Assembly: GCA_029242745.1 (NCBI GenBank)
Contig: JAQWTI010000004.1
Location: 1-64,000, forward strand
Direction: 5' to 3'
Length of the DNA: 64,000 nt
Source of the DNA: Acidimicrobiales bacterium
GTDB taxonomy: Bacteria > Actinomycetota > Acidimicrobiia > Acidimicrobiales > MedAcidi-G1
Shown: piece after piece, positions 1-64,000 of the stretch
Position numbering within the stretch: position 1 is the stretch's first letter
Layout of the letters: the number at the start of each line of letters is the position of its first letter
Made by a program: the position numbers and the translations under genes
Notes under the pieces: generated by a model
Told to the model about the DNA's origin: nothing
Database searches by the model: none
What the model saw: the letters and a program-made list of their open reading frames with translations, nothing else

Positions 1-35
1 TCGACATGCCGGTGCGACACAAGAACTTTATTTGA
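1..35 (+). CDS. possible 3' end of an upstream gene
   Basis: One frame is open from the window edge to a TGA at 33-35 and would end in DMPVRHKNFI. The stop lies 1 nt before the first ATG of the methyltransferase gene, the tight spacing typical of this operon. Ten codons are too few to assign a function, and the open frame could be chance. The methyltransferase frame is also open to the window edge, so a longer form of that gene is possible instead. Confidence 0.22.
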   Translation, partial: DMPVRHKNFI

Positions 36-36
36 C

Positions 37-696
37 ATGGGCAGAGAAGTTGATCTCATGGAGAATTATCCGCGCACACAGCGGAATCTCGATGAACGGC
101 TGCAAGAAAAAACTGAAGAGGATCGGTTAATCGCTCGACAGTTTGATCAAGAGTTCTTTGATGGCGATCGACGTAATGGCTATGGAGGGTTCACTTATCA
201 CCCGAGGTTCTGGCAACCTGTAGTTCCCACATTTCGAGAGGCCTACGGTCTTACCGGAGAGCATTCCCTACTCGATGTTGGTTGCGCGAAAGGTTTTATG
301 CTCAAGGACTTCGCGGAGGCTATTCCTGGGCTTACGGTTGCTGGAATTGACGTAAGCGAATATGCGATCAATCATGCCGTTGAGGGGGTAGAGGGTCTCG
401 TTCAGGTCGCTGATGCCCGAGATCTTCCATTTGAGGATGACTCCTTTGACCTAGTTGTATCGGTGAATACTCTGCACAACTTCGAACGTGGCGAGGTGAT
501 CCAAGCCTTGCAAGAAGTGCAGCGGGTCAGTCGCCGGTGGTCCTTCGTGGTTCTTGATGCGTACCGGAACGAGCAGGAGCGTCTGCGAATTGAGGCATGG
601 AACCTGACTGCTCTCACAGTGCTCTCCACCGATGGGTGGGTGGAACTGTTCGCTGAAGCTGGCTATCAGGGCGATTATTATTGGTTTATTCCGTGA
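37..696 (+). CDS. class I SAM-dependent methyltransferase
   Basis: A 219-residue Rossmann-type methyltransferase. The SAM-binding glycine loop is LLDVGCAKG (residues 78-86), followed by the acidic strand end in AGIDVSE (about 102-108) and the motif ADARDLPF with a VVSVNTLHN strand (125-148). The N-terminal part, with FFDGDR and YHPRFWQPV, resembles methyltransferases seen in O-antigen and capsule loci (recalled, not searched). The substrate is unknown; a sugar or sugar-nucleotide hydroxyl or amine is inferred from the neighbours. The start is uncertain: ATG at 37 directly follows a possible upstream stop, while ATG at 58 (protein begins MENYPRTQ) has a weak purine-rich site about 8 nt upstream. 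The 3' end overlaps the next gene by 4 nt (GTGA), so the two are probably co-translated. Confidence 0.82.
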   Translation: MGREVDLMENYPRTQRNLDERLQEKTEEDRLIARQFDQEFFDGDRRNGYGGFTYHPRFWQPVVPTFREAYGLTGEHSLLDVGCAKGFMLKDFAEAIPGLTVAGIDVSEYAINHAVEGVEGLVQVADARDLPFEDDSFDLVVSVNTLHNFERGEVIQALQEVQRVSRRWSFVVLDAYRNEQERLRIEAWNLTALTVLSTDGWVELFAEAGYQGDYYWFIP

Positions 697-1658
697 CGCC
701 GATAGAAGAACGTCGCTCCAGGCTCCAGCGTTGTATGTTGCGGATCCGGATGGTTGAGGAAGCTATTGCTAACCTCTACCCCGAACAGGAAATGCGCTGT
801 CCGGTGCACCTGAGCATTGGGCAGGAAGCTGCAGCGGTTGGTGTGTGTGATGGACTTCGGTCGGGTGACCTTGCGGTCTCTGGCCATCGAAGCCATGCGC
901 ACTATCTCGCCAAAGGTGGAAGCCTCAAGCGACTGTTGGCTGAGCTCTATGGAAGATCGACGGGTTGTACGGGTGGGCTCGGTGGGTCTATGCATCTCAC
1001 TGACTTGTCTGCTGGCTTTCTGGCCGCGACACCGATTGTGGGTAGTTCAGTTCCAGTCGCAGTCGGTGCGGCTTTCTCGGCAAAAGCCCGGGGGAGTGAT
1101 CGCCTAGTCACAATCTTCGTCGGCGACGGAGCGATGGAGACTGGTGTCGTGCACGAGAGTTTGAACTTCGCTGTTGTCCACAATCTGCCGGTACTGTTTT
1201 GTTGCGAGAACAACTTGTATTCCGTCTATTCGCCAATGGAAGTTCGTCAGCCTGGCCATCGAACCATCGCTGATTTGGCGGCAGGTCATGGTATTAGGAC
1301 ATCGGCAGGTGATGGCAACGATGCCGAGGAAGTGGCCGTACTTGCTGATGACGCCTACCGGTCGATTCGCGCTGGAGAGGGTCCGGTATTCCTTGAGTTA
1401 TCTACTTATCGGTGGAGGGAGCACTGTGGGCCCAACTACGACAACGATATTGGCTATCGGTCCCTTGACGAGTTCGACTTATGGCGCGCCAATGATCCAA
1501 TCGAAGTCCTAGCCGCTCGCGGGGTGTGGAGCCAGCGAGCTTCCGACACTGAGGAAATCGCCAGCGAGATTCACCTAGCTGTTGAGTTCGCCAGGGAAAG
1601 CCCATTTCCAGATCCAGAGACAGTCCGATACCCGGTGCTTCATAGGTCAGTGTCATGA
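693..1658 (+). CDS. TPP-dependent dehydrogenase E1 component, alpha subunit
   Basis: A 321-residue E1-alpha-family protein related to pyruvate, branched-chain and acetoin dehydrogenase alpha subunits. The thiamine-diphosphate/Mg signature is present: GDGAMETG starting at residue 144 and the NN pair at 173-174. GGLGGSMHL and IVGSSVPVAVGAA match the family's conserved central part. GTG at 693 is chosen because it overlaps the upstream stop as GTGA; a TTG at 681 is also in frame. The beta subunit follows after 31 nt. No lipoyl acyltransferase (E2) is present in the window and the only Lpd-like gene (33155) lies far away, so this pair may work as a stand-alone TPP decarboxylase or carboligase in sugar synthesis. 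That role is inference. Confidence 0.88.
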   Translation: MTPIEERRSRLQRCMLRIRMVEEAIANLYPEQEMRCPVHLSIGQEAAAVGVCDGLRSGDLAVSGHRSHAHYLAKGGSLKRLLAELYGRSTGCTGGLGGSMHLTDLSAGFLAATPIVGSSVPVAVGAAFSAKARGSDRLVTIFVGDGAMETGVVHESLNFAVVHNLPVLFCCENNLYSVYSPMEVRQPGHRTIADLAAGHGIRTSAGDGNDAEEVAVLADDAYRSIRAGEGPVFLELSTYRWREHCGPNYDNDIGYRSLDEFDLWRANDPIEVLAARGVWSQRASDTEEIASEIHLAVEFARESPFPDPETVRYPVLHRSVS

Positions 1659-1689
1659 CGGAGATCGTGGTTGTGGGGCTGGTTGCCCA

Positions 1690-2745
1690 GTGAATAGGTC
1701 TCTGAACTATGGAGAAGCGATTCGCGAAGCGCTTGACCAGTCGTTGTCAGACGATCCTGATGTGGTGGTGATGGGTTTAGGTGTCCCCGACCCTAAAGGA
1801 GTCTTTGGGTCAACGCTGGGTCTTCAGGAGCGGCACGGCCCCGAACGAGTGATGGATATCCCACTCTCAGAAAATGCGGTTACTGGAGTGGCGCTTGGCT
1901 GTGCAGCGACCGGGATGCGTCCGGTGCTAGTTCACCAACGAGTTGATTTCACACTCACGGCATTTGAGCAAGTTGTTAATCAGGTGGCTAAGTGGCGGTT
2001 TATGTTCAACGACCAAATGTCTGTTCCGATGGTCATCCGGATGGTCGTTGGGCGTGGCTGGGGCCAAGGCCCTCAACACTCACAGAGCCTCCAAGCCCTC
2101 TTTGCGCACATTCCAGGTCTTAGAGTCATCATGCCCACTACCGCCCATGACGCTAAGGGAATGATGATCGCGGCAATACGGTCGGATGATCCGGTGGTTT
2201 GTCTAGAGCACCGTTGGCTCTATTCGATAGAGGACGAGGTGCCCGAGAGTCGCTACGTCGTTCCATTAGATGAGGCACGGATCGTTCGGTCGGGAACCGA
2301 TATCACTCTTGTAGGTGTCTCGTATATGACCCTGGAGTGCTTAGCTGCTGCAGACATGCTGGCAGAGGCTGGATTATCAGCAGAGGTTGTTGATTTAAGG
2401 AGTATTCGGCCCCTCGACACCTCGGCAATCGTCAGTTCTGTGGAGCGGACGTCCAGGCTCCTCATCGTGGACAATGGACACGTCGTGGGTGGGGTGTCAG
2501 CTGAGATTGTTGCAGCCGTAGTGGAACAGGCATTTTCTCATCTTGAGGTTGCACCAGAACGTATGGGATTTCCTGATTACCCAACACCGACGAGCCCAGC
2601 TCTGGCTGACGATTACTATCCCTTACCTCACCAGATAGCAATGAGGGCATCTGAGATGCTCGGAAAGCGATTTTCCTTTCAACCAATTGACCGGGGGGAG
2701 CGCCGACTTGACCAACCCCACCCTGCCTATCAGGGGCCATTCTGA
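1690..2745 (+). CDS. TPP-dependent dehydrogenase E1 component, beta subunit
   Basis: A 351-residue E1-beta-family protein with an N-terminal transketolase pyrimidine-binding domain and a C-terminal transketolase domain. The conserved glutamate that activates the TPP aminopyrimidine is probably E61 in PLSENAVTG. The following LVHQRVDFTLTAFEQVVNQ region carries the usual subunit-interface and substrate-channel residues. EHRWLYS and VVDLRSIRPLD are typical of the family's second half. The frame is open upstream to 1582, inside the alpha gene, but GTG at 1690 gives the expected N-terminus (MNRSLNYGEAI) just after the alpha stop. It forms an alpha2beta2 enzyme with the preceding product. A 107-bp gap with a possible promoter separates it from the next gene. 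Confidence 0.88.
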   Translation: MNRSLNYGEAIREALDQSLSDDPDVVVMGLGVPDPKGVFGSTLGLQERHGPERVMDIPLSENAVTGVALGCAATGMRPVLVHQRVDFTLTAFEQVVNQVAKWRFMFNDQMSVPMVIRMVVGRGWGQGPQHSQSLQALFAHIPGLRVIMPTTAHDAKGMMIAAIRSDDPVVCLEHRWLYSIEDEVPESRYVVPLDEARIVRSGTDITLVGVSYMTLECLAAADMLAEAGLSAEVVDLRSIRPLDTSAIVSSVERTSRLLIVDNGHVVGGVSAEIVAAVVEQAFSHLEVAPERMGFPDYPTPTSPALADDYYPLPHQIAMRASEMLGKRFSFQPIDRGERRLDQPHPAYQGPF

Positions 2746-2817
2746 TAACGAAATTCTGTGAGATGGTCCAAGGAGTGGGGGGGACCGGTTCGGCAGTGCA
2801 GGGCCGCCTATCCTCGG

Positions 2818-2823
2818 TATAAC
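2818..2823 (+). promoter_or_regulatory. possible -10 element upstream of the dehydrogenase gene
   Basis: TATAAC lies 29 nt before the ATG at 2853, within the 107-bp gap after the E1-beta gene. A purine-rich AAGAGAG site lies between it and the start. No convincing -35 box is found at 16-18 nt. It would start a second transcript inside region 1. Confidence 0.3.
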
Positions 2824-2852
2824 TAGCCCCTGGTTAACAAGAGAGTTATGAG

Positions 2853-3926
2853 ATGGCGATGAGTAACAATCTTCTTCCTCTGGCAGGACGTGCAGCAATT
2901 CTGACTAAGCAACATTCTCCTCTTGTTGTTGATTCGGTTGGATTGCCTCAGACGCTTGCGCCGGGCCAGGTAATGGTCCAAGTGCACTACAGCGGTATTT
3001 GCGGTTCTCAACTCGGTGAGATCGATGGAGTTAAGGGGCCGGATGCCTATCTCCCGCATCTGCTCGGACACGAGGGTTCAGCGACGGTTCTGGCGATTGG
3101 GCCTGGGGTGGTCCATGTGGCAGTGGGTGACCTGGTGGTCTTGCATTGGCGGAAGGGGGCTGGGATTGAGGCTGCGCCGGCTTCCTACAACTGGGCGGGT
3201 GCGACCGTGAACGCTGGTTGGGTTACCACGTTCAACGAGTTCGCCGTGGTGTCGGAGAATCGATGCACAGCGATTCCAGTTGATTCTGATCGGAGGCTTG
3301 CCGCACTATTTGGGTGTGCGGTGACCACAGGTTTTGGGGTGGTTGAAAATAACGCTCAAGTGCGAGCTGGAGAGTCGGTCGTTGTTTACGGCAGCGGGGG
3401 GGTGGGGCTCAGTATCGTGCAGGCCGCTGCCCTCCATGGCGCCTATCCGATTATTGGTGTTGATCTACACGAGAACAGACTTGCTCTTGCGCTTGATATG
3501 GGAGCAACACATGTCATAAATGGTCGAGATGATGGGGTGGAGAATTCCATTATCGATCTTGTTGGTCGTACTGGTGCTGATCTATTCGTAGATAACACTG
3601 GTGTACCGGCGGTCATGGAACTTGGGTATCGCGTTACATCTTCAGCTGGCCGCGTGGTGCTTGTCGGTGTGCCTAAAAGTGATGAGCAGATGAGTTTCCG
3701 TCCGCTTGCTTTGTACTTTGGCAAGGATCTGACGGGATCTCACGGGGGAGAGAGTGTTCCAGAAAGAGACATTCCCCGCCTTATGAGAATGTTCCAAGCA
3801 GGCCGTCTACGACTTGACGAGATGGTGACAACCTGTGTCTCTCTTGACGAGGTCAACGAAGCGATTGGGTTGATGCGTTCAGGCGAAACTGCCGGACGCT
3901 GTTTGTTGTCCGTTGACGGGAGTTGA
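2853..3926 (+). CDS. zinc-type medium-chain alcohol dehydrogenase
   Basis: A 357-residue MDR-superfamily oxidoreductase. Probable catalytic-zinc residues are C50 (SGICGSQ) and the GHE motif at 72-74. The NAD(P)-binding Rossmann loop is YGSGGVGLS, followed by GVDLHENR, where the acidic residue suggests NAD preference. The usual four-cysteine structural-zinc lobe is absent: the corresponding stretch (HWRKGAGIEAAP and onward) has no cysteines. Such enzymes occur in secondary metabolism and polysaccharide loci. From context it probably oxidises or reduces a sugar, or a product of the TPP enzyme upstream; the substrate cannot be read from the sequence. It is followed by a 73-nt gap before the heptose-type fusion gene. 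Confidence 0.85.
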   Translation: MAMSNNLLPLAGRAAILTKQHSPLVVDSVGLPQTLAPGQVMVQVHYSGICGSQLGEIDGVKGPDAYLPHLLGHEGSATVLAIGPGVVHVAVGDLVVLHWRKGAGIEAAPASYNWAGATVNAGWVTTFNEFAVVSENRCTAIPVDSDRRLAALFGCAVTTGFGVVENNAQVRAGESVVVYGSGGVGLSIVQAAALHGAYPIIGVDLHENRLALALDMGATHVINGRDDGVENSIIDLVGRTGADLFVDNTGVPAVMELGYRVTSSAGRVVLVGVPKSDEQMSFRPLALYFGKDLTGSHGGESVPERDIPRLMRMFQAGRLRLDEMVTTCVSLDEVNEAIGLMRSGETAGRCLLSVDGS

Positions 3927-3999
3927 CGATGGAGAATTATTTGTTGGTGGTGGTGGTGTGCCGCGGCAGGTGTGTTGTGGGTAGTGGGTGTGCGCGCCA

Positions 4000-5430
4000 A
4001 TGAGTGGAGTTGTGTTTGTCTCAGGAAACTTTAATGTTCTCCACCCGGGTCATCTCCGGCTATTCCGGTTTGCGCGTGAGATGGGTGACCGACTGGTCGT
4101 CGGTGTGCAGAGTGACCGAATCGGCGGTTCTGCTGCTCACATACCTGAAGCACTCCGCTTAGACGGCGTGGCGAGCAATAGTTTTGTAGACGAGTGCTTC
4201 CTCTTTGATGAGCCAGTCGCTGACCTGATCGCACGTCTTCGCCCAGATGTGGTGGTCAAGGGGCGAGAGCATGAAGGAGGTGTCAACGCTGAAGCAGTGG
4301 TTATTGAGGAGTACGGCGGGCAACTGGTCTTTAGTTCAGGCGAGGCCGTTTTCTCGTCTTTAGATCTGATTCGTGTAGATGCACTTGAGGATCGCCCACG
4401 GCTTACAGGAGCATCTGAGCGGTATTTGGCGCGTCACGATATTGGACGAGAAGAGATTAACTCGGCATGCGACCGATTCAGTGAGTTGAATGTGTGTGTG
4501 ATTGGCGACCTTATTATTGATGAGTACGTGACCTGTGATGCGCTCGGGATGTCGCAGGAAGATCCAACCGTGGTGGTGACACCGGTGGATACTCAACGCT
4601 TCTTGGGTGGTGCGGGTGTGGTGGCAGCCCACGCTGCTGGTCTCGGGGCCACTACTCATTTTTTAAGTGTCATGGGTGACGACGAGGTTGGGACTTTTGC
4701 CCTAACTGAACTTAAAAAATGTGGAGTTCTAGCCGATCTCTTGGTCGACGAGACTCGGCCCACGACACTGAAACAGCGGTTTCGTTCTGGGGGTATGACC
4801 CTTCTTCGAGTTAGCCATCTGCACCAGGACTCGGTAGATGGTGAGTTGCAGAATCAACTACTTGAGAGATTTGAAGAGATTATCGATTCGTGTGATCTGT
4901 TGGTGTTCTCTGATTTCAACTACGGGTGTCTGCCTCAACAGCTTGTCGACAATTTTTTGGTTCGAGCCCGTTCAAAGGGTCTCTGTATTTCCGCTGACAG
5001 CCAGAGTTCTTCGCAGGTGGGGGATGTTGCGAGGTTTCGAGGTGTAGACCTTCTTACCCCAACAGAACATGAAGCGAGGGTCAGTCTTCGGGGCCAAGAT
5101 GACGGATTGGTTGTTCTCGCAGAGCGTCTACGGGCACTGACGAATGCGTCAAATATTGTGCTAAAGCTCGGAGCAGAGGGGGCCCTTCTTCATTTCAGCG
5201 GCACAGAGGGCGAATATCAAACTGATCGTATTCCACCACTTAACTTGACCCCACAAGATGTAGCCGGTGCAGGTGACTCACTGCTCATCACAGCATCGAT
5301 GGCCTTGGCTGCTGGATCGTCAGCGTGGGTTGCCGCGTACCTAGGTTCAGTTGCGGCCGCCGTTCAAGTTGGTCGAGTGGGAAATGTCCCGCTCCGGTTG
5401 GCAGACCTAGCTGCGGAACTTGAGGTTTAG
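4000..5430 (+). CDS. hldE: HldE-like bifunctional sugar-phosphate nucleotidyltransferase/kinase with reversed domain order
   Basis: A 476-residue two-domain protein. Residues 1 to about 135 form a cytidylyltransferase-fold domain with the nucleotide motif GNFNVLHPGH (9-18), a variant of GxFDxLHxGH. Residues from about 163 form a PfkB/ribokinase-fold kinase, beginning VCVIGDLIIDEY, with FLGGAGVVAAHAAGLGA in the substrate region and the anion-hole/base motif DVAGAGDS near 420. In E. coli HldE the kinase is N-terminal and the nucleotidyltransferase C-terminal; here the order is swapped. The family makes NDP-D-glycero-manno-heptose from heptose 7-phosphate together with GmhB, and a GmhB-like gene lies downstream. 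ATG 4000 is preferred over GTG 3988 because it places the nucleotidyltransferase strand close to the N-terminus. The exact sugar and nucleotide are inference. Confidence 0.85.
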   Translation: MSGVVFVSGNFNVLHPGHLRLFRFAREMGDRLVVGVQSDRIGGSAAHIPEALRLDGVASNSFVDECFLFDEPVADLIARLRPDVVVKGREHEGGVNAEAVVIEEYGGQLVFSSGEAVFSSLDLIRVDALEDRPRLTGASERYLARHDIGREEINSACDRFSELNVCVIGDLIIDEYVTCDALGMSQEDPTVVVTPVDTQRFLGGAGVVAAHAAGLGATTHFLSVMGDDEVGTFALTELKKCGVLADLLVDETRPTTLKQRFRSGGMTLLRVSHLHQDSVDGELQNQLLERFEEIIDSCDLLVFSDFNYGCLPQQLVDNFLVRARSKGLCISADSQSSSQVGDVARFRGVDLLTPTEHEARVSLRGQDDGLVVLAERLRALTNASNIVLKLGAEGALLHFSGTEGEYQTDRIPPLNLTPQDVAGAGDSLLITASMALAAGSSAWVAAYLGSVAAAVQVGRVGNVPLRLADLAAELEV

Positions 5431-5433
5431 CCG

Positions 5434-6561
5434 GTGCGGCGACTGCGACGATGGCTCAGAATCCTTGTGCAACGGTTGCCACTAATTGGGGAGGATTGGC
5501 TCCTCCCCCGCATCAGAGCAGCGTATGAGCAACTTCCTTTTCTGGATTGGCGGCGCAAACGTTTCGCGCTGAGCGAGGCGCGAAACCTTCTCCGCCATCT
5601 GCAAAGTGATGACAGCGAGTTCACTGTTGTTTACGACTGCAAAGTAACTGGACTCGCCTACGGTGACCTTCTCCACGTCCTGGCCATTGCAAGATTTCTA
5701 ATTCGGCGCGGTGGTCGAGTCACGTTTATTCTTGTCGAGACCACAGGTCCACATTTCCTGGGAGGTATGAGCCAGAGTGAGATTGACCATTTCATAAAGG
5801 ATGCAGTTGAGGTGGCAGGAGCAGTTCTAGGCTCGGACCGCAGTGAGATCGTGACGCTTCCGGAAGCAGATCTTGAGGGCCGACTCCGGGCTGTTGACAA
5901 GCACGGGGTTCTCTTCAACGAGTCAGTGCGGCTTCGTAGGCCCTACTTTCGGGAGGCCTTTAATGTTTTTAACCAACTTATGGCGTCTCTTCCTGAAGAT
6001 AGCCGTCGTCAAATTCTTTTTGATCGAGATGAGTTCCTTTCAGAACTCCCAGTTCAATTCATGGAGCGGGAGTTCGTAACTTGGCATTGTCGGTACTCGA
6101 CGCGGTGGGATGAATCTCGACTGACAACTGATGAAGAGTTCGCCGCGGGGTATCGGGCTATTTGCCAGCGCTTTCCAGGGAGGGAGGTGCTCGTAGTGTC
6201 TGATGAGGTGGGCTGCACTCACTACGCCAACACGGCCCGATCGTTGGATTTTGATGGCCTCCTATTCTCTAAAGATGTATCGACTAGTTTCCTTGGCGAC
6301 TGTGCGCTGATTCTTCGAAGTGAGTTTTTCTTCTGCTATCGCGGAGGTGGAATCCTCGAAATTCCTTTCATGTCAGTGATGCCGTACGAGATTGTTGCTC
6401 CCGTAATGAACGAGACGATGTGGAGTTCTCGTTTTCTCGGCTGTTGGCAGGAGGAGAATCAGAGATGGTTCAACGTTCCGCGTGACAGGGAGGAAGGGGA
6501 GTTGGCAGGCTTTATTGCCCAGGGAACTGTTCTTGGTCAACAAAGGGAGGTCAATGCCTGA
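5434..6561 (+). CDS. unrecognised protein, possibly a glycosyltransferase
   Basis: A 375-residue soluble protein that I cannot place in a family. The N-terminus is very basic (MRRLRRWLRILVQRL), which could associate with membrane. A first half with VVYDCKVTGLAYGDLLHVL and RGGRVTFILVE looks like a nucleotide-binding alpha/beta fold. The second half has VTWHCRYSTRW, EVLVVSDEVG and SFLGDCALILRS followed by RGGGILEIPF, reminiscent of the donor-binding half of GT-B enzymes. It starts with GTG 3 nt after the kinase fusion stop and ends by overlapping the epimerase gene by 1 nt (TGATG), so it belongs to the same operon. Glycosyltransferase is the best guess from layout and context only. Confidence 0.6.
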   Translation: MRRLRRWLRILVQRLPLIGEDWLLPRIRAAYEQLPFLDWRRKRFALSEARNLLRHLQSDDSEFTVVYDCKVTGLAYGDLLHVLAIARFLIRRGGRVTFILVETTGPHFLGGMSQSEIDHFIKDAVEVAGAVLGSDRSEIVTLPEADLEGRLRAVDKHGVLFNESVRLRRPYFREAFNVFNQLMASLPEDSRRQILFDRDEFLSELPVQFMEREFVTWHCRYSTRWDESRLTTDEEFAAGYRAICQRFPGREVLVVSDEVGCTHYANTARSLDFDGLLFSKDVSTSFLGDCALILRSEFFFCYRGGGILEIPFMSVMPYEIVAPVMNETMWSSRFLGCWQEENQRWFNVPRDREEGELAGFIAQGTVLGQQREVNA

Positions 6562-7124
6562 TGAATGTTGGCACGACAAAGATCAGAGGCGTTCGCCTGG
6601 TTGAACCGGTGGTTCATCGAGATGAACGAGGTGAGTTCTGGCGGTCGTTTTGCCGAGATGAGTTGATGAAACACGATGTCGACTTCAATGTGGTTCAAAG
6701 CAATGTTTCGGTTAACCCACATCTCCACACACTGCGCGGTTTCCACTTTCAGGACTCGCCATCGTGCGAGCAGAAAATCCTGACACTTGTTGCAGGGGCC
6801 GCTTATTTTGTCATTGTCGACCTTCGATCCAACTCTAAAACATTTCTCCTATGGGAGTCGTTTGAGATTGGATTTGGTGATCGTAGTTCGGTCATCGTTC
6901 CCTCAGGTTGTGCCACAGGGTTTCTTACCTTGGGTGAAGGCACAATTGTCCACTATCAGATGAGCGATATCTTTCGGCCAGATTGTTACGGAGGATTTAG
7001 GTTTGATGATCCTCTGGTTGGTGTTAGGTGGCCGGTGGCGCCAAAAGTAATTTCTTCTCGCGACCTTGGTTTCAGTCCCCTGCGCCGGGACAAGTTTGTT
7101 GGTTCTGAGGACGGGAGTCAATGA
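6561..7124 (+). CDS. rfbC: RmlC-like nucleotide-sugar 3,5-epimerase (cupin)
   Basis: A 187-residue protein of the dTDP-4-dehydrorhamnose 3,5-epimerase family. It has the RGEFWRSF motif (23-30), NVSVNPHLHTLRGFHFQ with the probable catalytic base H62, VDLR strands, the tyrosine in IVHYQ, and FDDPLVGVRWP near the end. The family epimerises 4-keto-6-deoxy sugars, but no rmlA, rmlB or rmlD is in this operon or window. With HldE- and GmhB-like neighbours it may act on a keto-heptose nucleotide, as RmlC-like enzymes do in Campylobacter heptose modification. That use is inference. An AGGGAGG ribosome-binding site lies about 10 nt upstream of the ATG, which overlaps the previous stop (TGATG). Confidence 0.85.
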   Translation: MNVGTTKIRGVRLVEPVVHRDERGEFWRSFCRDELMKHDVDFNVVQSNVSVNPHLHTLRGFHFQDSPSCEQKILTLVAGAAYFVIVDLRSNSKTFLLWESFEIGFGDRSSVIVPSGCATGFLTLGEGTIVHYQMSDIFRPDCYGGFRFDDPLVGVRWPVAPKVISSRDLGFSPLRRDKFVGSEDGSQ

Positions 7125-7684
7125 ACGTACTCCTTATGGATAGGGACGGAACAATCAACCAAAGCCCTGGATTCGGCCAGTATGTGAAGTCCTGGGAGGC
7201 CTTTGAATTTCGCGAGGACACCGTTTTGGCGATGCACGAGTTATCGCTCGAAGGCTATTCATTTATTGTTATTACTAATCAGTCTGGAATCGCCCAAGGC
7301 ATCATGAGTGCCGCTGAGGTCGAAAGAATCCATCAAAACATGGTTGCTGCGCTCGCTGTTCGTGGGATATCTATTCTTGAGGTTTACTCATGTGCGGATC
7401 ATCCTGACCGTGGTTCCAGCAGACGCAAACCTGCGCCAGGCATGTTCCTGGAAGCAGCCCGAGAACATGGGCTTCAACTCAATCGCGTGTTGTATGTCGG
7501 TGACGACACACGCGACTGCTCCGCCGCAGTTGCGGCTGGATGCGGAATGGTGTTTCTGACTGATGAGCCGGTTCCAGAAAATCTGCCAGAAAATCCTCTT
7601 CATTTTTCGGCTAGTAAGTCGTTAGCCGAGGCTCTCGAAGCTGTACGAGGTTTCTATTCGCCAAGTTTGGAGTCGGCTTCGTGA
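7121..7684 (+). CDS. gmhB: HAD-IIIA phosphatase, GmhB-like
   Basis: A 187-residue HAD hydrolase resembling D-glycero-beta-D-manno-heptose 1,7-bisphosphate 7-phosphatase and the HisB phosphatase domain. MDRDGT (6-11) carries the nucleophile D7 and acid/base D9. ITNQSGIAQG is motif II, RKPAPGM (102-108) the lysine motif, and VGDDTRD (126-132) the metal-binding motif. The zinc loop of characterised GmhB enzymes looks incomplete: C91 and H94 are seen in CADHPDRGSSRRKP, but no Cys-x-Cys precedes RKP. It starts by ATGA overlap with the epimerase gene. With the HldE-like fusion it supplies the phosphatase step of an activated-heptose route. No gmhA isomerase is in the window. Confidence 0.8.
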   Translation: MNVLLMDRDGTINQSPGFGQYVKSWEAFEFREDTVLAMHELSLEGYSFIVITNQSGIAQGIMSAAEVERIHQNMVAALAVRGISILEVYSCADHPDRGSSRRKPAPGMFLEAAREHGLQLNRVLYVGDDTRDCSAAVAAGCGMVFLTDEPVPENLPENPLHFSASKSLAEALEAVRGFYSPSLESAS

Positions 7685-7730
7685 CAGGAATAGTTGACTG
7701 TCCGTTCGTTGCCAAACGGGTTGTGGTCTA

Positions 7731-9023
7731 GTGAGCGCTAGGGCTAGCGGACCTGCTGTGACCGAGCAAGTTGAGAGCTGGAGTGTTGACGGAATACGGC
7801 ATGGGGAACCTTGGGGGATTAACGAAGATTTGCTTTCGGACCTCACGGTGGTCGTCCCGACTTGGTCTCGACAGGATTTTGTTCTTCGCCAACTTCGCTT
7901 CTGGTCGTCTAGCGCTGCTCGTCTAATTGTGGTGGATGGATCAGATTCGGCACTTTCAGATCGAGTTAGATCTGCAGTTGCGGACCACCCGCGACTTACC
8001 TATTTGCATCACCGTTGTTCGTTTGCTGACCGGCTCCGAATCGCTGGTGAGCATTTATCAAGCAAGTACGCAGTAATGCTCGGTGACGATGAGTTTCACC
8101 TTCCTTCAGGCTTGCGGGCCGCAGTACGGATCCTTAATGAGGATGCGGACCTTGTCGGATGCATGGGTCAGGTTCTGTCTTTCAGCCCAATGGATGGCTA
8201 TCGACGGTGCCTCTTCTCGCGCGCTTACCCGGGGATGGCGGACTTCAGCGCTATGCAGAAAGATCCGACTGAGCGGCTTGTTGCTGCGATGGATCCATAC
8301 ACGATGGCAACCTGTTACGCCGTGCTCCGAACCCCAGTTTGGCAACGTTCTTGGGGGTCTGTGGGGAGTTATTCCAGTGGAGTGGCTGCCGAGATGCAGC
8401 AGGCTTTCACCGTTCATCTCCTAGGACCCTTTCGGTCCAACAATGCGGTGCAGTGGTTGCGGTCAGTGGAGAACTCGATTACTCCTGTTTCTGATCTCGA
8501 ATCAGAGCGTGGCCGGATGCTCTGGTTCCCAGAATGGTGGGAGAACCACAAGTGGGATGTTGAGCATCATGAGTTTCTCGACCGTATTACGGCGGTTGTT
8601 GCTGAAAGGGTCGGTCTGCCTCGGCCGGAATGTCGGCAGGCCATTAACGCTGGTGCTCAACTTTTCGCAACTAGGAACCGGGCTGAGTTTGATTCTTTGG
8701 ACCAGGTAGAGGGAGGGGGGCGACCAAAAACTTCGCTGCTGACCCGGGTGGCTCGTATCGCCGCTGCGCGGTTTCCGGATGGTGTTGCCCTGACCATTCG
8801 ACATCTCCGGAGCATTATCCAGAAATGGAGGGGAGCGCAGGGTGGCGACTACCTTGGTGCAACAGAAGAACTGCCCAGCCGACTGGAGAATGCTGGCCTG
8901 GTATCTACAAGTGAACTCCTAAAAGAAGTCGCTCAGGTAGAGAAGTTGGTCAGGGACTTTCATCTTCTTCGGAACTTGGGACTAGTTGAATCTAGTGAGT
9001 CAATTGAAGAAGTTCAGAAGTAG
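7731..9023 (+). CDS. GT2-like glycosyltransferase
   Basis: A 430-residue GT-A-fold glycosyltransferase. The N-terminal domain begins at about residue 40 with TVVVPTWSRQDFVLRQL, then LIVVDGSD, and carries an aspartate motif in YAVMLGDDEFHLPSG, where DDE stands in the DxD position. It resembles the TIGR00180-type glycosyltransferase domain (recalled, not searched). The C-terminal 100 residues are charged and helical with no obvious membrane segment. It starts with GTG after a 46-nt gap and is the last gene of the operon. It probably transfers the sugar made by the upstream enzymes. Its 3' end overlaps the convergent NeuB-fusion gene by 10 nt. Confidence 0.75.
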   Translation: MSARASGPAVTEQVESWSVDGIRHGEPWGINEDLLSDLTVVVPTWSRQDFVLRQLRFWSSSAARLIVVDGSDSALSDRVRSAVADHPRLTYLHHRCSFADRLRIAGEHLSSKYAVMLGDDEFHLPSGLRAAVRILNEDADLVGCMGQVLSFSPMDGYRRCLFSRAYPGMADFSAMQKDPTERLVAAMDPYTMATCYAVLRTPVWQRSWGSVGSYSSGVAAEMQQAFTVHLLGPFRSNNAVQWLRSVENSITPVSDLESERGRMLWFPEWWENHKWDVEHHEFLDRITAVVAERVGLPRPECRQAINAGAQLFATRNRAEFDSLDQVEGGGRPKTSLLTRVARIAAARFPDGVALTIRHLRSIIQKWRGAQGGDYLGATEELPSRLENAGLVSTSELLKEVAQVEKLVRDFHLLRNLGLVESSESIEEVQK

Positions 9024-11260
9024 TTCTCTAGCAGTTCCAGAGCTCGCCAGAAGCCTTCGCCGTCATTTTTGTGGCCCTGCCAGATCTCTGGGATGAACGA
9101 TGCATTTGGTGCCAGCGTTTCTAGCTCCCCACTCAGCATCCTCCAGTCAATATCACCTTCAAAGATCTGTAATCCTTCTCCGTCCACTCCTGAAGCGTCA
9201 CCCAAGTGAAGGTGAGCAGTGTGGGGGCCAACTGTCTGGACAAACTCGGCGAATGAGCGGTTCTCATGATTACACGCAAGTTTGGAATGTGAGGTATCAA
9301 AGCACATCCGGTAATCATGACGGTGGCAGAATGTGGCGATTTCATAGGGGTCTATGAATAGGTTCATGAATCGTTGTCCGCCGAAATACCAGGGGAAGGG
9401 GGGCATCGTTTGTGGGATGATTTCGACTCCACGAAGGTCGAGTGAGGCAAGTGAAGCTGCAACCTGCTCATATCGATCCTCTCGCTCGATGTTAGGAATT
9501 GGGGAGTTCTGTGTGAAGCCACCGACGCTCACCACTATTAGTGGCCGGTCCGATCGTTTGAACCAGGCGTTGAGGCGCCGGGTCAGGTCGACCACTCGGT
9601 TTAGATGACCTATTGAGATCTCTCGGTAGGCGGCGTCTGGTGAGCTGAGATCGAGGAGGTGGTCTCTCTCAAAAAGATCTGGTGAGTGGACGACAAGGCC
9701 CATGTCTAGTTCTGATTCAAAGAACTGAGACTCGTCTACCTCGAGATCCTTGTAACTGAGATGGAATTCTAGGAAATCGAGACTGGATTGAGATCGAAGT
9801 GCATCAAGGTCGTGGTATCGGACTGGGATTCCTACGGGTCGGCTAAACGAGTAGTTCCTCGCTTTAGCGGCAGGTTGGCCAACATCTACGGGGTACAGGA
9901 GATCTCCTGGTGATAGAGGGCGTCGTGCCGGTTGGCCAATGATGACTGGAAGTTGATTTGGTTGTAACCCGCGGCCAGGGCTTCGAACGTCGATCATGTG
10001 CTCCGCAATCACGTCACCTACATCAAGGTGGACGTTGACGACCAAGCTTTTTCCTAGCGACTCACGGTTCATCATTTCACCTTGCGTGATTTCCCGATTA
10101 TCAGCTCGTCCCATGGCCTCTTCAACTTCGCGAACGCCGGCCACTAGATCAGCAAACTCGTGGGGAAGAAGACTGACACGGTGATCGTTGCCCTCCATTG
10201 ACTTGTCGAGGGTGAAGTGCTTCTCGATAATGTCTGCTCCAAGGGCCGCTGCGCCGAGGCAGGCATTAATCCCGCGATCGTGGCTTGAATAGCCCGTTGG
10301 GCATCCCCCAATCTCTCGCAGTCTCGTCATGTACCGGAGGTTGACATCTTTCAACGGTGTCGGATAGGTCGAGTTGCAATGAAGGAGGGCGAATTGGGCA
10401 CCTAAGTCGATCAGGAGTTCCACCGATTCCTGGATCTCTGTCTCCGATGTCATCCCAGTGGAGCAAATTAACGGTCGGCCGGTGTCAGCGAGCGCCCGCA
10501 GGAACGGGTGGTTGGTGAAGTCGGCGGATGCAGTCTTGTAGCCGTCTACCCCGTACTCCTCGAGGCGCCCCATGCTTGCCTGATCCCAAGGGGTGACTAG
10601 GGGAATCACATTCCGATCGCGGCAGTGGTCCAGGGCTCGGTACATCTCTTCGACGGTCAACTGGAACCGAGTGAGGAGGTCAAGCGTGTATTGCGAACCA
10701 AGGTCTTCGCGGTGATCGGATGCATCGCCGGCATTTGAGTAAAGAGACGTTAGGTCTCGGAGTTGGAACTTGACACAGTCGGCGCCGGCATCGGCTGCCG
10801 CATCTACCATCTCGAGAGCCCGATCTAGGCTGCCGTTGTGGTTGATGCCGATTTCGGCAATGAGGAGGCAGGGCGATCCTGGACCGATCCGGCGGCCAGC
10901 GATGGTGTATTGAGCCGAACGCGGCCTAGCGATCGCCACGCATCGGCCCTCAGCGTCGGTCAACGGGAGGAGCCGTATATCTTGGTTGAACTGCGCTTCG
11001 ATCTTGGCGGCCTCATCGCTGGTCTTGGCTGAGACGGCATGCCTGTTGATGATTTGGCCCACGGGGAGGTCTAGGTCTGGGGTGGTCTGGCTCATCAGCC
11101 ACCTCCGGATGTCACCGTCTGTCAAAACGCCGAGGAGTACCCCGGTGATATCCGTGCAGACAACAACCCCTTCGTCGTTGTTGTCGATTTGGTGGAGGGC
11201 TTCACGAATTGATGACTCGTCGAGGACGAGGTAGCGCGACATTTCGCGATCGAGGTTCAT
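9014..11260 (-). CDS. neuB: CBS-NeuB-SAF-TIM-barrel fusion: nonulosonic acid synthase
   Basis: A 748-residue multidomain protein. Residues 1-115 hold a CBS pair (GVLTDGDIRRWL; PVGQIINRHAV). About 125-400 is a NeuB-type synthase TIM barrel with LLIAEIGINHNG (132-143), DCVKFQ and HFTLDKSMEGNDH. About 400-470 is the SAF/antifreeze-like domain (SLVVNVHLDVGD and PGRGLQPNQLP). About 477-748 is a second TIM barrel of the xylose-isomerase-like superfamily (CFDTSHSKLACNH, FIPEIWQGH). NeuB enzymes condense phosphoenolpyruvate with a six-carbon amino sugar to give sialic, legionaminic or pseudaminic-type acids. CBS domains usually bind adenine nucleotides, so regulation or substrate gating is possible. 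The last barrel may add an isomerase or epimerase step. A ribosome-binding site (AAAGGGA) lies about 6 nt before the ATG. Confidence 0.88.
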   Translation of the reverse strand: MNLDREMSRYLVLDESSIREALHQIDNNDEGVVVCTDITGVLLGVLTDGDIRRWLMSQTTPDLDLPVGQIINRHAVSAKTSDEAAKIEAQFNQDIRLLPLTDAEGRCVAIARPRSAQYTIAGRRIGPGSPCLLIAEIGINHNGSLDRALEMVDAAADAGADCVKFQLRDLTSLYSNAGDASDHREDLGSQYTLDLLTRFQLTVEEMYRALDHCRDRNVIPLVTPWDQASMGRLEEYGVDGYKTASADFTNHPFLRALADTGRPLICSTGMTSETEIQESVELLIDLGAQFALLHCNSTYPTPLKDVNLRYMTRLREIGGCPTGYSSHDRGINACLGAAALGADIIEKHFTLDKSMEGNDHRVSLLPHEFADLVAGVREVEEAMGRADNREITQGEMMNRESLGKSLVVNVHLDVGDVIAEHMIDVRSPGRGLQPNQLPVIIGQPARRPLSPGDLLYPVDVGQPAAKARNYSFSRPVGIPVRYHDLDALRSQSSLDFLEFHLSYKDLEVDESQFFESELDMGLVVHSPDLFERDHLLDLSSPDAAYREISIGHLNRVVDLTRRLNAWFKRSDRPLIVVSVGGFTQNSPIPNIEREDRYEQVAASLASLDLRGVEIIPQTMPPFPWYFGGQRFMNLFIDPYEIATFCHRHDYRMCFDTSHSKLACNHENRSFAEFVQTVGPHTAHLHLGDASGVDGEGLQIFEGDIDWRMLSGELETLAPNASFIPEIWQGHKNDGEGFWRALELLENYF

Positions 11261-11411
11261 CGAGATCCCTTTCTGTGCATGGCTCGGCCCGTTCGGGCAC
11301 GTTCGGGCCCAGGACCATATTGGTGGTCTTTCGAAGTTCCAGGAAGTTCCACCGGCGTCAGGCTAGCTAGGGAGTCCGACCTACTGGGGCCAGGCAAGCT
11401 GTGGCTTGCTC
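11261..11411. repeat. intergenic region with two pairs of 10-bp-phased repeats
   Basis: The 151-bp gap between the cytidylyltransferase gene and the NeuB fusion is the longest gene-free stretch in the window. CGTTCGGGC occurs at 11290-11298 and 11300-11308, and GAAGTTCC at 11333-11340 and 11343-11350. Both pairs have a period of exactly 10 bp, close to one helical turn. A 6-bp inverted repeat (GCAAGC/GCTTGC, 11394-11409) directly follows the upstream stop but has no T-tract. The region may hold a promoter or operator for the NeuB gene; no clear -10 or -35 was found. Confidence 0.35.
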
Positions 11412-12149
11412 TCATCCGAACAGTTCGTCGAATAACTCTGGATTGAGCTCAAGGTGGTATTCGAGGAGGTCGAAGTCGGTGGTGACGTCTACCTCAAGGG
11501 CGAGACTGGTAATAAATGGCATCACATGATCACCGTGGAGCAGACCACTTTCTCGGATGAATTGCGTCGAGAGGATATCGACGTAGCCGTTGGCGAGGTA
11601 GGTGACTGGAAAATTCTGACGGGGGTCGTTGGCGCGATCTAAGGCGGTGGTCTCGGCTCCGATCTGACGAAGGATCCCACCATCGATTTCCATTGACTTG
11701 TAAGCAGTTGTCGACATTTGGTGGACTGATCGAACAGCGGTGGGGCGAGACCTCGTCGATGCCGTATCAGCGCTCATCATCTGGATAGCAGCGTCTAGGG
11801 CTATAGGTGATCGGAAGGGTGTGGTCGGCCTTAGATGAACTACAAGGTCTGGTTCCTCGTTTTGATCGGCAAGCCAGTCAAGAGCGTGCAATATGAATTC
11901 GACGTCACGAGAATGATCAGTGGCGATTTTGGTCGGTCGTAGGAAGGGAACTTCGGCGCCGTGTTCTTTGGCGATTTGACCGTAGTAATCGGAATCGGTT
12001 GAGACGATCACCCTGTTGATGGCTGGTGTTCGTAGAGCGGCAGCGATAGACCATGCCATTAAGGGTCGATCGCCAAGTAGACGAACGTTCTTGTCGGGGA
12101 CACCCTTTGAACCCGACCGTGCTGGGATTAGAGCGATGACGTCACTCAT
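11412..12149 (-). CDS. neuA: acylneuraminate cytidylyltransferase family, CMP-nonulosonic acid synthetase
   Basis: A 245-residue protein whose N-terminus, VIALIPARSGSKGVPDKN, is the CTP-binding signature of CMP-sialic/legionaminic/pseudaminic acid synthetases. VIVSTDSDYY, LRPTTPFRS and VDVTTDFDL are further family motifs, the last providing metal-binding aspartates. It activates a nonulosonic acid with CTP for glycosyltransfer in the cytoplasm. The start overlaps the upstream oxidoreductase stop (ATGA), and the NeuB-fusion gene follows after 151 nt, giving the usual synthase/activator pair. The precise acid cannot be told from sequence. Confidence 0.88.
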   Translation of the reverse strand: MSDVIALIPARSGSKGVPDKNVRLLGDRPLMAWSIAAALRTPAINRVIVSTDSDYYGQIAKEHGAEVPFLRPTKIATDHSRDVEFILHALDWLADQNEEPDLVVHLRPTTPFRSPIALDAAIQMMSADTASTRSRPTAVRSVHQMSTTAYKSMEIDGGILRQIGAETTALDRANDPRQNFPVTYLANGYVDILSTQFIRESGLLHGDHVMPFITSLALEVDVTTDFDLLEYHLELNPELFDELFG

Positions 12150-13087
12150 GGGTACCCCGCCATTGACTTGTAGTCAGCCAGGTTCTTCTCATGGTCTGAG
12201 AGACGACAAGATACCTCGTCAGCACCATTGAGAAATGCAGTGGTCTGTCGATGAACCCCTGGCTTGAATCGCACATCTAGATCGTCGCTGGGAGCAATGG
12301 TCGTCATCTCCAGTGAGCCGATAGGCATAGTTCTCAGTTCCTCCAGCGGTTGCAAGACCAAACGGCGCTTTCGGGTGAGGACCTCCAAGCCCCAGCGCCC
12401 TGGTCCCTCCCAGTCTCCGTGGTAACTGAATGTGGCACCGTATTCGGTCATTCCCGCACCGGCGAATCGTGCTGATTGTGGGTGCCAGGGAAGTGAACCA
12501 CTGGTCCAAGTTTGCCAGTCCGTAGGACGGCCGCCAAGATGGAAAGCCAGATCGACCACGTGAGACGATTGAGCGAGGAACCAGCGTTGGCGGATTGCCT
12601 CACTGAATTGGACCGGTTCAGTGGCGTGGGGCCACTCTGTTACTTCAAAAGTGAAACTTATTACCCCTCCATCATCTTCAATAGCCCTTCGGGCGGCCCA
12701 GACCGATGCGTACTGACGGCGGTTATAGGCAACGACCACCGACGCGTTCTCGGCAGCTTTATACACGGAATTGATTTCTCCGAGTCCAAGGCCACCTGGC
12801 TTCTCGAGGAGAATGCGGGAAGTTCCTGCGCGGAGAAGGGAGCAGGCGGTTTCGGCTAACTGGTCAACGGTCACTGCCACGATCGCGGTAATGGGTGCAG
12901 GGCTTTCACTTAAGGCCTGACTGATACCGCCAGTTCGTACCGGGTGGCCGGATGAGCGCTCGAACATGGCCGCCGAGATCGCCCCTCTGCCGATTACTTC
13001 AAAGTCTCGGCCGAGGTCGTCGAGGACCGCAGCGTATGCCGTAGCCATAGGTCCCGATCCGACAAGCCACAGTTTGCTACCGGTCAT
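12146..13087 (-). CDS. Gfo/Idh/MocA family oxidoreductase
   Basis: A 313-residue NAD(P)-dependent oxidoreductase with an N-terminal Rossmann domain (KLWLVGSGPMATAYAAVL), the family LLEKP motif and VAYNRRQYASV. A histidine/aspartate pair (SSHVVDLAFHLGG) stands in the usual catalytic helix. Members oxidise or reduce sugars and sugar nucleotides. It is the third of three such genes in the operon, overlaps both neighbours by 4 nt, and lies next to the CMP-synthetase gene. A role in making or modifying the nonulosonic acid or its precursor is likely; the substrate is unknown. Confidence 0.78.
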   Translation of the reverse strand: MTGSKLWLVGSGPMATAYAAVLDDLGRDFEVIGRGAISAAMFERSSGHPVRTGGISQALSESPAPITAIVAVTVDQLAETACSLLRAGTSRILLEKPGGLGLGEINSVYKAAENASVVVAYNRRQYASVWAARRAIEDDGGVISFTFEVTEWPHATEPVQFSEAIRQRWFLAQSSHVVDLAFHLGGRPTDWQTWTSGSLPWHPQSARFAGAGMTEYGATFSYHGDWEGPGRWGLEVLTRKRRLVLQPLEELRTMPIGSLEMTTIAPSDDLDVRFKPGVHRQTTAFLNGADEVSCRLSDHEKNLADYKSMAGYP

Positions 13088-14088
13088 GTGATCGGGACCT
13101 GATCGTGCGCAATGCCCTCCAGATGCGGCCGGTCCTCAAGAAGGCCGGTGAGGAGTACACGGTGCTGTCTGGTAGAGGTAACGAGGTCAGGCAATTCACA
13201 CCTTCCAGTCATGAGGATCGAGTCAACGAGTGGCCCGGTCCGCTCGCTCTGGTGTTCCACTCGCCCATCGATGTGAGCCCCCGATTTGCCGACAGCCAGT
13301 CCATCAGTTTCCGAGAAGGGTTGTTGCACGGTCCACAGATCGTCTGTTGTTTCAATTGACATACAATCAATGGTTCCCGTGCCAGCTGGAGTACCAGAAT
13401 CTGACGGGGGTGTTGAGCGCAGAATGACGGTTGTGCCAGAAGAGAAATTTACTTTGAGTTGTCCAGACAACTCGTAGTGTCCCGCACGTTTCGCTTTTGG
13501 CCAGCAGCGATCGAGCCCTGCCCCATCGACGGTAAGGAGGTTCTCTCCGGTCCACCAAGCGAAGAGGTCCACAAAGTGGATGGCATTGCATCCCAGTCCC
13601 CAAGAGGAGCCATTGATTTCGACGCGGACTGGGCCAGCTCCCACTTTTTGCCGAATTTTCTGAAACCATGGAGTCGTCCGGAACCATGTGTTAACCCATA
13701 CAGGTGTTGCCTGACCAGCGGCTGCAGTGATCCGGTCAAGACCACAGTGGCTTTGTGCCAGTACCTTCTCCAGAACCCATGAGTCGGTGGTGACGTACTC
13801 GCTCAGACTTTCCATGACGCCGGGGCGAGCTCCTGCTGTGGTGGATACGATTGCTAGTTGGAGGTGCTGAGGAAGGGTCCTGGGTCGGTCGTGGAACTCG
13901 ACACTGTGGGGAGATCCTGGACCACCGGCGTCAATCCAACGCTCGCGCGCTACGCCTAGGGCATCCAAGTTGGGATCCAATAGGTGGATCTTCAGTTGGT
14001 GATTACATGCGACAAGGCCTTGGAGATATCTGGATCCGATTTGTCCGCCTCCAATTACAGCAACGGTGGGGATCGTGTTGGTCACCAC
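13084..14088 (-). CDS. Gfo/Idh/MocA-like oxidoreductase, divergent
   Basis: A 334-residue protein with an N-terminal dinucleotide-binding loop (VAVIGGGQIGSRYLQGL) and the two-domain layout of Gfo/Idh enzymes. The usual EKP motif reads EKV (VLEKVLAQS), and the catalytic-helix region reads NAIHFVDLFAWW. These changes suggest altered substrate handling. GTG starts at 14088 or 14085 are both possible and overlap the SDR gene end. It is co-directional and overlapping with the other Gfo/Idh genes of the nonulosonic acid operon. Function beyond oxidoreductase is not assignable. Confidence 0.7.
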   Translation of the reverse strand: MVTNTIPTVAVIGGGQIGSRYLQGLVACNHQLKIHLLDPNLDALGVARERWIDAGGPGSPHSVEFHDRPRTLPQHLQLAIVSTTAGARPGVMESLSEYVTTDSWVLEKVLAQSHCGLDRITAAAGQATPVWVNTWFRTTPWFQKIRQKVGAGPVRVEINGSSWGLGCNAIHFVDLFAWWTGENLLTVDGAGLDRCWPKAKRAGHYELSGQLKVNFSSGTTVILRSTPPSDSGTPAGTGTIDCMSIETTDDLWTVQQPFSETDGLAVGKSGAHIDGRVEHQSERTGPLVDSILMTGRCELPDLVTSTRQHRVLLTGLLEDRPHLEGIAHDQVPIT

Positions 14089-14867
14089 GCTGAAAACCCA
14101 CCGTCGACGATCAAATCGTGCCCGGTTACGTAGCGCGATAAGTCAGATGCCAGAAAAAGTACAGGTCCGACGATGTCGTCTTCGGTCGCCATTCGAGCCA
14201 GTGGGGTGCGCCCGGTGTACCTCTCGACGAATAGTGGATCTTGGTCTCGGAATACGCCTCCTGGTGAAATCGCATTAACTCGAACTTCGGGCGCAAGGTT
14301 GGTTGACAGCCACCGGGCCAATTGGCTTACAGCGCCCTTGCTGGCTGCGTAACCAGCGATGTTGTTTATCCCTGTGTCCGCGTACATCGCTGGTTGCGGC
14401 GCACAGAAGCCGTAAATGGAGCTCAGGAGAACGACTGACCCGCTGCCGCTTGCTGCCAGGTGCGGGGCGGCTTGCTTTATGAGTGAGAAAATTGAGGTGA
14501 CTCCGACCTGGAATACCTCCGGCCAAAGGTCTGCATCCTGCTCAATAAATGGGGCATTCCAGCCGGGAGTGGTGTCGGTTCCCATCCACGAAGCGGCGGT
14601 CACCACGATGTCGAGGCTGCCGAACTGATCGACCGTGGTGTCGATGAGGCCGGCTGCAGCCTTGGAATCACTTAGGTCAACGAGGGCATGCCGAAACTGG
14701 TCTGGGTCACGACTGGGTGCTGGCTCTGGCTCGTTGACGTCGGCCGCCATTACCGAGCACCCAGCAGCGAGAAAGGCCTTGGAGATGGCCTTTCCGATGT
14801 GACCGGCACCACCAGTAATTAGGACCACTCGCCCATCGAGAGATTTGAAATCGGGAACTGTCGTCAT
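14082..14867 (-). CDS. short-chain dehydrogenase/reductase, PtmA-like
   Basis: A 261-residue classical SDR. The cofactor motif is LITGGAGHIGKAI, with serine in LLSSIYG and a YAASKG active-site Tyr-x3-Lys. The Asp in VMAADVNEP after strand 2 suggests NAD. The C-terminal part, YVTGHDLIVDGGFSAW, is the common SDR end. It resembles the PtmA-type SDRs of flagellin-glycan and legionaminic-acid loci (family-level recollection), which fits the NeuA/NeuB genes of the same operon. A GGAGG ribosome-binding site 8 nt upstream supports the ATG at 14867. The gap to the previous operon gene is 70 nt. Confidence 0.8.
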   Translation of the reverse strand: MTTVPDFKSLDGRVVLITGGAGHIGKAISKAFLAAGCSVMAADVNEPEPAPSRDPDQFRHALVDLSDSKAAAGLIDTTVDQFGSLDIVVTAASWMGTDTTPGWNAPFIEQDADLWPEVFQVGVTSIFSLIKQAAPHLAASGSGSVVLLSSIYGFCAPQPAMYADTGINNIAGYAASKGAVSQLARWLSTNLAPEVRVNAISPGGVFRDQDPLFVERYTGRTPLARMATEDDIVGPVLFLASDLSRYVTGHDLIVDGGFSAW

Positions 14868-14937
14868 TAGGTCGACCTCCTAGAGCCGACACAGGTCGGC
14901 ACCTAGAAGATAGTGCCATTGGTGAGCGCTGCTGGGG

Positions 14938-15831
14938 CTACGCGGAGCGGAGGTCCTCCACCATACGGAGTACGGCTATGGCATCGTCGACCGTGCAAGG
15001 GTCAGGTTCACCGCATACTACGGCCTGGTGCATCGCTGCAAATACATCGTCGCGTTCGATAGGACCAGGGCTGATCGTCTTACCGTCACAAGACAGAGAA
15101 CCAGCGACGAGGTCAAGGTAAAAAAAATGTTCTTCACTTGTCACGGTCATAGTGCGATTTTGTACACGGTCTAAGCAGTTAAGTTCCAGACTAACTACAC
15201 CGCCAAGGTCGAGGGCTAACAGGCCGACGGCAAGATCTTCACGTTCCATCTCAAGAGTCCCACTCCTAAGAGTATGGCCATGAAGCACTTTGGCTGGCCC
15301 CAAAAGCCATTGGACGAGGTCCAATTCGTGGCTTAGTTCAAGAAGCACTCCGCCTGCCGGTCCCGCCGTCACCGTCTTTCGGTAGTCGCGGCTCGGCCTC
15401 CAGTCCGGGAGGTACTGGCCGTAGCGGATCTGGGCGCTTAATACCCGTTCTCTAGCGAGAGCGGCCTTGAGCCGACGCACAGCCGGATGGAATCTGAGCT
15501 GGTAGCCAATGGACACCGATGTGAACGGTAAGTCAGGCATTGTTCTTGGGTAATCAAAAATCGGCTTCTCGAGAAGCACTTGTCCTGAATAGCCGGTCTC
15601 TACAAGAGCCTCAATTGACTCAAAATGTCCTTCAGTTCTTGTGGCAACGACGACGTAGTCGGGCGGTATTGATGAGAACGCATCAATAATTGTTCGGTAT
15701 TCCCCGACACCTGGCCGTTGGCTTACCGTCACGACTTCCGAGCCAAGCGATTCAAGTACCCGGCGGTGGCGTAACCCTATAGACCCTGCTCCGATCACAA
15801 TTGACCGGTGGCCGTCCGGAAGATGAGTCAT
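14938..15831 (-). CDS. Gfo/Idh/MocA family oxidoreductase
   Basis: A 297-residue oxidoreductase with the Rossmann motif SIVIGAGSIGLRHRRVL, the family LLEKP motif, and ELSHELDLVQWLLG supplying the catalytic-helix His and Asp. It is the first gene of the minus-strand nonulosonic acid operon. A run of G residues about 5 nt before the ATG can serve as ribosome-binding site. It shares a 107-bp divergent intergenic region with the LIC12162-type gene. It probably reduces or oxidises a sugar precursor; the substrate is unknown. Confidence 0.77.
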   Translation of the reverse strand: MTHLPDGHRSIVIGAGSIGLRHRRVLESLGSEVVTVSQRPGVGEYRTIIDAFSSIPPDYVVVATRTEGHFESIEALVETGYSGQVLLEKPIFDYPRTMPDLPFTSVSIGYQLRFHPAVRRLKAALARERVLSAQIRYGQYLPDWRPSRDYRKTVTAGPAGGVLLELSHELDLVQWLLGPAKVLHGHTLRSGTLEMEREDLAVGLLALDLGGVVSLELNCLDRVQNRTMTVTSEEHFFYLDLVAGSLSCDGKTISPGPIERDDVFAAMHQAVVCGEPDPCTVDDAIAVLRMVEDLRSA

Positions 15832-15924
15832 GAAACCCCCCGAGAGTGTTTCAGTTCAATAGATAATCCTTGCCCCAATCGGGTCTGAAACCGATGGCGG
15901 CCACGGGATGACATGAGTGAAATG

Positions 15925-15930
15925 TAGTCT
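15925..15930 (+). promoter_or_regulatory. leaderless-type -10 box, head of region-3 operon
   Basis: TAGTCT ends 8 nt before the ATG at 15939, with no ribosome-binding site between. The same arrangement recurs at other operon heads in this window. A transcript starting at or next to the A of the ATG is inferred. No clear -35 box is visible. Confidence 0.45.
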
Positions 15931-15938
15931 CTGGTCTG

Positions 15939-17708
15939 ATGGACAGACTGCTCGTATCGACGGCAATCGAGGAGTCGTGGGGAGAGTCCGAACCGGTGTT
16001 GTTCCTCGGGGAGTGGTGTCGCCTCTTTTCCAGACGTCACCGGTGGGAAGGAATCAATGCTCAGGTTGCTCCCTATCACTGGTCCGATCGAGAGAAGGTC
16101 GAAGCTGATAGGACCTATCTTTGGGAGCTTCATGAACGTCTGCTCGAGAGTCTGGCCCATAAGTTAAATGAGGTCCAAGGGGTTGACCATGGACTCCGGT
16201 ACTGGCGGATTTTGATTGGACCCTGGTTGGGCTACTTCACTCAGGCCCTTTTTGATCGCTGGGAGCAGATTGCTCTGTCGACTGTTCAATTTGAGATTTC
16301 TGAGACGGTTGTTCTTGATGGGCTGTCTGATGCCCGCTGTGGGGTTGACATGGCTGATTACCTCGGCCTTGGAAACAGTTGGCAGTGGAATCACTATTTG
16401 ACGGCTGAGATTATTCAGGGATTCACTGGCATCGGCTGCCGGCTTGTCGACGGAGGAGCGACGGAGTCCATCAGCTTGTCCGATGAGGAAGATCCGCCGA
16501 TGTCGATAGCGCACCGGGCCGCAGTCTTGGGGTCCCGACTGTCTCGTCTGTTGGCTCGAAACTCGGATGTAGTTGTCATTAATTCATGCCTTCGCTCGTT
16601 ACGAACGGAGCTGGACCTCCAACGAAGGCTGGGGCAGTTCCCTTCCCTTAGGGCGTTCCAGCCAGTTGAACCGTGCCCGTTTGATCCCACAACCCGTGGG
16701 TGGGATCTCGCTTTTGATCCGCTTGGAACATCAGGATTTGAACGGTGCCTTAGCTCGTTTGTGTCGCGATTCATTCCAATTAGTTATCTAGAGGGCTACC
16801 ACCCGCTAGTCGAACAAGCAGAGAATTGGGGTTGGCCTAAGAGACCCAGGGCAATTTTTACCTCTGCTTCCCATTTCTTTGATGATGTGTTTAAAGCCGG
16901 GTGTGCTGAGAGAGTTGAACGGGGGTCGCCGCTGGTAGTAGGGCAGCACGGTGGGCATATCGGGATGGGCTGGTCTTTTAATCACGACCACCAAGCAGAG
17001 ATTTCTGACGTCATCCTTAGTTGGGGGTGGGAAGATCCGACTGAACCAAAGGTGCGCCCAGTTGGGATGACGAAGGACCTGGTGCTCAAGAGAGACCGCG
17101 AGATTCCGGCGTCCCGGGCAGTCATCGTCATGGGAAACGAGGTGACACAGGTCGGTGCGCTCTCGAGTGCAGCGCTGTCCAGTCAGTTTCTTGACTACAT
17201 GGGAGAACAGATGTGCTTCATGGAGTCGCTGGATCAGACGGTGAGAAATGCATTACTTGTCCGGCTTTCGAGATATGACGGTGACTGGTGTTTTGGGGAA
17301 CGACTAGAGGACCGGTTCCCAGATCTAGAACTGGACAATGGTAAGCGACCTATTAGTGATCTCCTAAGTGAAGCGCGCCTATACATCGCTACAAATAACG
17401 GCACGACCTTCCTAGAGTCCATTTTTCTCGATATACCGACGGTGATGTTCTGGAACACTGAGATGTGGGGGATTACCGAACTGGCAAGACCGGCTTTTGA
17501 TCAGCTCTCAGCTGCGGGTGTGTTCTTCGACAACCCAATCGAGGCTGCAAAGCATGTGTCAGCAGTTTGGGGCGATGTCGGATCCTGGTGGGCCAGCTCT
17601 GATGTGCGAGAAGCTGTTGAGGCTTTTTCGTTTGAGTTTTGTCGCCAGATACCTGACGTCGTAGATGAGGTCCGGCGTGTGCTCACTGAGGTTGGAGCGG
17701 ATAGGTGA
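15939..17708 (+). CDS. LIC12162-type putative transferase
   Basis: A 589-residue protein resembling the LIC12162 (TIGR04331) family of putative transferases found in surface-polysaccharide loci. The start RLLVSTAIEESWGESEPVLFLG fragment and LRYWRILIGPWLGYF are typical. Near the C-terminus, LYIATNNGTTFLESIFLDIPTVMFW resembles the nucleotide-sugar-binding half of GT-B enzymes, where small residues and a conserved acidic residue bind the donor. The biochemical activity is unproven; transfer of a nonulosonic acid or another unusual sugar is plausible given the CMP-sugar genes beside it. It heads a long operon and overlaps the ABC exporter gene by 4 nt. Confidence 0.78.
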   Translation: MDRLLVSTAIEESWGESEPVLFLGEWCRLFSRRHRWEGINAQVAPYHWSDREKVEADRTYLWELHERLLESLAHKLNEVQGVDHGLRYWRILIGPWLGYFTQALFDRWEQIALSTVQFEISETVVLDGLSDARCGVDMADYLGLGNSWQWNHYLTAEIIQGFTGIGCRLVDGGATESISLSDEEDPPMSIAHRAAVLGSRLSRLLARNSDVVVINSCLRSLRTELDLQRRLGQFPSLRAFQPVEPCPFDPTTRGWDLAFDPLGTSGFERCLSSFVSRFIPISYLEGYHPLVEQAENWGWPKRPRAIFTSASHFFDDVFKAGCAERVERGSPLVVGQHGGHIGMGWSFNHDHQAEISDVILSWGWEDPTEPKVRPVGMTKDLVLKRDREIPASRAVIVMGNEVTQVGALSSAALSSQFLDYMGEQMCFMESLDQTVRNALLVRLSRYDGDWCFGERLEDRFPDLELDNGKRPISDLLSEARLYIATNNGTTFLESIFLDIPTVMFWNTEMWGITELARPAFDQLSAAGVFFDNPIEAAKHVSAVWGDVGSWWASSDVREAVEAFSFEFCRQIPDVVDEVRRVLTEVGADR

Positions 17709-19534
17709 AAGAACAGGAATCTGAGGAGATCCCGTTCCCTGGTTTACTCAGCGGTCTTTGGGGGCATCTCAATCGACGTAGACAATGGCAGACGCTGGCT
17801 GTCACGATCCTGATGTTCTTTAGCGCGTTTGCCGAGGTCATCACGTTAGGTGCGGTGGTCCCTTTTATCGCAGTGCTCGTAGAGCCCGAACGTGCTCTGG
17901 CCTTCGGACCAGTGCCGCAAGTAGCCGAATGGTTTGGGATTACATCGGGAGAGGAGTTGGTATTTCCATTGGCTGGCGCATTCTTGGTGGCAGCGCTAGG
18001 GGCTGCAAGTCTGAGGTTCATGGTCCTCTGGACAACCACCCGTCTAGCGATGGCAACCGGTGCGGAGTTAGCGACCAAGGCCTTTGAACAAACCCTCTAC
18101 CAGCCTTACGACGTGCATGTTCGACGTCATTCCAGTGAGGTGACCAGTGGAGTAATACAGAAGGTTGAAACCATTGTTCACGGCATGCTGGTTCCTCTTC
18201 AGCAGGCGGCCGGGTCGGTCCTTACCCTCGTCAGCGTCACCGTGGCTCTTCTGCTGATTGATGCTCAGATCGCATTAGCGGCTGTCGTAGTCATTGGTGG
18301 GGGATACTTTCTGATCTCGCGCGCGGTTAGTGGAAGCTTGCTGCGAAATGGTCGTCATGTTGCCAAAACGCAAGTTCAGGTGTTGAAAGTTATCCAGGAG
18401 TCCATTGGAGGGATACGAGACGTACTGATCAACGGCACTCAAGCGCTCTTCGTGGATCAGTTCAGAAGATCTGATGGCCAGCGTCGGCGATCTCAGGCTT
18501 CCACCGAGGTGCTCCAACAGTCACCAAGGCTTTTCATGGAAGCGATAGTCATGATTTTGCTTGTGTCTTTGGTGATGATCATTCGTGGGCGAGACGGGGG
18601 CGTTGTCTCCAACCTTCCTGAATTAGCAGCATTCGCTGTTGCTGGACAACGCATGCTTCCTATCAGCCAACAGTTATATGCCACGGTGAGCACCATGAAG
18701 ACTTTCCAGCCGCTTCTCTCAGGAGCGTTAAAAATTCTGGATGAACCCATCAGCGAGGTCGAGAGGTTTGAAAGAGGTGACGCCTTTTCGTTTGCTTCAT
18801 CGCTGGAATGCACCGAGTTGTCGTTCCGCTACGACAAAGATGAACCGTGGGTGCTCGACAAGATCAATCTCAATATTCCAAAGGGGTCCCGAGTGGGGCT
18901 GGTCGGTGAGACAGGAAGTGGAAAGTCCACGCTGCTCGATTTGATGATGGGTTTGCTTGAACCCACTTCTGGAACGCTGACCATCGATGGAGTCTTGTTG
19001 GAGGGAGAAGTTGTTAGAGCGTGGCGTAGTTCGATCGCCCACGTCTCACAGGACATCTTCCTTCTTGATTCGTCATTTGCTGAGAACATTGCTTTTGGGG
19101 TTCCGGAGGATTTGATTGATTATCAACTGGTTAGGGAGTCAGCGAGGCGTGCCCAGATCGACAGCTTCATAATCTCTGAACCGGATGGCTATGAAACCAT
19201 CGTGGGTGAACGAGGTGTGCGGCTTTCCGGTGGCGAGCGACAGCGAGTTGGCGTAGCGCGAGCTTTATACAGGGGCGCACCTGTCTTGATTTTAGATGAG
19301 GCCACTAGCGGGTTGGACTCCGTGACTGAGAGATTGGTATTGAGCGAGGTCACCGTCTCAGCGGCTGGCACCACAGTGATTATGGTTGCCCATCGACTTT
19401 CGACGCTGAGGGACTGTGATCAGATCTTCGAAGTGAAAGACGGACGGATAGCTGCTTCAGGTCGATTCGAGGATCTAATTAAATCGAGTGATTCTTTCCG
19501 GGAGATGGCTCGTTCATGGGTAGACAAGGAATGA
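17705..19534 (+). CDS. ABC exporter, MsbA/PglK-like (fused permease and ATPase)
   Basis: A 609-residue half-transporter. About residues 20-340 are a six-helix ABC exporter membrane domain. The ATPase domain has Walker A GETGSGKST (near 401), signature LSGGERQRVG (near 506), Walker B LILDEATSG (near 527) and the H-loop VAHRLS. It would work as a homodimer in the cytoplasmic membrane. Placed between surface-sugar genes, with no Wzx flippase or Wzy polymerase in the window, it is a good candidate for a PglK-like flippase of lipid-linked oligosaccharide; this is inference. It starts with GTG overlapping the previous stop. A 46-nt gap separates it from the epimerase gene. Confidence 0.88.
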   Translation: MKEQESEEIPFPGLLSGLWGHLNRRRQWQTLAVTILMFFSAFAEVITLGAVVPFIAVLVEPERALAFGPVPQVAEWFGITSGEELVFPLAGAFLVAALGAASLRFMVLWTTTRLAMATGAELATKAFEQTLYQPYDVHVRRHSSEVTSGVIQKVETIVHGMLVPLQQAAGSVLTLVSVTVALLLIDAQIALAAVVVIGGGYFLISRAVSGSLLRNGRHVAKTQVQVLKVIQESIGGIRDVLINGTQALFVDQFRRSDGQRRRSQASTEVLQQSPRLFMEAIVMILLVSLVMIIRGRDGGVVSNLPELAAFAVAGQRMLPISQQLYATVSTMKTFQPLLSGALKILDEPISEVERFERGDAFSFASSLECTELSFRYDKDEPWVLDKINLNIPKGSRVGLVGETGSGKSTLLDLMMGLLEPTSGTLTIDGVLLEGEVVRAWRSSIAHVSQDIFLLDSSFAENIAFGVPEDLIDYQLVRESARRAQIDSFIISEPDGYETIVGERGVRLSGGERQRVGVARALYRGAPVLILDEATSGLDSVTERLVLSEVTVSAAGTTVIMVAHRLSTLRDCDQIFEVKDGRIAASGRFEDLIKSSDSFREMARSWVDKE

Positions 19535-19580
19535 GTGAACAGGGTCGTATTGAGGACATGAGATGGGACTGACGATCTAG

Positions 19581-20549
19581 ATGATTTTGGATGGCGCAAA
19601 GGTCGTAGTAGTCGGTGGTGCTGGCTTGATTGGTTCCCACACCGTCGACCTGCTTTTGAGCGAAGATGTTGACGAGGTGATCGTCTTCGACAATTTGGTA
19701 CGCGGAACTACTGAGAACCTCAATGAAGCACTTGCTGACTCTCGGTGTCGACTCGTTACTGGCGATCTCGCTGACAGCGATGCTCTGCGGGAAGCATTCC
19801 GTGGAGTCGACGGGGTCTTTCACTTTGCTGCTCTATGGCTTCTGCACAGTCAAGAAAAGCCTCGAGATGGTTTCGATGTCAACCTGATGGGGACTTTCAA
19901 TTTGTTGGAGGCCTGCCGGGACGAAGGTGTTGGCCGGCTTGTGTTCTCGTCGTCGGCTTCGGTTTATGGCGACGCAGTCGAGGAACCGATGACTGAGCTG
20001 CACCCGTTTAACAACACTACGGTTTACGGGGCGACGAAGATCGCCGGCGAGGCGCTGGCCACTTCATTTCATCATCGAGATGGCCTGGAGTACGTTGGTC
20101 TCCGATATTTCAACGTTTACGGACCTCGGCAGGACTACAAGGGCGCTTATGTGGCCGTCATTATGAAGATGCTGGATCGGCTGGATCGTGGGGAACCTCC
20201 GATTGTCTTCGGCGACGGCACTCAGGCCTTTGATTTCGTTAGCGTTCGAGATTGTGCCCGAGCAAACATTGCTGCAATGAACGCTGATGTAAACGATCGG
20301 GTTTACAACGTATGCACTGGGCACCAGACATCTATCGCTGAGATCGCAGCCCTACTGATTGATTTGACCGGGCAGGACGTCGGAATCGATTTCCACTCGG
20401 AGGAGACCTCGTTTGTTCGAAACCGAATCGGTGATCCGACCCGGGCTCGTGAGGAGTTGGGATTTGTGGCTGAAATTAACCTCGTTGAAGGCCTGCGCGA
20501 TCTGATCAGGTGGCGTGGCGAGCATCAACAGAAAGCAGAGGCAGAGTGA
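19581..20549 (+). CDS. NAD-dependent nucleotide-sugar epimerase/dehydratase (extended SDR)
   Basis: A 322-residue extended SDR with the cofactor loop VVGGAGLIGSH (about 10-20), SSSASVYGD and a catalytic Tyr-x3-Lys in VYGATKIAGE (near 148-153). RYFNVYGPRQ and FDFVSVRDCA are typical of UDP-sugar 4-epimerases and related dehydratases. It could be a UDP-GlcNAc/GlcNAcA 4-epimerase or other modifier feeding the amino-sugar enzymes that follow. It overlaps the aminotransferase gene by 4 nt (GTGA). Substrate and reaction type cannot be fixed from sequence alone. Confidence 0.82.
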   Translation: MILDGAKVVVVGGAGLIGSHTVDLLLSEDVDEVIVFDNLVRGTTENLNEALADSRCRLVTGDLADSDALREAFRGVDGVFHFAALWLLHSQEKPRDGFDVNLMGTFNLLEACRDEGVGRLVFSSSASVYGDAVEEPMTELHPFNNTTVYGATKIAGEALATSFHHRDGLEYVGLRYFNVYGPRQDYKGAYVAVIMKMLDRLDRGEPPIVFGDGTQAFDFVSVRDCARANIAAMNADVNDRVYNVCTGHQTSIAEIAALLIDLTGQDVGIDFHSEETSFVRNRIGDPTRAREELGFVAEINLVEGLRDLIRWRGEHQQKAEAE

Positions 20550-21664
20550 AGCCACCGCTTCCGTTTATTGATCTGGCTGCACAGCGACAAAAGCTTGGAA
20601 AGCGGATCGACGAGCGGATCAAGACGGTTTTGGACCACGGTTCCTACCTCATGGGTCCCGAGATCGAAATCCTTGAGCAAGTCTTAGTGGGTCGCTCCGG
20701 GCGTCGTCACTGCATCTCCTGTGCATCTGGAACAGATGCACTGCAGATGGCCATGATGGCTCTAGGGGTCGGTCCTGGGGATCGTGTGATCGTCCCTGAC
20801 TTCACGTTCATCGCTACGGCTGAGGCCGTTCGACTGGTGGGCGCTCAGCCCGTTTTCGCAGATATCGACGCGATGTCGTACTGCCTGTCTCTGGATTCAG
20901 TTGAATCAATATTTGAAGATGATGACTCAACAATTGTTGGAGTAATCACCGTTGACCTCTTCGGGCATCCTTCGCAATCTAGGCAGATAGAGGATTTGGC
21001 TGGGAGTCGAGGAGCATGGTTGATAGTGGACGCCGCCCAGTCTTTCGGAGCAACGAGAGGTGGAGAGAGTTGCCTCGCTCCAGGAGTGATGTCGACTACG
21101 TCGTTCTATCCGTCTAAGCCACTCGGTGGTTATGGGGATGGTGGAGCCATATTCTGTGATGACGATGGTCTTGCTGGAGACCTTCGGTCGATCCGTGTTC
21201 ACGGAAGTGGTGAGGTAGCTGGATCCCATGACCGGCTGGGCATTACGGGCCGCCTTGACACCATCCAAGCTGCGGTCTTGCTTACGAAGTTGGAGGTCTT
21301 CGACCAAGAACTCGAGTGTCGGCAGAAGATAGCGAGCCGCTTTGGGCAAGCTCTTGGAGAGTCAATTCGGGTGCCATCGGTGGAAGATGGTGCTACAAGT
21401 GTTTGGGCGCAGTACACCGTCGAAGTTGATGACCGCGACGAGATAAGACAGTTCCTTAATGAAGTGGGGATTCCAACATGTGTTTTCTACCCTCGGAGGG
21501 TTAGTACGAATCTGCCATACCGTTCATTTGAACTCGCTCCAGACGGAGTCCCGGTAGCAGAGAGGGCTACATCCAGAGTCATGAGTCTGCCCATGCACCC
21601 GTATTTGACGGATAGTGACCAGGACCGAATTGTGAGTGAACTGCTTCAGGCATTGGAGAACTAG
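20546..21664 (+). CDS. DegT/DnrJ/EryC1/StrS aminotransferase (WbpE-like)
   Basis: A 372-residue PLP-dependent sugar aminotransferase. The internal aldimine lysine is K191 in FYPSKPLGGYGDGG. The PLP-binding acidic motif is IVDAAQSFGA and the N-terminal SGTDALQMA helix binds the phosphate. The frame is open upstream to 20510, but GTG 20546 overlaps the epimerase stop and gives the family-typical start (KPPLPFIDLAAQ). With the following acetyltransferase and oxidoreductase it fits the WbpB-WbpE-WbpD route that adds and acetylates a 3-amino group on a UDP-2-acetamido sugar. Assignment to that route is inference from gene company. Confidence 0.85.
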   Translation: MKPPLPFIDLAAQRQKLGKRIDERIKTVLDHGSYLMGPEIEILEQVLVGRSGRRHCISCASGTDALQMAMMALGVGPGDRVIVPDFTFIATAEAVRLVGAQPVFADIDAMSYCLSLDSVESIFEDDDSTIVGVITVDLFGHPSQSRQIEDLAGSRGAWLIVDAAQSFGATRGGESCLAPGVMSTTSFYPSKPLGGYGDGGAIFCDDDGLAGDLRSIRVHGSGEVAGSHDRLGITGRLDTIQAAVLLTKLEVFDQELECRQKIASRFGQALGESIRVPSVEDGATSVWAQYTVEVDDRDEIRQFLNEVGIPTCVFYPRRVSTNLPYRSFELAPDGVPVAERATSRVMSLPMHPYLTDSDQDRIVSELLQALEN

Positions 21665-22143
21665 TGAAATCAGTACAGGTCGACGGTTCCGCAGAGGTAT
21701 CTCCTGATGCACTCGTTGGTTCAGGGACAATAATTTGGAACTGGACCAAAGTTCGCGAAAGGGCTCGGATCGGTCAGGATGTGAGTATTGGTCAACACTG
21801 TTACATCGATCATGACGTGGAGATTGGTGACCGCTGCAAGATTCAAAACAGTGTGAACCTCTATCACGGTGTATCTGTCGGTAACGAGGTGTTTATCGGT
21901 CCTTCGGTTACTTTCACCAACGATCTGCATCCCAGGGCCATGGGAGATTGGGAGGTCACGACGACGCGGGTTAATGATGGAGTGTCGATTGGCGCAAATG
22001 CGACCATTGTCTGCGGCATCGAAATAGGCGCCGGCGCACTCGTTGGAGCGGGTTCCGTAGTGATCGACGATGTGCCACCCCGCACCGTGGTCGTCGGAAA
22101 TCCAGCGCGTGTCGTGCGCCGACTAGATGAGGAGCCGAGTTGA
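21664..22143 (+). CDS. hexapeptide-repeat sugar N-acetyltransferase (WbpD/WlbB-like)
   Basis: A 159-residue left-handed beta-helix acyltransferase made of repeated hexapeptides (for example ARIGQDVSIGQHCYI and DGVSIGANATIVCG). The motif FTNDLHPRA is characteristic of the WbpD/WlbB group, which acetylates the 3-amino group of UDP-2-acetamido-3-amino-glucuronate using acetyl-CoA. The protein would be a trimer. It starts with a GTG overlapping the previous TAG by 1 nt, and its stop overlaps the next start by 1 nt. Position between aminotransferase and oxidoreductase genes strengthens the call. Confidence 0.83.
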   Translation: MKSVQVDGSAEVSPDALVGSGTIIWNWTKVRERARIGQDVSIGQHCYIDHDVEIGDRCKIQNSVNLYHGVSVGNEVFIGPSVTFTNDLHPRAMGDWEVTTTRVNDGVSIGANATIVCGIEIGAGALVGAGSVVIDDVPPRTVVVGNPARVVRRLDEEPS

Positions 22144-23114
22144 TGGCCGGTTCAATTTCTGTCGCAGTAATCGGTGTTGGACACATGGGGAAAAATCACG
22201 CCAGGTGCCTTTCGTCGATGAAGGACGTGGACCTCATGGCGGTGGTCGACGCTGATGAAGAGAGTCGGCGTTCGATCGCCAGTGCATTCGGATGTATGGC
22301 TATTGCGTCAATTGACGAGCTCCCCCCGGTGGATGCCGCAGTCGTCGCTGTCCCGTCAGCGCTCCATGACACGGTCGGATGTGCCCTGATGGAACGGGGC
22401 ATCCACTGCTTGATAGAAAAACCTCTGGCCCTCGACTCTGAAGGGGCACGCCGGCTAATAGACGTGAGTAATCGGACAGAAAGAATTCTTCAGGTCGGCC
22501 ATGTTGAGCGATTCAACCCTGCGGTACGGCAACTCCGAGAACTGCTAGATGGCGAGAAGATTCTGGCCGTTAACGCCCGGCGGATGAGCGCCTTTAGTTC
22601 TCGAGTCCACGACATCGACGTGGTAATGGACCTGATGGTGCACGACCTAGACGTAATGCTATTTCTCATGGGTGAGGACGTCGTGGAGGTCGTAGCGCGT
22701 GGAATCGATGGTCCACACGGCTCTGACCACGTTACGGCTCTAGTTGGTTTTGAAGGTGGGCGGATGGCCTCATTGACGGCTAGTCGAATCACTCAGAATC
22801 AGATACGGCAATTGGAGGTCACGACCAAAGACCGGTTCTTCACAGTCGACTATGCGAATCAGGAACTCCTGATTTTCCGGCAAGGCAGGATTGGTGGAGT
22901 TGGAGATGAGAAGTTTGATGGCCGGTACGTGCTCGACGTCGAGACGCGCCGGGTGTTCGTGCGCCGAGCAGAGCCTCTAGTGGCTGAACTTGAACACTTC
23001 ATTGGGGCCGTGCGGGGAGAACATCCTGCTGAAGTAGATGGCCAGCGGGCCCTGGCGGCTCTTGAGTTGGTTTGGTTGATACAGGACGGTTTGGCTGAAT
23101 CGGGCCAAGAATGA
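22143..23114 (+). CDS. Gfo/Idh/MocA oxidoreductase, WbpB/WlbA-like
   Basis: A 323-residue oxidoreductase with VAVIGVGHMGKNHARCL (cofactor loop), LIEKPLAL, VGHVERFNPAVR and the catalytic-helix pair in LMVHDLDVMLFL. This set is typical of the WbpB/WlbA group, which oxidises the 3-hydroxyl of UDP-GlcNAc-type sugars to a keto group for transamination. ATG 22143 is preferred to an in-frame TTG just before it. Together with genes at 20546 and 21664 it makes a three-enzyme 3-acetamido module. A WbpA-type 6-dehydrogenase, which normally precedes this step, is not in the window. Confidence 0.83.
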   Translation: MAGSISVAVIGVGHMGKNHARCLSSMKDVDLMAVVDADEESRRSIASAFGCMAIASIDELPPVDAAVVAVPSALHDTVGCALMERGIHCLIEKPLALDSEGARRLIDVSNRTERILQVGHVERFNPAVRQLRELLDGEKILAVNARRMSAFSSRVHDIDVVMDLMVHDLDVMLFLMGEDVVEVVARGIDGPHGSDHVTALVGFEGGRMASLTASRITQNQIRQLEVTTKDRFFTVDYANQELLIFRQGRIGGVGDEKFDGRYVLDVETRRVFVRRAEPLVAELEHFIGAVRGEHPAEVDGQRALAALELVWLIQDGLAESGQE

Positions 23115-24232
23115 GTCAAGACCGCATTCCGATTATCGTTCCAGACCTCAGATTTGACGAGGTTGAGTCTGACCTGCGTGCTGTCTTTGAGAGCGGGCAG
23201 TTAACGGCTGGACCTTTTGTAGAAAAGTTTGAGCAGGCGGTAGCTGAGTGGGTTGGGGTAAGTGACGCAGTTGCCACGACATCGGCGACCACAGCGCTTC
23301 ATTTGGCGCTTGCGGCCCTCGATGTGGGAGTGGGGGATGAGGTGCTTATGTCTGACTTCACCTTTCCGGCGACAGCGAACGCAGTGATCCAGACGGGGGC
23401 GACGCCAGTGTTTGTTGATTCTGGCGTCTCAGACTTCGCTATGGATGCAGATCAGGCCCGAGCACTTGCGACTGAACGGACCAGAGTGATCATGCCTGTA
23501 GATCCGTTTGGTCAACCCGCTGATCACGAGAAGATCTCAGCGGTAGCAGCTGACGTAGGAGCAAAGGTGATTGTCGATGCCGCCTGCTCGCTGGGAGGTG
23601 AGCGATTTGGATTGGCATGTGGATCCCACGGCGATATGGGGTGCTTTAGTTTCCATCCACGCAAGGTCGTGACTTCCGGTGAGGGTGGAATGATCGCCAC
23701 GTCGGATGCGACATTGGCGAACAGGTTGCGATCCCTCCGGAGCCATGGGGCGATACGAACTGAGAGCGCTGGGCTTTTATTTGCTGAGCCCGGGTACAAC
23801 TACCGGCTCAGCGAGGTCGCTGCGGTTATGGGATTGAATCAAGTCCGCCGACTGAATGAAATTTTGCTCGATCGCCGATTGACAGCATCTCGTTATGACG
23901 AGAAGCTCGTCAGTATCAGGGGTCTTCGAGTGCCTAGGCCAGCCAAAAATGTTAGTTGGTCCTATCAGTCATACGTAGTGGTGATAGATGACGGTGTTGA
24001 TCGAAATAGCGTGATTCGTCGGATGGCTGAGCGTCATGTCGAGACGACGATAGGGACTTATGCATGCCACCAGCACCCCGCATATGAACGCTGGGGTTAC
24101 AGCATTGGTGACCTGCCAAACTCTGACCGGTTTGCCAGACAAGCGCTAACTCTCCCGCTTCTGCCAAGAATGCCGGAGCAGACGGTCGACCGCGTTGTCG
24201 AAGCGCTCGCCTCGGTACTTGACTCAGAATGA
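23111..24232 (+). CDS. second DegT/DnrJ/EryC1/StrS aminotransferase
   Basis: A 373-residue PLP-dependent sugar aminotransferase. The probable PLP lysine is K185 in FSFHPRKVVTSGEGG, with IVDAACSLGG as the acidic cofactor motif and TTSATTALHLAL in the phosphate-binding region. The FHPRK form of the lysine motif is like 4-aminotransferases (perosamine/PglE type) more than the upstream paralogue, so it may add an amino group at C4 of a 4-keto-6-deoxy sugar. That is inference. It overlaps both neighbours by 4 nt and precedes two glycosyltransferase genes. Confidence 0.83.
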   Translation: MSQDRIPIIVPDLRFDEVESDLRAVFESGQLTAGPFVEKFEQAVAEWVGVSDAVATTSATTALHLALAALDVGVGDEVLMSDFTFPATANAVIQTGATPVFVDSGVSDFAMDADQARALATERTRVIMPVDPFGQPADHEKISAVAADVGAKVIVDAACSLGGERFGLACGSHGDMGCFSFHPRKVVTSGEGGMIATSDATLANRLRSLRSHGAIRTESAGLLFAEPGYNYRLSEVAAVMGLNQVRRLNEILLDRRLTASRYDEKLVSIRGLRVPRPAKNVSWSYQSYVVVIDDGVDRNSVIRRMAERHVETTIGTYACHQHPAYERWGYSIGDLPNSDRFARQALTLPLLPRMPEQTVDRVVEALASVLDSE

Positions 24233-25389
24233 GGATCGCTCTTTACGGTCCTTACATGTACGAGTTGGCCTCAGGGCTTAAGGAAAGTTCAGACCATGAA
24301 GTGCGGCTGTTTCTCGACAAAGCCACATTGCCAGGGTCGCTCCTCGCCGAGCCAAGTCTGAGTGATGCAGACTTTGTTGACATCGGACCTTGGGTTACCC
24401 GATATTCCATGCTCCGCCCGACAGCGTCGGAGATTGCTGTTCGATTGAGCGAGTTTGATGTCGCTCTGGTAACCGAGTTGGGCCCTGTGTTTGGTCCAGC
24501 GGCCGGTATCCCGTTTGTGTTTATTCCCACTGGATGGGATCTGACCTGCGGGCCTTTCCCAATTCGTTCAAGGGCCACTAGGTCGCGGGGCCTAGGAGAT
24601 CTTTCAGCCTTGGCTGTTGCTTATCGGATGCGCGCTGGGATTTCAAGAGCAAGTGGTATTTGGGGTGCTTCTTTTGCCCCTTTCGCTGACGCAGCAGCGA
24701 GGTTAGGAAATGAACTAACCAACGATTTGCCACAGCCGATTGATACAGAACTCTTTGCCCCAGGGTTGCATAGAGTTTCAGCTTCTGAGAAATCAGATCG
24801 CATCTCAATCTTCCATCCATCACGCATCATGATGTCTGCCGACCGGTTTCTTGTTGAGACTGGGCAGTGCAAGCGAAATGACCTGCTCTTTGAGGGTATG
24901 GCGCTCGCCATGTCTAGTGGCGTCGATGTCCATCTTCGACTTATCTGGCGAGACAACTGTCCAGACCAAGACATCGCTAGGCGACTCATCGAGGATCTAG
25001 GTCTGACTGAGAACGTGGAGTGGTTGGAGGCCGGAGACCCAAGTGGGTTCACCTGGAGGGAGTTGGCCGATCTCTATCGTGAATCGGACCTAGTCGTGGA
25101 CGAGTTTGGAGGATGGTTCGGTCTCGTGGCCCTAGAGGGAGCAGCGTGCGGCCGGCCAGTTCTTAACCACGTTGACCGTTTGACCATGAGCCAGAAGTAT
25201 CCAGACGGCCATCCGTTTCTGCAGGCGTCAAGTGCCGCAGAGGTCTGCGAGGTACTCGTTCGCCTCCTAGATGAGCGGACGCGAGAAGAAATCGGTGACA
25301 AATCTCGTCGCTGGGTGTTACGACACCACGACCGCTCGGTGGTAGGCCAGAGGGCAGTGGAAAATCTTAAGGGCATTGGTATTCAATGA
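24229..25389 (+). CDS. GT-B-like glycosyltransferase, tandem paralogue A
   Basis: A 386-residue protein with GT4-like layout. It starts IALYGPYMYELASGL, has VALVTELGPVFG and FIPTGWDLTCGPFP in the first domain, and a C-terminal half with IFHPSR, RLIWRDNCPD and FGLVALEGAACGRPVLN, the acidic motif that contacts the donor sugar. It is clearly homologous along its whole length to the next gene (by eye, roughly half the residues are identical), so the pair arose by tandem duplication. Both probably add sugars to the same glycan. It starts by ATGA overlap with the aminotransferase gene. Confidence 0.78.
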   Translation: MRIALYGPYMYELASGLKESSDHEVRLFLDKATLPGSLLAEPSLSDADFVDIGPWVTRYSMLRPTASEIAVRLSEFDVALVTELGPVFGPAAGIPFVFIPTGWDLTCGPFPIRSRATRSRGLGDLSALAVAYRMRAGISRASGIWGASFAPFADAAARLGNELTNDLPQPIDTELFAPGLHRVSASEKSDRISIFHPSRIMMSADRFLVETGQCKRNDLLFEGMALAMSSGVDVHLRLIWRDNCPDQDIARRLIEDLGLTENVEWLEAGDPSGFTWRELADLYRESDLVVDEFGGWFGLVALEGAACGRPVLNHVDRLTMSQKYPDGHPFLQASSAAEVCEVLVRLLDERTREEIGDKSRRWVLRHHDRSVVGQRAVENLKGIGIQ

Positions 25390-26540
25390 AAATTGCATTG
25401 TTCGGACCCTTCATGTTCGAGCTCGCTGTCGGGCTTCGTCAGAATGAGGACAACGAGGTACGACTTTTTCTTGACTCGCGAACTATTCCTACGGGCCTTC
25501 GAGACGAGCCACTCCTCAACGATCCTGAATTTGCTGCTATCGCGCCCTGGGTTGGAAAGCGAGAAATCCTGCGACCGGCAGATGCTGAGATCACCCAGCT
25601 CCTTTCGCGTTTTGATGTAGCGATTGTCACCGATCTTGGGCCTATTTTCGCTGAGCGATCAGCCACGCCGTTTGTATTCTTTCCCGGTGGGTGGGACATA
25701 ACCCATATCCCGTTTCCCATCAGATCCAGATCGGAGCGGACACGCGGTCGAGCAGATGTTGTGGAGACAGTTATCGCGGCACGCCAGCGGCGAGGAGTCC
25801 GGGCTGCATCTAGTATTTGGGCTCCGGCCTTTCGCCCCTACGTGTTGGCAGCAGAGCGGCTCGGGGTGGAGTTGGGTGGATGTTTGCCGCAGGCCATTGA
25901 TACCTCGTTATTCACCCCAGAAGTCAATGAGGTGGCGCAGAATGAATCCCTGTTAAAAGTTTTCCACCCAGCTCGGTTCATGTTTGAGCCCCACCCCTTC
26001 ATAATCGAGACCGGGGGGTGGAAGCGAAACGACCTACTGCTGGAGGGCTTTGCATTGGCGGTAGGTCAAGGACTAGATGGCCACCTTGCACTAATCGAAC
26101 GTGAGGGTTCACCTGATGAGGGTCAGGCCCGCAGGCTCATTGATGATCTTGGAGTTGGTTCTCGAGTCGAGTGGATGACTACCGGGACTAGATCTGAGTT
26201 CACGTGGCGAGAGGTGGCCCAGTTCTACCGAGCGTGTGACGTCTCATCTGATGATTTCGGAGGTTGGTTTGGGTTGGCGGCGCTTGAGGGTGCAGCTTCT
26301 GGTAAACCAGTATTGAACTATTTAGAGCCGGAGGTCATGGTGTCCGAATACCCAGATGGACACCCTTTCGTGCAGACAGAGGATGCTGAGCAGATCTGTG
26401 CAGTACTTTTGCAACTTGCCGATCGGGATCTCCGCGATGAGATCGGTCGAGCGTCACGAGAATGGGTTCTTCAGCATCATGAGCGTGGTGTCGTGGCACG
26501 ACGTTGCGAGCGCATGCTTGCCGATCGTGGACTGGCATGA
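25386..26540 (+). CDS. GT-B-like glycosyltransferase, tandem paralogue B
   Basis: A 384-residue paralogue of the preceding gene with the same landmarks: IALFGPFMFELAVGL at the start, FFPGGWDITHIPFP, KVFHPARFMF, and FGLAALEGAASGKPVLN near residue 300. Both retain the KRND and DGHPF motifs. The differences are spread through both domains, so this is an old duplication with probable change of donor or acceptor. The start overlaps the upstream stop (ATGA) and a 51-nt gap follows. Confidence 0.78.
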   Translation: MKIALFGPFMFELAVGLRQNEDNEVRLFLDSRTIPTGLRDEPLLNDPEFAAIAPWVGKREILRPADAEITQLLSRFDVAIVTDLGPIFAERSATPFVFFPGGWDITHIPFPIRSRSERTRGRADVVETVIAARQRRGVRAASSIWAPAFRPYVLAAERLGVELGGCLPQAIDTSLFTPEVNEVAQNESLLKVFHPARFMFEPHPFIIETGGWKRNDLLLEGFALAVGQGLDGHLALIEREGSPDEGQARRLIDDLGVGSRVEWMTTGTRSEFTWREVAQFYRACDVSSDDFGGWFGLAALEGAASGKPVLNYLEPEVMVSEYPDGHPFVQTEDAEQICAVLLQLADRDLRDEIGRASREWVLQHHERGVVARRCERMLADRGLA

Positions 26541-26591
26541 TGGGGCGGTTGATGCCAAACAGTTTGGAGCGGATAATGGAGGGCCTGTTCT

Positions 26592-27152
26592 GTGAGTGAT
26601 CTACACGCGAGCCTTCGGCTTCTGCGCGATGAGGCAGATGCCGCGACTAGGCAGAATTGGAATCGAAGCATCCCGTTCTCCGACGCGTTGTTCGACCGTT
26701 GGGAGCGTGCTCGCGTTCTCGGATTCGGTGAGGGTTCGAGTGTCTTTGACTCGGTTCATGTCCTCGGCCAAGTTGAAGTCGGTGAACAAGTCTGGGTTGG
26801 ACCGTTCGTAATGCTTGATGGCTCAGGTGCACATTTGGTGATCGGGAATCTTTGTGACATTTCTGCTGGCGTACATATCTACACCCACGATACGGCTCGG
26901 AGATGTGTGTCTCTGGGGGCAGCTCCTATTCTCACGGCACCAGTGACGATCGGAGACGGAACATATATTGGCAGTCAAGCCGTGGTTCACCCTGGAGTCA
27001 CAATTGGTTCACAATGTGTCATAGGAGCGAACAGTTTCGTTAACGCTGATGTGCCTGACCGGACCATTGTCGTGGGGAGTCCCGCCCGCCCGGTTGGTCG
27101 TGTCGAAGGTGACGGCGACGAGATCACATTTGTCTACGCGAATTCCAAGTAG
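26592..27152 (+). CDS. hexapeptide-repeat acetyltransferase (WcaF/Maa-like)
   Basis: A 186-residue acyltransferase with a left-handed beta-helix. Hexapeptide turns run from VEVGEQVWVGPFVM to VTIGSQCVIGANSFV. The histidine in HIYTHDT is the probable catalytic residue, and IVVGSPARPVGR is the common C-terminal motif. An N-terminal helical region of about 45 residues precedes the helix. It likely O- or N-acetylates a sugar of the glycan using acetyl-CoA. It starts with GTG; the next gene begins 5 nt after its stop. Confidence 0.8.
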   Translation: MSDLHASLRLLRDEADAATRQNWNRSIPFSDALFDRWERARVLGFGEGSSVFDSVHVLGQVEVGEQVWVGPFVMLDGSGAHLVIGNLCDISAGVHIYTHDTARRCVSLGAAPILTAPVTIGDGTYIGSQAVVHPGVTIGSQCVIGANSFVNADVPDRTIVVGSPARPVGRVEGDGDEITFVYANSK

Positions 27153-27157
27153 CTCAA

Positions 27158-27802
27158 ATGTTGAGTAGGCAGCCTGAAGGCTCAAAATCTTTAACTGTTG
27201 TCTCTACCGGCCTCGCAAACGTGGGTTCGGTGGTGAACATGTACCGCCGCCTCGGGATAGAGCCAATTGTTTCCGATAATCCAGAAGAGATTGGTGTCGC
27301 AGATCGCCTAGTGCTGCCCGGGGTAGGAGCGTTCGATCAGGGAATGGGTGCACTCGTCGAACGCGGTCTGGACGTGGCGATCAAGCGGGCAGCAGAGTCG
27401 GGGATTCCGCTCTTGGGCATCTGTCTTGGTATGCAAATGTTGTTCGATGCGAGTGAAGAGGGAAGCGCTAGCGGGCTAGGGCTCATTTCTGGGACCGTCA
27501 GACGGTTGCCTGATACGTCTGATCATGGTCCAATGAAAATTCCTCATATGGGCTGGTCCGTAGTGGACTCAATGGGTGACCACCCCTTGCTCAGCAACCT
27601 TCCAAGTGAATCAAGATTTTACTTTGTTCATTCTTATGCCGCTGTTCCCAGTGATGAAAATTGTGTCATCGGCACGTCGGTGCACGGGGTGTCGTTCGTA
27701 TCTGCGGTCGCCTGTCAGACAGTGATGGGGGTGCAGTTCCACCCTGAAAAAAGCCACCGTTACGGCAAGGCTTTACTTGCCAACTTTGCTGGAGGGGTTT
27801 GA
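27158..27802 (+). CDS. hisH: HisH-like glutamine amidotransferase of the sugar-amidine system
   Basis: A 214-residue class I glutamine amidotransferase of the HisH family. The nucleophile is in GICLGMQ, and the His/Glu pair is in VQFHPEKSH, so glutaminase activity should be intact. Histidine biosynthesis is not the likely role, because it is flanked by sugar genes, followed by a HisF lacking a catalytic Asp, and then by a WbpG-type amidotransferase. Such trios convert an N-acetyl group to an acetamidino group in Pseudomonas O-antigen. It would release ammonia from glutamine and pass it to the HisF partner. The stop overlaps the next ATG by 1 nt. Confidence 0.85.
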   Translation: MLSRQPEGSKSLTVVSTGLANVGSVVNMYRRLGIEPIVSDNPEEIGVADRLVLPGVGAFDQGMGALVERGLDVAIKRAAESGIPLLGICLGMQMLFDASEEGSASGLGLISGTVRRLPDTSDHGPMKIPHMGWSVVDSMGDHPLLSNLPSESRFYFVHSYAAVPSDENCVIGTSVHGVSFVSAVACQTVMGVQFHPEKSHRYGKALLANFAGGV

Positions 27803-28602
27803 TGTTTGTCGAACCTCGTTTCATTCCGGCGCTTCTTTTGGAAGACGGTCGCTTCGTTAAGACTCGTCAGTTCTCTGATCCGGTGTACGTCGGAGATCCG
27901 GTAAATGTCCTCAGCATCTTCAACGAGTTTGTTGTCGATGAAATTATTATTCTTGATATCACAGCAGCTCGGACTAGAACGCGTCAGCCGGTTGAGGCCC
28001 TGCGGAGATACGCCGAAGAGTGCTTTATTCCCATCGCTTACGGCGGAGGTCTTGTTGAGGTGGACCAGTTCGGAGAGTGCTTCCATGTTGGGTTCGAAAA
28101 GGCCATTGTGAACACAATCCTTTCAGAGGCTCCAGCAGTGGTTGAGGCCGCAGCTAGTCGTTATGGGAGCCAAGCAGTTGTCGCCTCCATCGATGTGAGG
28201 GGCGGTGAGGGATTTCGCGAGGTGGTGGTGCGAGGAAATAGCGAAGTTGTCTCAGACTCACCAGCGGAATGGGCGCGTCGAGCCGTCGGCTTGGGGGTGG
28301 GTGAGATTCTAATTACGTCGGTTGATCGTGAGGGAACCGGTCAGGGATTCGACCTTGAGTTAATTAGGGAGGTTGCCGAAGCGGTAACGGTGCCGGTGAT
28401 TGGGCATGGCGGTGCAGGTCGTCGGATGGATCTTGCTGGACCGGTCCATGATGCTGGGGCTTCTGCAACCGCTGCCGGCACCCTGTTTGTGTTTCAAGGG
28501 CCAGCAAAAGGAGTCTTGGTGAATTACCCGCCGCGTCAGCAGATTAAGAAGATCTTGGATAGTGGGCGCCTTAACCAGCCTGACGCACCAAGGGTCGCGT
28601 AA
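27802..28602 (+). CDS. hisF: HisF-like ammonia-channel subunit, catalytic Asp lost
   Basis: A 266-residue TIM barrel of the HisF family. It has the phosphate and barrel motifs ILDITAA, AYGGGL, VASIDVRGG, LITSVDREG and GHGGAGR. The canonical start IIxCLDVKDGRVVK reads FIPALLLEDGRFVK here, so the catalytic Asp11 of true HisF is Leu12, while the second Asp (SIDVRGG) is kept. Loss of the first Asp argues against imidazole-glycerol-phosphate cyclase activity and for an ammonia conduit serving the WbpG-type enzyme. A GGAGGGG ribosome-binding site lies about 4 nt before ATG 27802, which is preferred over the TTG just upstream. Confidence 0.85.
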   Translation: MFVEPRFIPALLLEDGRFVKTRQFSDPVYVGDPVNVLSIFNEFVVDEIIILDITAARTRTRQPVEALRRYAEECFIPIAYGGGLVEVDQFGECFHVGFEKAIVNTILSEAPAVVEAAASRYGSQAVVASIDVRGGEGFREVVVRGNSEVVSDSPAEWARRAVGLGVGEILITSVDREGTGQGFDLELIREVAEAVTVPVIGHGGAGRRMDLAGPVHDAGASATAAGTLFVFQGPAKGVLVNYPPRQQIKKILDSGRLNQPDAPRVA

Positions 28603-28649
28603 CGGTGGAGACGGGTCAGATTCTAGATGACGAAGGGAGGCACCGGGCG

Positions 28650-29798
28650 GTGAGTGAGTGTGTCAGGTGCCTTTACGACAATGCAATTCCCGGAATCGGC
28701 TTCGATGATGAAGGGGTCTGCTCTTACTGCGCTCTTCATGATCAGATGGATCATCAGTATCCGGTTGGTCCTGCTGGAGAAGCAATGTTGCAAGAAATCA
28801 TTGACGAGATGAAAGCTGATGGTAAGGGCCGTGACTACGACTGCATTCTCGGTGTGAGCGGCGGCTGCGATTCGTCTTTTCTCGCACACGAGATGGTTAA
28901 GCGTGGCCTGCGCCCGCTAGCGGTGCACTTCGACAACACTTGGAACAGCCCGATAGCGACAAACAATATTTATACCGTGTTGGACCAGTTGGACATCCCT
29001 CTGGAGACTTTCGTAGTTGACAATCATGAGTATGACGACATCTATCGAGCATTTATCGAATCAGGGGTCCGAGATATAGAGGCACCAACTGATATTGGTT
29101 TTATGGGCGTGTTGTATCGGGCTGCTGAGAAACATGGGGTAAGACACATAGTTGAGGGACATTCCTTCCGGACCGAAGGAGTTTCTCCCCTTGGGTGGCT
29201 ATACATGGATGGTCGGTACATCCGAGAAATCCACCGGCGCTTTGGAACTCTCCCAATGAAGACATTCCCGAACATGCCATTTACTCAATTCGTGAAGTGG
29301 GCTGCATTCTCAGGGATTAGACGTCACCGGCCTCTGTATCACCTCGATTACCACAAAGAACAGACCAAGCAGTTCCTAACTGATGAGTACGGCTGGGAGT
29401 GGTACGGAGGCCACCACCTAGAGAATCGGTTCACGGCTTTTTACCACTCCTACTTTTTGCCACAACGTTTTGGCGTAGACCAGCGAATTAACGAGTTGTC
29501 TGGTCGAGTTCGGTCCGGACAGTTGTCTCGGCCAGCAGCAAAGGCGGAGTTTGATATCCCGCCGGTGATTAATAACGAGTTACTTGAGATGGTCAAGAAG
29601 CGCTTGGGGTATACGGAGGAGCGGTGGAAGGAACTGATGGAGGCTCCCCACAGGCATTACAGCGAATTCCCGACTTACAAGACAACCTTTGAGCGGCTCC
29701 GGCCTCTCTTCTGGCTGCTATACAGGCTCAACCGAGTTCCCAAAACTTTTTATGTCAAGTTCTGCCAGTCTCGATCAGCGATTAAGGAGATTCGGTGA
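28650..29798 (+). CDS. WbpG/PseA-type N-acetyl-sugar amidotransferase
   Basis: A 382-residue protein of the N-acetyl sugar amidotransferase family (TIGR03573-like). An N-terminal zinc-ribbon pattern (CVRC and CSYC) precedes a PP-loop ATP-pyrophosphatase motif SGGCDSS (70-76). LAVHFDNTWNS and EGHSFRTEG are further family motifs. It activates the N-acetyl carbonyl with ATP and accepts ammonia to form an acetamidino group. The ammonia should come from the two preceding gene products. GTG 28650 is chosen because a GGGAGG site lies 9 nt upstream and the protein then begins MSECVRC as family members do; the frame is open to a GTG at 28605. Confidence 0.87.
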   Translation: MSECVRCLYDNAIPGIGFDDEGVCSYCALHDQMDHQYPVGPAGEAMLQEIIDEMKADGKGRDYDCILGVSGGCDSSFLAHEMVKRGLRPLAVHFDNTWNSPIATNNIYTVLDQLDIPLETFVVDNHEYDDIYRAFIESGVRDIEAPTDIGFMGVLYRAAEKHGVRHIVEGHSFRTEGVSPLGWLYMDGRYIREIHRRFGTLPMKTFPNMPFTQFVKWAAFSGIRRHRPLYHLDYHKEQTKQFLTDEYGWEWYGGHHLENRFTAFYHSYFLPQRFGVDQRINELSGRVRSGQLSRPAAKAEFDIPPVINNELLEMVKKRLGYTEERWKELMEAPHRHYSEFPTYKTTFERLRPLFWLLYRLNRVPKTFYVKFCQSRSAIKEIR

Positions 29799-31504
29799 AA
29801 ATTCTTGGACTTTCCAACGCGTGGGATGCCGGTGCGGCACTTGTAGTTGACGGCCAGATCGTTGCTGCTGCAAATGAGGAGCGATTCACGCGAATAAAGT
29901 TGGATCGGTGTTTTCCTGAGCAGGCTATTCGATATGTCCTGAGTGTTGGGGGTCTGGAAATCGACCAGATCGACTTTGTGGCTTCAGGTTGCTGGAAGGG
30001 CGTGGATCAAGATGTCACAGCCCCCCGATTGATTTCTGATACTGCTGATCAGATTCAAGAAGCTGACGATCCGGAGCGGACGACTGAGATCATTACCCAG
30101 CGACTTGAGGTGTCAAGTCGAAGGGACCAGGAGTTCCGGGACGAACTTCTTTTATGTCTTAGCCGTTACGGAGTTGAAGAGAGTCGAATTAGGTTCTTTG
30201 ACCACCACTTCACTCATGCTGTTTCTGCCTGGAGCCCTTCTGGGTTCGACGAGGCACTAGTTCTAACCGCCGATGGGCGAGGCGACGGACGATCCGTGAC
30301 GTTGTGGAGAGGATCGGGGACTGGGCTCGAACTGATCGACATGGCTACCGAACTTGTAAGCCCAGGGGCGCTCTACGGCTTCGTCACGGGGTACATGGGG
30401 TTCGTTCCCGATCGGCATGAAGGCAAAGTAACCGGCCTCGCTGGCTATGGACGTATGTCAGGAGCGTATGACCAACTACGGGCTGGGTATGGCTTTGAGG
30501 CGGACCAAGGTCGGCTTTGGTCCAAGATCGGATCGGCGTACTCACCGTTTGCCAGTACAGAGCTCCCTGATTTGACGCGCGGACTTGACGGCTATAGCCG
30601 GGAGGACGTGGCGTTCGGGGTGCAGACGTTGTTTGAGGAAAGCCTGGTGGGATTCTTGTTGAACGCCATCGGGCGACTGGGGATTGAGTCGACGAACTTG
30701 TGCCTAGCCGGTGGCTGCATGGGTAATGTCAAACTGAATTACGAACTACGAAAAATAAATCAGGTCGATGGGGTATACGTCTTTCCTCATATGGGGGACG
30801 GTGGCCTCGCTCTGGGCGCTGCGATGGCCATTGAGTTAGAAAATCATTTCCAGCGAGTTCCAATGGAAACTGCTTACCAGGGTCCGTCATTCACCGATGT
30901 AGAGGTGGAGCAGGCAGTTGTTGAGTCTGGTCTCCCATTCGAAACGCTAGAAGAGTCAGCGATTGCTCGGGTTACCGCTGGGTTCCTAGCGGACGGCCTG
31001 ATCGTGGGCTGGTTCCAGCAAGGGATGGAGGTTGGGCCGAGGGCATTGGGTGGAAGGTCGATTCTGGCTGCGGCAACGGACCAGACAATAAATGATTCAC
31101 TTAACAAGAGGTTGGAGCGAACCGAGTTTATGCCATTCGCTCCCGTTACGACAGATTCACTTGCTCCGAAGTGCTTTCTGGAATGGCAAGCCGATCAGAT
31201 AGCTAGTCGATTCATGACTATGTGTTACGACACCACTCCTTTGCTTGCCGAGCGCTGTCCGGCCGTAGTGCATGTCGATGGAACTGCCAGGCCTCAGGTC
31301 GTATTCCGTAAGCACAATCCTAGGTACCACGATGTTGTTGAGTTCTACGCTGCGGCAACTGGCAATCCGGCAGTCATCAATACGAGTTTCAACCATCACG
31401 AAGAGCCAATTGTTCTCTCTCCCCAGGACGCCCTGCGAAGTCTTGTTGACGGAAATGTCGATGTCTTGGTTATTGGACGTTGTGTCGTCTGGCCTGAGCG
31501 TTGA
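29795..31504 (+). CDS. NodU/CmcH-family carbamoyltransferase
   Basis: A 569-residue carbamoyltransferase. The N-terminal ASKHA-type domain starts ILGLSNAWDAGAALVVDG and has NEERFTR, FFDHHFTHA with clustered metal/catalytic histidines, and LTADGRGDGRS. The C-terminal YrdC-like domain has GWFQQGMEVGPRALGGRSI, INTSFNHHEEP and a late IGRCVV. The family moves a carbamoyl group from carbamoyl phosphate (via ATP) to a hydroxyl, as in Nod factors and antibiotics. Here it probably decorates a glycan sugar. It starts with GTG overlapping the previous stop (GTGA) and ends the long operon, 18 nt from a convergent gene. Confidence 0.88.
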   Translation: MKILGLSNAWDAGAALVVDGQIVAAANEERFTRIKLDRCFPEQAIRYVLSVGGLEIDQIDFVASGCWKGVDQDVTAPRLISDTADQIQEADDPERTTEIITQRLEVSSRRDQEFRDELLLCLSRYGVEESRIRFFDHHFTHAVSAWSPSGFDEALVLTADGRGDGRSVTLWRGSGTGLELIDMATELVSPGALYGFVTGYMGFVPDRHEGKVTGLAGYGRMSGAYDQLRAGYGFEADQGRLWSKIGSAYSPFASTELPDLTRGLDGYSREDVAFGVQTLFEESLVGFLLNAIGRLGIESTNLCLAGGCMGNVKLNYELRKINQVDGVYVFPHMGDGGLALGAAMAIELENHFQRVPMETAYQGPSFTDVEVEQAVVESGLPFETLEESAIARVTAGFLADGLIVGWFQQGMEVGPRALGGRSILAAATDQTINDSLNKRLERTEFMPFAPVTTDSLAPKCFLEWQADQIASRFMTMCYDTTPLLAERCPAVVHVDGTARPQVVFRKHNPRYHDVVEFYAAATGNPAVINTSFNHHEEPIVLSPQDALRSLVDGNVDVLVIGRCVVWPER

Positions 31505-31522
31505 GGTTGCCGTACCCCGGTG

Positions 31523-33103
31523 CTACATAGTCCGCCAAGGGGGCGCGGTGCGCGGAGAATTGGCCGTTGTGAAGCTAGATTCGGTTAGGGACAAGTTGGG
31601 GCTGTAGGCCGGGTCATCTTCCATGCGGTCTCCCCAGCGTTCCTGCATTCGGTCTACCTCGCCCTGAAGTCGGGCTCGACGGACTGGATCATCGTCATAC
31701 CCTCGTGATGCTGACTCGTGGTGATACAAGACAGCGTGTGGTGTCATAACCACACGCAACCCAATCTCACGGACCCGCAAGCACAAATCGATGTCGTTGT
31801 AGGCCACAGTTAGATTTTCACTGTCCAACCCACCTAGACGATTCCAGAGTGTTTTGGTGATACCTAGACATGCTCCGGTAACCGCCGCTACCTCATGTGC
31901 AACGGTAAGGCGCCCGTGGTAACCGGGGTCGTTTCCTGGCCGGTGTTTGTGGCCGTGCCCCATAAGACCGTTTACGCCCGGATGTACTCCAGCATGCTGA
32001 ATCGTTCCGTTGGTGAACAATAGAAGTGCTCCCACAACCCCAACTTCTGGACGGGCCAATTGGCCAACGAACTCATCTAACCAGTCCGGCGCTAGCACCT
32101 CGGTGTCGTTGTTAAGTAGTACCAGAACATCCCCTGTGGCGACCTTTGCCGCTCGGTTGCACATCTCCGCAAAATTAAATGGGCCAGAAAACGAGATCAC
32201 CAAGGTGTCTACATCGTCAGACAGGCTGTCGATCACGGCACGAGCCCGCTGTTCGGTTGATTCGTGGTCAACAAGGACAATTTCCATATTTGGGTAGGCA
32301 GTAACTTCCCGCAGACTGGCTAGGCACCTTTCGAGCAGGCGACCCTGATCCTTGGTGGGGATTAAGACAGATACGCGTGGTGGAGGGTTGCCAACTGGCC
32401 AGCGTTTGTGCAGCGGCGCAGGATCCCTCGACCTGAGATGACTAGGCCGTGACGCCAGTACATAGGGAAGGTGGGCTACTTCACTGCTCAGCAGAGAAGA
32501 TGTGGAGCCGTCTAACGAGATGGGTATTGAACGATGTCGTACCACGAGTGGCCCGATGCGTCGCAGCCCGTCGAACAAGTCGGGGTTCCAGTCGGGTAGA
32601 AAACAGGGGTCAAACGGTATGCCGTTGCTTTTCAGGTGGTCAAAGTCGGCGTACACCATTCGTAGACGCGGATCTGCATCGATGACCTGCGCCGTGGTTG
32701 CCAGTGCCGCCGGGTGCAGGACGACTCCAGGCTCCAGCTCCACTGTCCAGTCGGCATCTCCGGATTCCGTTCCGATTGCCCAATTGTGGTGCAATTGGGC
32801 GCCCAGGGAGGTCAGAGTGGCGTCGGTAGCATCTGGCGACCCATGATTCAAGACCACAGCAAAATGTGTCTCTGAGTCCCAGCTGGCTACGAGATCTCGG
32901 TCGCGCGCCGTGAGATCGACCCACTGATTCCGCCACTCTTCGTAATTGATTGTGCCGTTATGGCCGCTCAGGGTCCTCCAGATTCTCAGCAGCCGCGCCC
33001 AGAGTCGTCGACTAAACCCGGTTAGGTCTCCGGATTTAAGCAGTATCCAGGCGCTATTAATTGTCCTACGGCGAATACGGAAGTTTTGGTAAGGCGATGA
33101 CAC
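31523..33103 (-). CDS. GT2 glycosyltransferase with N-terminal extension
   Basis: A 526-residue protein. The catalytic GT-A domain occupies about residues 240-500 with RVSVLIPTKDQGRLLERCL, IVLVDHES, VLVLLNNDTEV (DxD region) and DIDLCLRVREIGLRVV with HHESASRG. The preceding 240 residues look like a second, degenerate GT2-like module (VVLNHGSPDATDATLTSLG, LRMVYADFDHLKSNG), as in two-domain O-antigen transferases. The frame is open to 33112, but GTG 33103 lies 7 nt after a TAGAGT box and would be a leaderless start. It is transcribed towards the carbamoyltransferase and away from lpdA. Confidence 0.82.
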   Translation of the reverse strand: MSSPYQNFRIRRRTINSAWILLKSGDLTGFSRRLWARLLRIWRTLSGHNGTINYEEWRNQWVDLTARDRDLVASWDSETHFAVVLNHGSPDATDATLTSLGAQLHHNWAIGTESGDADWTVELEPGVVLHPAALATTAQVIDADPRLRMVYADFDHLKSNGIPFDPCFLPDWNPDLFDGLRRIGPLVVRHRSIPISLDGSTSSLLSSEVAHLPYVLASRPSHLRSRDPAPLHKRWPVGNPPPRVSVLIPTKDQGRLLERCLASLREVTAYPNMEIVLVDHESTEQRARAVIDSLSDDVDTLVISFSGPFNFAEMCNRAAKVATGDVLVLLNNDTEVLAPDWLDEFVGQLARPEVGVVGALLLFTNGTIQHAGVHPGVNGLMGHGHKHRPGNDPGYHGRLTVAHEVAAVTGACLGITKTLWNRLGGLDSENLTVAYNDIDLCLRVREIGLRVVMTPHAVLYHHESASRGYDDDPVRRARLQGEVDRMQERWGDRMEDDPAYSPNLSLTESSFTTANSPRTAPPWRTM

Positions 33104-33110
33104 ATTCCGC

Positions 33111-33116
33111 ACTCTA
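33111..33116 (-). promoter_or_regulatory. leaderless-type -10 box for the GT2 gene
   Basis: On the minus strand TAGAGT is followed by 7 nt and then GTG at 33103-33101. The spacing matches other operon heads here. It favours 33103 over 33112 as the start, since the 33112 GTG would overlap the box itself. Confidence 0.4.
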
Positions 33117-33140
33117 CGGGCGCCGACTTAACGGGTTCGG

Positions 33141-33146
33141 TAGCCT
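33141..33146 (+). promoter_or_regulatory. leaderless-type -10 box for lpdA
   Basis: TAGCCT is followed by 8 nt and GTG 33155. There is no ribosome-binding site. It lies back-to-back with the minus-strand box at 33111-33116 within a short divergent region. Confidence 0.45.
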
Positions 33147-33154
33147 GCTTCACT

Positions 33155-34519
33155 GTGCGACCCACTCGATTTGTAATTATTGGTGGTGGCCCAGGCGGCA
33201 ACACTGCGGCTAGTTATGCCGCCCGTCACGGTGCAGAGGTCGTTTTGATTGAGAGGGAGATCATTGGTGGGGCTGCCCACCTCTGGGATTGCATCCCGTC
33301 CAAGTCCATGATCGCTACTGGCGGCGCTATGTCGTTCTTGGCGCGCGCTGGTCGTATGGGCCTTGGTGACGTGAAGCCCCGAATCGACGTTGGCAATCTG
33401 GCCTCCCGGTTGGCCGGGGTTGAACACCGTATTAACCGGTCTACTACCTCAATGCTTGAGGGACAGAGAGTGCGTGTCATTGAGGGAACCGGCTCGCTGC
33501 AGGGGCCGCACCAGGTGGTGGCTGAGACCGTTGATGGTCTTGAGGAAATTGAAGCAGACGTAGTCGTACTGTCTACCGGTAGCCGTCCTCGTGTCCCTGA
33601 TTGGGCGCCCGTAGACGGTGAGCGTATTCTCACGACCCGCGAGGCTTACCCGCCTGCTGAGATGCCCGACCACCTAGTTGTTATCGGCTCTGGCGTCACC
33701 GGTGTGGAGTTCGTTCATATGTTCAAGTCGTTTGGCTGTGAGGTGACGCTCGTGGTTAGCCGTCAGCAGGTTCTCCCGCAGAAAGACCCGGAGGTTGCTG
33801 CAGCCCTTGAAGCCGACTTCCTGCGGCGTGGTGTCCGCCTCTTTAAGGGTGCTCGTGCCCGATCGATTGAGCGTGATGGCGACGAAGTTTCCGTTCACTG
33901 CGACGATGGGAGAAAGGCGACTGGTAGTCACATAATTTTGGCTGTCGGGTCTCTCCCTAACAGTGAGGGCCTAGGTCTGGACAACGTCGGTATTGAGACA
34001 AAAGGCGGCTATATCCCCATCGATCCGTATTGTCGTACCAGTGTCCCGCACATCTACGCCGCCGGTGACGTCTCTGGAAAACTGCCGCTCTCGTCGGTTG
34101 CCCAGATGCAGGGACGCAAGATTGCGGAGCATGCCATGGGTCTCAGCGATGACCGGCGCCACCGTGTGCTGGATTATGACAAGGCCGCTTCGGCGGTGTT
34201 CACTGAACCAGAGATCGCTGATGTGGGTCTGGCTGAGGCTGACGCTTTCGCTGAGGGTCGTAAAATTCGGGTTACTAAGGTTCCATTCACCGCCTCGGCC
34301 AAGGCTGTTATTAATGACGACCCACGAGGTTTTATAAAGATCGTCTCGGATCCTGCCACTGGAGTAGTACTCGGTGGTTCGATTGTCGGGCTCCATGCTG
34401 CCGAGTTGATAGCCATCATCGCTTTGGCAGTGAGCTCAGGGTTGACTGTGCACGACATCAAGGAGAGCCTTTTCGTTCACCCAACTCTGGCGGAGGCATT
34501 GGCTGACGCCGCTGAATAG
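33155..34519 (+). CDS. lpdA: LpdA-like flavoprotein pyridine nucleotide oxidoreductase
   Basis: A 454-residue protein with the dihydrolipoamide dehydrogenase fold: FAD loop VIIGGGPGGNTAAS (7-20), NAD loop VVIGSGVTGVEF, FAD motif IYAAGDVSG, and a C-terminal dimerisation domain. The redox-active CxxxxC is incomplete: GGAAHLWDCIPSK has C46 but Ala at 41. The C-terminal HPTLAE (H442, E447) is retained. This agrees with the mycobacterial LpdA (Rv3303c) type, reported as a quinone/NAD(P)H reductase rather than a true lipoamide dehydrogenase (recalled from literature). It is therefore an unlikely E3 partner for the E1 pair at 693-2745. Confidence 0.85.
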   Translation: MRPTRFVIIGGGPGGNTAASYAARHGAEVVLIEREIIGGAAHLWDCIPSKSMIATGGAMSFLARAGRMGLGDVKPRIDVGNLASRLAGVEHRINRSTTSMLEGQRVRVIEGTGSLQGPHQVVAETVDGLEEIEADVVVLSTGSRPRVPDWAPVDGERILTTREAYPPAEMPDHLVVIGSGVTGVEFVHMFKSFGCEVTLVVSRQQVLPQKDPEVAAALEADFLRRGVRLFKGARARSIERDGDEVSVHCDDGRKATGSHIILAVGSLPNSEGLGLDNVGIETKGGYIPIDPYCRTSVPHIYAAGDVSGKLPLSSVAQMQGRKIAEHAMGLSDDRRHRVLDYDKAASAVFTEPEIADVGLAEADAFAEGRKIRVTKVPFTASAKAVINDDPRGFIKIVSDPATGVVLGGSIVGLHAAELIAIIALAVSSGLTVHDIKESLFVHPTLAEALADAAE

Positions 34520-34551
34520 CGTCCGTGGTGGTTTGCCCGTCAGTGCGATCT

Positions 34552-36300
34552 CTAATTGATTACTACCACCACATCGCCAGCACCAACAGAATCACCTAGA
34601 CCCACAAGTACTTCAGTGATGGTTCCGGTCTTACTGGCGGACACGTTGTTCTCCATCTTCATGGCCTCCAGCACGCACAGTGGGTCCCCAGCAGTTACCA
34701 GGTCACCCACGGAAACCAACACCTTGACGATGGTGCCCTGCATAGGAACCGTCACTTGGCCGTCGTCCTGAGGTTTTCCACCAGAAGATCGCTTTGCCCG
34801 GGGGCGGCTAGTCGACCCCGCTGGTTGACTGTCTTGTGGCACCCACATGGTTACAGCGAAACGTCGCCCATCAACCTCTACAGAGATTTCGCGTCGCATT
34901 GTCGTTGTAGCGTCGTCATCGTTCGCAGTGCTTGCGCCAATCGAGGCAGTCACGTCAGACAGATCCAGAGTTTCCTCTACCCATTTGGTGGAGTGGGCAA
35001 CTGCCGAAAAGTCGGGATGTTCCAAGATGGCGATGTCGGCTGGGATAGTGGTGGCAACCCCCTGGATGTCGAAGTCGGCCAGAGCCCTCAGAGTTCGTCG
35101 GATGGCTACGTCTCGATCGCGGCCCCAGACTATTAACTTGCCAACCAGATTGTCGTAGTGCTGGCTAACCTCGTCGCCTGCTTCGTATCCACCGTCGAAC
35201 CGTATGCCGAAGCCGTCGGGTACCCGGAGCGCCTGTATGCGGCCGGGGCTAGGGAGGAATGCGCCAGCAGTAGGGTCTTCAGCATTGATTCTTACTTCGA
35301 TGGCATGACCAGACATGGCGATGTCATCTTGGCTAAAGCTCAGCGGCTCTCCTGATGCGATCCTGATTTGTTGTTCTACAAGATCTATACCGGTAACTAA
35401 TTCGGTAACTGGATGTTCCACCTGGAGCCGCGTGTTCATCTCAAGGTAGTGGAAGACGCCATCTTCATACAGAAACTCGACGGTGCCGGCGTTGGTGTAA
35501 CCGCAACTGAGCGCCACCACAACGGCAGCTTCACCCATTGCAGTCCGGACATCGTCGGGAAGATCTGGTGCTGGGGCCTCCTCAATAAGTTTTTGGTGCC
35601 GACGCTGGGCTGAGCAATCGCGTTCGCCGAGGTAGACAGCGTTGCCGTAGGCGTCGGCGAGCACCTGTATTTCGATGTGTCGCGGGGCCGTCAGGTAACG
35701 CTCCATGTAGATCTCGTCGCGGGCGAAGTAGGCCATTGCCTCGCGTTGGGCGGATTCGATGGCGTCCTCGATGGCTGACTCTTCGGTTACTACCTTCATG
35801 CCGCGTCCACCGCCGCCAAACGCTGCCTTTATCGCTAAGGGGTAACCATGCTGGTTGCCAAAGGCCTGCACTTGTTGCGGATTAGTGATGAACTCTGTAG
35901 TGCCGGGGACACCGAGCACTCCAACCTTCTCTGCGGCCAGCCGGGCGCTGATTTTGTCGCCCATAATCTCAATGGCTTCCGGGGGTGGCCCGATGAAGGT
36001 CACTCCTCGTTCGGTGACCGCCCGGGCGAAATCAGCGTTCTCGGAAAAAAAGCCGTAACCGGGATGTACGGCGTCAGACCCGCTTCGGTCAATAGCTGAC
36101 AAGATGGCTTCAGTGTTTAGATAACTCTCTGCGGCTGTCTCGCCACCAAGTGAGTAGGCCTCGTCGGCAAGACGGGTGTGCAGGGCATCACGGTCCAGAT
36201 CTGAGTAGACGGCAACCGTTGCCACACCCATCTCGCGACATGCGCGGATGACCCGAACAGCGATCTCTCCCCGGTTTGCGATCAAAATTTTAGTGAACAC
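34552..36300 (-). CDS. acyl-CoA carboxylase biotin carboxylase/BCCP fusion subunit
   Basis: A 582-residue alpha subunit of an acetyl-/propionyl-CoA carboxylase. It has an N-terminal biotin carboxylase (ILIANRGEIAVRVIRA; ATP-grasp with GGGGRGMKVV; HIEIQVLAD; EMNTRLQVEHPVTE) and a C-terminal biotinyl domain with the lysine in LEAMKMENN. A Pro/Ser/Arg-rich linker joins them. It makes carboxybiotin for malonyl- or methylmalonyl-CoA synthesis; the carboxyltransferase subunit is not in the window. The frame is open to 36336, but GTG 36300 gives the typical start (MFTKILIANRGE) and avoids overlap with birA. birA next to it supplies the biotin ligase for this subunit. Confidence 0.93.
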   Translation of the reverse strand: MFTKILIANRGEIAVRVIRACREMGVATVAVYSDLDRDALHTRLADEAYSLGGETAAESYLNTEAILSAIDRSGSDAVHPGYGFFSENADFARAVTERGVTFIGPPPEAIEIMGDKISARLAAEKVGVLGVPGTTEFITNPQQVQAFGNQHGYPLAIKAAFGGGGRGMKVVTEESAIEDAIESAQREAMAYFARDEIYMERYLTAPRHIEIQVLADAYGNAVYLGERDCSAQRRHQKLIEEAPAPDLPDDVRTAMGEAAVVVALSCGYTNAGTVEFLYEDGVFHYLEMNTRLQVEHPVTELVTGIDLVEQQIRIASGEPLSFSQDDIAMSGHAIEVRINAEDPTAGAFLPSPGRIQALRVPDGFGIRFDGGYEAGDEVSQHYDNLVGKLIVWGRDRDVAIRRTLRALADFDIQGVATTIPADIAILEHPDFSAVAHSTKWVEETLDLSDVTASIGASTANDDDATTTMRREISVEVDGRRFAVTMWVPQDSQPAGSTSRPRAKRSSGGKPQDDGQVTVPMQGTIVKVLVSVGDLVTAGDPLCVLEAMKMENNVSASKTGTITEVLVGLGDSVGAGDVVVVIN

Positions 36301-36305
36301 GTCTC

Positions 36306-36311
36306 TATCAT
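36306..36311 (+). promoter_or_regulatory. leaderless-type -10 box for birA
   Basis: TATCAT is followed by 7 nt and ATG 36319. The divergent biotin carboxylase gene starts at 36300, so the two start codons are only about 18 bp apart and the promoters must overlap. Confidence 0.45.
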
Positions 36312-36318
36312 CACCTGA

Positions 36319-37161
36319 ATGAGTGGCCCTGCGCACCCCATTGGTGACGAATTTTGGTCACAGCAAGTTTTGGACGCGTCAGGTACGCCTACGCGCTTTC
36401 GTGTTGAAACGGTACTTGAGACCGGTTCCACCAACGCTGACTTGGTTTTACGGGCGTCGACAGGTGAGCCGGACGGTTTGGTACTCCGTGCTGATTATCA
36501 GACCGCAGGGCGGGGAAGACTGGACCGCAAATGGGATGCGCCAGCTTCTACGAATTTGCTCTTCTCGGTGCTGCACCGGTCCCGTCTGCCTGTTGAACGC
36601 CTTTCGTTGGTGACCTCGTGTTTGGCCATGTCGCTGGTCGACGCCTTGGAACCCCTTCTGGCACCCACCACTGTTGCAAAGGTTAAGTGGCCCAACGATG
36701 TTCTTCTAGTGGAACAGGTTTCGGGTGTGCTGAGAGGAAAGGTGGCGGGAGTCCTCGCTGAATTAGTTGCGGAAACGCAGGCTGACGCGCCGGCCGTGGT
36801 CGCCGGGATGGGGGTTAATGTGGCTTGGCCGAAGCCTGAAGATCATGCCCCACCAGATTCTATTTCCCTAATGAGCGCCGGGATTGAAGTTGAACCAGCG
36901 TCCCTGCTGGAAAAAGTTCTTCAGGCCTTTGACATCTACCTGACCCAATTGGCCGGCTCGGATGGGCCAGATGCGATTCGTGACTCCCATCGTGAGCGGT
37001 CAGCCACCGTTGGTTGTGCCGTGCGCATCAAGCGCCGTGGAGTGGAACTAGTCGGTACTGCAGTCGATCTCGGTATTGATGGATCTCTCGTCGTAACTTC
37101 AATTGACGGATCGACCACCGAGGTGCTGGCTGGAGACGTAACCCATCTCAGGGTTGTCTAA
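36319..37161 (+). CDS. birA: biotin--[acetyl-CoA-carboxylase] ligase
   Basis: A 280-residue monofunctional BirA. GSTNADLVLRA and AGRGRLDRKWDAP carry the biotinyl-AMP-binding loop, KVKWPNDVLL and KVAGVLAEL hold the catalytic lysines, and the C-terminal SH3-like domain includes VGTAVDLGIDGSLVV. There is no N-terminal helix-turn-helix, so it should not act as a repressor as E. coli BirA does. It biotinylates the AMKM lysine of the neighbouring carboxylase subunit. The start is supported by a leaderless-type box. It is convergent with the aminotransferase gene, 18 nt apart. Confidence 0.92.
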   Translation: MSGPAHPIGDEFWSQQVLDASGTPTRFRVETVLETGSTNADLVLRASTGEPDGLVLRADYQTAGRGRLDRKWDAPASTNLLFSVLHRSRLPVERLSLVTSCLAMSLVDALEPLLAPTTVAKVKWPNDVLLVEQVSGVLRGKVAGVLAELVAETQADAPAVVAGMGVNVAWPKPEDHAPPDSISLMSAGIEVEPASLLEKVLQAFDIYLTQLAGSDGPDAIRDSHRERSATVGCAVRIKRRGVELVGTAVDLGIDGSLVVTSIDGSTTEVLAGDVTHLRVV

Positions 37162-37179
37162 GTGAAACCAGATTTTCGG

Positions 37180-38079
37180 TTAGGGATCGACAGTGTGTGA
37201 CTCGAGTTCGCTGAATGCTGCAGCGACACGGGTTGTGACTGGACCCGGTGCTGAATTGAAGGTCATCTGGAGCTTTCCAGTGATCTCCGAGATTGCACTC
37301 ACATTCCGGGTAGCTGAAGTAAGGAAGGCCTCCTCGGCAGTCAAGAGTTCATGAGGATCTACGTTGCGGACCTCTACGTCCTCAGGTGGCTTTCCGTGCA
37401 TCTCTTGACGGGTGATTTCCAGGATCAGTTCTCGTGTAATGCCGGCCAAGCAGCCCGATGAGAGCGGTGGTGTGACTAGCGAGCCACCGATAACCAGAAA
37501 CACGTTGGTTCCTGTTCCTTCACATAACAGTCCAGCCGTGTTGAGGAACAGGGCTTCTGAGCATTCAGCTTCTCTTGCAGTCGCTAGGGCCAGCACGTTC
37601 TCGGCGTAAGACGTTGTTTTCAGACCTGTAAGAGCACCATGTTCGTTACGCGCCCATGGTACAAGGTGGGCCCGTTCGGCCGTTGGCCAACTGTTGGAGC
37701 CCGAGGTGGATACCACCAATGTGCCCGGTCCCTCACCGCGACCCGATCCAAGCGGCCCAGATCCGCTGGACCATGTGATCCGGAGTAGCCCAGCATCTGG
37801 ATTCGCTTTGACAACAGCGTCAATTGCCGATCGGATCAGATCTTCGCTCGGCTCTTTGAGCCTTAGGCCTAAAGCGGACTGACGTAGACGTCGGAGATGA
37901 CGACTCAGGGCGAATGGGACACCGTCGATAACTTTTGTCGTCTCGAATACACCGTCACCCACTACTACGGCGTGGTCGTCGGCGCGCAACGCTGCTTCGC
38001 CATGGGGCACCAGTTCCCCGTTTATCCAACTCGTATGCAATGAACTATCAGAGGAGGTAGATGGTGAGGGCTCGGCCAT
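37180..38079 (-). CDS. class IV aminotransferase (branched-chain aminotransferase / aminodeoxychorismate lyase family)
   Basis: A 299-residue fold-type IV PLP enzyme. It begins SWINGELVPHGEAAL, then GDGVFETTKV. The probable PLP lysine is in GLKTTSYAENVLA, EALFLN and EGTGTNVFLV bind the cofactor, and GITRELILEI follows. Such enzymes include IlvE, D-amino-acid aminotransferase and PabC, which releases p-aminobenzoate for folate. The short GVFET N-terminus and missing dicarboxylate motifs make PabC-like slightly more likely, but the choice is open. A TAGCCT box 6 nt upstream supports the ATG. It diverges from the LCP gene. Confidence 0.8.
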   Translation of the reverse strand: MAEPSPSTSSDSSLHTSWINGELVPHGEAALRADDHAVVVGDGVFETTKVIDGVPFALSRHLRRLRQSALGLRLKEPSEDLIRSAIDAVVKANPDAGLLRITWSSGSGPLGSGRGEGPGTLVVSTSGSNSWPTAERAHLVPWARNEHGALTGLKTTSYAENVLALATAREAECSEALFLNTAGLLCEGTGTNVFLVIGGSLVTPPLSSGCLAGITRELILEITRQEMHGKPPEDVEVRNVDPHELLTAEEAFLTSATRNVSAISEITGKLQMTFNSAPGPVTTRVAAAFSELESHTVDP

Positions 38080-38085
38080 TGACTC

Positions 38086-38091
38086 AGGCTA
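38086..38091 (-). promoter_or_regulatory. leaderless-type -10 box for the class IV aminotransferase
   Basis: On the minus strand TAGCCT is followed by 6 nt and the ATG at 38079. There is no ribosome-binding site between them. Confidence 0.45.
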
Positions 38092-38143
38092 GGTGGTGCG
38101 TGTCGGGCTTTAAGGGCGCCCGGTTGGATCAAGGGGTCGCTGG

Positions 38144-38149
38144 TACCCT
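38144..38149 (+). promoter_or_regulatory. leaderless-type -10 box for the LCP gene
   Basis: TACCCT is followed by 7 nt and GTG 38157. It decides the start of the LCP gene, whose frame is open well upstream into the divergent gene. Confidence 0.42.
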
Positions 38150-38156
38150 GAGTGAC

Positions 38157-39827
38157 GTGTCAGCCGGATCTGTCGATGGGCCCGATTCCGTCGAGGCGCC
38201 GTCGAACGATGCTGTAAAAGTCTCTTCTGTCGGGAGAGTTCTCTATCGACGTTCATGGCCCCAGCGGTTACTAATCGCGGTCAACCTCTTGCTGGCCGTT
38301 GTCCTTTTCTTCGGTGCGTCTCGCCTCGGCTCATTTGAGGAGGCTGTGGGCAGCATTATCCGAATCGACGTACCAGCTGGGGTGTTGGCTGACCTCGACG
38401 TACCCATTGGAGCGGCCGGGTCAGAGTCAGACGATGAGATTGATAGTGGCTCAAAGGCCGTGCCAGTGGACGATGATCGACCAGCACCACCGCGCAACAT
38501 TCTGCTAATCGGCACTGACAGTGCTGTTGGTCTTGAGGAAGATGATCCAGCGGGACAGCGCGATCGCAATCCGGGGGTTGCTCTGGCTGACGCGATCATG
38601 CTGTTGCGTCTTGACCCCCAACTCGGGACCGCTTCGCTGGTTTCACTGCCGCGCGACCTCCACGTGATGATCTATCGACAGGGTGTTCCAGTCCGCGCGG
38701 AGAAGCTCGCTTCGGCTCTGCTAGTGGGAGGTATGGAGCTCGGTGCTCCAACGCTTGTAGAAACAGTAACGAGGAACTTTGGCGTCCCTATTCACAATTT
38801 TGTAGTAATCGACTTCCTGGGTTTCGAGGCGGTCGTGGAAGAGATTGGTGGAGTTTCTGTCTGGTTTCCCTATCCAACCCGGGACGTAGGGTCCGGCCTT
38901 TACATCGCCGAGTCAGGTTGCGCTGAACTGGATGGTCAAGCGTCGCTGGCTTTTGTGCGGAGTCGCAAGTTGGAGTTATTCGTTGATGGATATTGGCAGC
39001 GCGTCGGTGTATGGAACGACCTTGAGCGCAACCAGCGTCAGCAGGACTTTTTGACCTTGGCTCTCGAACGAGTTGTCGACATCGGTGCGCGCTCCATCAT
39101 TGTTCGAGATGACCTAATAGAGGCTGCTGCCCGCTCGGTTGTGCTGGACGATCGCCTGACGCTGCGAACACTTCTAGGCCTAGGCAACGCTTTTGCCGGC
39201 TTTGACCCAACGGATCTGACTCGTCACACGCTTCCGGTTTATGACGACACAGTGGGATCTGCATCGGTCCTGCGGCTCCGGGATGGTGCTCGTCGAGTGT
39301 TTGACGTCTTTCGGGGAATTACCCTGCGCCCTGAGGACGTGCCTGTCGTAGTAGTCGATGGACGTGGGCTGGTTGAGGAGTCGGTGCCTGCCCACGCTCA
39401 ACTCGTGCTCAAGGGATTCCCGGTCGTCGCCGAGTCAGGAGCGCCAGTGGATGTGACTACTATCCGGACCCACCGAGACCAGTTCGCCGCAGCCGTGTTG
39501 GTCGCTCAGATGGTCACGCCAACACCGCAGTTCGTTTTCGTAGATGATTCAAACTTTAGCGATCGGTTGGAACTGACTCTCGGCAAGGACTTTGCCTCGT
39601 TCCTGTTGGTGCCACGAGATCTCGATGAAGTCGATGCCCTTGCCCGGGTGGCTCTTCCAACTAGGGATGGTGAAGGTACAAGAGAGAATTCGGCGACAGG
39701 GTTGATGGAGGAAGGTCTTTCCGGTTGGGCAGCTGATGCTTTGCCGATCAGATCCGAAACTCGGGTTCCAGCCGAGGTTCCATCCACGGTTGACGGCCGT
39801 CGACCTGATGGTTCCTCGTGTTCCTGA
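38157..39827 (+). CDS. LytR-CpsA-Psr (LCP) family protein
   Basis: A 556-residue membrane-anchored protein with a cytoplasmic N-terminus, one transmembrane helix (about residues 37-55, around LIAVNLLLAVVLFFGAS), then the LCP catalytic domain. Family landmarks are NILLIGTDS, LADAIMLLRLDP, SLPRDLHVMI with the conserved arginine, FVVIDFLGFEAVVEEIGGV and a C-terminal LytR-like region. LCP enzymes attach lipid-linked glycans to peptidoglycan outside the membrane, in mycobacteria arabinogalactan. It probably ligates polymers made by the following glycosyltransferases. GTG 38157 is preferred over earlier in-frame starts that would overlap the divergent aminotransferase gene. Confidence 0.88.
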   Translation: MSAGSVDGPDSVEAPSNDAVKVSSVGRVLYRRSWPQRLLIAVNLLLAVVLFFGASRLGSFEEAVGSIIRIDVPAGVLADLDVPIGAAGSESDDEIDSGSKAVPVDDDRPAPPRNILLIGTDSAVGLEEDDPAGQRDRNPGVALADAIMLLRLDPQLGTASLVSLPRDLHVMIYRQGVPVRAEKLASALLVGGMELGAPTLVETVTRNFGVPIHNFVVIDFLGFEAVVEEIGGVSVWFPYPTRDVGSGLYIAESGCAELDGQASLAFVRSRKLELFVDGYWQRVGVWNDLERNQRQQDFLTLALERVVDIGARSIIVRDDLIEAAARSVVLDDRLTLRTLLGLGNAFAGFDPTDLTRHTLPVYDDTVGSASVLRLRDGARRVFDVFRGITLRPEDVPVVVVDGRGLVEESVPAHAQLVLKGFPVVAESGAPVDVTTIRTHRDQFAAAVLVAQMVTPTPQFVFVDDSNFSDRLELTLGKDFASFLLVPRDLDEVDALARVALPTRDGEGTRENSATGLMEEGLSGWAADALPIRSETRVPAEVPSTVDGRRPDGSSCS

Positions 39828-39843
39828 TCGAAGGGTTGTTGTG

Positions 39844-40962
39844 GTGAGGACCCTTCGGGTGGCTTTCTTATTGGAGCAGGCATGGCACCGGGTTCCCGGC
39901 GGTACTGCAGTGGCTGCCATCGAGTCGGCTAAAGCCCTGTCCAGACGCGTGGACGTTGACTTGGTAGGCCTTACTGCTCGCCACCAAGTTGGCAATGTTC
40001 CTCCGGCTTTTGTTGGACTCGACAGCGAGACGACCCTGCAGTCGGCGGCGTCGCTATTGCCCCGGCAAGTCCTGTACGAAACGTGGCATCGGATACGTCG
40101 GCCGCGGGTCGACCGCATGGCCGGGTGGCCAGACTTAGTTCATGCTTCAGGTGGTGCGGTACCTGCAACCGAGGCTCCGTTGGTGGCCACCATCCACGAT
40201 TTGGCATGGCGGCGTCATCCTGAAGCTGCAACTCGTCGAGGCCGCAAGGTGTTCGAGGGCTGGTTATCTGATTCTCGACGGGCTGATCGGGTTGTTTGCC
40301 CGTCGGAAACAACCCGATCTGACTTAATGGCTGCTGGTTTTAACGACGACCAGATTCGAGTTGTGCCCCTTGGGGTGACCTTGAGCGATGCTGAACCGGG
40401 GCTAACAACTCGTCTTCGAGTCAGACATGATTTGGCGGAACCATTCGTCTTGTGGATGGGCACGCTTGAACCGCGCAAGAACTTGGACCGGCTAGTGGCC
40501 GCTATGTCCATATCAAAGCGGTTGGTTGACGTACCGCTGGTACTGGTTGGACCCGAAGGATGGCGGACTGATGTCGCTCGGACCGTGGCACCTCTCAAAG
40601 GTCGGGCAGTTGTCGTCGGGCCGGTAGGTGAAGTAGAAAAGCGTGCCTGGCTTGAGGCTGCTGATGTCTTCTGTTTTCCCAGTCTGCACGAGGGGTTTGG
40701 CCTGCCGGTGCTGGAGGCCATGGCCTGTGGGACTCCAGTGGTTACTTCAAAGGGAACGGCTACCGAAGAGTTCCTCGGCAATGGTGGCCTGCTGGTAGAC
40801 CCGACCGATGTGGGGGCGATCGCTGAGTCGCTGACCACCGTGCTCGATGACAATGAACTGGCTGTTCGGTTGGGCTCGGCTGGTCGAGATCGGTCTTTGG
40901 ACTACCCATGGTCCAAGACGGCTGACGGCCTCGTCGCTATCTACCACGAATTACTGTCGTGA
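39844..40962 (+). CDS. GT4 glycosyltransferase
   Basis: A 372-residue GT-B enzyme. It starts LRVAFLLEQAWHRVPGGTAV, has LVHASGGAVP and VVCPSETTRSDL in the N-domain, then VPLGV, LWMGTLEPRKNLDRLV (donor region with conserved Arg-Lys) and the E-x7-E motif in HEGFGLPVLEAMACG. This family often transfers mannose or other hexoses from nucleotide sugars, and the GDP-mannose genes nearby fit. An AAGGG site 8 nt before GTG 39844 supports that start; the frame is open to 39736 within the LCP gene. It is the first of three consecutive GT4 genes. Confidence 0.87.
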   Translation: MRTLRVAFLLEQAWHRVPGGTAVAAIESAKALSRRVDVDLVGLTARHQVGNVPPAFVGLDSETTLQSAASLLPRQVLYETWHRIRRPRVDRMAGWPDLVHASGGAVPATEAPLVATIHDLAWRRHPEAATRRGRKVFEGWLSDSRRADRVVCPSETTRSDLMAAGFNDDQIRVVPLGVTLSDAEPGLTTRLRVRHDLAEPFVLWMGTLEPRKNLDRLVAAMSISKRLVDVPLVLVGPEGWRTDVARTVAPLKGRAVVVGPVGEVEKRAWLEAADVFCFPSLHEGFGLPVLEAMACGTPVVTSKGTATEEFLGNGGLLVDPTDVGAIAESLTTVLDDNELAVRLGSAGRDRSLDYPWSKTADGLVAIYHELLS

Positions 40963-42104
40963 ATGATCTAACGGTAGGAGGAAAGCCTTCTTATCGGATC
41001 GCCGTCGATCTGCTGTGGTTGGTCCCTGGTGATGTTGGTGGAAGTGAAGAGTACGCGATTCGAACTCTCCTAGCTTTTGCTCGTCACGGGCCCGTCGATC
41101 TGCGACCGGTGGTGCACTTGACTAGCGAAGCAGCCGAAGCCCATCCCGACTTGGGACGCTCACTGGATCTCGAGGTCTGTCGGGTGAACAATCGTCGGCG
41201 CAGCCATCGACTGTTGGCGGAGTCGACATGGCTGGCGCACCGGATCCAGCGGTTAGACGCCGTCCACCACTTTGGAGGCAGGATCCCGATTCGGACGGGA
41301 ACTCCAGTAGCGGTCACCGTCCATGACCTCCAGCCCCTCGACCACCCAGAGCACTTTTCTCTGGTCAAACGGGCCTATCTGGGCCGGGTTCTACCTCAAT
41401 CGATTCGTCGGGCTGATCTGGTGGTTGCTGTGTCAGATGCCGTTGCTCGTCAGATTGTTGACCAGTTCAGAGTTGCGAATGACGAGGTGGTTGTCGTCTC
41501 GTCTGGTGTATCAAACAATCGCGGTACCTCCAATCCAACAGATCCGCCAACCGTGCTCTTCCCTGCGATCACCCACCCCCACAAACGCCATGCGCTACTA
41601 GTTGAGGCTTTCCACTTGTTGGCTGATCGGCATCCCACGGTTCGCTTGGTTCTCACTGGCGGTGCCGGTCGAGCCGAGGCGGAAGTCGTTGAGGCAGTAG
41701 CAGCCGGGCCCCATGGTGACCGAATCGAGCGGACCGGTCGAATCTCCGCTGACGCGCTGTCCGCCCGCTTGTCGGCAACATCGGTGCTGGCGTTTCCATC
41801 GGCCTATGAGGGGTTCGGCATTCCGGTTGTGGAGGCTATGGCTGCTGGTGTACCAGCCTTAGTAGCCGGAGGAACTCCAGCAGCCGACCTGGTGGGCACA
41901 GAATCAGTAATAGCCACTGCTGCTGGCCCGAGGGAGTGGGCTGACCATTTGGAACGCCTCCTTGTGGATCCAGTCCGTCGGCAGTTGCTTGTTGATGAGG
42001 GTTTGACCATTGCCAAGGGTCACACCTGGGAGTTGTCGGCCGCCGCTCTAGAGCGGGCATGGCGCCTCCTTTTGGCGACTAGACGATCTGGGCAGAGGGC
42101 TTGA
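40959..42104 (+). CDS. GT4 glycosyltransferase
   Basis: A 381-residue GT-B enzyme. The N-domain has YRIAVDLLWLVPGDVGGSEEY and VTVHDLQPLDHPEHF, then VVAVSDAVARQIVDQF. The C-domain has ITHPHKRHALLVEAF (donor region) and the E-x7-E motif in YEGFGIPVVEAMAAG. It is similar in layout to the preceding gene but not a close copy. It starts with GTG overlapping the previous stop. It probably adds a hexose or deoxyhexose to a lipid-linked glycan at the cytoplasmic face of the membrane. Confidence 0.87.
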   Translation: MNDLTVGGKPSYRIAVDLLWLVPGDVGGSEEYAIRTLLAFARHGPVDLRPVVHLTSEAAEAHPDLGRSLDLEVCRVNNRRRSHRLLAESTWLAHRIQRLDAVHHFGGRIPIRTGTPVAVTVHDLQPLDHPEHFSLVKRAYLGRVLPQSIRRADLVVAVSDAVARQIVDQFRVANDEVVVVSSGVSNNRGTSNPTDPPTVLFPAITHPHKRHALLVEAFHLLADRHPTVRLVLTGGAGRAEAEVVEAVAAGPHGDRIERTGRISADALSARLSATSVLAFPSAYEGFGIPVVEAMAAGVPALVAGGTPAADLVGTESVIATAAGPREWADHLERLLVDPVRRQLLVDEGLTIAKGHTWELSAAALERAWRLLLATRRSGQRA

Positions 42105-42106
42105 GC

Positions 42107-43336
42107 ATGCGACTGTTGGTTCTCACTCCGCATCTGCTTCCTGATTTGGCACCAACGGGTGAGGTCGTCTCGGCGATTGTTGATGGCCTAGGTGGAGCGG
42201 GTCATGACGTTCATGTAGTTACATCCTTGCCTTGGTATCAGAATCATCGAATTGACGATGAGTGGCGTGGGTGTCTAGTTCGACGGGGCCGGCATGGACC
42301 AGCCACAGTCACCCGCCTCTATCCGTTCCCTAGCAATAAGGAGAATTTGATAGCCCGAGCTCTAGGTTTCATTGGTCTTACTGGGTTAGCCACGGTCGCT
42401 GGGCTAGTAGCCCGAGGCCCCTTTGACGGGGTGATTGCAGTTTCACCACCTCTGACTTTTGGGTTGGCTGGGTGGCTGCTGGCCCGCCGGCACAGGTGCC
42501 CGCTGGTGTTCAACGTGCAGGATGTATTTCCCGATGTTGCTATCGAATTGGGTGCCGTTCGGTCCACGTGGGCAGTTCGGTTTTTTCGATGGATGGAACG
42601 GATGACTTACTGCAGAGCCAATGCGGTAACAGTTTTATCCGATGACCTGGCTGCCAACGTAACGGCCAAAGTTGCCGATTCGAGAAGACAACCCGTCGTG
42701 CGCGTGGTGCCTAACTTTGTGGATGTGGATTTAATCAGACCGTCGAATCGAATGACCGACTACCGAGTCGAGCACGGCTTGGGTGATCGAACAGTGGTTA
42801 TGTACGCCGGGAACCTGGGTCATTCGCAATCGTTGGATCTAATCGTGGCTGCTGCGGACCGTCATCGTGATCGCTGCGACATTGTCTATGTTGTTAACGG
42901 TGGAGGTGTCAGGGCCGATGATCTCCGGAAAGCCGCTGAGCAGCGGAACAATATGGTTGCAATCGATTACCAGCCCCGGGAGCGGATTGCTGAGGTGCTG
43001 GCAAGCGCTGACATTCATCTGGTGCCATTGCGTGCTGGCCTAGGTATGTCCAGCGTCCCTTCCAAGACCTATGCGATTCTCGCTGCTGGTCGACCGTTGG
43101 TGGGTTCTGTCGATGAAGGATCTGAGGTGGCTCGAGTCGTCCTTGAAGCAGAAGCTGGTCTGGCTGTTCCCCCAGATGATTTAGATGCTCTCGTCGATGC
43201 TGTGCAGTCTCTGGCTGATGATCCGCAACGTTGTGCTCGGATGGGTGACGCAGGTCGTCGTTGGGCTGAGGCTTGGCTCTCTTCAGACCAGATCGCTGCT
43301 GTGTATGTGGATCTGGTCGCCGAGCTGGCCTACTAA
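42107..43336 (+). CDS. GT4 glycosyltransferase, WcaI/WbuB-like
   Basis: A 409-residue GT-B enzyme beginning RLLVLTPHLLPDLAPTGEVV. It has GPFDGVIAVSPPLTFG, FNVQDVFPDVAIELGAV, MYAGNLGHSQSLDLI and PSKTYAILAAGRPLVGSVD, motifs common to WcaI/WbuB-type transferases of colanic acid and O-antigen. ATG 42107 has a GAGGG site about 8 nt upstream and is preferred to an in-frame TTG at 42101 that overlaps the previous stop. The donor and acceptor sugars are unknown. A 79-bp gap with a possible promoter follows. Confidence 0.87.
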   Translation: MRLLVLTPHLLPDLAPTGEVVSAIVDGLGGAGHDVHVVTSLPWYQNHRIDDEWRGCLVRRGRHGPATVTRLYPFPSNKENLIARALGFIGLTGLATVAGLVARGPFDGVIAVSPPLTFGLAGWLLARRHRCPLVFNVQDVFPDVAIELGAVRSTWAVRFFRWMERMTYCRANAVTVLSDDLAANVTAKVADSRRQPVVRVVPNFVDVDLIRPSNRMTDYRVEHGLGDRTVVMYAGNLGHSQSLDLIVAAADRHRDRCDIVYVVNGGGVRADDLRKAAEQRNNMVAIDYQPRERIAEVLASADIHLVPLRAGLGMSSVPSKTYAILAAGRPLVGSVDEGSEVARVVLEAEAGLAVPPDDLDALVDAVQSLADDPQRCARMGDAGRRWAEAWLSSDQIAAVYVDLVAELAY

Positions 43337-43401
43337 GCACATTCTGCATAGTTGAATTGAGGTTGGGAATTTGGAACCGATGATCCGGTAAGGGTCTCGG
43401 G

Positions 43402-43407
43402 TAGCCT
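43402..43407 (+). promoter_or_regulatory. leaderless-type -10 box before the His-rich membrane protein gene
   Basis: TAGCCT is followed by 8 nt and ATG 43416. It would give a leaderless transcript for the His-rich protein, nucleotidyltransferase and galE genes. Confidence 0.45.
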
Positions 43408-43415
43408 CAGCCGCC

Positions 43416-44102
43416 ATGGCGCGTGGAGATTCGGCAAGCAAGGTTGCGCGTGCTGCCCGGGCGGGAGCCTCCGGCGGCACTGGCGAGCGACGGAAGGTGG
43501 GGTTCCCAGCGATGGTGGCCCTTGTAGTTGTCTTGGGGGCATTGCTGGTCTTTTGGGCCCGGACCGATCGAGAGGCGACCTCAGCACCCAGGGTCGGTGA
43601 TCACTGGCACTCTGCCTACGACGTCTATGTATGCGATACCTTCCGGTCCAAGATTGTCTTGGAGACTGACCCCAACGGCATCCATTCACATGGTGATGGC
43701 CTGATTCACGTCCACCCATTCAACAAACTCGCCTCGGGTCGAGATGCCACCCTCGGAGAGTTCTTCGCCGCATTCGGTGGCGCTATTGATGATGATTCGT
43801 TCCTACTCGACACAGGAGAAATGGTTGTTGAAGGCTTTGACTGTGGTGGAGAACCGGCGGTCTTGAAGGTAGCTCGATTCGACGCTGATGATTTGGGGCG
43901 TGAACCTGAGATCGTGACGGAGAATTTGAACGGTGTGCGTTTCCTCAAGAATCGGGAGGCGTTCACTCTTGCCATGGTGCCCGCGTCAGTCGACCCTCCA
44001 GCCCCCCGGCCCGAGCGCCTCTCGTTTCTAGACACCGTGGATCCTGAACGCCTGCAGTCGGATACTCCGACACTGGCTACCACCACGAGCGCCGCGGGCT
44101 AG
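43416..44102 (+). CDS. membrane-anchored His-rich protein of unknown function
   Basis: A 228-residue protein that I do not recognise. A basic N-terminus is followed by one hydrophobic helix (about residues 31-48, AMVALVVVLGALLVFWA), so the rest should face outside. Just after the helix it has GDHWHSAYDVYVCD, then GIHSHGDGLIHVHPF: six histidines in two short clusters that could bind zinc, copper or iron. Two cysteines (CDTF and DCGG) could pair outside. The C-terminal 40 residues are Pro-rich and low in structure. It shares an operon with a sugar nucleotidyltransferase gene (12-nt gap) and galE. A role in envelope assembly or metal handling is only a guess. Confidence 0.75.
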   Translation: MARGDSASKVARAARAGASGGTGERRKVGFPAMVALVVVLGALLVFWARTDREATSAPRVGDHWHSAYDVYVCDTFRSKIVLETDPNGIHSHGDGLIHVHPFNKLASGRDATLGEFFAAFGGAIDDDSFLLDTGEMVVEGFDCGGEPAVLKVARFDADDLGREPEIVTENLNGVRFLKNREAFTLAMVPASVDPPAPRPERLSFLDTVDPERLQSDTPTLATTTSAAG

Positions 44103-44114
44103 GCCGACCGGACG

Positions 44115-45116
44115 ATGCAGGCCATCGTTCTTGTCGGGGGACTGGGGACCCGACTTCGTCCGCTGACTGCTAATACGCCCAAGCAGATGTTGCCGGTGCT
44201 CGATCGTCCCATGATCGAACACGTAGTTGGCCATCTAGCAGACCACGGAGTTACCCGACTGGTGTTATCGGTTGGCTTTCGTCCTGAGGCCTTTCTTGAG
44301 GCTTACCCGGATGGCAAGTGTGCTGGAATGCCACTCCACTATGCGGTTGAACCCGAGCCACTGGATACTGCTGGTGCCATACGTTTTGCGGCAGATCATG
44401 CAGAGATTGACAACACCTTCCTTGTGTTGAATGGTGACATCCTGACAGATCTAGATATTTCGGCCTTGTCTAAAAGCCATCAGGCGTCAGGTGCGTTGGG
44501 AACGATTGCCTTGACTGAAGTTGACGATCCCTCACGGTATGGCGTGGTCTCGCTGGGTGTCGATAGCCGGGTGCTGGGTTTTGTTGAGAAACCTCACCGG
44601 GACGAGGCGCCATCACGATGGGTCAACGCTGGTACTTATGTCCTTGAACCGGATGTCCTGAAGCGCATAGCGGTTGATCGAAGAGTGTCCATCGAACGGG
44701 AGGTCTTTCCTGCAATGGCCGACGAGGGAAGTCTTTGGGCGCTGTGCTCAGATGCCTACTGGCTGGATGCTGGAACCCCGGAGACCTACCTACGGGCCCA
44801 GACAGACCTAATCGATGGTTCCCGTGGTCGGCTGGATCCGATAGCGGCAAATGCCGTTGTGGCCGGTGATGCGACGGTTGAACACTCCGTAATTATGGGA
44901 GGGGCTGTCATAGGGGCGAGAGCACAGGTGTGTGATGCTGTCCTCATGGAGGGTGCTGTGGTTGAGTCTGGTGCAGTGGTAACAAATTCAGTGGTTGGAC
45001 CAGGTTCGCGTGTGGGTAGTGGGGCGTCGGTTACTGCGTTGAGTTTGATTGGTGGCGGACAGCTTGTGGCAGCTGGTGCCGTAGTTGTCGGAGCACGCAT
45101 CCCTGACGAGGGCTGA
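44115..45116 (+). CDS. sugar-1-phosphate nucleotidyltransferase, ManC/GMPP-like
   Basis: A 333-residue nucleotidyltransferase with the signature IVLVGGLGTRLRPLT (4-18), PKQMLPVLDRPMI, FLVLNGDIL and FVEKP. Its C-terminus is a left-handed beta-helix of hexapeptide repeats (for example VIGARAQVCDAVLMEGAVV). This eukaryote-type two-domain form matches mycobacterial GDP-mannose pyrophosphorylase; glucose-1-phosphate thymidylyl- or uridylyltransferase are alternatives. With ManA, phosphomannomutase, Gmd and Rmd genes in the window, mannose-1-phosphate guanylyltransferase is the most coherent call. The galE start lies 3 nt after its stop. Confidence 0.84.
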   Translation: MQAIVLVGGLGTRLRPLTANTPKQMLPVLDRPMIEHVVGHLADHGVTRLVLSVGFRPEAFLEAYPDGKCAGMPLHYAVEPEPLDTAGAIRFAADHAEIDNTFLVLNGDILTDLDISALSKSHQASGALGTIALTEVDDPSRYGVVSLGVDSRVLGFVEKPHRDEAPSRWVNAGTYVLEPDVLKRIAVDRRVSIEREVFPAMADEGSLWALCSDAYWLDAGTPETYLRAQTDLIDGSRGRLDPIAANAVVAGDATVEHSVIMGGAVIGARAQVCDAVLMEGAVVESGAVVTNSVVGPGSRVGSGASVTALSLIGGGQLVAAGAVVVGARIPDEG

Positions 45117-45119
45117 TTG

Positions 45120-46133
45120 ATGACGGTGCTAGTCACCGGTGGTGCCGGATATATAGGCAGCCATACCGTCGTAGCTCTTCAGGACGCTGGGCAACAGGTA
45201 GTTATCTTCGATGACCTTTCGAATTCGTCAGAGCGGGCTGTGGATGCAGTCAGGGCACTGGTTGGTTCGGATGTAGCGTTCGTGAGGGGCGACGCAGCCG
45301 ACACGGACATGGTTTCACAGACAATTGTCGAGTACGGCGTTGACGCGATAGTGCACTTCGCCGCATTCAAGTCGGTATCGGAATCCATGGAACGTCCGAT
45401 GGACTATTTCGTAAACAATATGGGATCGCTGTTCGGAGTAGTTAAGGCGATGGGGCTCACTGGGACCCGGCGGCTGATTTTCTCATCTTCGTGCGCTGTC
45501 TATGGGGAGCCAAAGGACGTGCCAGTCACCGAGGCCTCGGCGACCACGGCGGCCAGTCCTTATGGGTGGACGAAGTTGCACGGTGAGCAGTTTTTGGAGC
45601 AGATGGCGCTGGCTGGTGAACTCGATGTCATGATCCTGCGCTACTTCAATCCGGTGGGGGCCCACCCTTCGGGGGCAATAGGGGAAGACCCGAGAGGGAT
45701 GTCCAGCAACCTCGTACCGTTGCTAATGCAGGTGGCCTTGGGGCATCATGATCGCCTTCGGGTGTTTGGCAGTGACTACAACACGCCAGATGGTTCACCG
45801 GTACGTGACTACCTCCACGTGCTGGATCTTGCTGAGGGCCACGTGGCTGCACTGGCTGCACTGAGTTCAGGCTCAGGATGCACAACATTGAATATCGGCA
45901 CAGGACGTGGGTATTCGGTGTTGCAGGTGGTGGCGGCTGCCGAACAGGTGCTCCAACGCCGCATTCCACTTGAGTTGGTGGATCGTCGACCCGGCGACGT
46001 GGCTTGCATCTGGGCTCAAACCGACCTCGCTGCAGATGTACTGGGCTGGACCGCCACAAGAGATCTCACCAAGATGCTGGAGGACCACTGGCGTTGGCAG
46101 AAGGCCCATCCTGATGGGTTCGGTGCCTTGTAG
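45120..46133 (+). CDS. galE: UDP-glucose 4-epimerase
   Basis: A 337-residue extended SDR. The NAD loop is TVLVTGGAGYIGSH, the catalytic Ser and Tyr-x3-Lys are in IFSSSCAVYG and SPYGWTKLHGE, and RYFNPVGAHPSG plus NIGTGRGYSVL are GalE-specific landmarks. It interconverts UDP-glucose and UDP-galactose (possibly also the N-acetyl forms). ATG 45120 is preferred to the TTG immediately upstream. It is convergent with cofE, 34 nt apart. Confidence 0.9.
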   Translation: MTVLVTGGAGYIGSHTVVALQDAGQQVVIFDDLSNSSERAVDAVRALVGSDVAFVRGDAADTDMVSQTIVEYGVDAIVHFAAFKSVSESMERPMDYFVNNMGSLFGVVKAMGLTGTRRLIFSSSCAVYGEPKDVPVTEASATTAASPYGWTKLHGEQFLEQMALAGELDVMILRYFNPVGAHPSGAIGEDPRGMSSNLVPLLMQVALGHHDRLRVFGSDYNTPDGSPVRDYLHVLDLAEGHVAALAALSSGSGCTTLNIGTGRGYSVLQVVAAAEQVLQRRIPLELVDRRPGDVACIWAQTDLAADVLGWTATRDLTKMLEDHWRWQKAHPDGFGAL

Positions 46134-46167
46134 ACGTATCCACGCTCTCTACATGATTGGCGAGGTC

Positions 46168-46863
46168 TTAGCGGAACAGGTCGTCACCAGGAGCACGGAC
46201 TACGTCGGCGACGACGTCACCGTCGCCAAACCAAGTTGGATCGATACCACGCACAACAGCCACTGGTACCCCGTCGGCCTTACCCATGACCAATTCGGCA
46301 GCCGACGCGATCTCGTCGACCACGGCTACCTCAGTTACCTGAAGTTCACGTCCGAGGGCATCGTTGGTACCTCGTAGGTCGACGATCGGGCGCAATCCGG
46401 CGCAGCCGATGGCCACGTCGGTCACCCCCCGGCGCCATGGGCGACCAAAGGTATCGCTAATCACCACGGCTACGTCAACGCCAAACCGGTGGGCAAGAGC
46501 ATCTCGAATCCCGCGTGCCGACCGATCGGAGTCCAATGGAAGCAAGGCTGCCTTACCAGACTCAACATTAGATAAATCGATGCCGGCATTGGCGCACACG
46601 AACCCCTGCGCGGTCTCAGAGATAATCAGGTCACCACGGCGCCGCAGCACCCGAACTGTTTCTTCTATGACTAGCGGCTTATGGCCGACTGCAGGGTCAA
46701 TTTCGACCAGACGGCCCTCAGCCTTGGAGACCACCTTCTGCGTGACTACCAGAACGTCCCCATCTAGCAACTCAGTTGTCTCATAAATAACAGCAGCCAG
46801 ATCGTCGCCTAGTTGAATCTCTCCGATGCCGATTACCGGCATGATTGTCAGTGGCTGGCTCAT
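46168..46863 (-). CDS. cofE: coenzyme F420-0:L-glutamate ligase
   Basis: A 231-residue CofE-type enzyme. It starts PLTIMPVIGIGEIQLGDDLA, then DVLVVTQKVVSKAEGRLVE, and has SDTFGRPWRRGVTDVAIG, which are landmarks of GTP-dependent glutamate ligation to F420-0. Mycobacterial FbiB carries an additional C-terminal nitroreductase-like domain that reduces dehydro-F420-0; this protein stops after the CofE domain, so that step needs another gene. It overlaps the cofD stop by 1 nt on the minus strand. ATG 46863 is preferred to the TTG just before it. Confidence 0.9.
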   Translation of the reverse strand: MSQPLTIMPVIGIGEIQLGDDLAAVIYETTELLDGDVLVVTQKVVSKAEGRLVEIDPAVGHKPLVIEETVRVLRRRGDLIISETAQGFVCANAGIDLSNVESGKAALLPLDSDRSARGIRDALAHRFGVDVAVVISDTFGRPWRRGVTDVAIGCAGLRPIVDLRGTNDALGRELQVTEVAVVDEIASAAELVMGKADGVPVAVVRGIDPTWFGDGDVVADVVRAPGDDLFR

Positions 46864-47831
46864 CAATACTGCGTCAGACGTAACCGCGGAGACAAAATGG
46901 TTTGACAGAGGTTGGTAGCCACGTTGAGATCAGTCATCACTGTTGGAGTAACCACGCATGTCATCCCCTCAGCCTCCACGCCACTAGCTAGGTCGGCATC
47001 CGCAATGTCTACTACGAGGGTGGCAGCGAAATCCCTGTACAGGCGGGCCACTCCGATTACTGAGGGTTCGTGGCCTAATTCCCTGAGCATCCGTTCGGCG
47101 GGCCCCTTCAGCGCTGCCCCGTTCACGATGGGTGACACGGCGACTACGTCAGCCCGTCGGTTGGCTAGCGCCGCGCCAATGCCTGGCACAGCGATGATGG
47201 GCCCTATGGAGACAATGGGGTTAGACGGAGCGATGACTACCGCCGTAGCCGAGTTGATGGCTTCCAAAACTCCGGGTCCCGGGCTTGCATCGGCGATTCC
47301 AGCGAACCGGACTGCAGAAATATCGACGTCATGGCCGAGTTTGACGAAGTAGTCCTGAAAGCCAATCTCGTCACCAACTGAGCTTTGTTCAACACCATTG
47401 TTGTTAGCAAGGGTCACCATGGTGGCCACACGATCCTCGGTCATGGGTAGGAGTCGGACTTGAACGCCCCACGCATGGGCAATCTCAGCAGTTATCTCGG
47501 TGAGGCCTACACCGTCGGCTAGGCGTCCCGTGCGGTGGAGGTGAGTACCAAGGTCTCGATCGCCAAGTCGAAACCAGGTGGGGCTGCCTAACCGCTCCAG
47601 AGTGTCCATGGCCTGCCAACTTTCGTCGACGAGACCCCACCCAGTATCTGGATTGATTGCTTCAGCCAGTGTGTAGGTCACGGTGTCCAGGTCAGGGGAA
47701 ACTGACAGCCCGTGGAGCATTACATCATCAGCCGTATTGACGATGGCTGTAACCTTCCGGGCTGGCACGGCGCGTACCATCCCGCGCAATAGGCGAGCAG
47801 CGCCTACTCCGCCAGCCAGAACGGTAGTCAT
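46863..47831 (-). CDS. cofD: 2-phospho-L-lactate (or phosphoenolpyruvate) transferase, F420 biosynthesis
   Basis: A 322-residue CofD/FbiA protein. It starts TTVLAGGVGAARLLRGM, has IVNTADDVMLHGL, WFRLGDRDLGTH and IAPSNPIVSIGPI, all family landmarks. It joins the 7,8-didemethyl-8-hydroxy-5-deazariboflavin (Fo) moiety with an activated three-carbon acid to form F420-0 or its dehydro form. The frame is open to 47885 inside the gmd gene, but ATG 47831 gives the family start and follows the gmd stop by 4 nt. It forms a cofD-cofE pair, here in one unit with GDP-sugar genes. Confidence 0.9.
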   Translation of the reverse strand: MTTVLAGGVGAARLLRGMVRAVPARKVTAIVNTADDVMLHGLSVSPDLDTVTYTLAEAINPDTGWGLVDESWQAMDTLERLGSPTWFRLGDRDLGTHLHRTGRLADGVGLTEITAEIAHAWGVQVRLLPMTEDRVATMVTLANNNGVEQSSVGDEIGFQDYFVKLGHDVDISAVRFAGIADASPGPGVLEAINSATAVVIAPSNPIVSIGPIIAVPGIGAALANRRADVVAVSPIVNGAALKGPAERMLRELGHEPSVIGVARLYRDFAATLVVDIADADLASGVEAEGMTCVVTPTVMTDLNVATNLCQTILSPRLRLTQY

Positions 47832-47835
47832 CGGT

Positions 47836-48840
47836 TCAGGAGAGATTCCGTAGCCGACCTTCGAGAAGGGCCACATCGGCGTCAACCATCATTTCTACGA
47901 GCTGAACAAAGTCAATAGTTGGACGCCAGCCAAGGCGGTCGGCCGCTTGCGAGCCATCGCCCACGAGTAGATCAACCTCAGCTGGCCGGTAGTACTTCTG
48001 ATCAACTACGACGTGCTTCTCCCAGTCCAGACCGACTCGGGCGAAGGCCGCCTGACAGAACTCTTGGACGCTGTGCGTCTGACCTGTACAGATAACAAAA
48101 TCTTCGGGTTCGTCCTGCTGGAGCATTCGCCACATGGCATCCACGTAGTCTCCGGCAAAGCCCCAATCGCGCTTAGCATCCAGATTCCCAAGGCGTAGCT
48201 CAGATGCCTGTCCAAGGGCGATCTGGGCCACCCCGTGGCTGATCTTGCGGGTGACGAATTCGAGACCTCTCCGAGGGCTCTCGTGGTTGAAGAGCATCCC
48301 GGAGCAAGCATGCAGCCCGTAACTCTCCCGGTAGTTCACTGTTATCCAATGACCGTAGACCTTGGCTACCCCATAAGGGCTTCTGGGGTGGAAGGGAGTT
48401 GATTCAGTTTGGGGAACCTCATGCACTTTGCCAAACATTTCGCTTGAACTGGCTTGGTAGAAGCGAATTGAGGGATCGACGAGTCGAACAGCATCCAGCA
48501 TGCGGGTCACGCCGAGCGCTGTTGTCTCACCTGTCAACACCGGCTGTCCGAATGACGTCTGGACAAATGACTGGGCAGCCAAGTTGTAGACCTCGTCCGG
48601 GGTGTGTTCCTGAAGAGCCTCCACAATCGAGAACTGATCTAACAGGTCTCCAGAATGAAACTCGATGCGTCCCATTAGATGGGCAATGCGTTCGTAGTTG
48701 ACGGTAGAACTCCGCCGGACCATTCCCACTACCTCGTAACCGCGGTCCAGTAAGAACTCAGCCAGGTAAGAACCGTCCTGTCCGGTGATGCCCGTAATGA
48801 GCGCACGCCGTGCAGGGGAACCGGTCGTGGAATCTGCCAT
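47836..48840 (-). CDS. gmd: GDP-mannose 4,6-dehydratase
   Basis: A 334-residue extended SDR with the NADP loop [43 protein letters not shown], a catalytic YGVAK, and [18 protein letters not shown], which are Gmd hallmarks. [20 protein letters not shown] is also diagnostic. It makes GDP-4-keto-6-deoxy-D-mannose from GDP-mannose. The reductase gene lies directly upstream in the same operon (4-nt gap). The substrate can be supplied by ManA, the fused phosphomannomutase and the ManC-like enzyme encoded in this window. Confidence 0.94.
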
Positions 48841-48844
48841 GCAC

Positions 48845-49765
48845 TTAGTCTGCCTGAGACAGCCCTCGAAGACGCCGCCGGGCGTCAGTAAGCACCTCGG
48901 CCAGCGTGGATTCGAGCACTAGCGATGGTTCCCAACCAGTGTCGCGGTGGATTGCAGAGGCATCACCGAGGAGCTCTGGAAGGTCCACCGGTCGAAAAAG
49001 GCTGGGGTCGTCTACCGGGGTAATCGGCCGGTCGGCAAGTGACAGGAGAGCCTGCAAGATAGACCGGATAGCGATGGCCTGGCCGGTGCAAACGTTGTAG
49101 GCGGCTCCGGATCGACCCTTTGTAGCAAGTAGTCGGTAGGCCCTGACAACGTCCCGGACATCTGTAAAGTCTCGCCGAGCGTCAAGGTTTCCTACTGAAA
49201 TGGTGCTTTCCTTCTTTGCCTCACAACGGGCGATTCGCAGAGCCAGCGCCGAACATACGCCAGCTTCTCCTTGTCCGGGTCCAAAGTGGTTGAACGACCT
49301 TGCCCTGACAACATCCTGACCGTAACCAAGGTGGGCCTGTTCCGCGATTAGGTCTGCCATAGCCTTACTCGCCGCATAAGGAGATGCCGGTCGGAAGGGC
49401 GCAGACTCATTAACGGGGAGTTCGTCCTCTAGGACGACGCCGTACACATCTGCGCTGGTGACGGTCACCACTCGGCTAGCGCCAGTCGAGCGAGCAGCGG
49501 AGAGAAGATGATGAGTTCCCTCGGCGTTTATCCGGAGGGTCTTGACTGGTTCTGCCCAAGAGTGAGCGACATCGGCTTGGCCGGCCAGGTGGAAGATCAC
49601 CTCGGGGCAGTGAAGTTCCAGCAGATCAGTTAATCCCTCTGGGTCGAGTATGTCGGGCCCGCCTGAAGACCGGTCCGTCGACACAACCTCGTCACCTTCG
49701 GCTGTCAGGTGGTCAACCAAGTGTTGGCCAACAAACCCGGCAGCCCCGGTAACGAGGGCCTTCAT
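48845..49765 (-). CDS. GDP-6-deoxy-mannose reductase-like extended SDR
   Basis: A 306-residue extended SDR with the cofactor loop [38 protein letters not shown], catalytic SPYAASKA and [10 protein letters not shown], the set typical of Rmd/GDP-4-keto-6-deoxy-D-mannose reductases. With Gmd it would make GDP-D-rhamnose (or GDP-6-deoxy-talose). GDP-fucose synthase is less likely because that enzyme has different landmarks. It heads a minus-strand unit of rmd-like, gmd, cofD and cofE genes and diverges from the giant GT2 gene. Confidence 0.85.
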
Positions 49766-49766
49766 G

Positions 49767-49792
49767 AGTGAAACGTTCTGAGAGTGTTCACT
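49767..49792. repeat. 6-bp inverted repeat beside the rmd-like start codon
   Basis: AGTGAA at 49767-49772 and TTCACT at 49787-49792 are perfect inverted copies with a 14-nt spacer, immediately upstream of the rmd-like ATG on the minus strand. It could be an operator or a 5'-UTR hairpin. Six base pairs can occur by chance. Confidence 0.2.
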
Positions 49793-49841
49793 GACGCATC
49801 GTAGAAGGAGTCACCCGTCAGGGAGGACCCGAGCCCGGAAG

Positions 49842-49847
49842 TAGTCT
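49842..49847 (+). promoter_or_regulatory. -10-like box before the giant GT2 gene
   Basis: TAGTCT is followed by 10 nt and GTG 49858, slightly longer spacing than at the other operon heads. It could give a transcript with a leader of a few nucleotides or none. Confidence 0.33.
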
Positions 49848-49857
49848 CGGCGGCACC

Positions 49858-52800
49858 GTGGATGCCACCTCGCTCTCAGATAGCCATAAGCTGACCCCTA
49901 GGGCTTCGTCGGCCCCTGTGCTGGCCATAGTCGTGGTCAAGGACGATGCGCCGGACCTCGAGGTGGTCCTCACCAGTTTGGTCGCGCAAGATCATCAGCG
50001 CACCGAAGTTTTGGTCATCGACATCCGCCGAGATGGAACCCCGACTGTTGAAAGCCTCTCGTTGGTGGACCGGGTGGCTATAGCTGCTCCTGCGTCACTC
50101 GTCGTTCAGGCGTCCGGAGTGAGCGGATTTGGTCAAACGGTCAATGCGGGACTAGAGGCCAGAGCAACAATTGAACCGGCATTGCCTGATCCGCGCTTCT
50201 TATTGTTTGTCTCCAGTCAGGTGGTTCTTGGTGACACAGCGGTACGACGCCTGGTGGAGCGGGCCGTCGAAACAAATGTTGCGGTGGTTGGGCCCAAGGT
50301 GGTTGGGCCGACGGGGGCCCTAGAGGAAACAGGATGGTGGTTTGATGCCCTTGGGTCTCCAGTCCCGGTGGTACCTGATCCTGAATTCGATCAGGGTCAG
50401 TACGACACGGACCTCTCGCCCGATGCGGTGTCCGGAGCAGCATGGATGATTCGCTACGACCTTTTTGTCGAATTAGATGGACTCGACCCCGATGGGGTGC
50501 CCGGCACAGAGCATTTGGATCTCTGTCGACGGGCCCGTGCTGCCGGGGCCTCCATAGGGGTTGTCCCCGCAGCGGTGGCCCGGAGGTTTGGTTCGTCAAC
50601 GTCGATTCGGTATGTTCCCGCTGCGGCATGGCCACGGTTCCGTCTTCGGCAGACGTTGGCTTCGCCGTATAGTCGGCTGCTCCGGTTGGTTCCCGTCTTG
50701 GTAGTAGCCACACTTGGTGGTGTCGCGTATGGGCTACTTGCTGGACGTTTCCGGCATGCCTTTGGGTTGCTGGCGGCCTGGCCGTGGAACCTTCGTCGAA
50801 TCAGGTCTGCACGGCAGTTGTTTGCGGGGAGTTCCGCGCTAATTGACCGTCCGGACTGCGGAATTACTGGACGCCGGGAATCACTGTGGGTGGCTTTTCG
50901 GCGGGTGGTTACTGGCCGTACTCTGGCTGGTGACGACGATCAATCTGATGGACTGCGACGCCTCAACGGCGTCTTTGGTGCAGTGTTCGGCCCAGGTGGC
51001 CTAGCGTTGTTGATCGCCGCCGGGGTGATCGGCTTCGGATCTCGTTCACTGGTATCCGGTGGGATAACCGCAGTTGGGCGTTTCCAGGGACTACCGGATG
51101 CTCCAAGTGACCTCTTGGCGGGCTGGTGGAACGGTTGGAGGTCCACCGGGACGGGTACCTCCAACTCGGGCACAGATGGGCTGGCCGTAGTGGGTTTTCT
51201 GGCTGGCATTTTACCGGGATCAACAGACTCACTTTGGACCGCCTTGGTGCTTGGAGCGTTCGCTGTAGGGGCGCTTGGAACTTGGCGTTTGGTCCAGCCC
51301 ATAGGTGGTGGCCGTTCACGTGCGGTCGCTGTGCTGGTCTACCTTGCGGCGCCTATTCCCTATGACGCACTGCGTTCGGGGCGACTCACCCCCTTGGCGG
51401 CATATGCTCTTCTGCCTTGGGTCGCTCGACGGCTTGCTGGCGCTCAAGCTATGACGCCCTATGGATTCCGCGGTGGCGAACCTGGCCCAGGAACCCGCCT
51501 TCGTAGCATCTGGTCCGATGTGCTTGTAACCGGCTTGGCAATTTCGGCAGTAATTGCAGTGGTTCCAGTTCTTTTGGTTCCCGTTTGCCTAGTTGCTGGG
51601 GGCCTCTTCATAGGAACGATCGTGTCGGGCGCAACCAACGGTCTGGTTCGGCTACTTATGGTGGCCAGTAGTGGAGCGGCAGTCAGTGCCCTAGTCCACC
51701 TGCCGACCATCTTGACGTTCTTGGGACGTGGGGGAAACGGGTGGGCTGGCTGGCTGAACGGGGGAGTAGATGCTGATTGGGGTCTTAACGGATCGATTGG
51801 ACTTTGGGGGGTCTTGGCACTTGATCCCGCTGCAGATCGGGCAACGTTGACTTGGGCGCTATTCGTTCTGCCGCTCCTCAGCCTGTTGTCAGCGCAGGGT
51901 CGACATCTCTCGGTGGTGGTTCGAGCTTGGTTCGTGACGGCGGCCGGGGCTTCAGGACTGGTAGCCATCGATCAAGGGTGGATCGGTGGCGAGGGCTCGG
52001 TGCTGCGGTCGGTAGACCCAGCAGTATTTCTGGTGCCAGTGGCACTCGGCCTGGCATGGGCATCGGCCGCAGGCGTGGCTGGCATTGGTGCCGATCTCGC
52101 ACACTTGGCTCGACAGGTGCACGTAGAGCGCTACGCCCGGGCAGTTCGCAATGGCCTACTGGGCCTCGTGGTGGTAAGTCTGACTATTGGTGTGCTTCCA
52201 GTACTGACTGGCTCGTTTGCTGGAAGTTGGGGAGCACCACGTGCTGACCTGGTATCCGCACTTCCTAGTTTAAATACTCGTCTAGGTGCTGGGGACACGG
52301 TGCGCGGTGGGGATGCTCGGGTCCTGTGGATCGGCGAGCAGGTGGTTCTCCCTGCTGCAGGGATCCCGCTCTCGACTCGGCAGAGTTCAGTTGGAGAAGG
52401 TCCAAACATGCTGGGAGACCTAGTTATGGCAGTCACTGATGGGCGTCCGGATCTCGCCGACCAGTGGTCACCGGGGGAGACGGCTGGGATGGTGCTCTTG
52501 CGCGATGCGCTAAATTCTGCACTGGACGGAGCTACTCACCGACTGGGTGTTGAGTTGGGGCGTTGGGGGGTGGCGCAGGTGGTGGTCGTCCAGCGCTCAG
52601 CGCCGGTACCCGGTCCAGGTATTGATCGACCCGTACCTGATCGCTTGACGGAGATTTTGGCCCGTCAACTCGATTTGGAACGAGTGGAAGCAGTGAACCG
52701 GGCGATGACTGTCTATCGAAACACTGCGGTGGAGGCACCGTTTTCGGTAGTTCGGGACAGAAATCGACGGGTCGTCCCTGCGTTAGTGACGCGTCGTTCG

Positions 52801-53148
52801 TTCAGTGATTGGGTTGTTGAGATTCCCGCTGATGGCGCTCTCCGGTCAATGGTTGGGCCTGACGACCGCTGGCAGGTCCGAGTGGATGGTCAGCCGGTCA
52901 TGGTGTTGGCCCCAGGTGAAGCTCATGGAGTAATTGGGCGTCCAGCAGTTCGTGTGGCGACGGGAAGTGTGGCTACGTTCGAAGTTGATAGTGGACGAAT
53001 GGTGGGACGGCGCGGAACCCAGTTGGCGCTGGCCGGCCTACTGATCCTGCTCACTAGCTGGGCACGAACATCTCGTGAAGCCTCTATATCCCAGGAGTCT
53101 TCAGGTTCCGATCTCCGAGATAGCAAGACGCGGCGGCGGCTTAAATGA
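49858..53148 (+). CDS. GT2 glycosyltransferase fused to a large polytopic membrane protein
   Basis: A 1096-residue protein. Residues about 20-270 are a GT-A/GT2-like domain (LAIVVVKDDAPDLEVVLTSL, EVLVIDIRRDG, FLLFVSSQVVLGD, GAAWMIRYDLFVELDGLD). Beyond about residue 275 come many hydrophobic segments (for example VLVVATLGGVAYGLLAG, LALLIAAGVIGFG, VSLTIGVLPVLTG), then a mostly polar region of about 230 residues (probably outside) and one last helix (LALAGLLILLTSW). The DxD motif of the GT2 part is not obvious. Such fusions occur in actinobacteria beside DUF5719 proteins, as here (4-nt overlap). A role in moving or polymerising a cell-wall glycan is inferred. Confidence 0.8.
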   Translation: MDATSLSDSHKLTPRASSAPVLAIVVVKDDAPDLEVVLTSLVAQDHQRTEVLVIDIRRDGTPTVESLSLVDRVAIAAPASLVVQASGVSGFGQTVNAGLEARATIEPALPDPRFLLFVSSQVVLGDTAVRRLVERAVETNVAVVGPKVVGPTGALEETGWWFDALGSPVPVVPDPEFDQGQYDTDLSPDAVSGAAWMIRYDLFVELDGLDPDGVPGTEHLDLCRRARAAGASIGVVPAAVARRFGSSTSIRYVPAAAWPRFRLRQTLASPYSRLLRLVPVLVVATLGGVAYGLLAGRFRHAFGLLAAWPWNLRRIRSARQLFAGSSALIDRPDCGITGRRESLWVAFRRVVTGRTLAGDDDQSDGLRRLNGVFGAVFGPGGLALLIAAGVIGFGSRSLVSGGITAVGRFQGLPDAPSDLLAGWWNGWRSTGTGTSNSGTDGLAVVGFLAGILPGSTDSLWTALVLGAFAVGALGTWRLVQPIGGGRSRAVAVLVYLAAPIPYDALRSGRLTPLAAYALLPWVARRLAGAQAMTPYGFRGGEPGPGTRLRSIWSDVLVTGLAISAVIAVVPVLLVPVCLVAGGLFIGTIVSGATNGLVRLLMVASSGAAVSALVHLPTILTFLGRGGNGWAGWLNGGVDADWGLNGSIGLWGVLALDPAADRATLTWALFVLPLLSLLSAQGRHLSVVVRAWFVTAAGASGLVAIDQGWIGGEGSVLRSVDPAVFLVPVALGLAWASAAGVAGIGADLAHLARQVHVERYARAVRNGLLGLVVVSLTIGVLPVLTGSFAGSWGAPRADLVSALPSLNTRLGAGDTVRGGDARVLWIGEQVVLPAAGIPLSTRQSSVGEGPNMLGDLVMAVTDGRPDLADQWSPGETAGMVLLRDALNSALDGATHRLGVELGRWGVAQVVVVQRSAPVPGPGIDRPVPDRLTEILARQLDLERVEAVNRAMTVYRNTAVEAPFSVVRDRNRRVVPALVTRRSFSDWVVEIPADGALRSMVGPDDRWQVRVDGQPVMVLAPGEAHGVIGRPAVRVATGSVATFEVDSGRMVGRRGTQLALAGLLILLTSWARTSREASISQESSGSDLRDSKTRRRLK

Positions 53149-54590
53149 CGGCGGTTCGTGGTCCAGCCATAATCTCTCTGACTGTTCTATTAATTGCAGC
53201 ATTTGCACTGTCATCGGGCCCGACTGATGAGTTTGGTGCCGAAACTCGACCCGAAGCGCGTGCGGCGACCGTGCTGGATGGCGACGCCACTGGCCTTTGG
53301 TTCTGTCTCGGACCGACAGCCGAACTGGATGGGATCAGCGAGCGGACTGTTGAAGTTGTGGGAATTTCAACGTCCCCGACCAAGGGTCGAGTTACGGTGG
53401 CGGACGACAGCGGACGAGTCGTTGAGCGAGCCTTCCAAATTGACCCGGGCGACCGCCTCGAGATATCTCCAGGGCAGTTTGTGTCTGGTGCGCTATTTGC
53501 TGGCGTCACCATTGAAGTCAGTGGTGGTGCTGTCGTGGTGGCTCAGACGTTTTCTGGTCCTACTGGTATAGATCGTCGGCCGTGTACTACGCGCGCCGCT
53601 GACAGCTGGGTGGTCCCTTGGCTAACCACTGCTCGACCGGGGAACCAAGCATGGTTACTCATACACAATCCGTTCCGGGCTGCGGCAGTGGTCGATCTTC
53701 GATTCGTTGGTGATATAGGCCGCCGTGAAGCCCTGGATTCCCAAGGAGTTGTGGTACCCGGTCGGGCGATAGTTGCATATGACGTGACTGAACGGATCGC
53801 TGATTCCGCAGTGGTGTCGGCCACGATCAATGCACGAGCGGGACGAGTTGTGGTTGCCCGACTCCAGATTTCAGATGGTTCTGGCCCGTTGGCTATTAGT
53901 GGTCTTGATCTGGCGCCGGGGGTTCCTGAACTAGCAACCCGAGCCTTCGTCCCTGGGGTGGGGGTGGGCGAGAGGTCGGCCAGTGGATCAACGGTGGTAG
54001 TTGTCAACGCGAATATGGAGACCGTAGAGGCCGAAGTGCTAGTCCGGACCGCAGTGGATGTGGCCAAGGTAGAACCATGGCGGTTGGAACTGCGGGCTGG
54101 TCAGCGTTATGTGGTGGATCTGGATGATGGTCGCCTCGCTGGGATCGGTGCATTTGGAGTCGAGATTCGGTCGTTCGATGATCAACCGGTTGCTGCATCG
54201 GTGGTCCGGCGAGCAGTCGACGGACTTCAGGGCTTAGCGGTCCGGGCGGCGGCGGTTGTGGCGGCTCGTGGTTGGGTCGTGGACATAGCCGATCGCTACG
54301 GCGCAATGGAAGATGTCATGGCTGTCATGAATCCAGCGATTGAAGGGATCGCCACTATTGAGGTAAAGGTCCTCGCTGGCACGGCTCCAGACGGTATGGC
54401 TCGAATCGTGGAGTTAGCGCCCGGAACACAGGCGTCGTTTGATTTACAGGCGGGGCCACCTTTGGTGTTAGCCGTTGAGGCCACTGCGCCGGTAATCGTC
54501 TCGGTTCAGAGCATTGGGGAGAGTGGAGCCACGGCCTCTGTTGCTGTTGCTGTGGCGGGTACCGAGCAGCGAATTATTCCTAATCGTTAG
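53145..54590 (+). CDS. DUF5719-type secreted protein
   Basis: A 481-residue protein with an N-terminal signal/anchor helix (IISLTVLLIAAFALSSG, about 9-25). The rest is beta-rich with repeated short immunoglobulin-like strands and short matching motifs such as ADSWVVPWLTTARPGNQAW, LLIHNPF and VAVMNPAIEG. These fit the actinobacterial DUF5719 family (recalled, not searched). Two cysteines (FCLG, PCTT) may form a disulfide outside. It overlaps the giant GT2 gene by 4 nt and likely works with it at the cell surface. No catalytic motif is visible, so an assembly or scaffold role is more likely than an enzyme. It is convergent with the thioredoxin-like gene, 3 nt apart. Confidence 0.75.
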   Translation: MTAVRGPAIISLTVLLIAAFALSSGPTDEFGAETRPEARAATVLDGDATGLWFCLGPTAELDGISERTVEVVGISTSPTKGRVTVADDSGRVVERAFQIDPGDRLEISPGQFVSGALFAGVTIEVSGGAVVVAQTFSGPTGIDRRPCTTRAADSWVVPWLTTARPGNQAWLLIHNPFRAAAVVDLRFVGDIGRREALDSQGVVVPGRAIVAYDVTERIADSAVVSATINARAGRVVVARLQISDGSGPLAISGLDLAPGVPELATRAFVPGVGVGERSASGSTVVVVNANMETVEAEVLVRTAVDVAKVEPWRLELRAGQRYVVDLDDGRLAGIGAFGVEIRSFDDQPVAASVVRRAVDGLQGLAVRAAAVVAARGWVVDIADRYGAMEDVMAVMNPAIEGIATIEVKVLAGTAPDGMARIVELAPGTQASFDLQAGPPLVLAVEATAPVIVSVQSIGESGATASVAVAVAGTEQRIIPNR

Positions 54591-54593
54591 GAG

Positions 54594-55040
54594 TCAGGAA
54601 CCAGCACTGCATCCGTCTGGTGTGGAGCCCGGGTTTCGGAGTTCGGCCAGTGAGCCCCAGAGATGGGTCGCGCTCACTGGGCCCACGTGGTGTCCACGTA
54701 CTACGCCGAGGCCGTCGACGATAAGAACCATAGGTACGGCCTCAATGCCATATCGGTCGTGGATGACCTGATTGGTAGTGACCTCAACTTCTTGGACGGC
54801 AACCTCGGTGCTCTCTAAGGGCGCTGCAGTGGCCAGTACTGATGAGCAAGAATTGCAGCTGGCTGCGGTGAACACGGCGACCAGCCAGGGAAGGTCGGGA
54901 CAGATGAAGTCGTCTCGGTCAAGTTGCTCTGGCACGGTCCAGCCGGTTCTGACTGGGGTGCTGGGTCGACGTCGCTGAATCAGCTGGGCAAGTGCGGTAG
55001 CCAGAGCGGCAACGACAATCAGCAGGATCAGGCGTTCCAT
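54594..55040 (-). CDS. membrane-anchored thioredoxin-like protein
   Basis: A 148-residue protein with an N-terminal hydrophobic helix (LILLIVVAALATALAQLI) and a thioredoxin-fold domain. The active-site Cys pair is in AASCNSCSSV (CNSC), and the cis-proline loop is in EAVPMVLIVDG. The orientation of the domain (in or out) cannot be fixed, as the positively charged RRR follows the helix. It lies 12 nt downstream of ftsH on the same strand, so it may be co-transcribed and help envelope redox quality control. Confidence 0.75.
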   Translation of the reverse strand: MERLILLIVVAALATALAQLIQRRRPSTPVRTGWTVPEQLDRDDFICPDLPWLVAVFTAASCNSCSSVLATAAPLESTEVAVQEVEVTTNQVIHDRYGIEAVPMVLIVDGLGVVRGHHVGPVSATHLWGSLAELRNPGSTPDGCSAGS

Positions 55041-55052
55041 AGCCTGAGGGGC

Positions 55053-56966
55053 CTATTCGGCGTTGCTGGATTCAGAAACGAGCGCTGCCGTCGGTTCGTC
55101 AGCAGCGCTCGAATCATCGGGACTCATAGCGGTTGCCACCAAGCGCCTGACCTCATCCCCGTTTATCGTTTCGTTTTCAAGCAGGGAGCGGGCGACCAGT
55201 TCGAGCGCGTGCCGATTTTCGGTTAGAAGCTGGCGACAGCGATCCTCTTGTTCAAAAAGGATTCTTTGAACTTCTTCATCAATGAGGTGTGCGGTTTCGT
55301 CGCTGTAGTCCCGACTGTGCATCAGGTCATCTCCGAGAAACACCTGATTTTGGCCTCCCCAGGCCATTGGACCAAGCCTTTTACTCATACCCCACTCGCG
55401 AACCATTTTGCGGGCAGTCTCAGTGGCTGTCATGAGGTCGTTGCCGGCTCCGGTGGAGGTCACGTTAAATACAAGATCTTCGGCTATCCGGCCTCCCATC
55501 ATGATGACGAGTCGGTCCTCAAGGTAGTCCTGCCGGTTCGTATGGCGTTCTGTTTCCGGCAATTGCATGGAGTAGCCGAGCGCTCGCCCGGTCGGGATGA
55601 TCGTGACCTTATGGAGAGGGTCGGCGGTGGGCAAAATGGTTGCGCAAAGGGCGTGACCGGCCTCGTGGTAGGCAGTTAACTCTTTTTCTTCTTCCGACAT
55701 GGCTAGCGATTCTTGCTTCAAGCCCATATAAATACGATCTCTTGCCTCTTCAAAGTGATCGGCTTGGATGCTTTCTTCACCATTTCGGACAGCGACCAGC
55801 GCCGCTTCGTTGACCAGGTTGGAGAGGTCGGCGCCACTCATACCCGGGGCTCCGCGCGCTACGAGGTCCAAGTCCACGTCTTCGTTCACCCGTTTACCCT
55901 TGACATGCACGTCAAGAATCTTCCTTCGGTCAGCTATTTCAGGAAGAGGTACCACTACCTGTCGGTCAAAGCGGCCAGGGCGCAAGAGGGCTGGATCCAA
56001 GATGTCGGGACGGTTGGTCGCAGCCATGATCACGATGCCTTCGCTCCCCTCGAAGCCGTCCATCTCTGACAGCATCTGGTTGAGGGTCTGTTCGCGCTCG
56101 TCATGTCCACCGCCCAACCCCGCGCCTCGTTTACGTCCGACGGAGTCAATCTCGTCGATAAAAATAATGGCCCTACCCATCTTGCGGGCCGACTCGAAGA
56201 GGTCTCGAACGCGGCTGGCACCCACGCCCACAAACATTTCCATAAAGTCTGAACCTGTTACTGAGAGGAACGGCACTTCAGCCTCACCTGCGACGGCCCG
56301 GGCAATGAGTGTCTTACCGGTTCCCGGCGGGCCAACTAGTAGAATTCCCTTAGGGACGCGAGCTCCGATTTCCGCAAACTTTTCGGTCTTCTGCAGAAAA
56401 TCCACCACCTCGCGTATCTCTTGCTTGACTCCTTCGTAACCAGCAACGTCATCGAAAGTTGTGCCTGGCTGTTCAGTGCTGTATGTCTTGGCCCGTGACC
56501 GTCCGATGGACATCATTCCGCTCATCTGGCCCTGCGCACGGCGGTTGATCCACCAGAAGAACAAGATGATGAGGCTCACGGGGAGCAGAAGCGGCAGCCA
56601 TGTCTGCAGGAATCCGGGTTGTGGGGTCTTGAACCGAACCTCGGTCCCGCTATCAGACAACAGCCGTCGATCATCTATGGAAAGTTCAATTGGGCCGGTG
56701 GTCTCGAATGCTGTGCCGGCATCGTTGGTGAAAGTGATACGGCCTGTCTGGTTGTCCACCAGCACATCGGCTACCTCACCGGTAGCGACCCGGTCGAGGA
56801 ATAAGTCGTAGGCGACTTGGTCAGCGGTATCTGACGGCAAGAGGCCAGGCAGAATAAACGCGGTAGCTAGCAGTCCCATTACCAGCCAGACACCCCACCG
56901 GGGCCATCCTTGATTACGCCTAGGTTGGTTTTGGGACCCAGGGGGTTGCTCGGATCGATCCGCCAT
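55053..56966 (-). CDS. ftsH: ATP-dependent zinc metalloprotease FtsH
   Basis: A 637-residue membrane AAA+ protease. Two transmembrane helices (about 25-44 and 117-137) flank an extracytoplasmic segment. The AAA domain has Walker A GPPGTGKT, Walker [12 protein letters not shown] and the second-region-of-homology arginines in [11 protein letters not shown]. The M41 protease has the zinc motif HEAGH. It is a hexamer that degrades membrane and soluble proteins. A TACGCT box 6 nt before the ATG supports the start and a leaderless transcript. It diverges from the CPBP protease gene. Confidence 0.96.
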
Positions 56967-56972
56967 GACTCC

Positions 56973-56978
56973 AGCGTA
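56973..56978 (-). promoter_or_regulatory. leaderless-type -10 box for ftsH
   Basis: On the minus strand TACGCT is followed by 6 nt and the ATG at 56966. There is no ribosome-binding site. Confidence 0.42.
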
Positions 56979-57028
56979 CGGGAGGTCTGTGGCCGTCGGA
57001 CTGTCGGTTACCTGTGCCGACCCGTCGG

Positions 57029-57034
57029 TAGGGT
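57029..57034 (+). promoter_or_regulatory. leaderless-type -10 box for the CPBP protease gene
   Basis: TAGGGT is followed by 7 nt and ATG 57042. The same bases could be read as a weak Shine-Dalgarno (GGTAGGG), so the two readings compete. Confidence 0.4.
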
Positions 57035-57041
57035 GCGATTG

Positions 57042-57776
57042 ATGGAACGCCCGATGAATCCTGAGGTGGTGGGAACTTCACGCCCGCCGGCTGCATGGGG
57101 TTTTGGCCATGTGGGTGCCGGATTGGTAGTTGGCATGCTGGCCACTGTCGTGGTTATGGGCATTGCGGCGGCCGTGCTGGGTGCTGATGCTGCCGAAGAT
57201 CCGAGTCTGGCGGTTGGTGCACTAGTCCAGGGGGCTCTGTATTTAGGGCTGGTTGGGGTGCCTGTGTGGCTGGTGATGTTTCGGGGGGTGCGCTGGTCTG
57301 ACTTTGGTTGGCTGGGATCTGGTCCAAGACGGCGAGTGCTTGATGCTTGTCAGGGGTTGGCTATTGGGGTTTTTGCTCAACTAGTGGCGGTCCCCGCTCT
57401 TTATGCCCCAATTCTGCTATTTACCGATGAGTTAGACGTTTCGGGGCCTGCTCGTGAACTGGTTGACCAGGCTAATGGGCTCGGAATCGCTCTTCTGGTC
57501 CTCATGGTCGTAGTGATGGCACCCATCACCGAAGAACTGTTTTTTCGGGGTTTGGCGTTGAGAGCCATGGAGGCCCGCATGCCGCGTCGGCTAGCGTTAG
57601 CCGCTTCGGCCTTATTGTTTGGCCTTACCCACTTCCAACTTCTGCAACTCCCTGCATTGGTCATGATCGGTTTGGTGTGTGGATGGCTAGCCCAGCGGGA
57701 TAAGCGACTGGGCCGGGCGGTTTGGACCCACGTTGGCTTCAATGCCACGACAACTTTCATCCTTTTGCTCGGATGA
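57042..57776 (+). CDS. CPBP family intramembrane metalloprotease
   Basis: A 244-residue polytopic membrane protein with the three CPBP (Abi/Rce1-like) motifs: PITEELFFRGLAL with the EExxxR pattern, FGLTHFQ, and HVGFNATTT near the C-terminus. About seven hydrophobic segments are visible. Such proteins cleave prenylated or small membrane peptides; the target here is unknown. The frame is open to 56910 across the ftsH start, but ATG 57042 removes that overlap and sits 7 nt after TAGGGT. It overlaps the next gene by 4 nt (ATGA). Confidence 0.87.
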   Translation: MERPMNPEVVGTSRPPAAWGFGHVGAGLVVGMLATVVVMGIAAAVLGADAAEDPSLAVGALVQGALYLGLVGVPVWLVMFRGVRWSDFGWLGSGPRRRVLDACQGLAIGVFAQLVAVPALYAPILLFTDELDVSGPARELVDQANGLGIALLVLMVVVMAPITEELFFRGLALRAMEARMPRRLALAASALLFGLTHFQLLQLPALVMIGLVCGWLAQRDKRLGRAVWTHVGFNATTTFILLLG

Positions 57777-60373
57777 CTGACACGACCACCGGCTCCGGTG
57801 AACCAGTTGGGCTTTCAGAAGAGTTCGATGACACTGCCAGTCCGGTAGCTGCAGCGATCCGGCAGAGGCCTCTGACCTGGTGGGTCAACCTACTTATCGT
57901 CCTTGGGGGCATGTGGTTTGTGCTTTGGGTGGTGAATCCCGACGGAGTGCTCTTTACCCGATCAACGCCTACCGGTGGTGACCTTGGTGCTCACGTGTGG
58001 GGACCAGCATTTCTCCGTGATGAACTACTGCCCCGGTTTCGCCTGAGTGGCTGGACACCCGACTGGTATGCCGGATTCCCTGCCTACCACTTCTACATGG
58101 TTGTACCGATGTTGCTGGTGGTGGCGGTTAATGTTGGGCTGAAAACACCAGTACTTGCTGCGGTTCTACCTGTCCTCATTGCAGTCGGAGTAGCAGTAGT
58201 CCGGCGGCGCCGATCTGGATGGATGCTGCGGCTGGTCGCTCTGGCTGCTTTAGTCGTCCTTGTGGTTCCGGTGCATTACGGCATGGCTATCAAGTGGGTC
58301 ACTGTTGCGGGTCTCGTGGTGATGCCATTGGCCGGATGGGCCACTGGGCGCCTAGCGGGTTTGCCGTTTCCGGGTCCGGCGCTGATGTCGGTAGCCACTC
58401 TTCCCTTTCTGTTTGATCGGTCGTTCAACATCATGGGTGGCAACCTGATGTCAACCATGGCTGGCGAGTTCGCTTACGCCCTTGCCGTTGCCGCCTGCCT
58501 TGTATACATAGGCCTGTTAGTTCGCGGCTTAGAGACCGGATTTGGACGGGCCCCAGCGGCAGTCCTACTGGCTCTCACCGGTCTTTGCCATCTACTGGTT
58601 GCTTTCTTTGCCCTAGTGGCTTCAGCTGTAGCCCTAGTGCTGAGGCCGAGCCGGCAGGCGCTGGCCTGGCTGATGACCACTGGCCTAGTGGCTGGCCTCT
58701 GTGCAGCGTTTTGGGTTCTACCGTTCTGGTGGCAGCGGGACCACCTAAACGACATGGCCTGGCACAAACTCACACGATTCCGCTCGTATCTCTGGGACCG
58801 CGGCGACCTCGCTGCTGATTTCCTTACAAATGATCCGCCACTCCAGCCAGCCATCGTGCTTGCGATCCTCGGCCTCGCACTTTCGGTTTTCTTTCGTCGG
58901 CGCCTTGGTTTTGTACTGGCTGGTTCAGCCATCATCCTTGGGCTGGCCTTTGTGCATCTGCCTGAGGGTCGTCTCTACAACGGACGCATCCTGCCCGCCT
59001 ACTACCTCTGCATCTATCTACTGGCAGCTATTGCTCTGTCGGAGGGGCTGCGACTCGCTGGCCGCTTAGTTGATGGTTTGCGCCGGTCGTCTACTGGTCG
59101 GCAAGGCCGACTGGTCGCTGGGGGAGGGGCGTTAGTCGTGTTCTTATTCGTAGTGGTCATGTTGGCCATCCCACTAAGGATCTTGCCTGGAGGTTCAACT
59201 AAAGGAAACGCCTATCACTGGATGGGTGTCGAGTCGACTGAATTGAACCTTGGTCGTTCTTGGGTGCGGTGGAACTTTGAGGGCTACGAGGCCAGAGATG
59301 GTGGCCCTTCGGGAGGTGGTTGGGAGGAGCAGCGTGCATTGACCTCAACTATGGAAGATCTGGCCGCCAGCACAGGCTGCGGCCGGCTGATGTGGGAGTA
59401 CAACAGCGATCTAGTGCGGTACGGCACTCCTATGGCCTTGATGCTGTTGCCCCACTGGACGGACGGTTGCATTGGGTCGATGGAAGGCCTCTACTTTGAG
59501 GCATCGACAACCACGCCGTATCATTTCCTGGTCCAATCAGAACTCTCCGTGGCACCCTCGCGTGCCCAGCGAGGCCTTCCATACCGGGGATTTGACTTGG
59601 ATGCCGGCGTCGACCACCTCCAACAACTTGGTATCCGGTGGTACTCGGCCTTCTCGGAGCGTGCTGTAGACGAAGCGCGTCAGCATCTGGGCCTAATCGA
59701 AAAGGCAACTAGCGGGCCTTGGACCATCTTTGAGGTATTGGGTGCCGAACCCGTCGTGGCCCTCGAAGTGGAACCTTCCGTGTTCACCGATGTTGACCAC
59801 GGCAGCTGGCTGGAACCGTCAATTGAGATTTTTCAGACTGGGTCAACTGGAGCGGTGCGAACCATTGGTGGTCCAGCATCTTGGCAGCGGGTACCAGCCG
59901 GAGCGGAAGTGGAGCGTCGGCCGCTGCCCACCGTTGAGGTCAGTGACGTAGTGAGTGGTGTTGACTCGGTGTCCTTTCGAGTCGACCGTCTGGGTGTCCC
60001 GGTGTTGGTGCGGACTTCATTCTTCCCGAACTGGAAGGTAGACGGCGCTGACGGGCCATGGCGCGCAACACCAAATTTGATGGTCGTAGTGCCGAATTCT
60101 GAAGAGGTTCGCCTTTCCTACGGGCGAACACCGGTCGACGTCATATCCATGGTCCTGACTTTCGTTGGCTTGCTGGCACTGGTTGCACTCGCCCGGCGTT
60201 CGGTAGGACCTGGAGGTCCTGGTGTGGCCCTATTTGATTTAGCGGCTGCCGGCCCAGATGGTGAACGACGGCTCAACCGTTGGGTAGGCCGTCGGGTGGC
60301 TAACTCGAGTAGGGACACCGAGTTGGGGGTCTTTGTGGTCTCAGACGACCAAATAATGGGTGACCAGTCGTGA
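57773..60373 (+). CDS. large polytopic membrane protein, GT-C/PTPS-related-like
   Basis: An 866-residue protein with about 11-13 hydrophobic segments in the first 480 residues and a long polar C-terminal part that ends in one more helix (about residues 793-813, VISMVLTFVGLLALVAL) and a short tail. After the first helix it has GGDLGAHVWGPAFL and TPDWYAGFPAYHFY, a loop with a conserved acidic residue as in GT-C glycosyltransferases and the PTPS-related membrane family (recalled). The C-terminal half has TTTPYHFLVQSEL and WYSAFSERAVDE, seen in YfhO-like proteins. It would use a polyprenyl-phosphate sugar, which the adjacent GT2 fusion could make. The ATG at 57773 overlaps the previous stop. Function is inferred. 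Confidence 0.77.
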   Translation: MTDTTTGSGEPVGLSEEFDDTASPVAAAIRQRPLTWWVNLLIVLGGMWFVLWVVNPDGVLFTRSTPTGGDLGAHVWGPAFLRDELLPRFRLSGWTPDWYAGFPAYHFYMVVPMLLVVAVNVGLKTPVLAAVLPVLIAVGVAVVRRRRSGWMLRLVALAALVVLVVPVHYGMAIKWVTVAGLVVMPLAGWATGRLAGLPFPGPALMSVATLPFLFDRSFNIMGGNLMSTMAGEFAYALAVAACLVYIGLLVRGLETGFGRAPAAVLLALTGLCHLLVAFFALVASAVALVLRPSRQALAWLMTTGLVAGLCAAFWVLPFWWQRDHLNDMAWHKLTRFRSYLWDRGDLAADFLTNDPPLQPAIVLAILGLALSVFFRRRLGFVLAGSAIILGLAFVHLPEGRLYNGRILPAYYLCIYLLAAIALSEGLRLAGRLVDGLRRSSTGRQGRLVAGGGALVVFLFVVVMLAIPLRILPGGSTKGNAYHWMGVESTELNLGRSWVRWNFEGYEARDGGPSGGGWEEQRALTSTMEDLAASTGCGRLMWEYNSDLVRYGTPMALMLLPHWTDGCIGSMEGLYFEASTTTPYHFLVQSELSVAPSRAQRGLPYRGFDLDAGVDHLQQLGIRWYSAFSERAVDEARQHLGLIEKATSGPWTIFEVLGAEPVVALEVEPSVFTDVDHGSWLEPSIEIFQTGSTGAVRTIGGPASWQRVPAGAEVERRPLPTVEVSDVVSGVDSVSFRVDRLGVPVLVRTSFFPNWKVDGADGPWRATPNLMVVVPNSEEVRLSYGRTPVDVISMVLTFVGLLALVALARRSVGPGGPGVALFDLAAAGPDGERRLNRWVGRRVANSSRDTELGVFVVSDDQIMGDQS

Positions 60374-62970
60374 GAGGTCGTCTCCGCCAGTTCGCTGCCG
60401 TGGGTGCGGTTGCAACGGTAATTGACGTTGGAGTGGCTGTCGCCCTGCTGGGGGCCGGCTGGGCAGTTTGGGCAGCCGACGTTGTCGCTCTTGGGCTGGC
60501 CGCAGTAGTCGCCCGAGTGCTCCATCGGTTGGTAACACTGCGCGACGACCCGTACACCCGGTGGATCCGCCTCCGGCGGGTTTTTGTGACAGTGGTGGTT
60601 TTGGCTGGATTAGTTGATCTAGGCGTGCTTGCCGTTGCCCGGGCAGTTCTTGGTGGTGTGAATGCCGGTGATGCTGGAGGTTGGGAAAGCGATCTCTTAG
60701 TCAAGGTTGTCGCTGTGCTGGTGGCTGGCCTAGTGCGGGCCGTGGCGTACCGCTCGTTCCTCTTCCGAGTTATACGCCGAGAACAGGACCATCCGTCAGA
60801 TCGTGGTACGCCACCCGGCGATTTCCGGGTGAGCGTTGTCATTCCTGCGTATCAGGAGTCTGACCGGATCGCCACATCAATAGTCCGGGTGCGGACCGAA
60901 CTAGGTGCCGCCTTAGCTGAAATGACCGACACGGCTGAAACTGGATCCAACGATGGGGTCGAGATAGTGGTGGTCGATGACGGCTCGGCGGACGACACCG
61001 CAGCAGTGGCCGGAGCTGCTGGCGCCGACCGGGTAGTCCGGCTGGATAGGAATAGAGGTAAGGGATCAGCGGTAAGAGCTGGAGTGGCCGTGGCAACGGG
61101 TCGTACGGTGGTGTTCACCGACGCCGACTTGGCTTACGGGCCGGCACAGGCCGCAAAGCTCGTGGTCCAGATAGAGCAGGGATATGACGTAGTGGTCGGT
61201 AGCCGGCGTCATACCGAGACCAAGACGCTGGTTCGAGCGGGTCGTCTGCGGGAGGTTGGTGGCCGCCTAATTAACTTGGTTACCCACGCTTTTCTGCTTG
61301 GGCAGTACCGAGATACTCAGTGTGGACTGAAGGCATTCCGAGCCGATATAGCGCGACCAATGTTTGCTGCCTCAGTGCTGGAAAGGTTCGCTTTCGACGT
61401 TGAGATCTTTCATTTGGTTGAGCGGTGGCGACTAAGTCTGATTGAGGTGCCAGTCGAGGTGGAGAACTCTGAGCGATCCACGGTTCGAGTCGTTCGTGAC
61501 GGCGTTCGGCTTATGGTCGACCTGGTTCGCGTCCGGCAACGAGCGCGCCGAGGGGACTACCCAGCACTACCGGTTTTCCCAGTCTGCGACAGCGCAATTT
61601 CTGGTGACCTTGTGGGACAGATTTTCAAGGCGTATGACATTCGTGGGCGAGTGCCTGACGAATGGAACAATGAAGTTGCAGAGTCGATAGGACGAAGTTT
61701 TGGCCATCTGGTGAGACGTCGGGAGCCCAACGTCGGTCGTGTGGTGGTGGGCCGGGACATGCGTCCGAGCGGTGTGCCGCTTGGAGAAGCTTTGATTCGG
61801 GGGGTTACCTCGGTTGGTCTCGACGTAGTCGACGTGGGCCTGGCGTCTACTGATCTGGTCTCGTTTGCCTCGGGCTACCTTCAGGCGCCAGCGATGATGG
61901 TGACAGCGAGCCACAATCCTCCGGAATACAACGGTATTAAGTGCTGCTTATCGGGTGCTAGTCCGCTGGGTTACGAAAATGGTCTAAACGAGGTGAAGGC
62001 GGCGGTTCTTGCCAGCGCGCCGGTTCTTGCAGCAGATAATCGACTTGGGAACGTCATATCGAGAGACCTTCTGGGGCTTTTTTCGGCGCACGTGAGGTCG
62101 TTCGTTGATACTGATCAGCTCCGGCCATTGCGGTTAGTGGTGGACACGGCCAATGGCATGGGCGGACTAGTGGTTCCCGCAGTTTTCAAGGAGTTGCCGT
62201 TCGTCGTTGACTACCTCTACCCCGAACTCGACGGAACTTTTCCGAACCATCCGGCTGACCCGATCCAGCCGGAGAACCTCCGGGACTTGCAGGCCCGGGT
62301 CCAGGCTGTCGGGGCTGACCTAGGTTTGGCCTTCGACGGGGATGCTGATCGAGTATTTCTGGTTGATGAGCAATCTTGCCTAGTGTCTGGCTCGACGACG
62401 ACTGCACTGGTAGCGCGCGAAATCTTGCGAAATGAACCTGGTGCAATTATCTTGCACAATCTGATTTGCTCGAAGGCCGTTCCCGAGGTTGTGGCCGAGG
62501 AGGGTGGGCGTGCCATCCGTACTCGGGTGGGTCATTCTCTCATTAAGCAGGCTATGGCCGTCGAAAAAGCTGCTTTTGCTGGTGAGCATTCTGGGCACTA
62601 CTACTTCCGAGACAACTTTCGGGCAGACAGCGGACTGATTGCTGCACTAATCATTCTCAAGGCTTTGTCAGTTCACAACGGACCCATGAGCGAATTAACT
62701 GCCCCGTTGGAGCGTTATGCGGCATCCGGCGAACGAAACACCAAGGTTCAAGATCCCAAAGTCGTTATAGAACGGGTTGCCGCCCATTACTGCGGCCAGG
62801 CACCCGAGGCCGTTCAGGATCAACTCGACGGGTTGACTGTGGATTTTGGGGACTGGTGGTTCAACCTCCGACCGTCAAATACTGAGCCGCTGTTGCGACT
62901 CAATGTTGAGGCCATGGACTATGAGGCATGCGCAACACGAGTTGAGGAAGTGCAGTCGTTGTTCCTGTAA
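60370..62970 (+). CDS. GtrA-like / GT2 / phosphomannomutase triple fusion
   Basis: An uninterrupted 866-residue frame with three modules. Residues 1-140 are four hydrophobic helices resembling GtrA-type proteins (RQFAAVGAVATVIDVGVAV). About 153-390 is a DPM1/ALG5-like GT2 domain (VSVVIPAYQESDRI, VVVDDGSADDT, VFTDADLAYGP, QCGLKAFRAD). About 420-866 is an alpha-D-phosphohexomutase (KAYDIRG, TASHNPPEYNG with the phosphoserine, DGDADR metal loop, GEHSGHYYF, RPSNTEPLLRL). It would join mannose-6-P to mannose-1-P conversion with polyprenyl-phosphate-sugar synthesis in one membrane protein. Separate translation of the mutase from an internal GTG near its start cannot be excluded. It begins with GTG overlapping the previous stop. 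Confidence 0.9.
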   Translation: MRGRLRQFAAVGAVATVIDVGVAVALLGAGWAVWAADVVALGLAAVVARVLHRLVTLRDDPYTRWIRLRRVFVTVVVLAGLVDLGVLAVARAVLGGVNAGDAGGWESDLLVKVVAVLVAGLVRAVAYRSFLFRVIRREQDHPSDRGTPPGDFRVSVVIPAYQESDRIATSIVRVRTELGAALAEMTDTAETGSNDGVEIVVVDDGSADDTAAVAGAAGADRVVRLDRNRGKGSAVRAGVAVATGRTVVFTDADLAYGPAQAAKLVVQIEQGYDVVVGSRRHTETKTLVRAGRLREVGGRLINLVTHAFLLGQYRDTQCGLKAFRADIARPMFAASVLERFAFDVEIFHLVERWRLSLIEVPVEVENSERSTVRVVRDGVRLMVDLVRVRQRARRGDYPALPVFPVCDSAISGDLVGQIFKAYDIRGRVPDEWNNEVAESIGRSFGHLVRRREPNVGRVVVGRDMRPSGVPLGEALIRGVTSVGLDVVDVGLASTDLVSFASGYLQAPAMMVTASHNPPEYNGIKCCLSGASPLGYENGLNEVKAAVLASAPVLAADNRLGNVISRDLLGLFSAHVRSFVDTDQLRPLRLVVDTANGMGGLVVPAVFKELPFVVDYLYPELDGTFPNHPADPIQPENLRDLQARVQAVGADLGLAFDGDADRVFLVDEQSCLVSGSTTTALVAREILRNEPGAIILHNLICSKAVPEVVAEEGGRAIRTRVGHSLIKQAMAVEKAAFAGEHSGHYYFRDNFRADSGLIAALIILKALSVHNGPMSELTAPLERYAASGERNTKVQDPKVVIERVAAHYCGQAPEAVQDQLDGLTVDFGDWWFNLRPSNTEPLLRLNVEAMDYEACATRVEEVQSLFL

Positions 62971-62992
62971 GGGGGCTGACGCTGCTGCCCCC
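62971..62992 (+). terminator. GC hairpin directly after the fusion gene stop
   Basis: GGGGGC (62971-62976) and GCCCCC (62987-62992) form a perfect 6-bp GC stem with a 10-nt loop, starting at the base after the TAA. No T-tract follows, so it is not a standard intrinsic terminator; it may slow polymerase or protect the 3' end. Confidence 0.35.
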
Positions 62993-63006
62993 TGCACCGC
63001 GACCAA

Positions 63007-63012
63007 TAGCCT
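63007..63012 (+). promoter_or_regulatory. leaderless-type -10 box before the Trm112-like gene
   Basis: TAGCCT is followed by 6 nt and ATG 63019, with a hairpin just upstream. It suggests a separate transcript for the Trm112-like and manA genes. Confidence 0.42.
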
Positions 63013-63018
63013 GAGGCC

Positions 63019-63255
63019 ATGACTCTCGATCCGAAACTCTTGGAGATCCTCGCTTGTCCCGAGGACAAAGGGCCGCTTCTCTGGTTTGCTGGCGCGGAGG
63101 TGCTCTACAACCCGCGCTTAAGGCGTCTCTACGAGGTACGAGACGGCATCCCGGTGATGCTGATCGACGAGGCCAAACACGTTGATGACGACGAACACCT
63201 CCGACTTACCCTTATGGCAGACGCCGAGGGCATCCGGCCCACATTCGGGGACTGA
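63019..63255 (+). CDS. Trm112-like small protein
   Basis: A 78-residue protein of the Trm112/UPF0434 group. It starts LDPKLLEILACPEDKGPL and ends with the YEVRDGIPVMLIDEA motif. Only one cysteine is seen, so the usual zinc-binding pair is incomplete. Bacterial members are small partners whose role is poorly known; in actinobacteria they often sit between phosphomannomutase and mannose-6-phosphate isomerase genes, exactly the order here. The manA start follows after 38 nt. Confidence 0.85.
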   Translation: MTLDPKLLEILACPEDKGPLLWFAGAEVLYNPRLRRLYEVRDGIPVMLIDEAKHVDDDEHLRLTLMADAEGIRPTFGD

Positions 63256-63293
63256 CCCGATCCAAGTCGACTTAGGGGCCCAGGACGAAGACG

Positions 63294-64000
63294 ATGGACC
63301 TGCTTGAAGGTGTGATCCGTTCCTATGACTGGGGATCAACCACGGCGCTAGCTGAATTGCGGGGTATTGAGCCCTCTGGGAAGCCAGAAGCTGAGCTCTG
63401 GTTTGGTGCCCATAAGGCAAATCCTTCGGTATTTCGTACTAGTCGAAGTAGCGCAACGCTTGACGAGATGCCTTTTCTGGTAAAGGTGCTTGCTGTTGAT
63501 CGACCGCTCTCGCTCCAAGCCCATCCGGATGCTTCTGCTGCCACTTTGCGGTATCAACGTGAGGAGAAGGCTGGTCTAGTTGTCGATGATCCTCGCCGTT
63601 GCCATCCCGACGGGCGTGCCAAGCCTGAGATGGTTTGTGCTATCGGTCGCTTTGAGACCTTGTGTGGCTTTCGACCCTTTGATGAGGCACTGTTGGTTGC
63701 CAAATCACTTGGGCTTCCTCAATTGATTGTTGATGCACTCCACGCTGCTGATTGGCCAGCAGTGGTGGCCGCAGTTCTTGCTAGTTCGCCGAGCGACTTG
63801 GCTGCTTTCGAGTTGGCAGTTGCGGAGGTTCCGGATTTCAGTGCTGACCGGTCGACAGCCGATCTGGTGTGCTTCTTGGCTGAGATGTATCCGAGGGACC
63901 CGTCACTGTTGCTGGTTCCTCTATTGCGCCATGTGAGTTTGGAAGATGGCGATGCACTATTTGTGGCGCCCGGCGTTTTACATATTCACCTTTCTGGCCT
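63294..64000 (+). CDS. manA: mannose-6-phosphate isomerase, class I (cut by window end)
   Basis: The first 235 codons of a type I phosphomannose isomerase, open to the window edge. The start reads MDLLEGVIRSYDWGS, followed by PEAELWFGAHKANPS. Zinc-site residues are in LSLQAHPDAS and HPDGRAKPEMV, and LFVAPGVLHIHLSG comes near the edge. It interconverts fructose-6-P and mannose-6-P, feeding the phosphomannomutase module encoded just upstream. About 150-170 residues should lie beyond the window. ATG 63294 is the first in-frame start giving the family N-terminus. Confidence 0.9.
   Translation, partial: MDLLEGVIRSYDWGSTTALAELRGIEPSGKPEAELWFGAHKANPSVFRTSRSSATLDEMPFLVKVLAVDRPLSLQAHPDASAATLRYQREEKAGLVVDDPRRCHPDGRAKPEMVCAIGRFETLCGFRPFDEALLVAKSLGLPQLIVDALHAADWPAVVAAVLASSPSDLAAFELAVAEVPDFSADRSTADLVCFLAEMYPRDPSLLLVPLLRHVSLEDGDALFVAPGVLHIHLSG

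Follow-up and report, generated by a model that had tools for sequence, protein, structure and literature searches.

A WbpG/HisH2/HisF2-type gene set with a predicted role in sugar acetamidination in an Acidimicrobiales genome

A set of three adjacent genes in an Acidimicrobiales genome very probably encodes an N-acetyl sugar amidotransferase system of the WbpG/HisH2/HisF2 kind, which would acetamidinate a sugar for an envelope glycan. The set occupies positions 27158-29798 of the window, the 64,000-nucleotide stretch of DNA analysed here. This reading draws on gene order, motifs, the residue pattern of the family, the predicted fold of the WbpG-type protein and a separate histidine cluster in the same genome. 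In the proposed mechanism, HisH2 would hydrolyse glutamine and release ammonia, which would be conducted through the barrel of HisF2, where the gate and channel are kept and Asp11, on which the imidazole-glycerol-phosphate reaction depends, is lost. Docked to WbpG, the pair would channel this ammonia to an active site where the PP-loop and ATP would activate the carbonyl of the N-acetyl group on a nucleotide-activated amino sugar; the ammonia would then convert the activated N-acetyl into an acetamidino group. The upstream genes of the operon would supply the sugar, probably a 2,3-diacetamido hexose or hexuronate, and the product would be placed in an envelope polysaccharide or glycan. The general mechanism is already known, and a specialist would find the result little surprising.

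Gene layout and the HisH2 glutaminase

The trio is found where the initial annotation placed it, as three adjacent plus-strand genes. HisH2 (27158..27802, 214 aa), a glutaminase subunit of the class I amidotransferase type, is followed by the HisF-like barrel protein HisF2 (27802..28602, 266 aa from ATG). The WbpG/WbuX-type N-acetyl sugar amidotransferase (28605..29798, 397 aa) comes directly afterwards, beginning at 28605 where HisF2 ends at 28602. The HisH2 stop overlaps the HisF2 ATG at 27800-27804, which makes ATG 27802 the likely start and Leu12 the right number at the Asp11 position; a TTG one codon upstream is a possible alternative.

The neighbouring genes are all on the plus strand as well. 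A NodU-type carbamoyltransferase (29795..31504), over the cut-offs of PF16861 and PF02543, overlaps the WbpG stop with its start at 29795, and a hexapeptide acyltransferase (AcT, 26592..27152; PF00132) stands directly before HisH2. Further upstream lie a tandem pair of related glycosyltransferase-like genes (24229-25389 and 25386-26540), with weak glycosyltransferase matches only, and a DegT-type sugar aminotransferase (DegT2, 23111..24232; PF01041, 328.6 bits). These are preceded by a Gfo/Idh dehydrogenase (Gfo, 22140..23114), a hexapeptide acetyltransferase (Hexa, 21664..22143), a second DegT-type aminotransferase (DegT1, 20546..21664, with an inferred GTG start at 20546) and a GalE-like NAD-dependent epimerase (SDR, 19581..20549; PF01370, 200 bits). 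Between about 19581 and 26540, neighbouring genes overlap or almost touch, and with such overlaps and close spacing the whole set around the trio looks like one operon.

HisH2 scores 214.4 bits on the HisH model TIGR01855 (cut-off 105.4), and its triad Cys89-His195-Glu197 is intact, in agreement with the initial annotation. Among 78 relatives, the Cys is present in 75, the His in 73 and the Glu in 73, the rest being gaps except for one Ser. This model does not split HisH from HisH2, as the genomic HisH scores 180.7 bits.

HisF2 and the lost Asp11

An ungapped alignment to HisF-LUCA (4evz) pairs Leu12 of the window HisF2 with Asp11, as had been read from the sequence at the outset. Asp11 is essential for the cyclase, as established for Thermotoga maritima HisF. 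The accompanying remark that the second Asp is kept was right about an Asp being present in LLLEDGR, but this residue is at position 14, which we take not to be catalytic. Asp130 is instead the second catalytic Asp of HisF, and it is kept in the window protein as D131. Position 14 is free to vary among relatives (D, N, G, E and others, with Asp in 24 of 80) and is Ala in the histidine-pathway HisF of the same genome. The window HisF2 also retains R6, E47, K100 and E168, the counterparts of Arg5, Glu46, Lys99 and Glu167, which form the ammonia gate in T. maritima HisF, together with Lys19 and a large part of the phosphate-site pattern.

The HisF-like sample consists of 83 reading frames from the collected loci, and 80 relatives remain once the window copy (L021) and the genomic hisF and hisA frames (L001) are set aside. 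Most of these relatives were found through a WbpG neighbour, so the sample represents that system by construction. Position 11 is Leu in 70 of the 80, Gln in 6, Thr in 1, Asp in 2 and a gap in one truncated frame; of the 79 relatives readable at this position, almost all of which come from WbpG-type loci, 77 thus lack Asp11. Because it is common to so many relatives, the loss is not a matter of chance. The gate residues are kept almost throughout (Arg5 and Glu46 in 79/80 each, Lys99 in 79/80 with one Arg, Glu167 in 80/80), and Asp130 is kept in 77 of 80, with Glu in three. Since Asp11 is lost in nearly all relatives and the gate is kept, the lost residue is a signature of the HisF2 group rather than an oddity of this genome. 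The initial view of the residue loss as something unusual therefore falls, as Asp11 is absent across nearly the whole HisF2 group and NCBIfam already models that group. A statement of Asp11 loss in HisF2 was not found in the open-access literature searched. The absence is not a universal rule, since two HisF-like proteins (L005 and L007), each adjoining a WbuX-type gene, keep Asp11; they are encoded in classmate genomes of about 1 Mb, have Glu at position 130 and share 28% identity with the window HisF2.

Family scores point the same way. The best family for the window HisF2 is NF038364 (AglZ/HisF2), at 273.5 bits against an unreached cut-off of 310, and its score on the hisF model TIGR00735 is 162.1 bits, under the cut-off of 294.55. 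It thus departs from histidine-pathway HisF both in residue (Leu12 in place of Asp11) and in score. Because the NF038364 cut-off was tested and not reached, the protein is described as HisF2-like and is not filed as an equivalog of that family; its predicted function is that of the family, whose partners adjoin it. The same cut-off is passed by none of 296 sampled class genomes, of which 13 score 255-287 bits on AglZ/HisF2 and the next 234, and all 13 are among the 17 that pass the WbuX cut-off. The window HisF2 does show the combination of no Asp11, a kept gate and a position beside WbpG, a pattern derived here and not a published definition. The WbuZ model was rejected as a discriminator, given that the true hisF (259.5 bits) outscores the window HisF2 (230.4 bits). 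Absence of Asp11 with a kept gate separates most HisF2 from HisF, a distinction that the general models for HisH and WbuZ fail to make.

A profile search of the genome with PF00977 finds four places. Two of them, hisF and hisA, are on contig C55, one is the window gene, and the last is a weak match on contig C39. In an NCBIfam scan, contig C55 carries hisD, hisC, hisB, hisH, hisA, hisF and hisI. All seven exceed one or more curated cut-offs, and a frame lacking an assignment lies between hisF and hisI. Asp11 is present in the C55 HisF, which passes the hisF model with 348.2 bits (cut-off 294.6) and reaches 204.8 on AglZ/HisF2, an order that is reversed in the window copy. The case that the initial annotation had set against its own reading, in which these would be the only hisH and hisF of the genome, is contradicted by this separate cluster.

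These results bear on whether the pair could be a second histidine-pathway imidazole-glycerol-phosphate synthase that still works without Asp11. The window HisF2 is 37.9% identical to the genomic HisF, and its Asp130, Lys19 and phosphate-site residues would suit such an enzyme, but the cyclase depends on Asp11, the score is far under the hisF cut-off, the histidine cluster is elsewhere and the gene stands in a sugar operon next to WbpG. On the scores, residue 11 and the separate cluster, a second functional histidine synthase is ruled out as a working explanation, and its probability is close to negligible. Amidine formation rather than histidine synthesis, the function first proposed for the locus, is backed by the family scores, the identity of WbpG and the sugar-nucleotide neighbours, with an acetamidino product at the surface as its likely outcome. 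Where a HisF lacking Asp11 adjoins a WbpG-type gene, it can accordingly be interpreted as a subunit for amidation, and annotating it for histidine synthesis should be avoided.

The WbpG-type enzyme and its predicted substrate

Score, motifs and predicted fold all identify the protein encoded at 28605-29798 as an N-acetyl sugar amidotransferase, and its activity is predicted on that basis. It scores 211.8 bits on TIGR03573 (WbuX), over the cut-off of 203.2. The family motifs given in the available part of PMC10607449 are a tetracysteine, CXXCXn[GN]XCXXC, and a PP-loop, SGGXDS. The window protein has a Zn tetracysteine at C19, C22, C39 and C42 (G37-V-C39-S-Y-C42) and the PP-loop SGGCDS at 85-90. 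All of 93 aligned WbpG relatives retain the first Cys as well as the SGG and D of the PP-loop, and the remaining three Cys are found in 87, 87 and 89. An AlphaFold model built from a 25-row alignment (pLDDT 92.1, pTM 0.90) matches the Legionella structure 8wex with Z 26.2 and rmsd 3.2 over 312 aligned residues at 20% identity; the next-best structures, sulfur transferases and NMN/NAD synthetases, reach Z 11.6 at most. In such enzymes, ammonia is joined to the N-acetyl group of the sugar, probably with conversion of ATP to AMP and PPi, according to the same portion of that source (PMC10607449).

The upstream genes give clues to the substrate. DegT1 resembles WbpE, with 310 bits to the WbpE structure 3nyu and a best match of 344.5 bits to 4qgr. 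Hexa resembles WbpD/WlbB, its best PDB match being 3mqg, an LPS biosynthesis acetyltransferase (3.1e-32). The Gfo/Idh protein resembles a WbpB-like UDP-GlcNAc 3-dehydrogenase, with 7bvj as the best PDB match (1.6e-48) and 210 bits on NF040723, under the cut-off of 450. Together, these three suggest that a 3-acetamido group would be added to UDP-GlcNAc or its uronate, and a UDP-sugar dehydrogenase cut-off is passed at two places on contig C38. A 2,3-diacetamido precursor is therefore the likely substrate. DegT2 has 9bgp, 8vr3 and perosamine synthetase as its best PDB matches, and the GalE-like enzyme scores 184 bits on the galE model, under the cut-off; its SSSASVYG stretch, judged by eye, presumably lacks the acid pair of dehydratases. 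With DegT2, the GalE-like enzyme and AcT present, either N-acetyl group could be the one amidated. The Epimerase_2 profile PF02350, which represents WbpI-type UDP-GlcNAc 2-epimerases, has no match in the genome, which is 94.7% complete, so the manno sugar of Pseudomonas aeruginosa is not expected and ManNAc3NAmA is an unlikely product.

The trio might instead amidate another target, such as a carboxyl group to give a uronic amide, an N-formyl group, or a nonulosonic acid made by NeuB and CMP-transferase genes. A NeuB-domain gene and a CMP-sugar transferase do lie at 9-12 kb of the window, acetamidino nonulosonates occur in Campylobacter and Legionella as described in the available parts of PMC3958885 and PMC3694923, a formyltransferase gene replaces AcT before WbpG in Agrobacterium RAC06, and some relatives have an asparagine-synthase gene within the locus. 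Against a nonulosonate, the operon genes resemble 3-amino sugar genes, and the NeuB genes are about 15 kb off on the opposite strand. Another target is on balance improbable, and acetamidination of a 2,3-diacetamido sugar is the preferred reading.

Taken further, the operon might make an undescribed surface sugar of gluco-configured 2,3-diacetamido type, bearing an acetamidino group together with a carbamoyl group contributed by the NodU-type gene. This would be the product of a cassette that crosses phyla, in a lineage for which the open-access literature searched yielded no report of an acetamidino sugar. So specific a product is a tentative suggestion, and the odds are against it.

Related systems and spread of the cassette

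The HisH2 and HisF2 proteins are partners of WbpG in P. aeruginosa O5. That system has the same three kinds of protein, and among the window neighbours is a match to WbpE, along with proteins that resemble WbpB and WbpD, the last two likenesses being taken from function names. It differs in that no WbpI-type UDP-GlcNAc 2-epimerase was found in the 94.7% complete genome studied here. The role of WbpG there is to form the 3-acetamidino group of ManNAc3NAmA (PMC10607449, available part). The Legionella pneumophila enzyme LpNASAT (8WEX) shares the fold, the Zn tetracysteine and the PP-loop with the window protein, at the low identity given above, and WbuX of E. coli O145 likewise forms an acetamidino group on an N-acetyl sugar, with L-FucNAc as the substrate (PMC10607449, in the part available). 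PseA/PtmG of Campylobacter do so on nonulosonic acids (PMC13317340, in part). MMP1081 of Methanococcus maripaludis also introduces a 3-acetamidino group onto a glycan sugar, but its system is an archaeal N-glycan pathway (PMC2913515, in the portion available). The STT3 oligosaccharyltransferase profile PF02516 has no match in the window genome, and protein N-glycosylation by an STT3 enzyme was set aside as a destination.

Sphingomonas, an alphaproteobacterium, offers genetic evidence. In a colony-morphology screen of Sphingomonas sp. LM7, transposon insertions that altered colony appearance fell in WbuX (12), HisF2 (AglZ; 10) and HisH (9), and the available text of the study assigns this cluster, cluster B, to a cell-surface polysaccharide (PMC11340318). 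Cluster B shares WbuX, AglZ/HisF2 and HisH with the window, together with a DegT-type PLP-dependent aminotransferase, an acetyltransferase (of the WxcM family in cluster B), an MviM-family dehydrogenase and an SDR; it also includes an exosortase-associated amidotransferase, and the window has the NodU-type carbamoyltransferase (PMC11340318, same part). The insertions are evidence for the three genes acting in one pathway, and not proof of the window's product.

Related cassettes are present in many phyla. The synteny set comprises the best 80 named WbpG loci of a longer list, 37 of them close to the window type (identity at least 46%) and 43 farther, and partner genes were counted within the stretch examined around each WbpG. 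HisH2 has a match in 66 of these best 80 loci (36/37 close, 30/43 far) and HisF2 in 64 (32/37 close, 32/43 far); within the examined stretches, HisF2 is not seen in 16 and HisH2 in 14. Among the 37 close loci, DegT2 is seen in 28, SDR in 27, AcT and Hexa in 18 each, Gfo in 11 and DegT1 in 10, and in 14 of them an AcT homologue stands directly before WbpG. NodU is seen in none of the 37 close and 5 of the 43 far loci among the best 80, which makes the carbamoyltransferase an optional partner.

Within the class, the WbuX cut-off is passed in 17 of the 296 sampled genomes; four other members of the window's family were searched, and none has a WbuX match. This patchy distribution fits horizontal spread, and loss is also possible. 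In a tree of 51 WbpG proteins, the window WbpG groups with proteins from Pseudomonadota, Myxococcota and Bdellovibrionota (L039-L043; support 93/94, not starred) and apart from the five classmates included (L009, L015, L018, L019 and L020), although long branches make the placements unsure. Recent vertical inheritance in the class was rejected on this tree, with the same reservation about placement. The trio was probably acquired horizontally, and the locus would add one more lineage to those with the acetamidino-sugar gene set. The patchiness, together with a HisF2 score under the curated cut-off, could also reflect a decayed or silent operon that makes no acetamidino sugar, but its reading frames are all intact with tight overlaps and the catalytic motifs of HisH2 and WbpG are kept, which leaves decay very improbable beside a working amidotransferase system. 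A cassette much like that of the window is found in Allosphingosinicella (L047), where it is accompanied by a nucleotide-sugar dehydrogenase named by eye.

WbuX-like domains within nonribosomal peptide synthetases

A WbuX-like PP-loop domain with its tetracysteine interrupts the adenylation domain of nonribosomal peptide synthetases at two loci, L130 (4630-8796, G090) and L131 (3590-11707, G043). In the L130 protein, the profile match to WbuX scores 120.7 bits across residues 874-1189, flanked by AMP-binding (454-785) and AMP-binding_C (1194-1254) domains. Weaker signs of this arrangement appear at loci L024, L025, L026, L028 and L029. Plasmids of Streptomyces (H52) and Roseovarius (H53) also gave matches. 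A literature search joining these terms found no report linking a nonribosomal peptide synthetase adenylation domain with a WbuX-like insertion. Such a module may serve to form an amidine or a thioamide.

Variation in HisF-like proteins and cassettes

Opposite to the usual pattern, the HisF-like proteins of L005 and L007 keep Asp11 and carry Glu at position 130; their genes adjoin WbuX-type genes, and the classmates that carry them have genomes of roughly 1 Mb. In a Saprospiraceae locus (L072, ~6600-12900), the WbpG-HisH2-HisF2 trio occurs twice, one after the other, perhaps corresponding to two amidination sites. In Agrobacterium RAC06 (L119), a formyltransferase gene (12856-13809) directly precedes WbpG, occupying the slot held by an acetyltransferase in other loci, and HisH/HisF2 lie ~5 kb away.

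Other genes in the window

An LIC12162-family transferase (15939-17708, + strand) scores 444 bits against a cut-off of 225, and a Pfam scan returned no match for it. Two related glycosyltransferase-like genes stand in tandem at 24229-26540 (+ strand), the second without a match in the Pfam scan. On the minus strand, the gene at 9014-11260 encodes a NeuB protein of 748 aa that matches CBS in its N-terminal part and carries a barrel resembling xylose isomerase at its C-terminus; a CMP-sugar transferase gene adjoins this gene.

Follow-up and report, generated by a model that had tools for sequence, protein, structure and literature searches.

A GtrA-glycosyltransferase-phosphomannomutase fusion in one genus of uncultured marine Acidimicrobiales, probably formed twice from adjacent genes

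Can a phosphomannomutase be made as one chain with a membrane-bound synthase of lipid-linked sugars and, if so, where does such a chain come from and what would it do? The question is raised by one gene near the end of the window, the whole stretch of 64,000 nucleotides of Acidimicrobiales DNA analysed here, which a preliminary description had read as three complete modules in a single frame. As shown in Table 1, the gene carries a GtrA-like membrane domain, a family 2 glycosyltransferase (GT2) and a mutase; it starts with GTG and encodes 866 aa, uninterrupted up to the stop at 62970. The Pfam search placed all domains over their cut-offs: GtrA_DPMS_TM with E 3e-7 (30.9 bits against a cut-off of 26.1), Glycos_transf_2 at residues 155-326 with E 6e-24, the fold match extending to about residue 394, and PGM_PMM I to IV, in this order, at residues 417-861 (E 1e-32, 2e-21, 5e-24 and 3e-9). 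The structure model and hydrophobicity predict four transmembrane helices in the GtrA part (2-28, 33-56, 69-94 and 105-139). The GT2 part has its DDGS motif at 203 and the metal-binding DADL at 251, and the mutase has TASHNP at 512 (catalytic Ser loop), DGDADR at 656 (Mg loop), GEHSGH at 738 (sugar loop) and RPSNTEP at 834 (phosphate loop). All six motifs are kept in 12 of 12 complete fused proteins and, together with the Pfam domains, they confirm that the three modules are complete. In the AlphaFold model the GtrA, GT2 and mutase folds are confident (mean pLDDT 87.5), and the placement of the domains relative to one another is without confidence (pTM 0.59). The gene is a true new architecture built of known families.

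Table 1. Position of the fused gene, its parts and the associated genes in the window
Feature	Coordinates	Strand	Basis or remark
Mannose-1-phosphate guanylyltransferase (GDP-mannose pyrophosphorylase, Rv3264c-like)	44115..45116	+	NF052502, PF00483
GDP-mannose 4,6-dehydratase (gmd), competing GDP-mannose user	47836..48840	-	TIGR01472, 449 bits over cut-off 415
883-aa polytopic membrane protein	57722..60373	+	ORF; place conserved beside GtrA-GT2 in relatives examined
Fused gene GtrA - GT2 - phosphomannomutase/phosphoglucomutase (ManB)	60370..62970	+	single open frame, Pfam and NCBIfam domains
GtrA_DPMS_TM membrane domain, residues 7-122	60388..60735	+	PF04138, hydrophobic stretches, model helices
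GT2 polyprenyl-phosphate-hexose synthase domain, residues 155-394	60832..61551	+	PF00535, fold match
Linker, about 20 residues (398-417)	61561..61620	+	low pLDDT at about 401-410, weak constraint
Phosphomannomutase/phosphoglucomutase (ManB type), domains I-IV	61618..62967	+	PF02878/PF02879/PF02880/PF00408, NF007088, 5bmp fold
Mannose-6-phosphate isomerase ManA	63294..63998 (runs off window end)	+	PF20511, TIGR00218; same place in relatives

The mutase part resembles phosphomannomutase/phosphoglucomutase (PMM/PGM) structures, with a fold match to 5bmp at a TMt of 0.92. NF007088 was the best of all NCBIfam models for it, at 568.5 bits, below the equivalog cut-off of 618, and for this reason we call it ManB-type and do not assign it to the equivalog. 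The assembly, which is 94.7% complete, contains two PGM_PMM genes, the fused gene and a GlmM-like one, and no second ManB-type PMM was found in it. Since the only other PGM_PMM gene is GlmM-like, the mutase part probably represents the sole PMM/PGM (ManB) of the cell, as judged from the gene content. The same GlmM-like nature led us to set aside the idea that a second PMM permits the mutase part to decay.

Is the junction real, and is the gene made as one chain? Of 17 genomes from this genus of uncultured marine Acidimicrobiales, 13 have the in-frame junction, in independent assemblies, and the single-frame fusion of the preliminary description is thus borne out. A whole-protein search returned full-length in-frame matches in 11 other congeneric genomes (69-78% identity), giving 12 complete fused genes from separate public assemblies (for example JAAZXY010000005.1, PAXM01000005.1 and DEAU01000010.1); in the 13th genome, G016, the frame is continuous through the junction, and a stretch of N takes the place of the sequence further upstream. 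G005 is a probable 14th: its contig breaks within the linker, and both contig ends share 7 nt and the same frame. The three others, G001, G008 and G013, have two genes, the GT2 part stopping at a TAG and the mutase ATG lying 10 nt past that stop in a different frame. The pattern that had been named as refuting the fusion, a gene pair divided by a stop around residue 410, does occur, in these three congeners and in all outer relatives examined; it marks the fusion's source, while the fusion itself stands. A misassembly or sequencing error joining two genes is favoured by the metagenome-like assembly and by the existence of congeners with separate genes, yet its probability is next to nil, with 13 in-frame genomes from independent projects whose linkers vary in length (14-36 aa), always by multiples of 3 nt. 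For the genus those 13 genomes rule the artefact out, the window's own junction being judged through its relatives and not through reads. A different reading accepts the fused DNA frame and supposes that internal initiation yields most of the mutase as a free protein, which would leave the fusion of little functional meaning. It can point to the in-frame GTG at codon -3 from the mutase core in the window gene, preceded at 4 nt by GGTGA (close relatives are without this GTG), and to an NTG at codon -8 in four fused genes of the group called clade A below (GTG/GTG/GTG/TTG), one of which has a Shine-Dalgarno-like stretch with a -10 kcal/mol anti-SD match. We nevertheless regard it as improbable. 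In 17 of 17 relatives with separate genes that were tested (3 congeners and 14 others), the mutase has an ATG at codon -6 from its IFKAYD core, and this ancestral start is gone in 12/12 fused genes. Moreover, G002 and G012 have no in-frame ATG, GTG or TTG within 45 codons before the core, so that the mutase there would hardly be made except within the fusion, and in five clade B species (G003, G006, G011, G014 and G015) the nearest candidate start is no closer than codon -12. We infer from these start codons that the window species translates the gene as a single chain, although its GTG at -3 could yield some free mutase.

Both catalytic parts evolve under purifying selection, with dN about 0.01-0.16 against dS 0.15-1.9 in close pairs (in one example, 0.03 against 0.3), whereas the linker, with dN 0.13-0.76, is almost unconstrained. 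In G012 (locus L009) a DPSP-type repeat, PSGPSLGPDPSPDPSPDPSLDQSPDPGPDRLA, makes up the linker, which suggests that linker length changes via repeat expansion.

The genus also allowed the fusion events to be counted. In a tree of rpoB and rpoC it divides into clade A, with 3 unfused and 4 fused species, and clade B, in which all species are fused and to which the window species and the probable fusion G005 belong. Forcing the fused species into one clade was rejected on this tree (AU p=1.5e-5) and, in weaker agreement, on the locus's own tree (AU p=0.016). The junction of the unfused clade A species closely resembles that of the sister genus g4 (GGGTAGCGTTCCGGCGATG vs GGGTAGCGTCTCCGCCGATG) and is absent from every fused species. 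A single origin of the fusion is therefore rejected by the AU tests, provided that the unfused clade retained the sister-genus junction and did not regain it; reversion of a single fusion to the old junction is unlikely. Because the fused species are not monophyletic and the unfused ones keep the sister-genus junction, these sequences make two independent fusions within the genus the most likely history.

The two genes stand side by side well beyond the genus. Outside it, the GT2 gene lies directly upstream of the mutase in 55 of the 68 loci examined and is separate in every one, in keeping with the statement of the preliminary description that such mutases are normally separate proteins. Measured to the mutase core, the gaps outside the genus are 10-180 nt; relatives of the same family have an 8-nt gene overlap (ATGnnTGA) in several genera, or a spacing of 10-11 nt. 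In many GC-rich genomes of relatives no stop interrupts the mutase frame ahead of the mutase's own start, so that one frameshift at the 3' end of the GT2 gene would fuse the two genes. No fusion was found outside the genus among 397 genomes of the order (E<=1e-190), and no record in the plasmid collection covers 80% of the fused-protein query. Among the best matches listed from 396 genomes sampled across the phylum, none outside the genus runs through both parts free of internal stops, though rarer distant cases may lie beyond these rows. In E. coli and Haloferax, gene pairs -8 to +10 nt apart show a 4.5- to 8-fold enrichment for heteromeric complex subunits (PMC10666635). The spacing of GT2 and mutase genes in the relatives falls in this range, and by this analogy it is plausible that the two proteins were already associated before any fusion.

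The surroundings of the gene are those of mannose metabolism. Within the family the order FtsH, CPBP, 883-aa protein, GtrA-GT2, PMM and ManA is conserved. The gene for the 883-aa protein shares 4 nt (GTGA) with the fused gene, and its product has a GGDLGAHVW motif near the N-terminus. Searches of Pfam, NCBIfam and the PDB sequences matched this protein to nothing at working thresholds, a single match lying below threshold, and its relatives gave no family match either. From its position and from inspection only, we suspect that it is a putative GT-C-like acceptor glycosyltransferase, possibly of an unrecognised family. The GDP-mannose pyrophosphorylase has NF052502 as its best NCBIfam match (279 bits, under the curated cut-off of 440). 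It is the first gene of a mannose/F420 block at 44115-49765, followed by GalE-like, cofE, cofD, gmd and RMD-like reductase genes, in an order that may resemble the Rv3255c-Rv3265c region of Mycobacterium. Between this block and the 883-aa protein gene, positions 49858-53148 of the plus strand encode a 1096-aa protein whose N-terminal part is a GT2 domain and which has a long membrane region; a DUF5719 protein follows at 53145-54590. Mutants of S. coelicolor in manB or ppm1 and those depleted of GMP have common phenotypes, which place these steps in one pathway (PMC5982138).

With these elements we consider it likely that the gene makes one polypeptide in which a membrane GtrA-GT2 carrier-sugar synthase holds ManB on a tether, that it came from adjacent genes, probably twice, and that what it changes is dosage or placement. 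Both enzymes in the chain would belong to one supply line for envelope glycans. The GtrA-GT2 portion at the N-terminus would sit in the membrane and load a hexose, most likely mannose, onto polyprenyl phosphate, and it may help to flip the lipid-linked hexose outward for use by the neighbouring membrane protein. The C-terminal mutase would face the cytoplasm on a short flexible tether. A frameshift in the adjacent, usually overlapping gene pair would have abolished the stop of the GT2 gene, and the mutase would have lost its start codon later. Transport of polyprenyl-phosphate sugars has been proposed for GtcA/GtrA proteins (PMC7389260), and by analogy the GtrA domain may be a putative flippase or a membrane anchor. 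A second, stand-alone GtrA protein is encoded elsewhere in the same genome (L001, G000:C31:20497-20853, in a 213-aa open frame).

Which sugar is loaded, and why the fusion was kept, allow more than one answer. The GT2 part has a DxD motif and attached N-terminal membrane helices, as in the DPM1/GtrB group, and its fold matches are dolichyl-phosphate-mannose synthase (5mlz, Z 22.8), GtrB (9nyd, 21.6) and ArnC (9bhe, 21.2), Z-scores too close for the sugar to be called from the fold; its best sequence matches are ArnC and AglJ. The earlier wording 'DPM1-like', with the mannose that it implies, is likely rather than proven, the glucose enzyme GtrB and ArnC matching about equally well. If the GT2 loaded glucose or another hexose, the mutase would be tethered for glucose-1-phosphate and not for mannose-1-phosphate, a reading in line with the near tie with GtrB (UDP-Glc) and ArnC, with the sequence matches, and with the S. 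coelicolor ManB SCO3028, a dual PMM/PGM showing that actinobacterial ManB can also yield glucose-1-P (PMC5982138). We hold it to be unlikely, since the neighbours are mannose-specific, with ManA adjoining and GDP-mannose pyrophosphorylase and gmd in the window, and the top Z belongs to dolichyl-phosphate-mannose synthase, though by just about 1 over GtrB. These context genes favour mannose, and mannose from GDP-mannose is the most likely GT2 sugar on the gene evidence. For that route the preliminary description had proposed that the fusion would link the supply of mannose-1-P to the membrane on which lipid-linked sugars are made. A direct tie to the synthase is not supported: mannose-1-P is no substrate of GT2 synthases and is first converted to GDP-mannose. 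The fused activities are thus non-consecutive; the pyrophosphorylase stands between them, encoded outside the fusion by a separate gene 15 kb away, and direct hand-over would be impossible without recruiting that enzyme.

The likely effect would therefore be a fixed 1:1 dosage and a membrane placement of the mutase, not direct substrate hand-over. Tethering may bring a benefit; for now, fixed dosage, membrane placement and neutral retention from a coupled gene pair account for the fusion equally well. The neutral outcome, in which a frameshift removed the GT2 stop, the mutase works with an N-terminal extension and loss of its start blocks reversal, is a real possibility, if not the one we would back; it concerns why the fusion persisted and is compatible with the tethered synthase-mutase chain as an account of what the protein is. 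It fits the relatives, one indel away from a fusion and often with the mutase frame open upstream, the almost unconstrained linker and the joining of non-consecutive steps. Less expected under it is that fusion apparently occurred twice in one genus and nowhere else in the 397 order genomes, though adjacent pairs are common in the order, nor among the matches listed from the phylum sample, and that every descendant seen retained it, on a gene that seems to have no second copy. At the other extreme, the fused protein might scaffold a membrane GDP-mannose metabolon, in which the separate pyrophosphorylase and ManA bind the tethered mutase and mannose flux is channelled into the lipid carrier at the expense of the competing GDP-rhamnose branch, this advantage having driven both fusions; we rate this as quite improbable.

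Whichever force kept it, the tethered synthase-mutase chain offers a natural experiment, since close relatives have the same gene pair apart, overlapping or fused and two fusions probably arose independently, and this series shows a route from coupled genes to one enzyme. If tethering alters flux, this would be a bacterium that puts a central sugar-phosphate enzyme at the membrane for the synthesis of lipid-linked glycans. It is a prediction of this scheme that ManB physically associates with the GtrA-GT2 synthase in relatives whose genes merely adjoin.

All component families are known, and the GtrA-GT2-mutase architecture was found in one genus only. The preliminary description knew of no characterised enzyme of this kind, and we found none in the open-access PMC literature, where our searches turned up no description of a GtrA, glycosyltransferase and phosphomannomutase fusion, nor of a phosphomannomutase fused to a polyprenyl mannose synthase. 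With the dolichyl-phosphate-mannose synthase of Pyrococcus (5mlz), GtrB and ArnC the protein shares the GT2 fold, the DDGS and DAD motifs and the membrane attachment, and the Pyrococcus enzyme also has a GtrA-type membrane module. Here, however, GtrA precedes the GT2 instead of following it, the mutase comes after, and the sugar is putative. The three-component Gtr systems (GtrA flippase, GtrB synthase and GT-C transferase) are alike in having GtrA and GT2, with an adjoining gene for a large membrane protein; in our case GtrA and GT2 form one chain, with the mutase added, and the large membrane protein is without a recognised GT-C family match. The actinobacterial ManB (SCO3028, NF007088) corresponds in sequence to the whole mutase part, with the four domains and the active-site loops, and likewise has manA as its neighbour and a gene for GDP-mannose pyrophosphorylase nearby, but it is separate and soluble, whereas here the mutase is C-terminal to a membrane GT2 and scores under the equivalog cut-off. 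Other fusions of a carrier-sugar synthase to another enzyme have different partner domains. Mycobacterial Ppm1, which joins Lnt and GT2, is one. Another is ORF15 of the GT136 pentofuranose system (PMC11127046), which joins consecutive steps, while the GtrA-GT2-mutase fusion does not.
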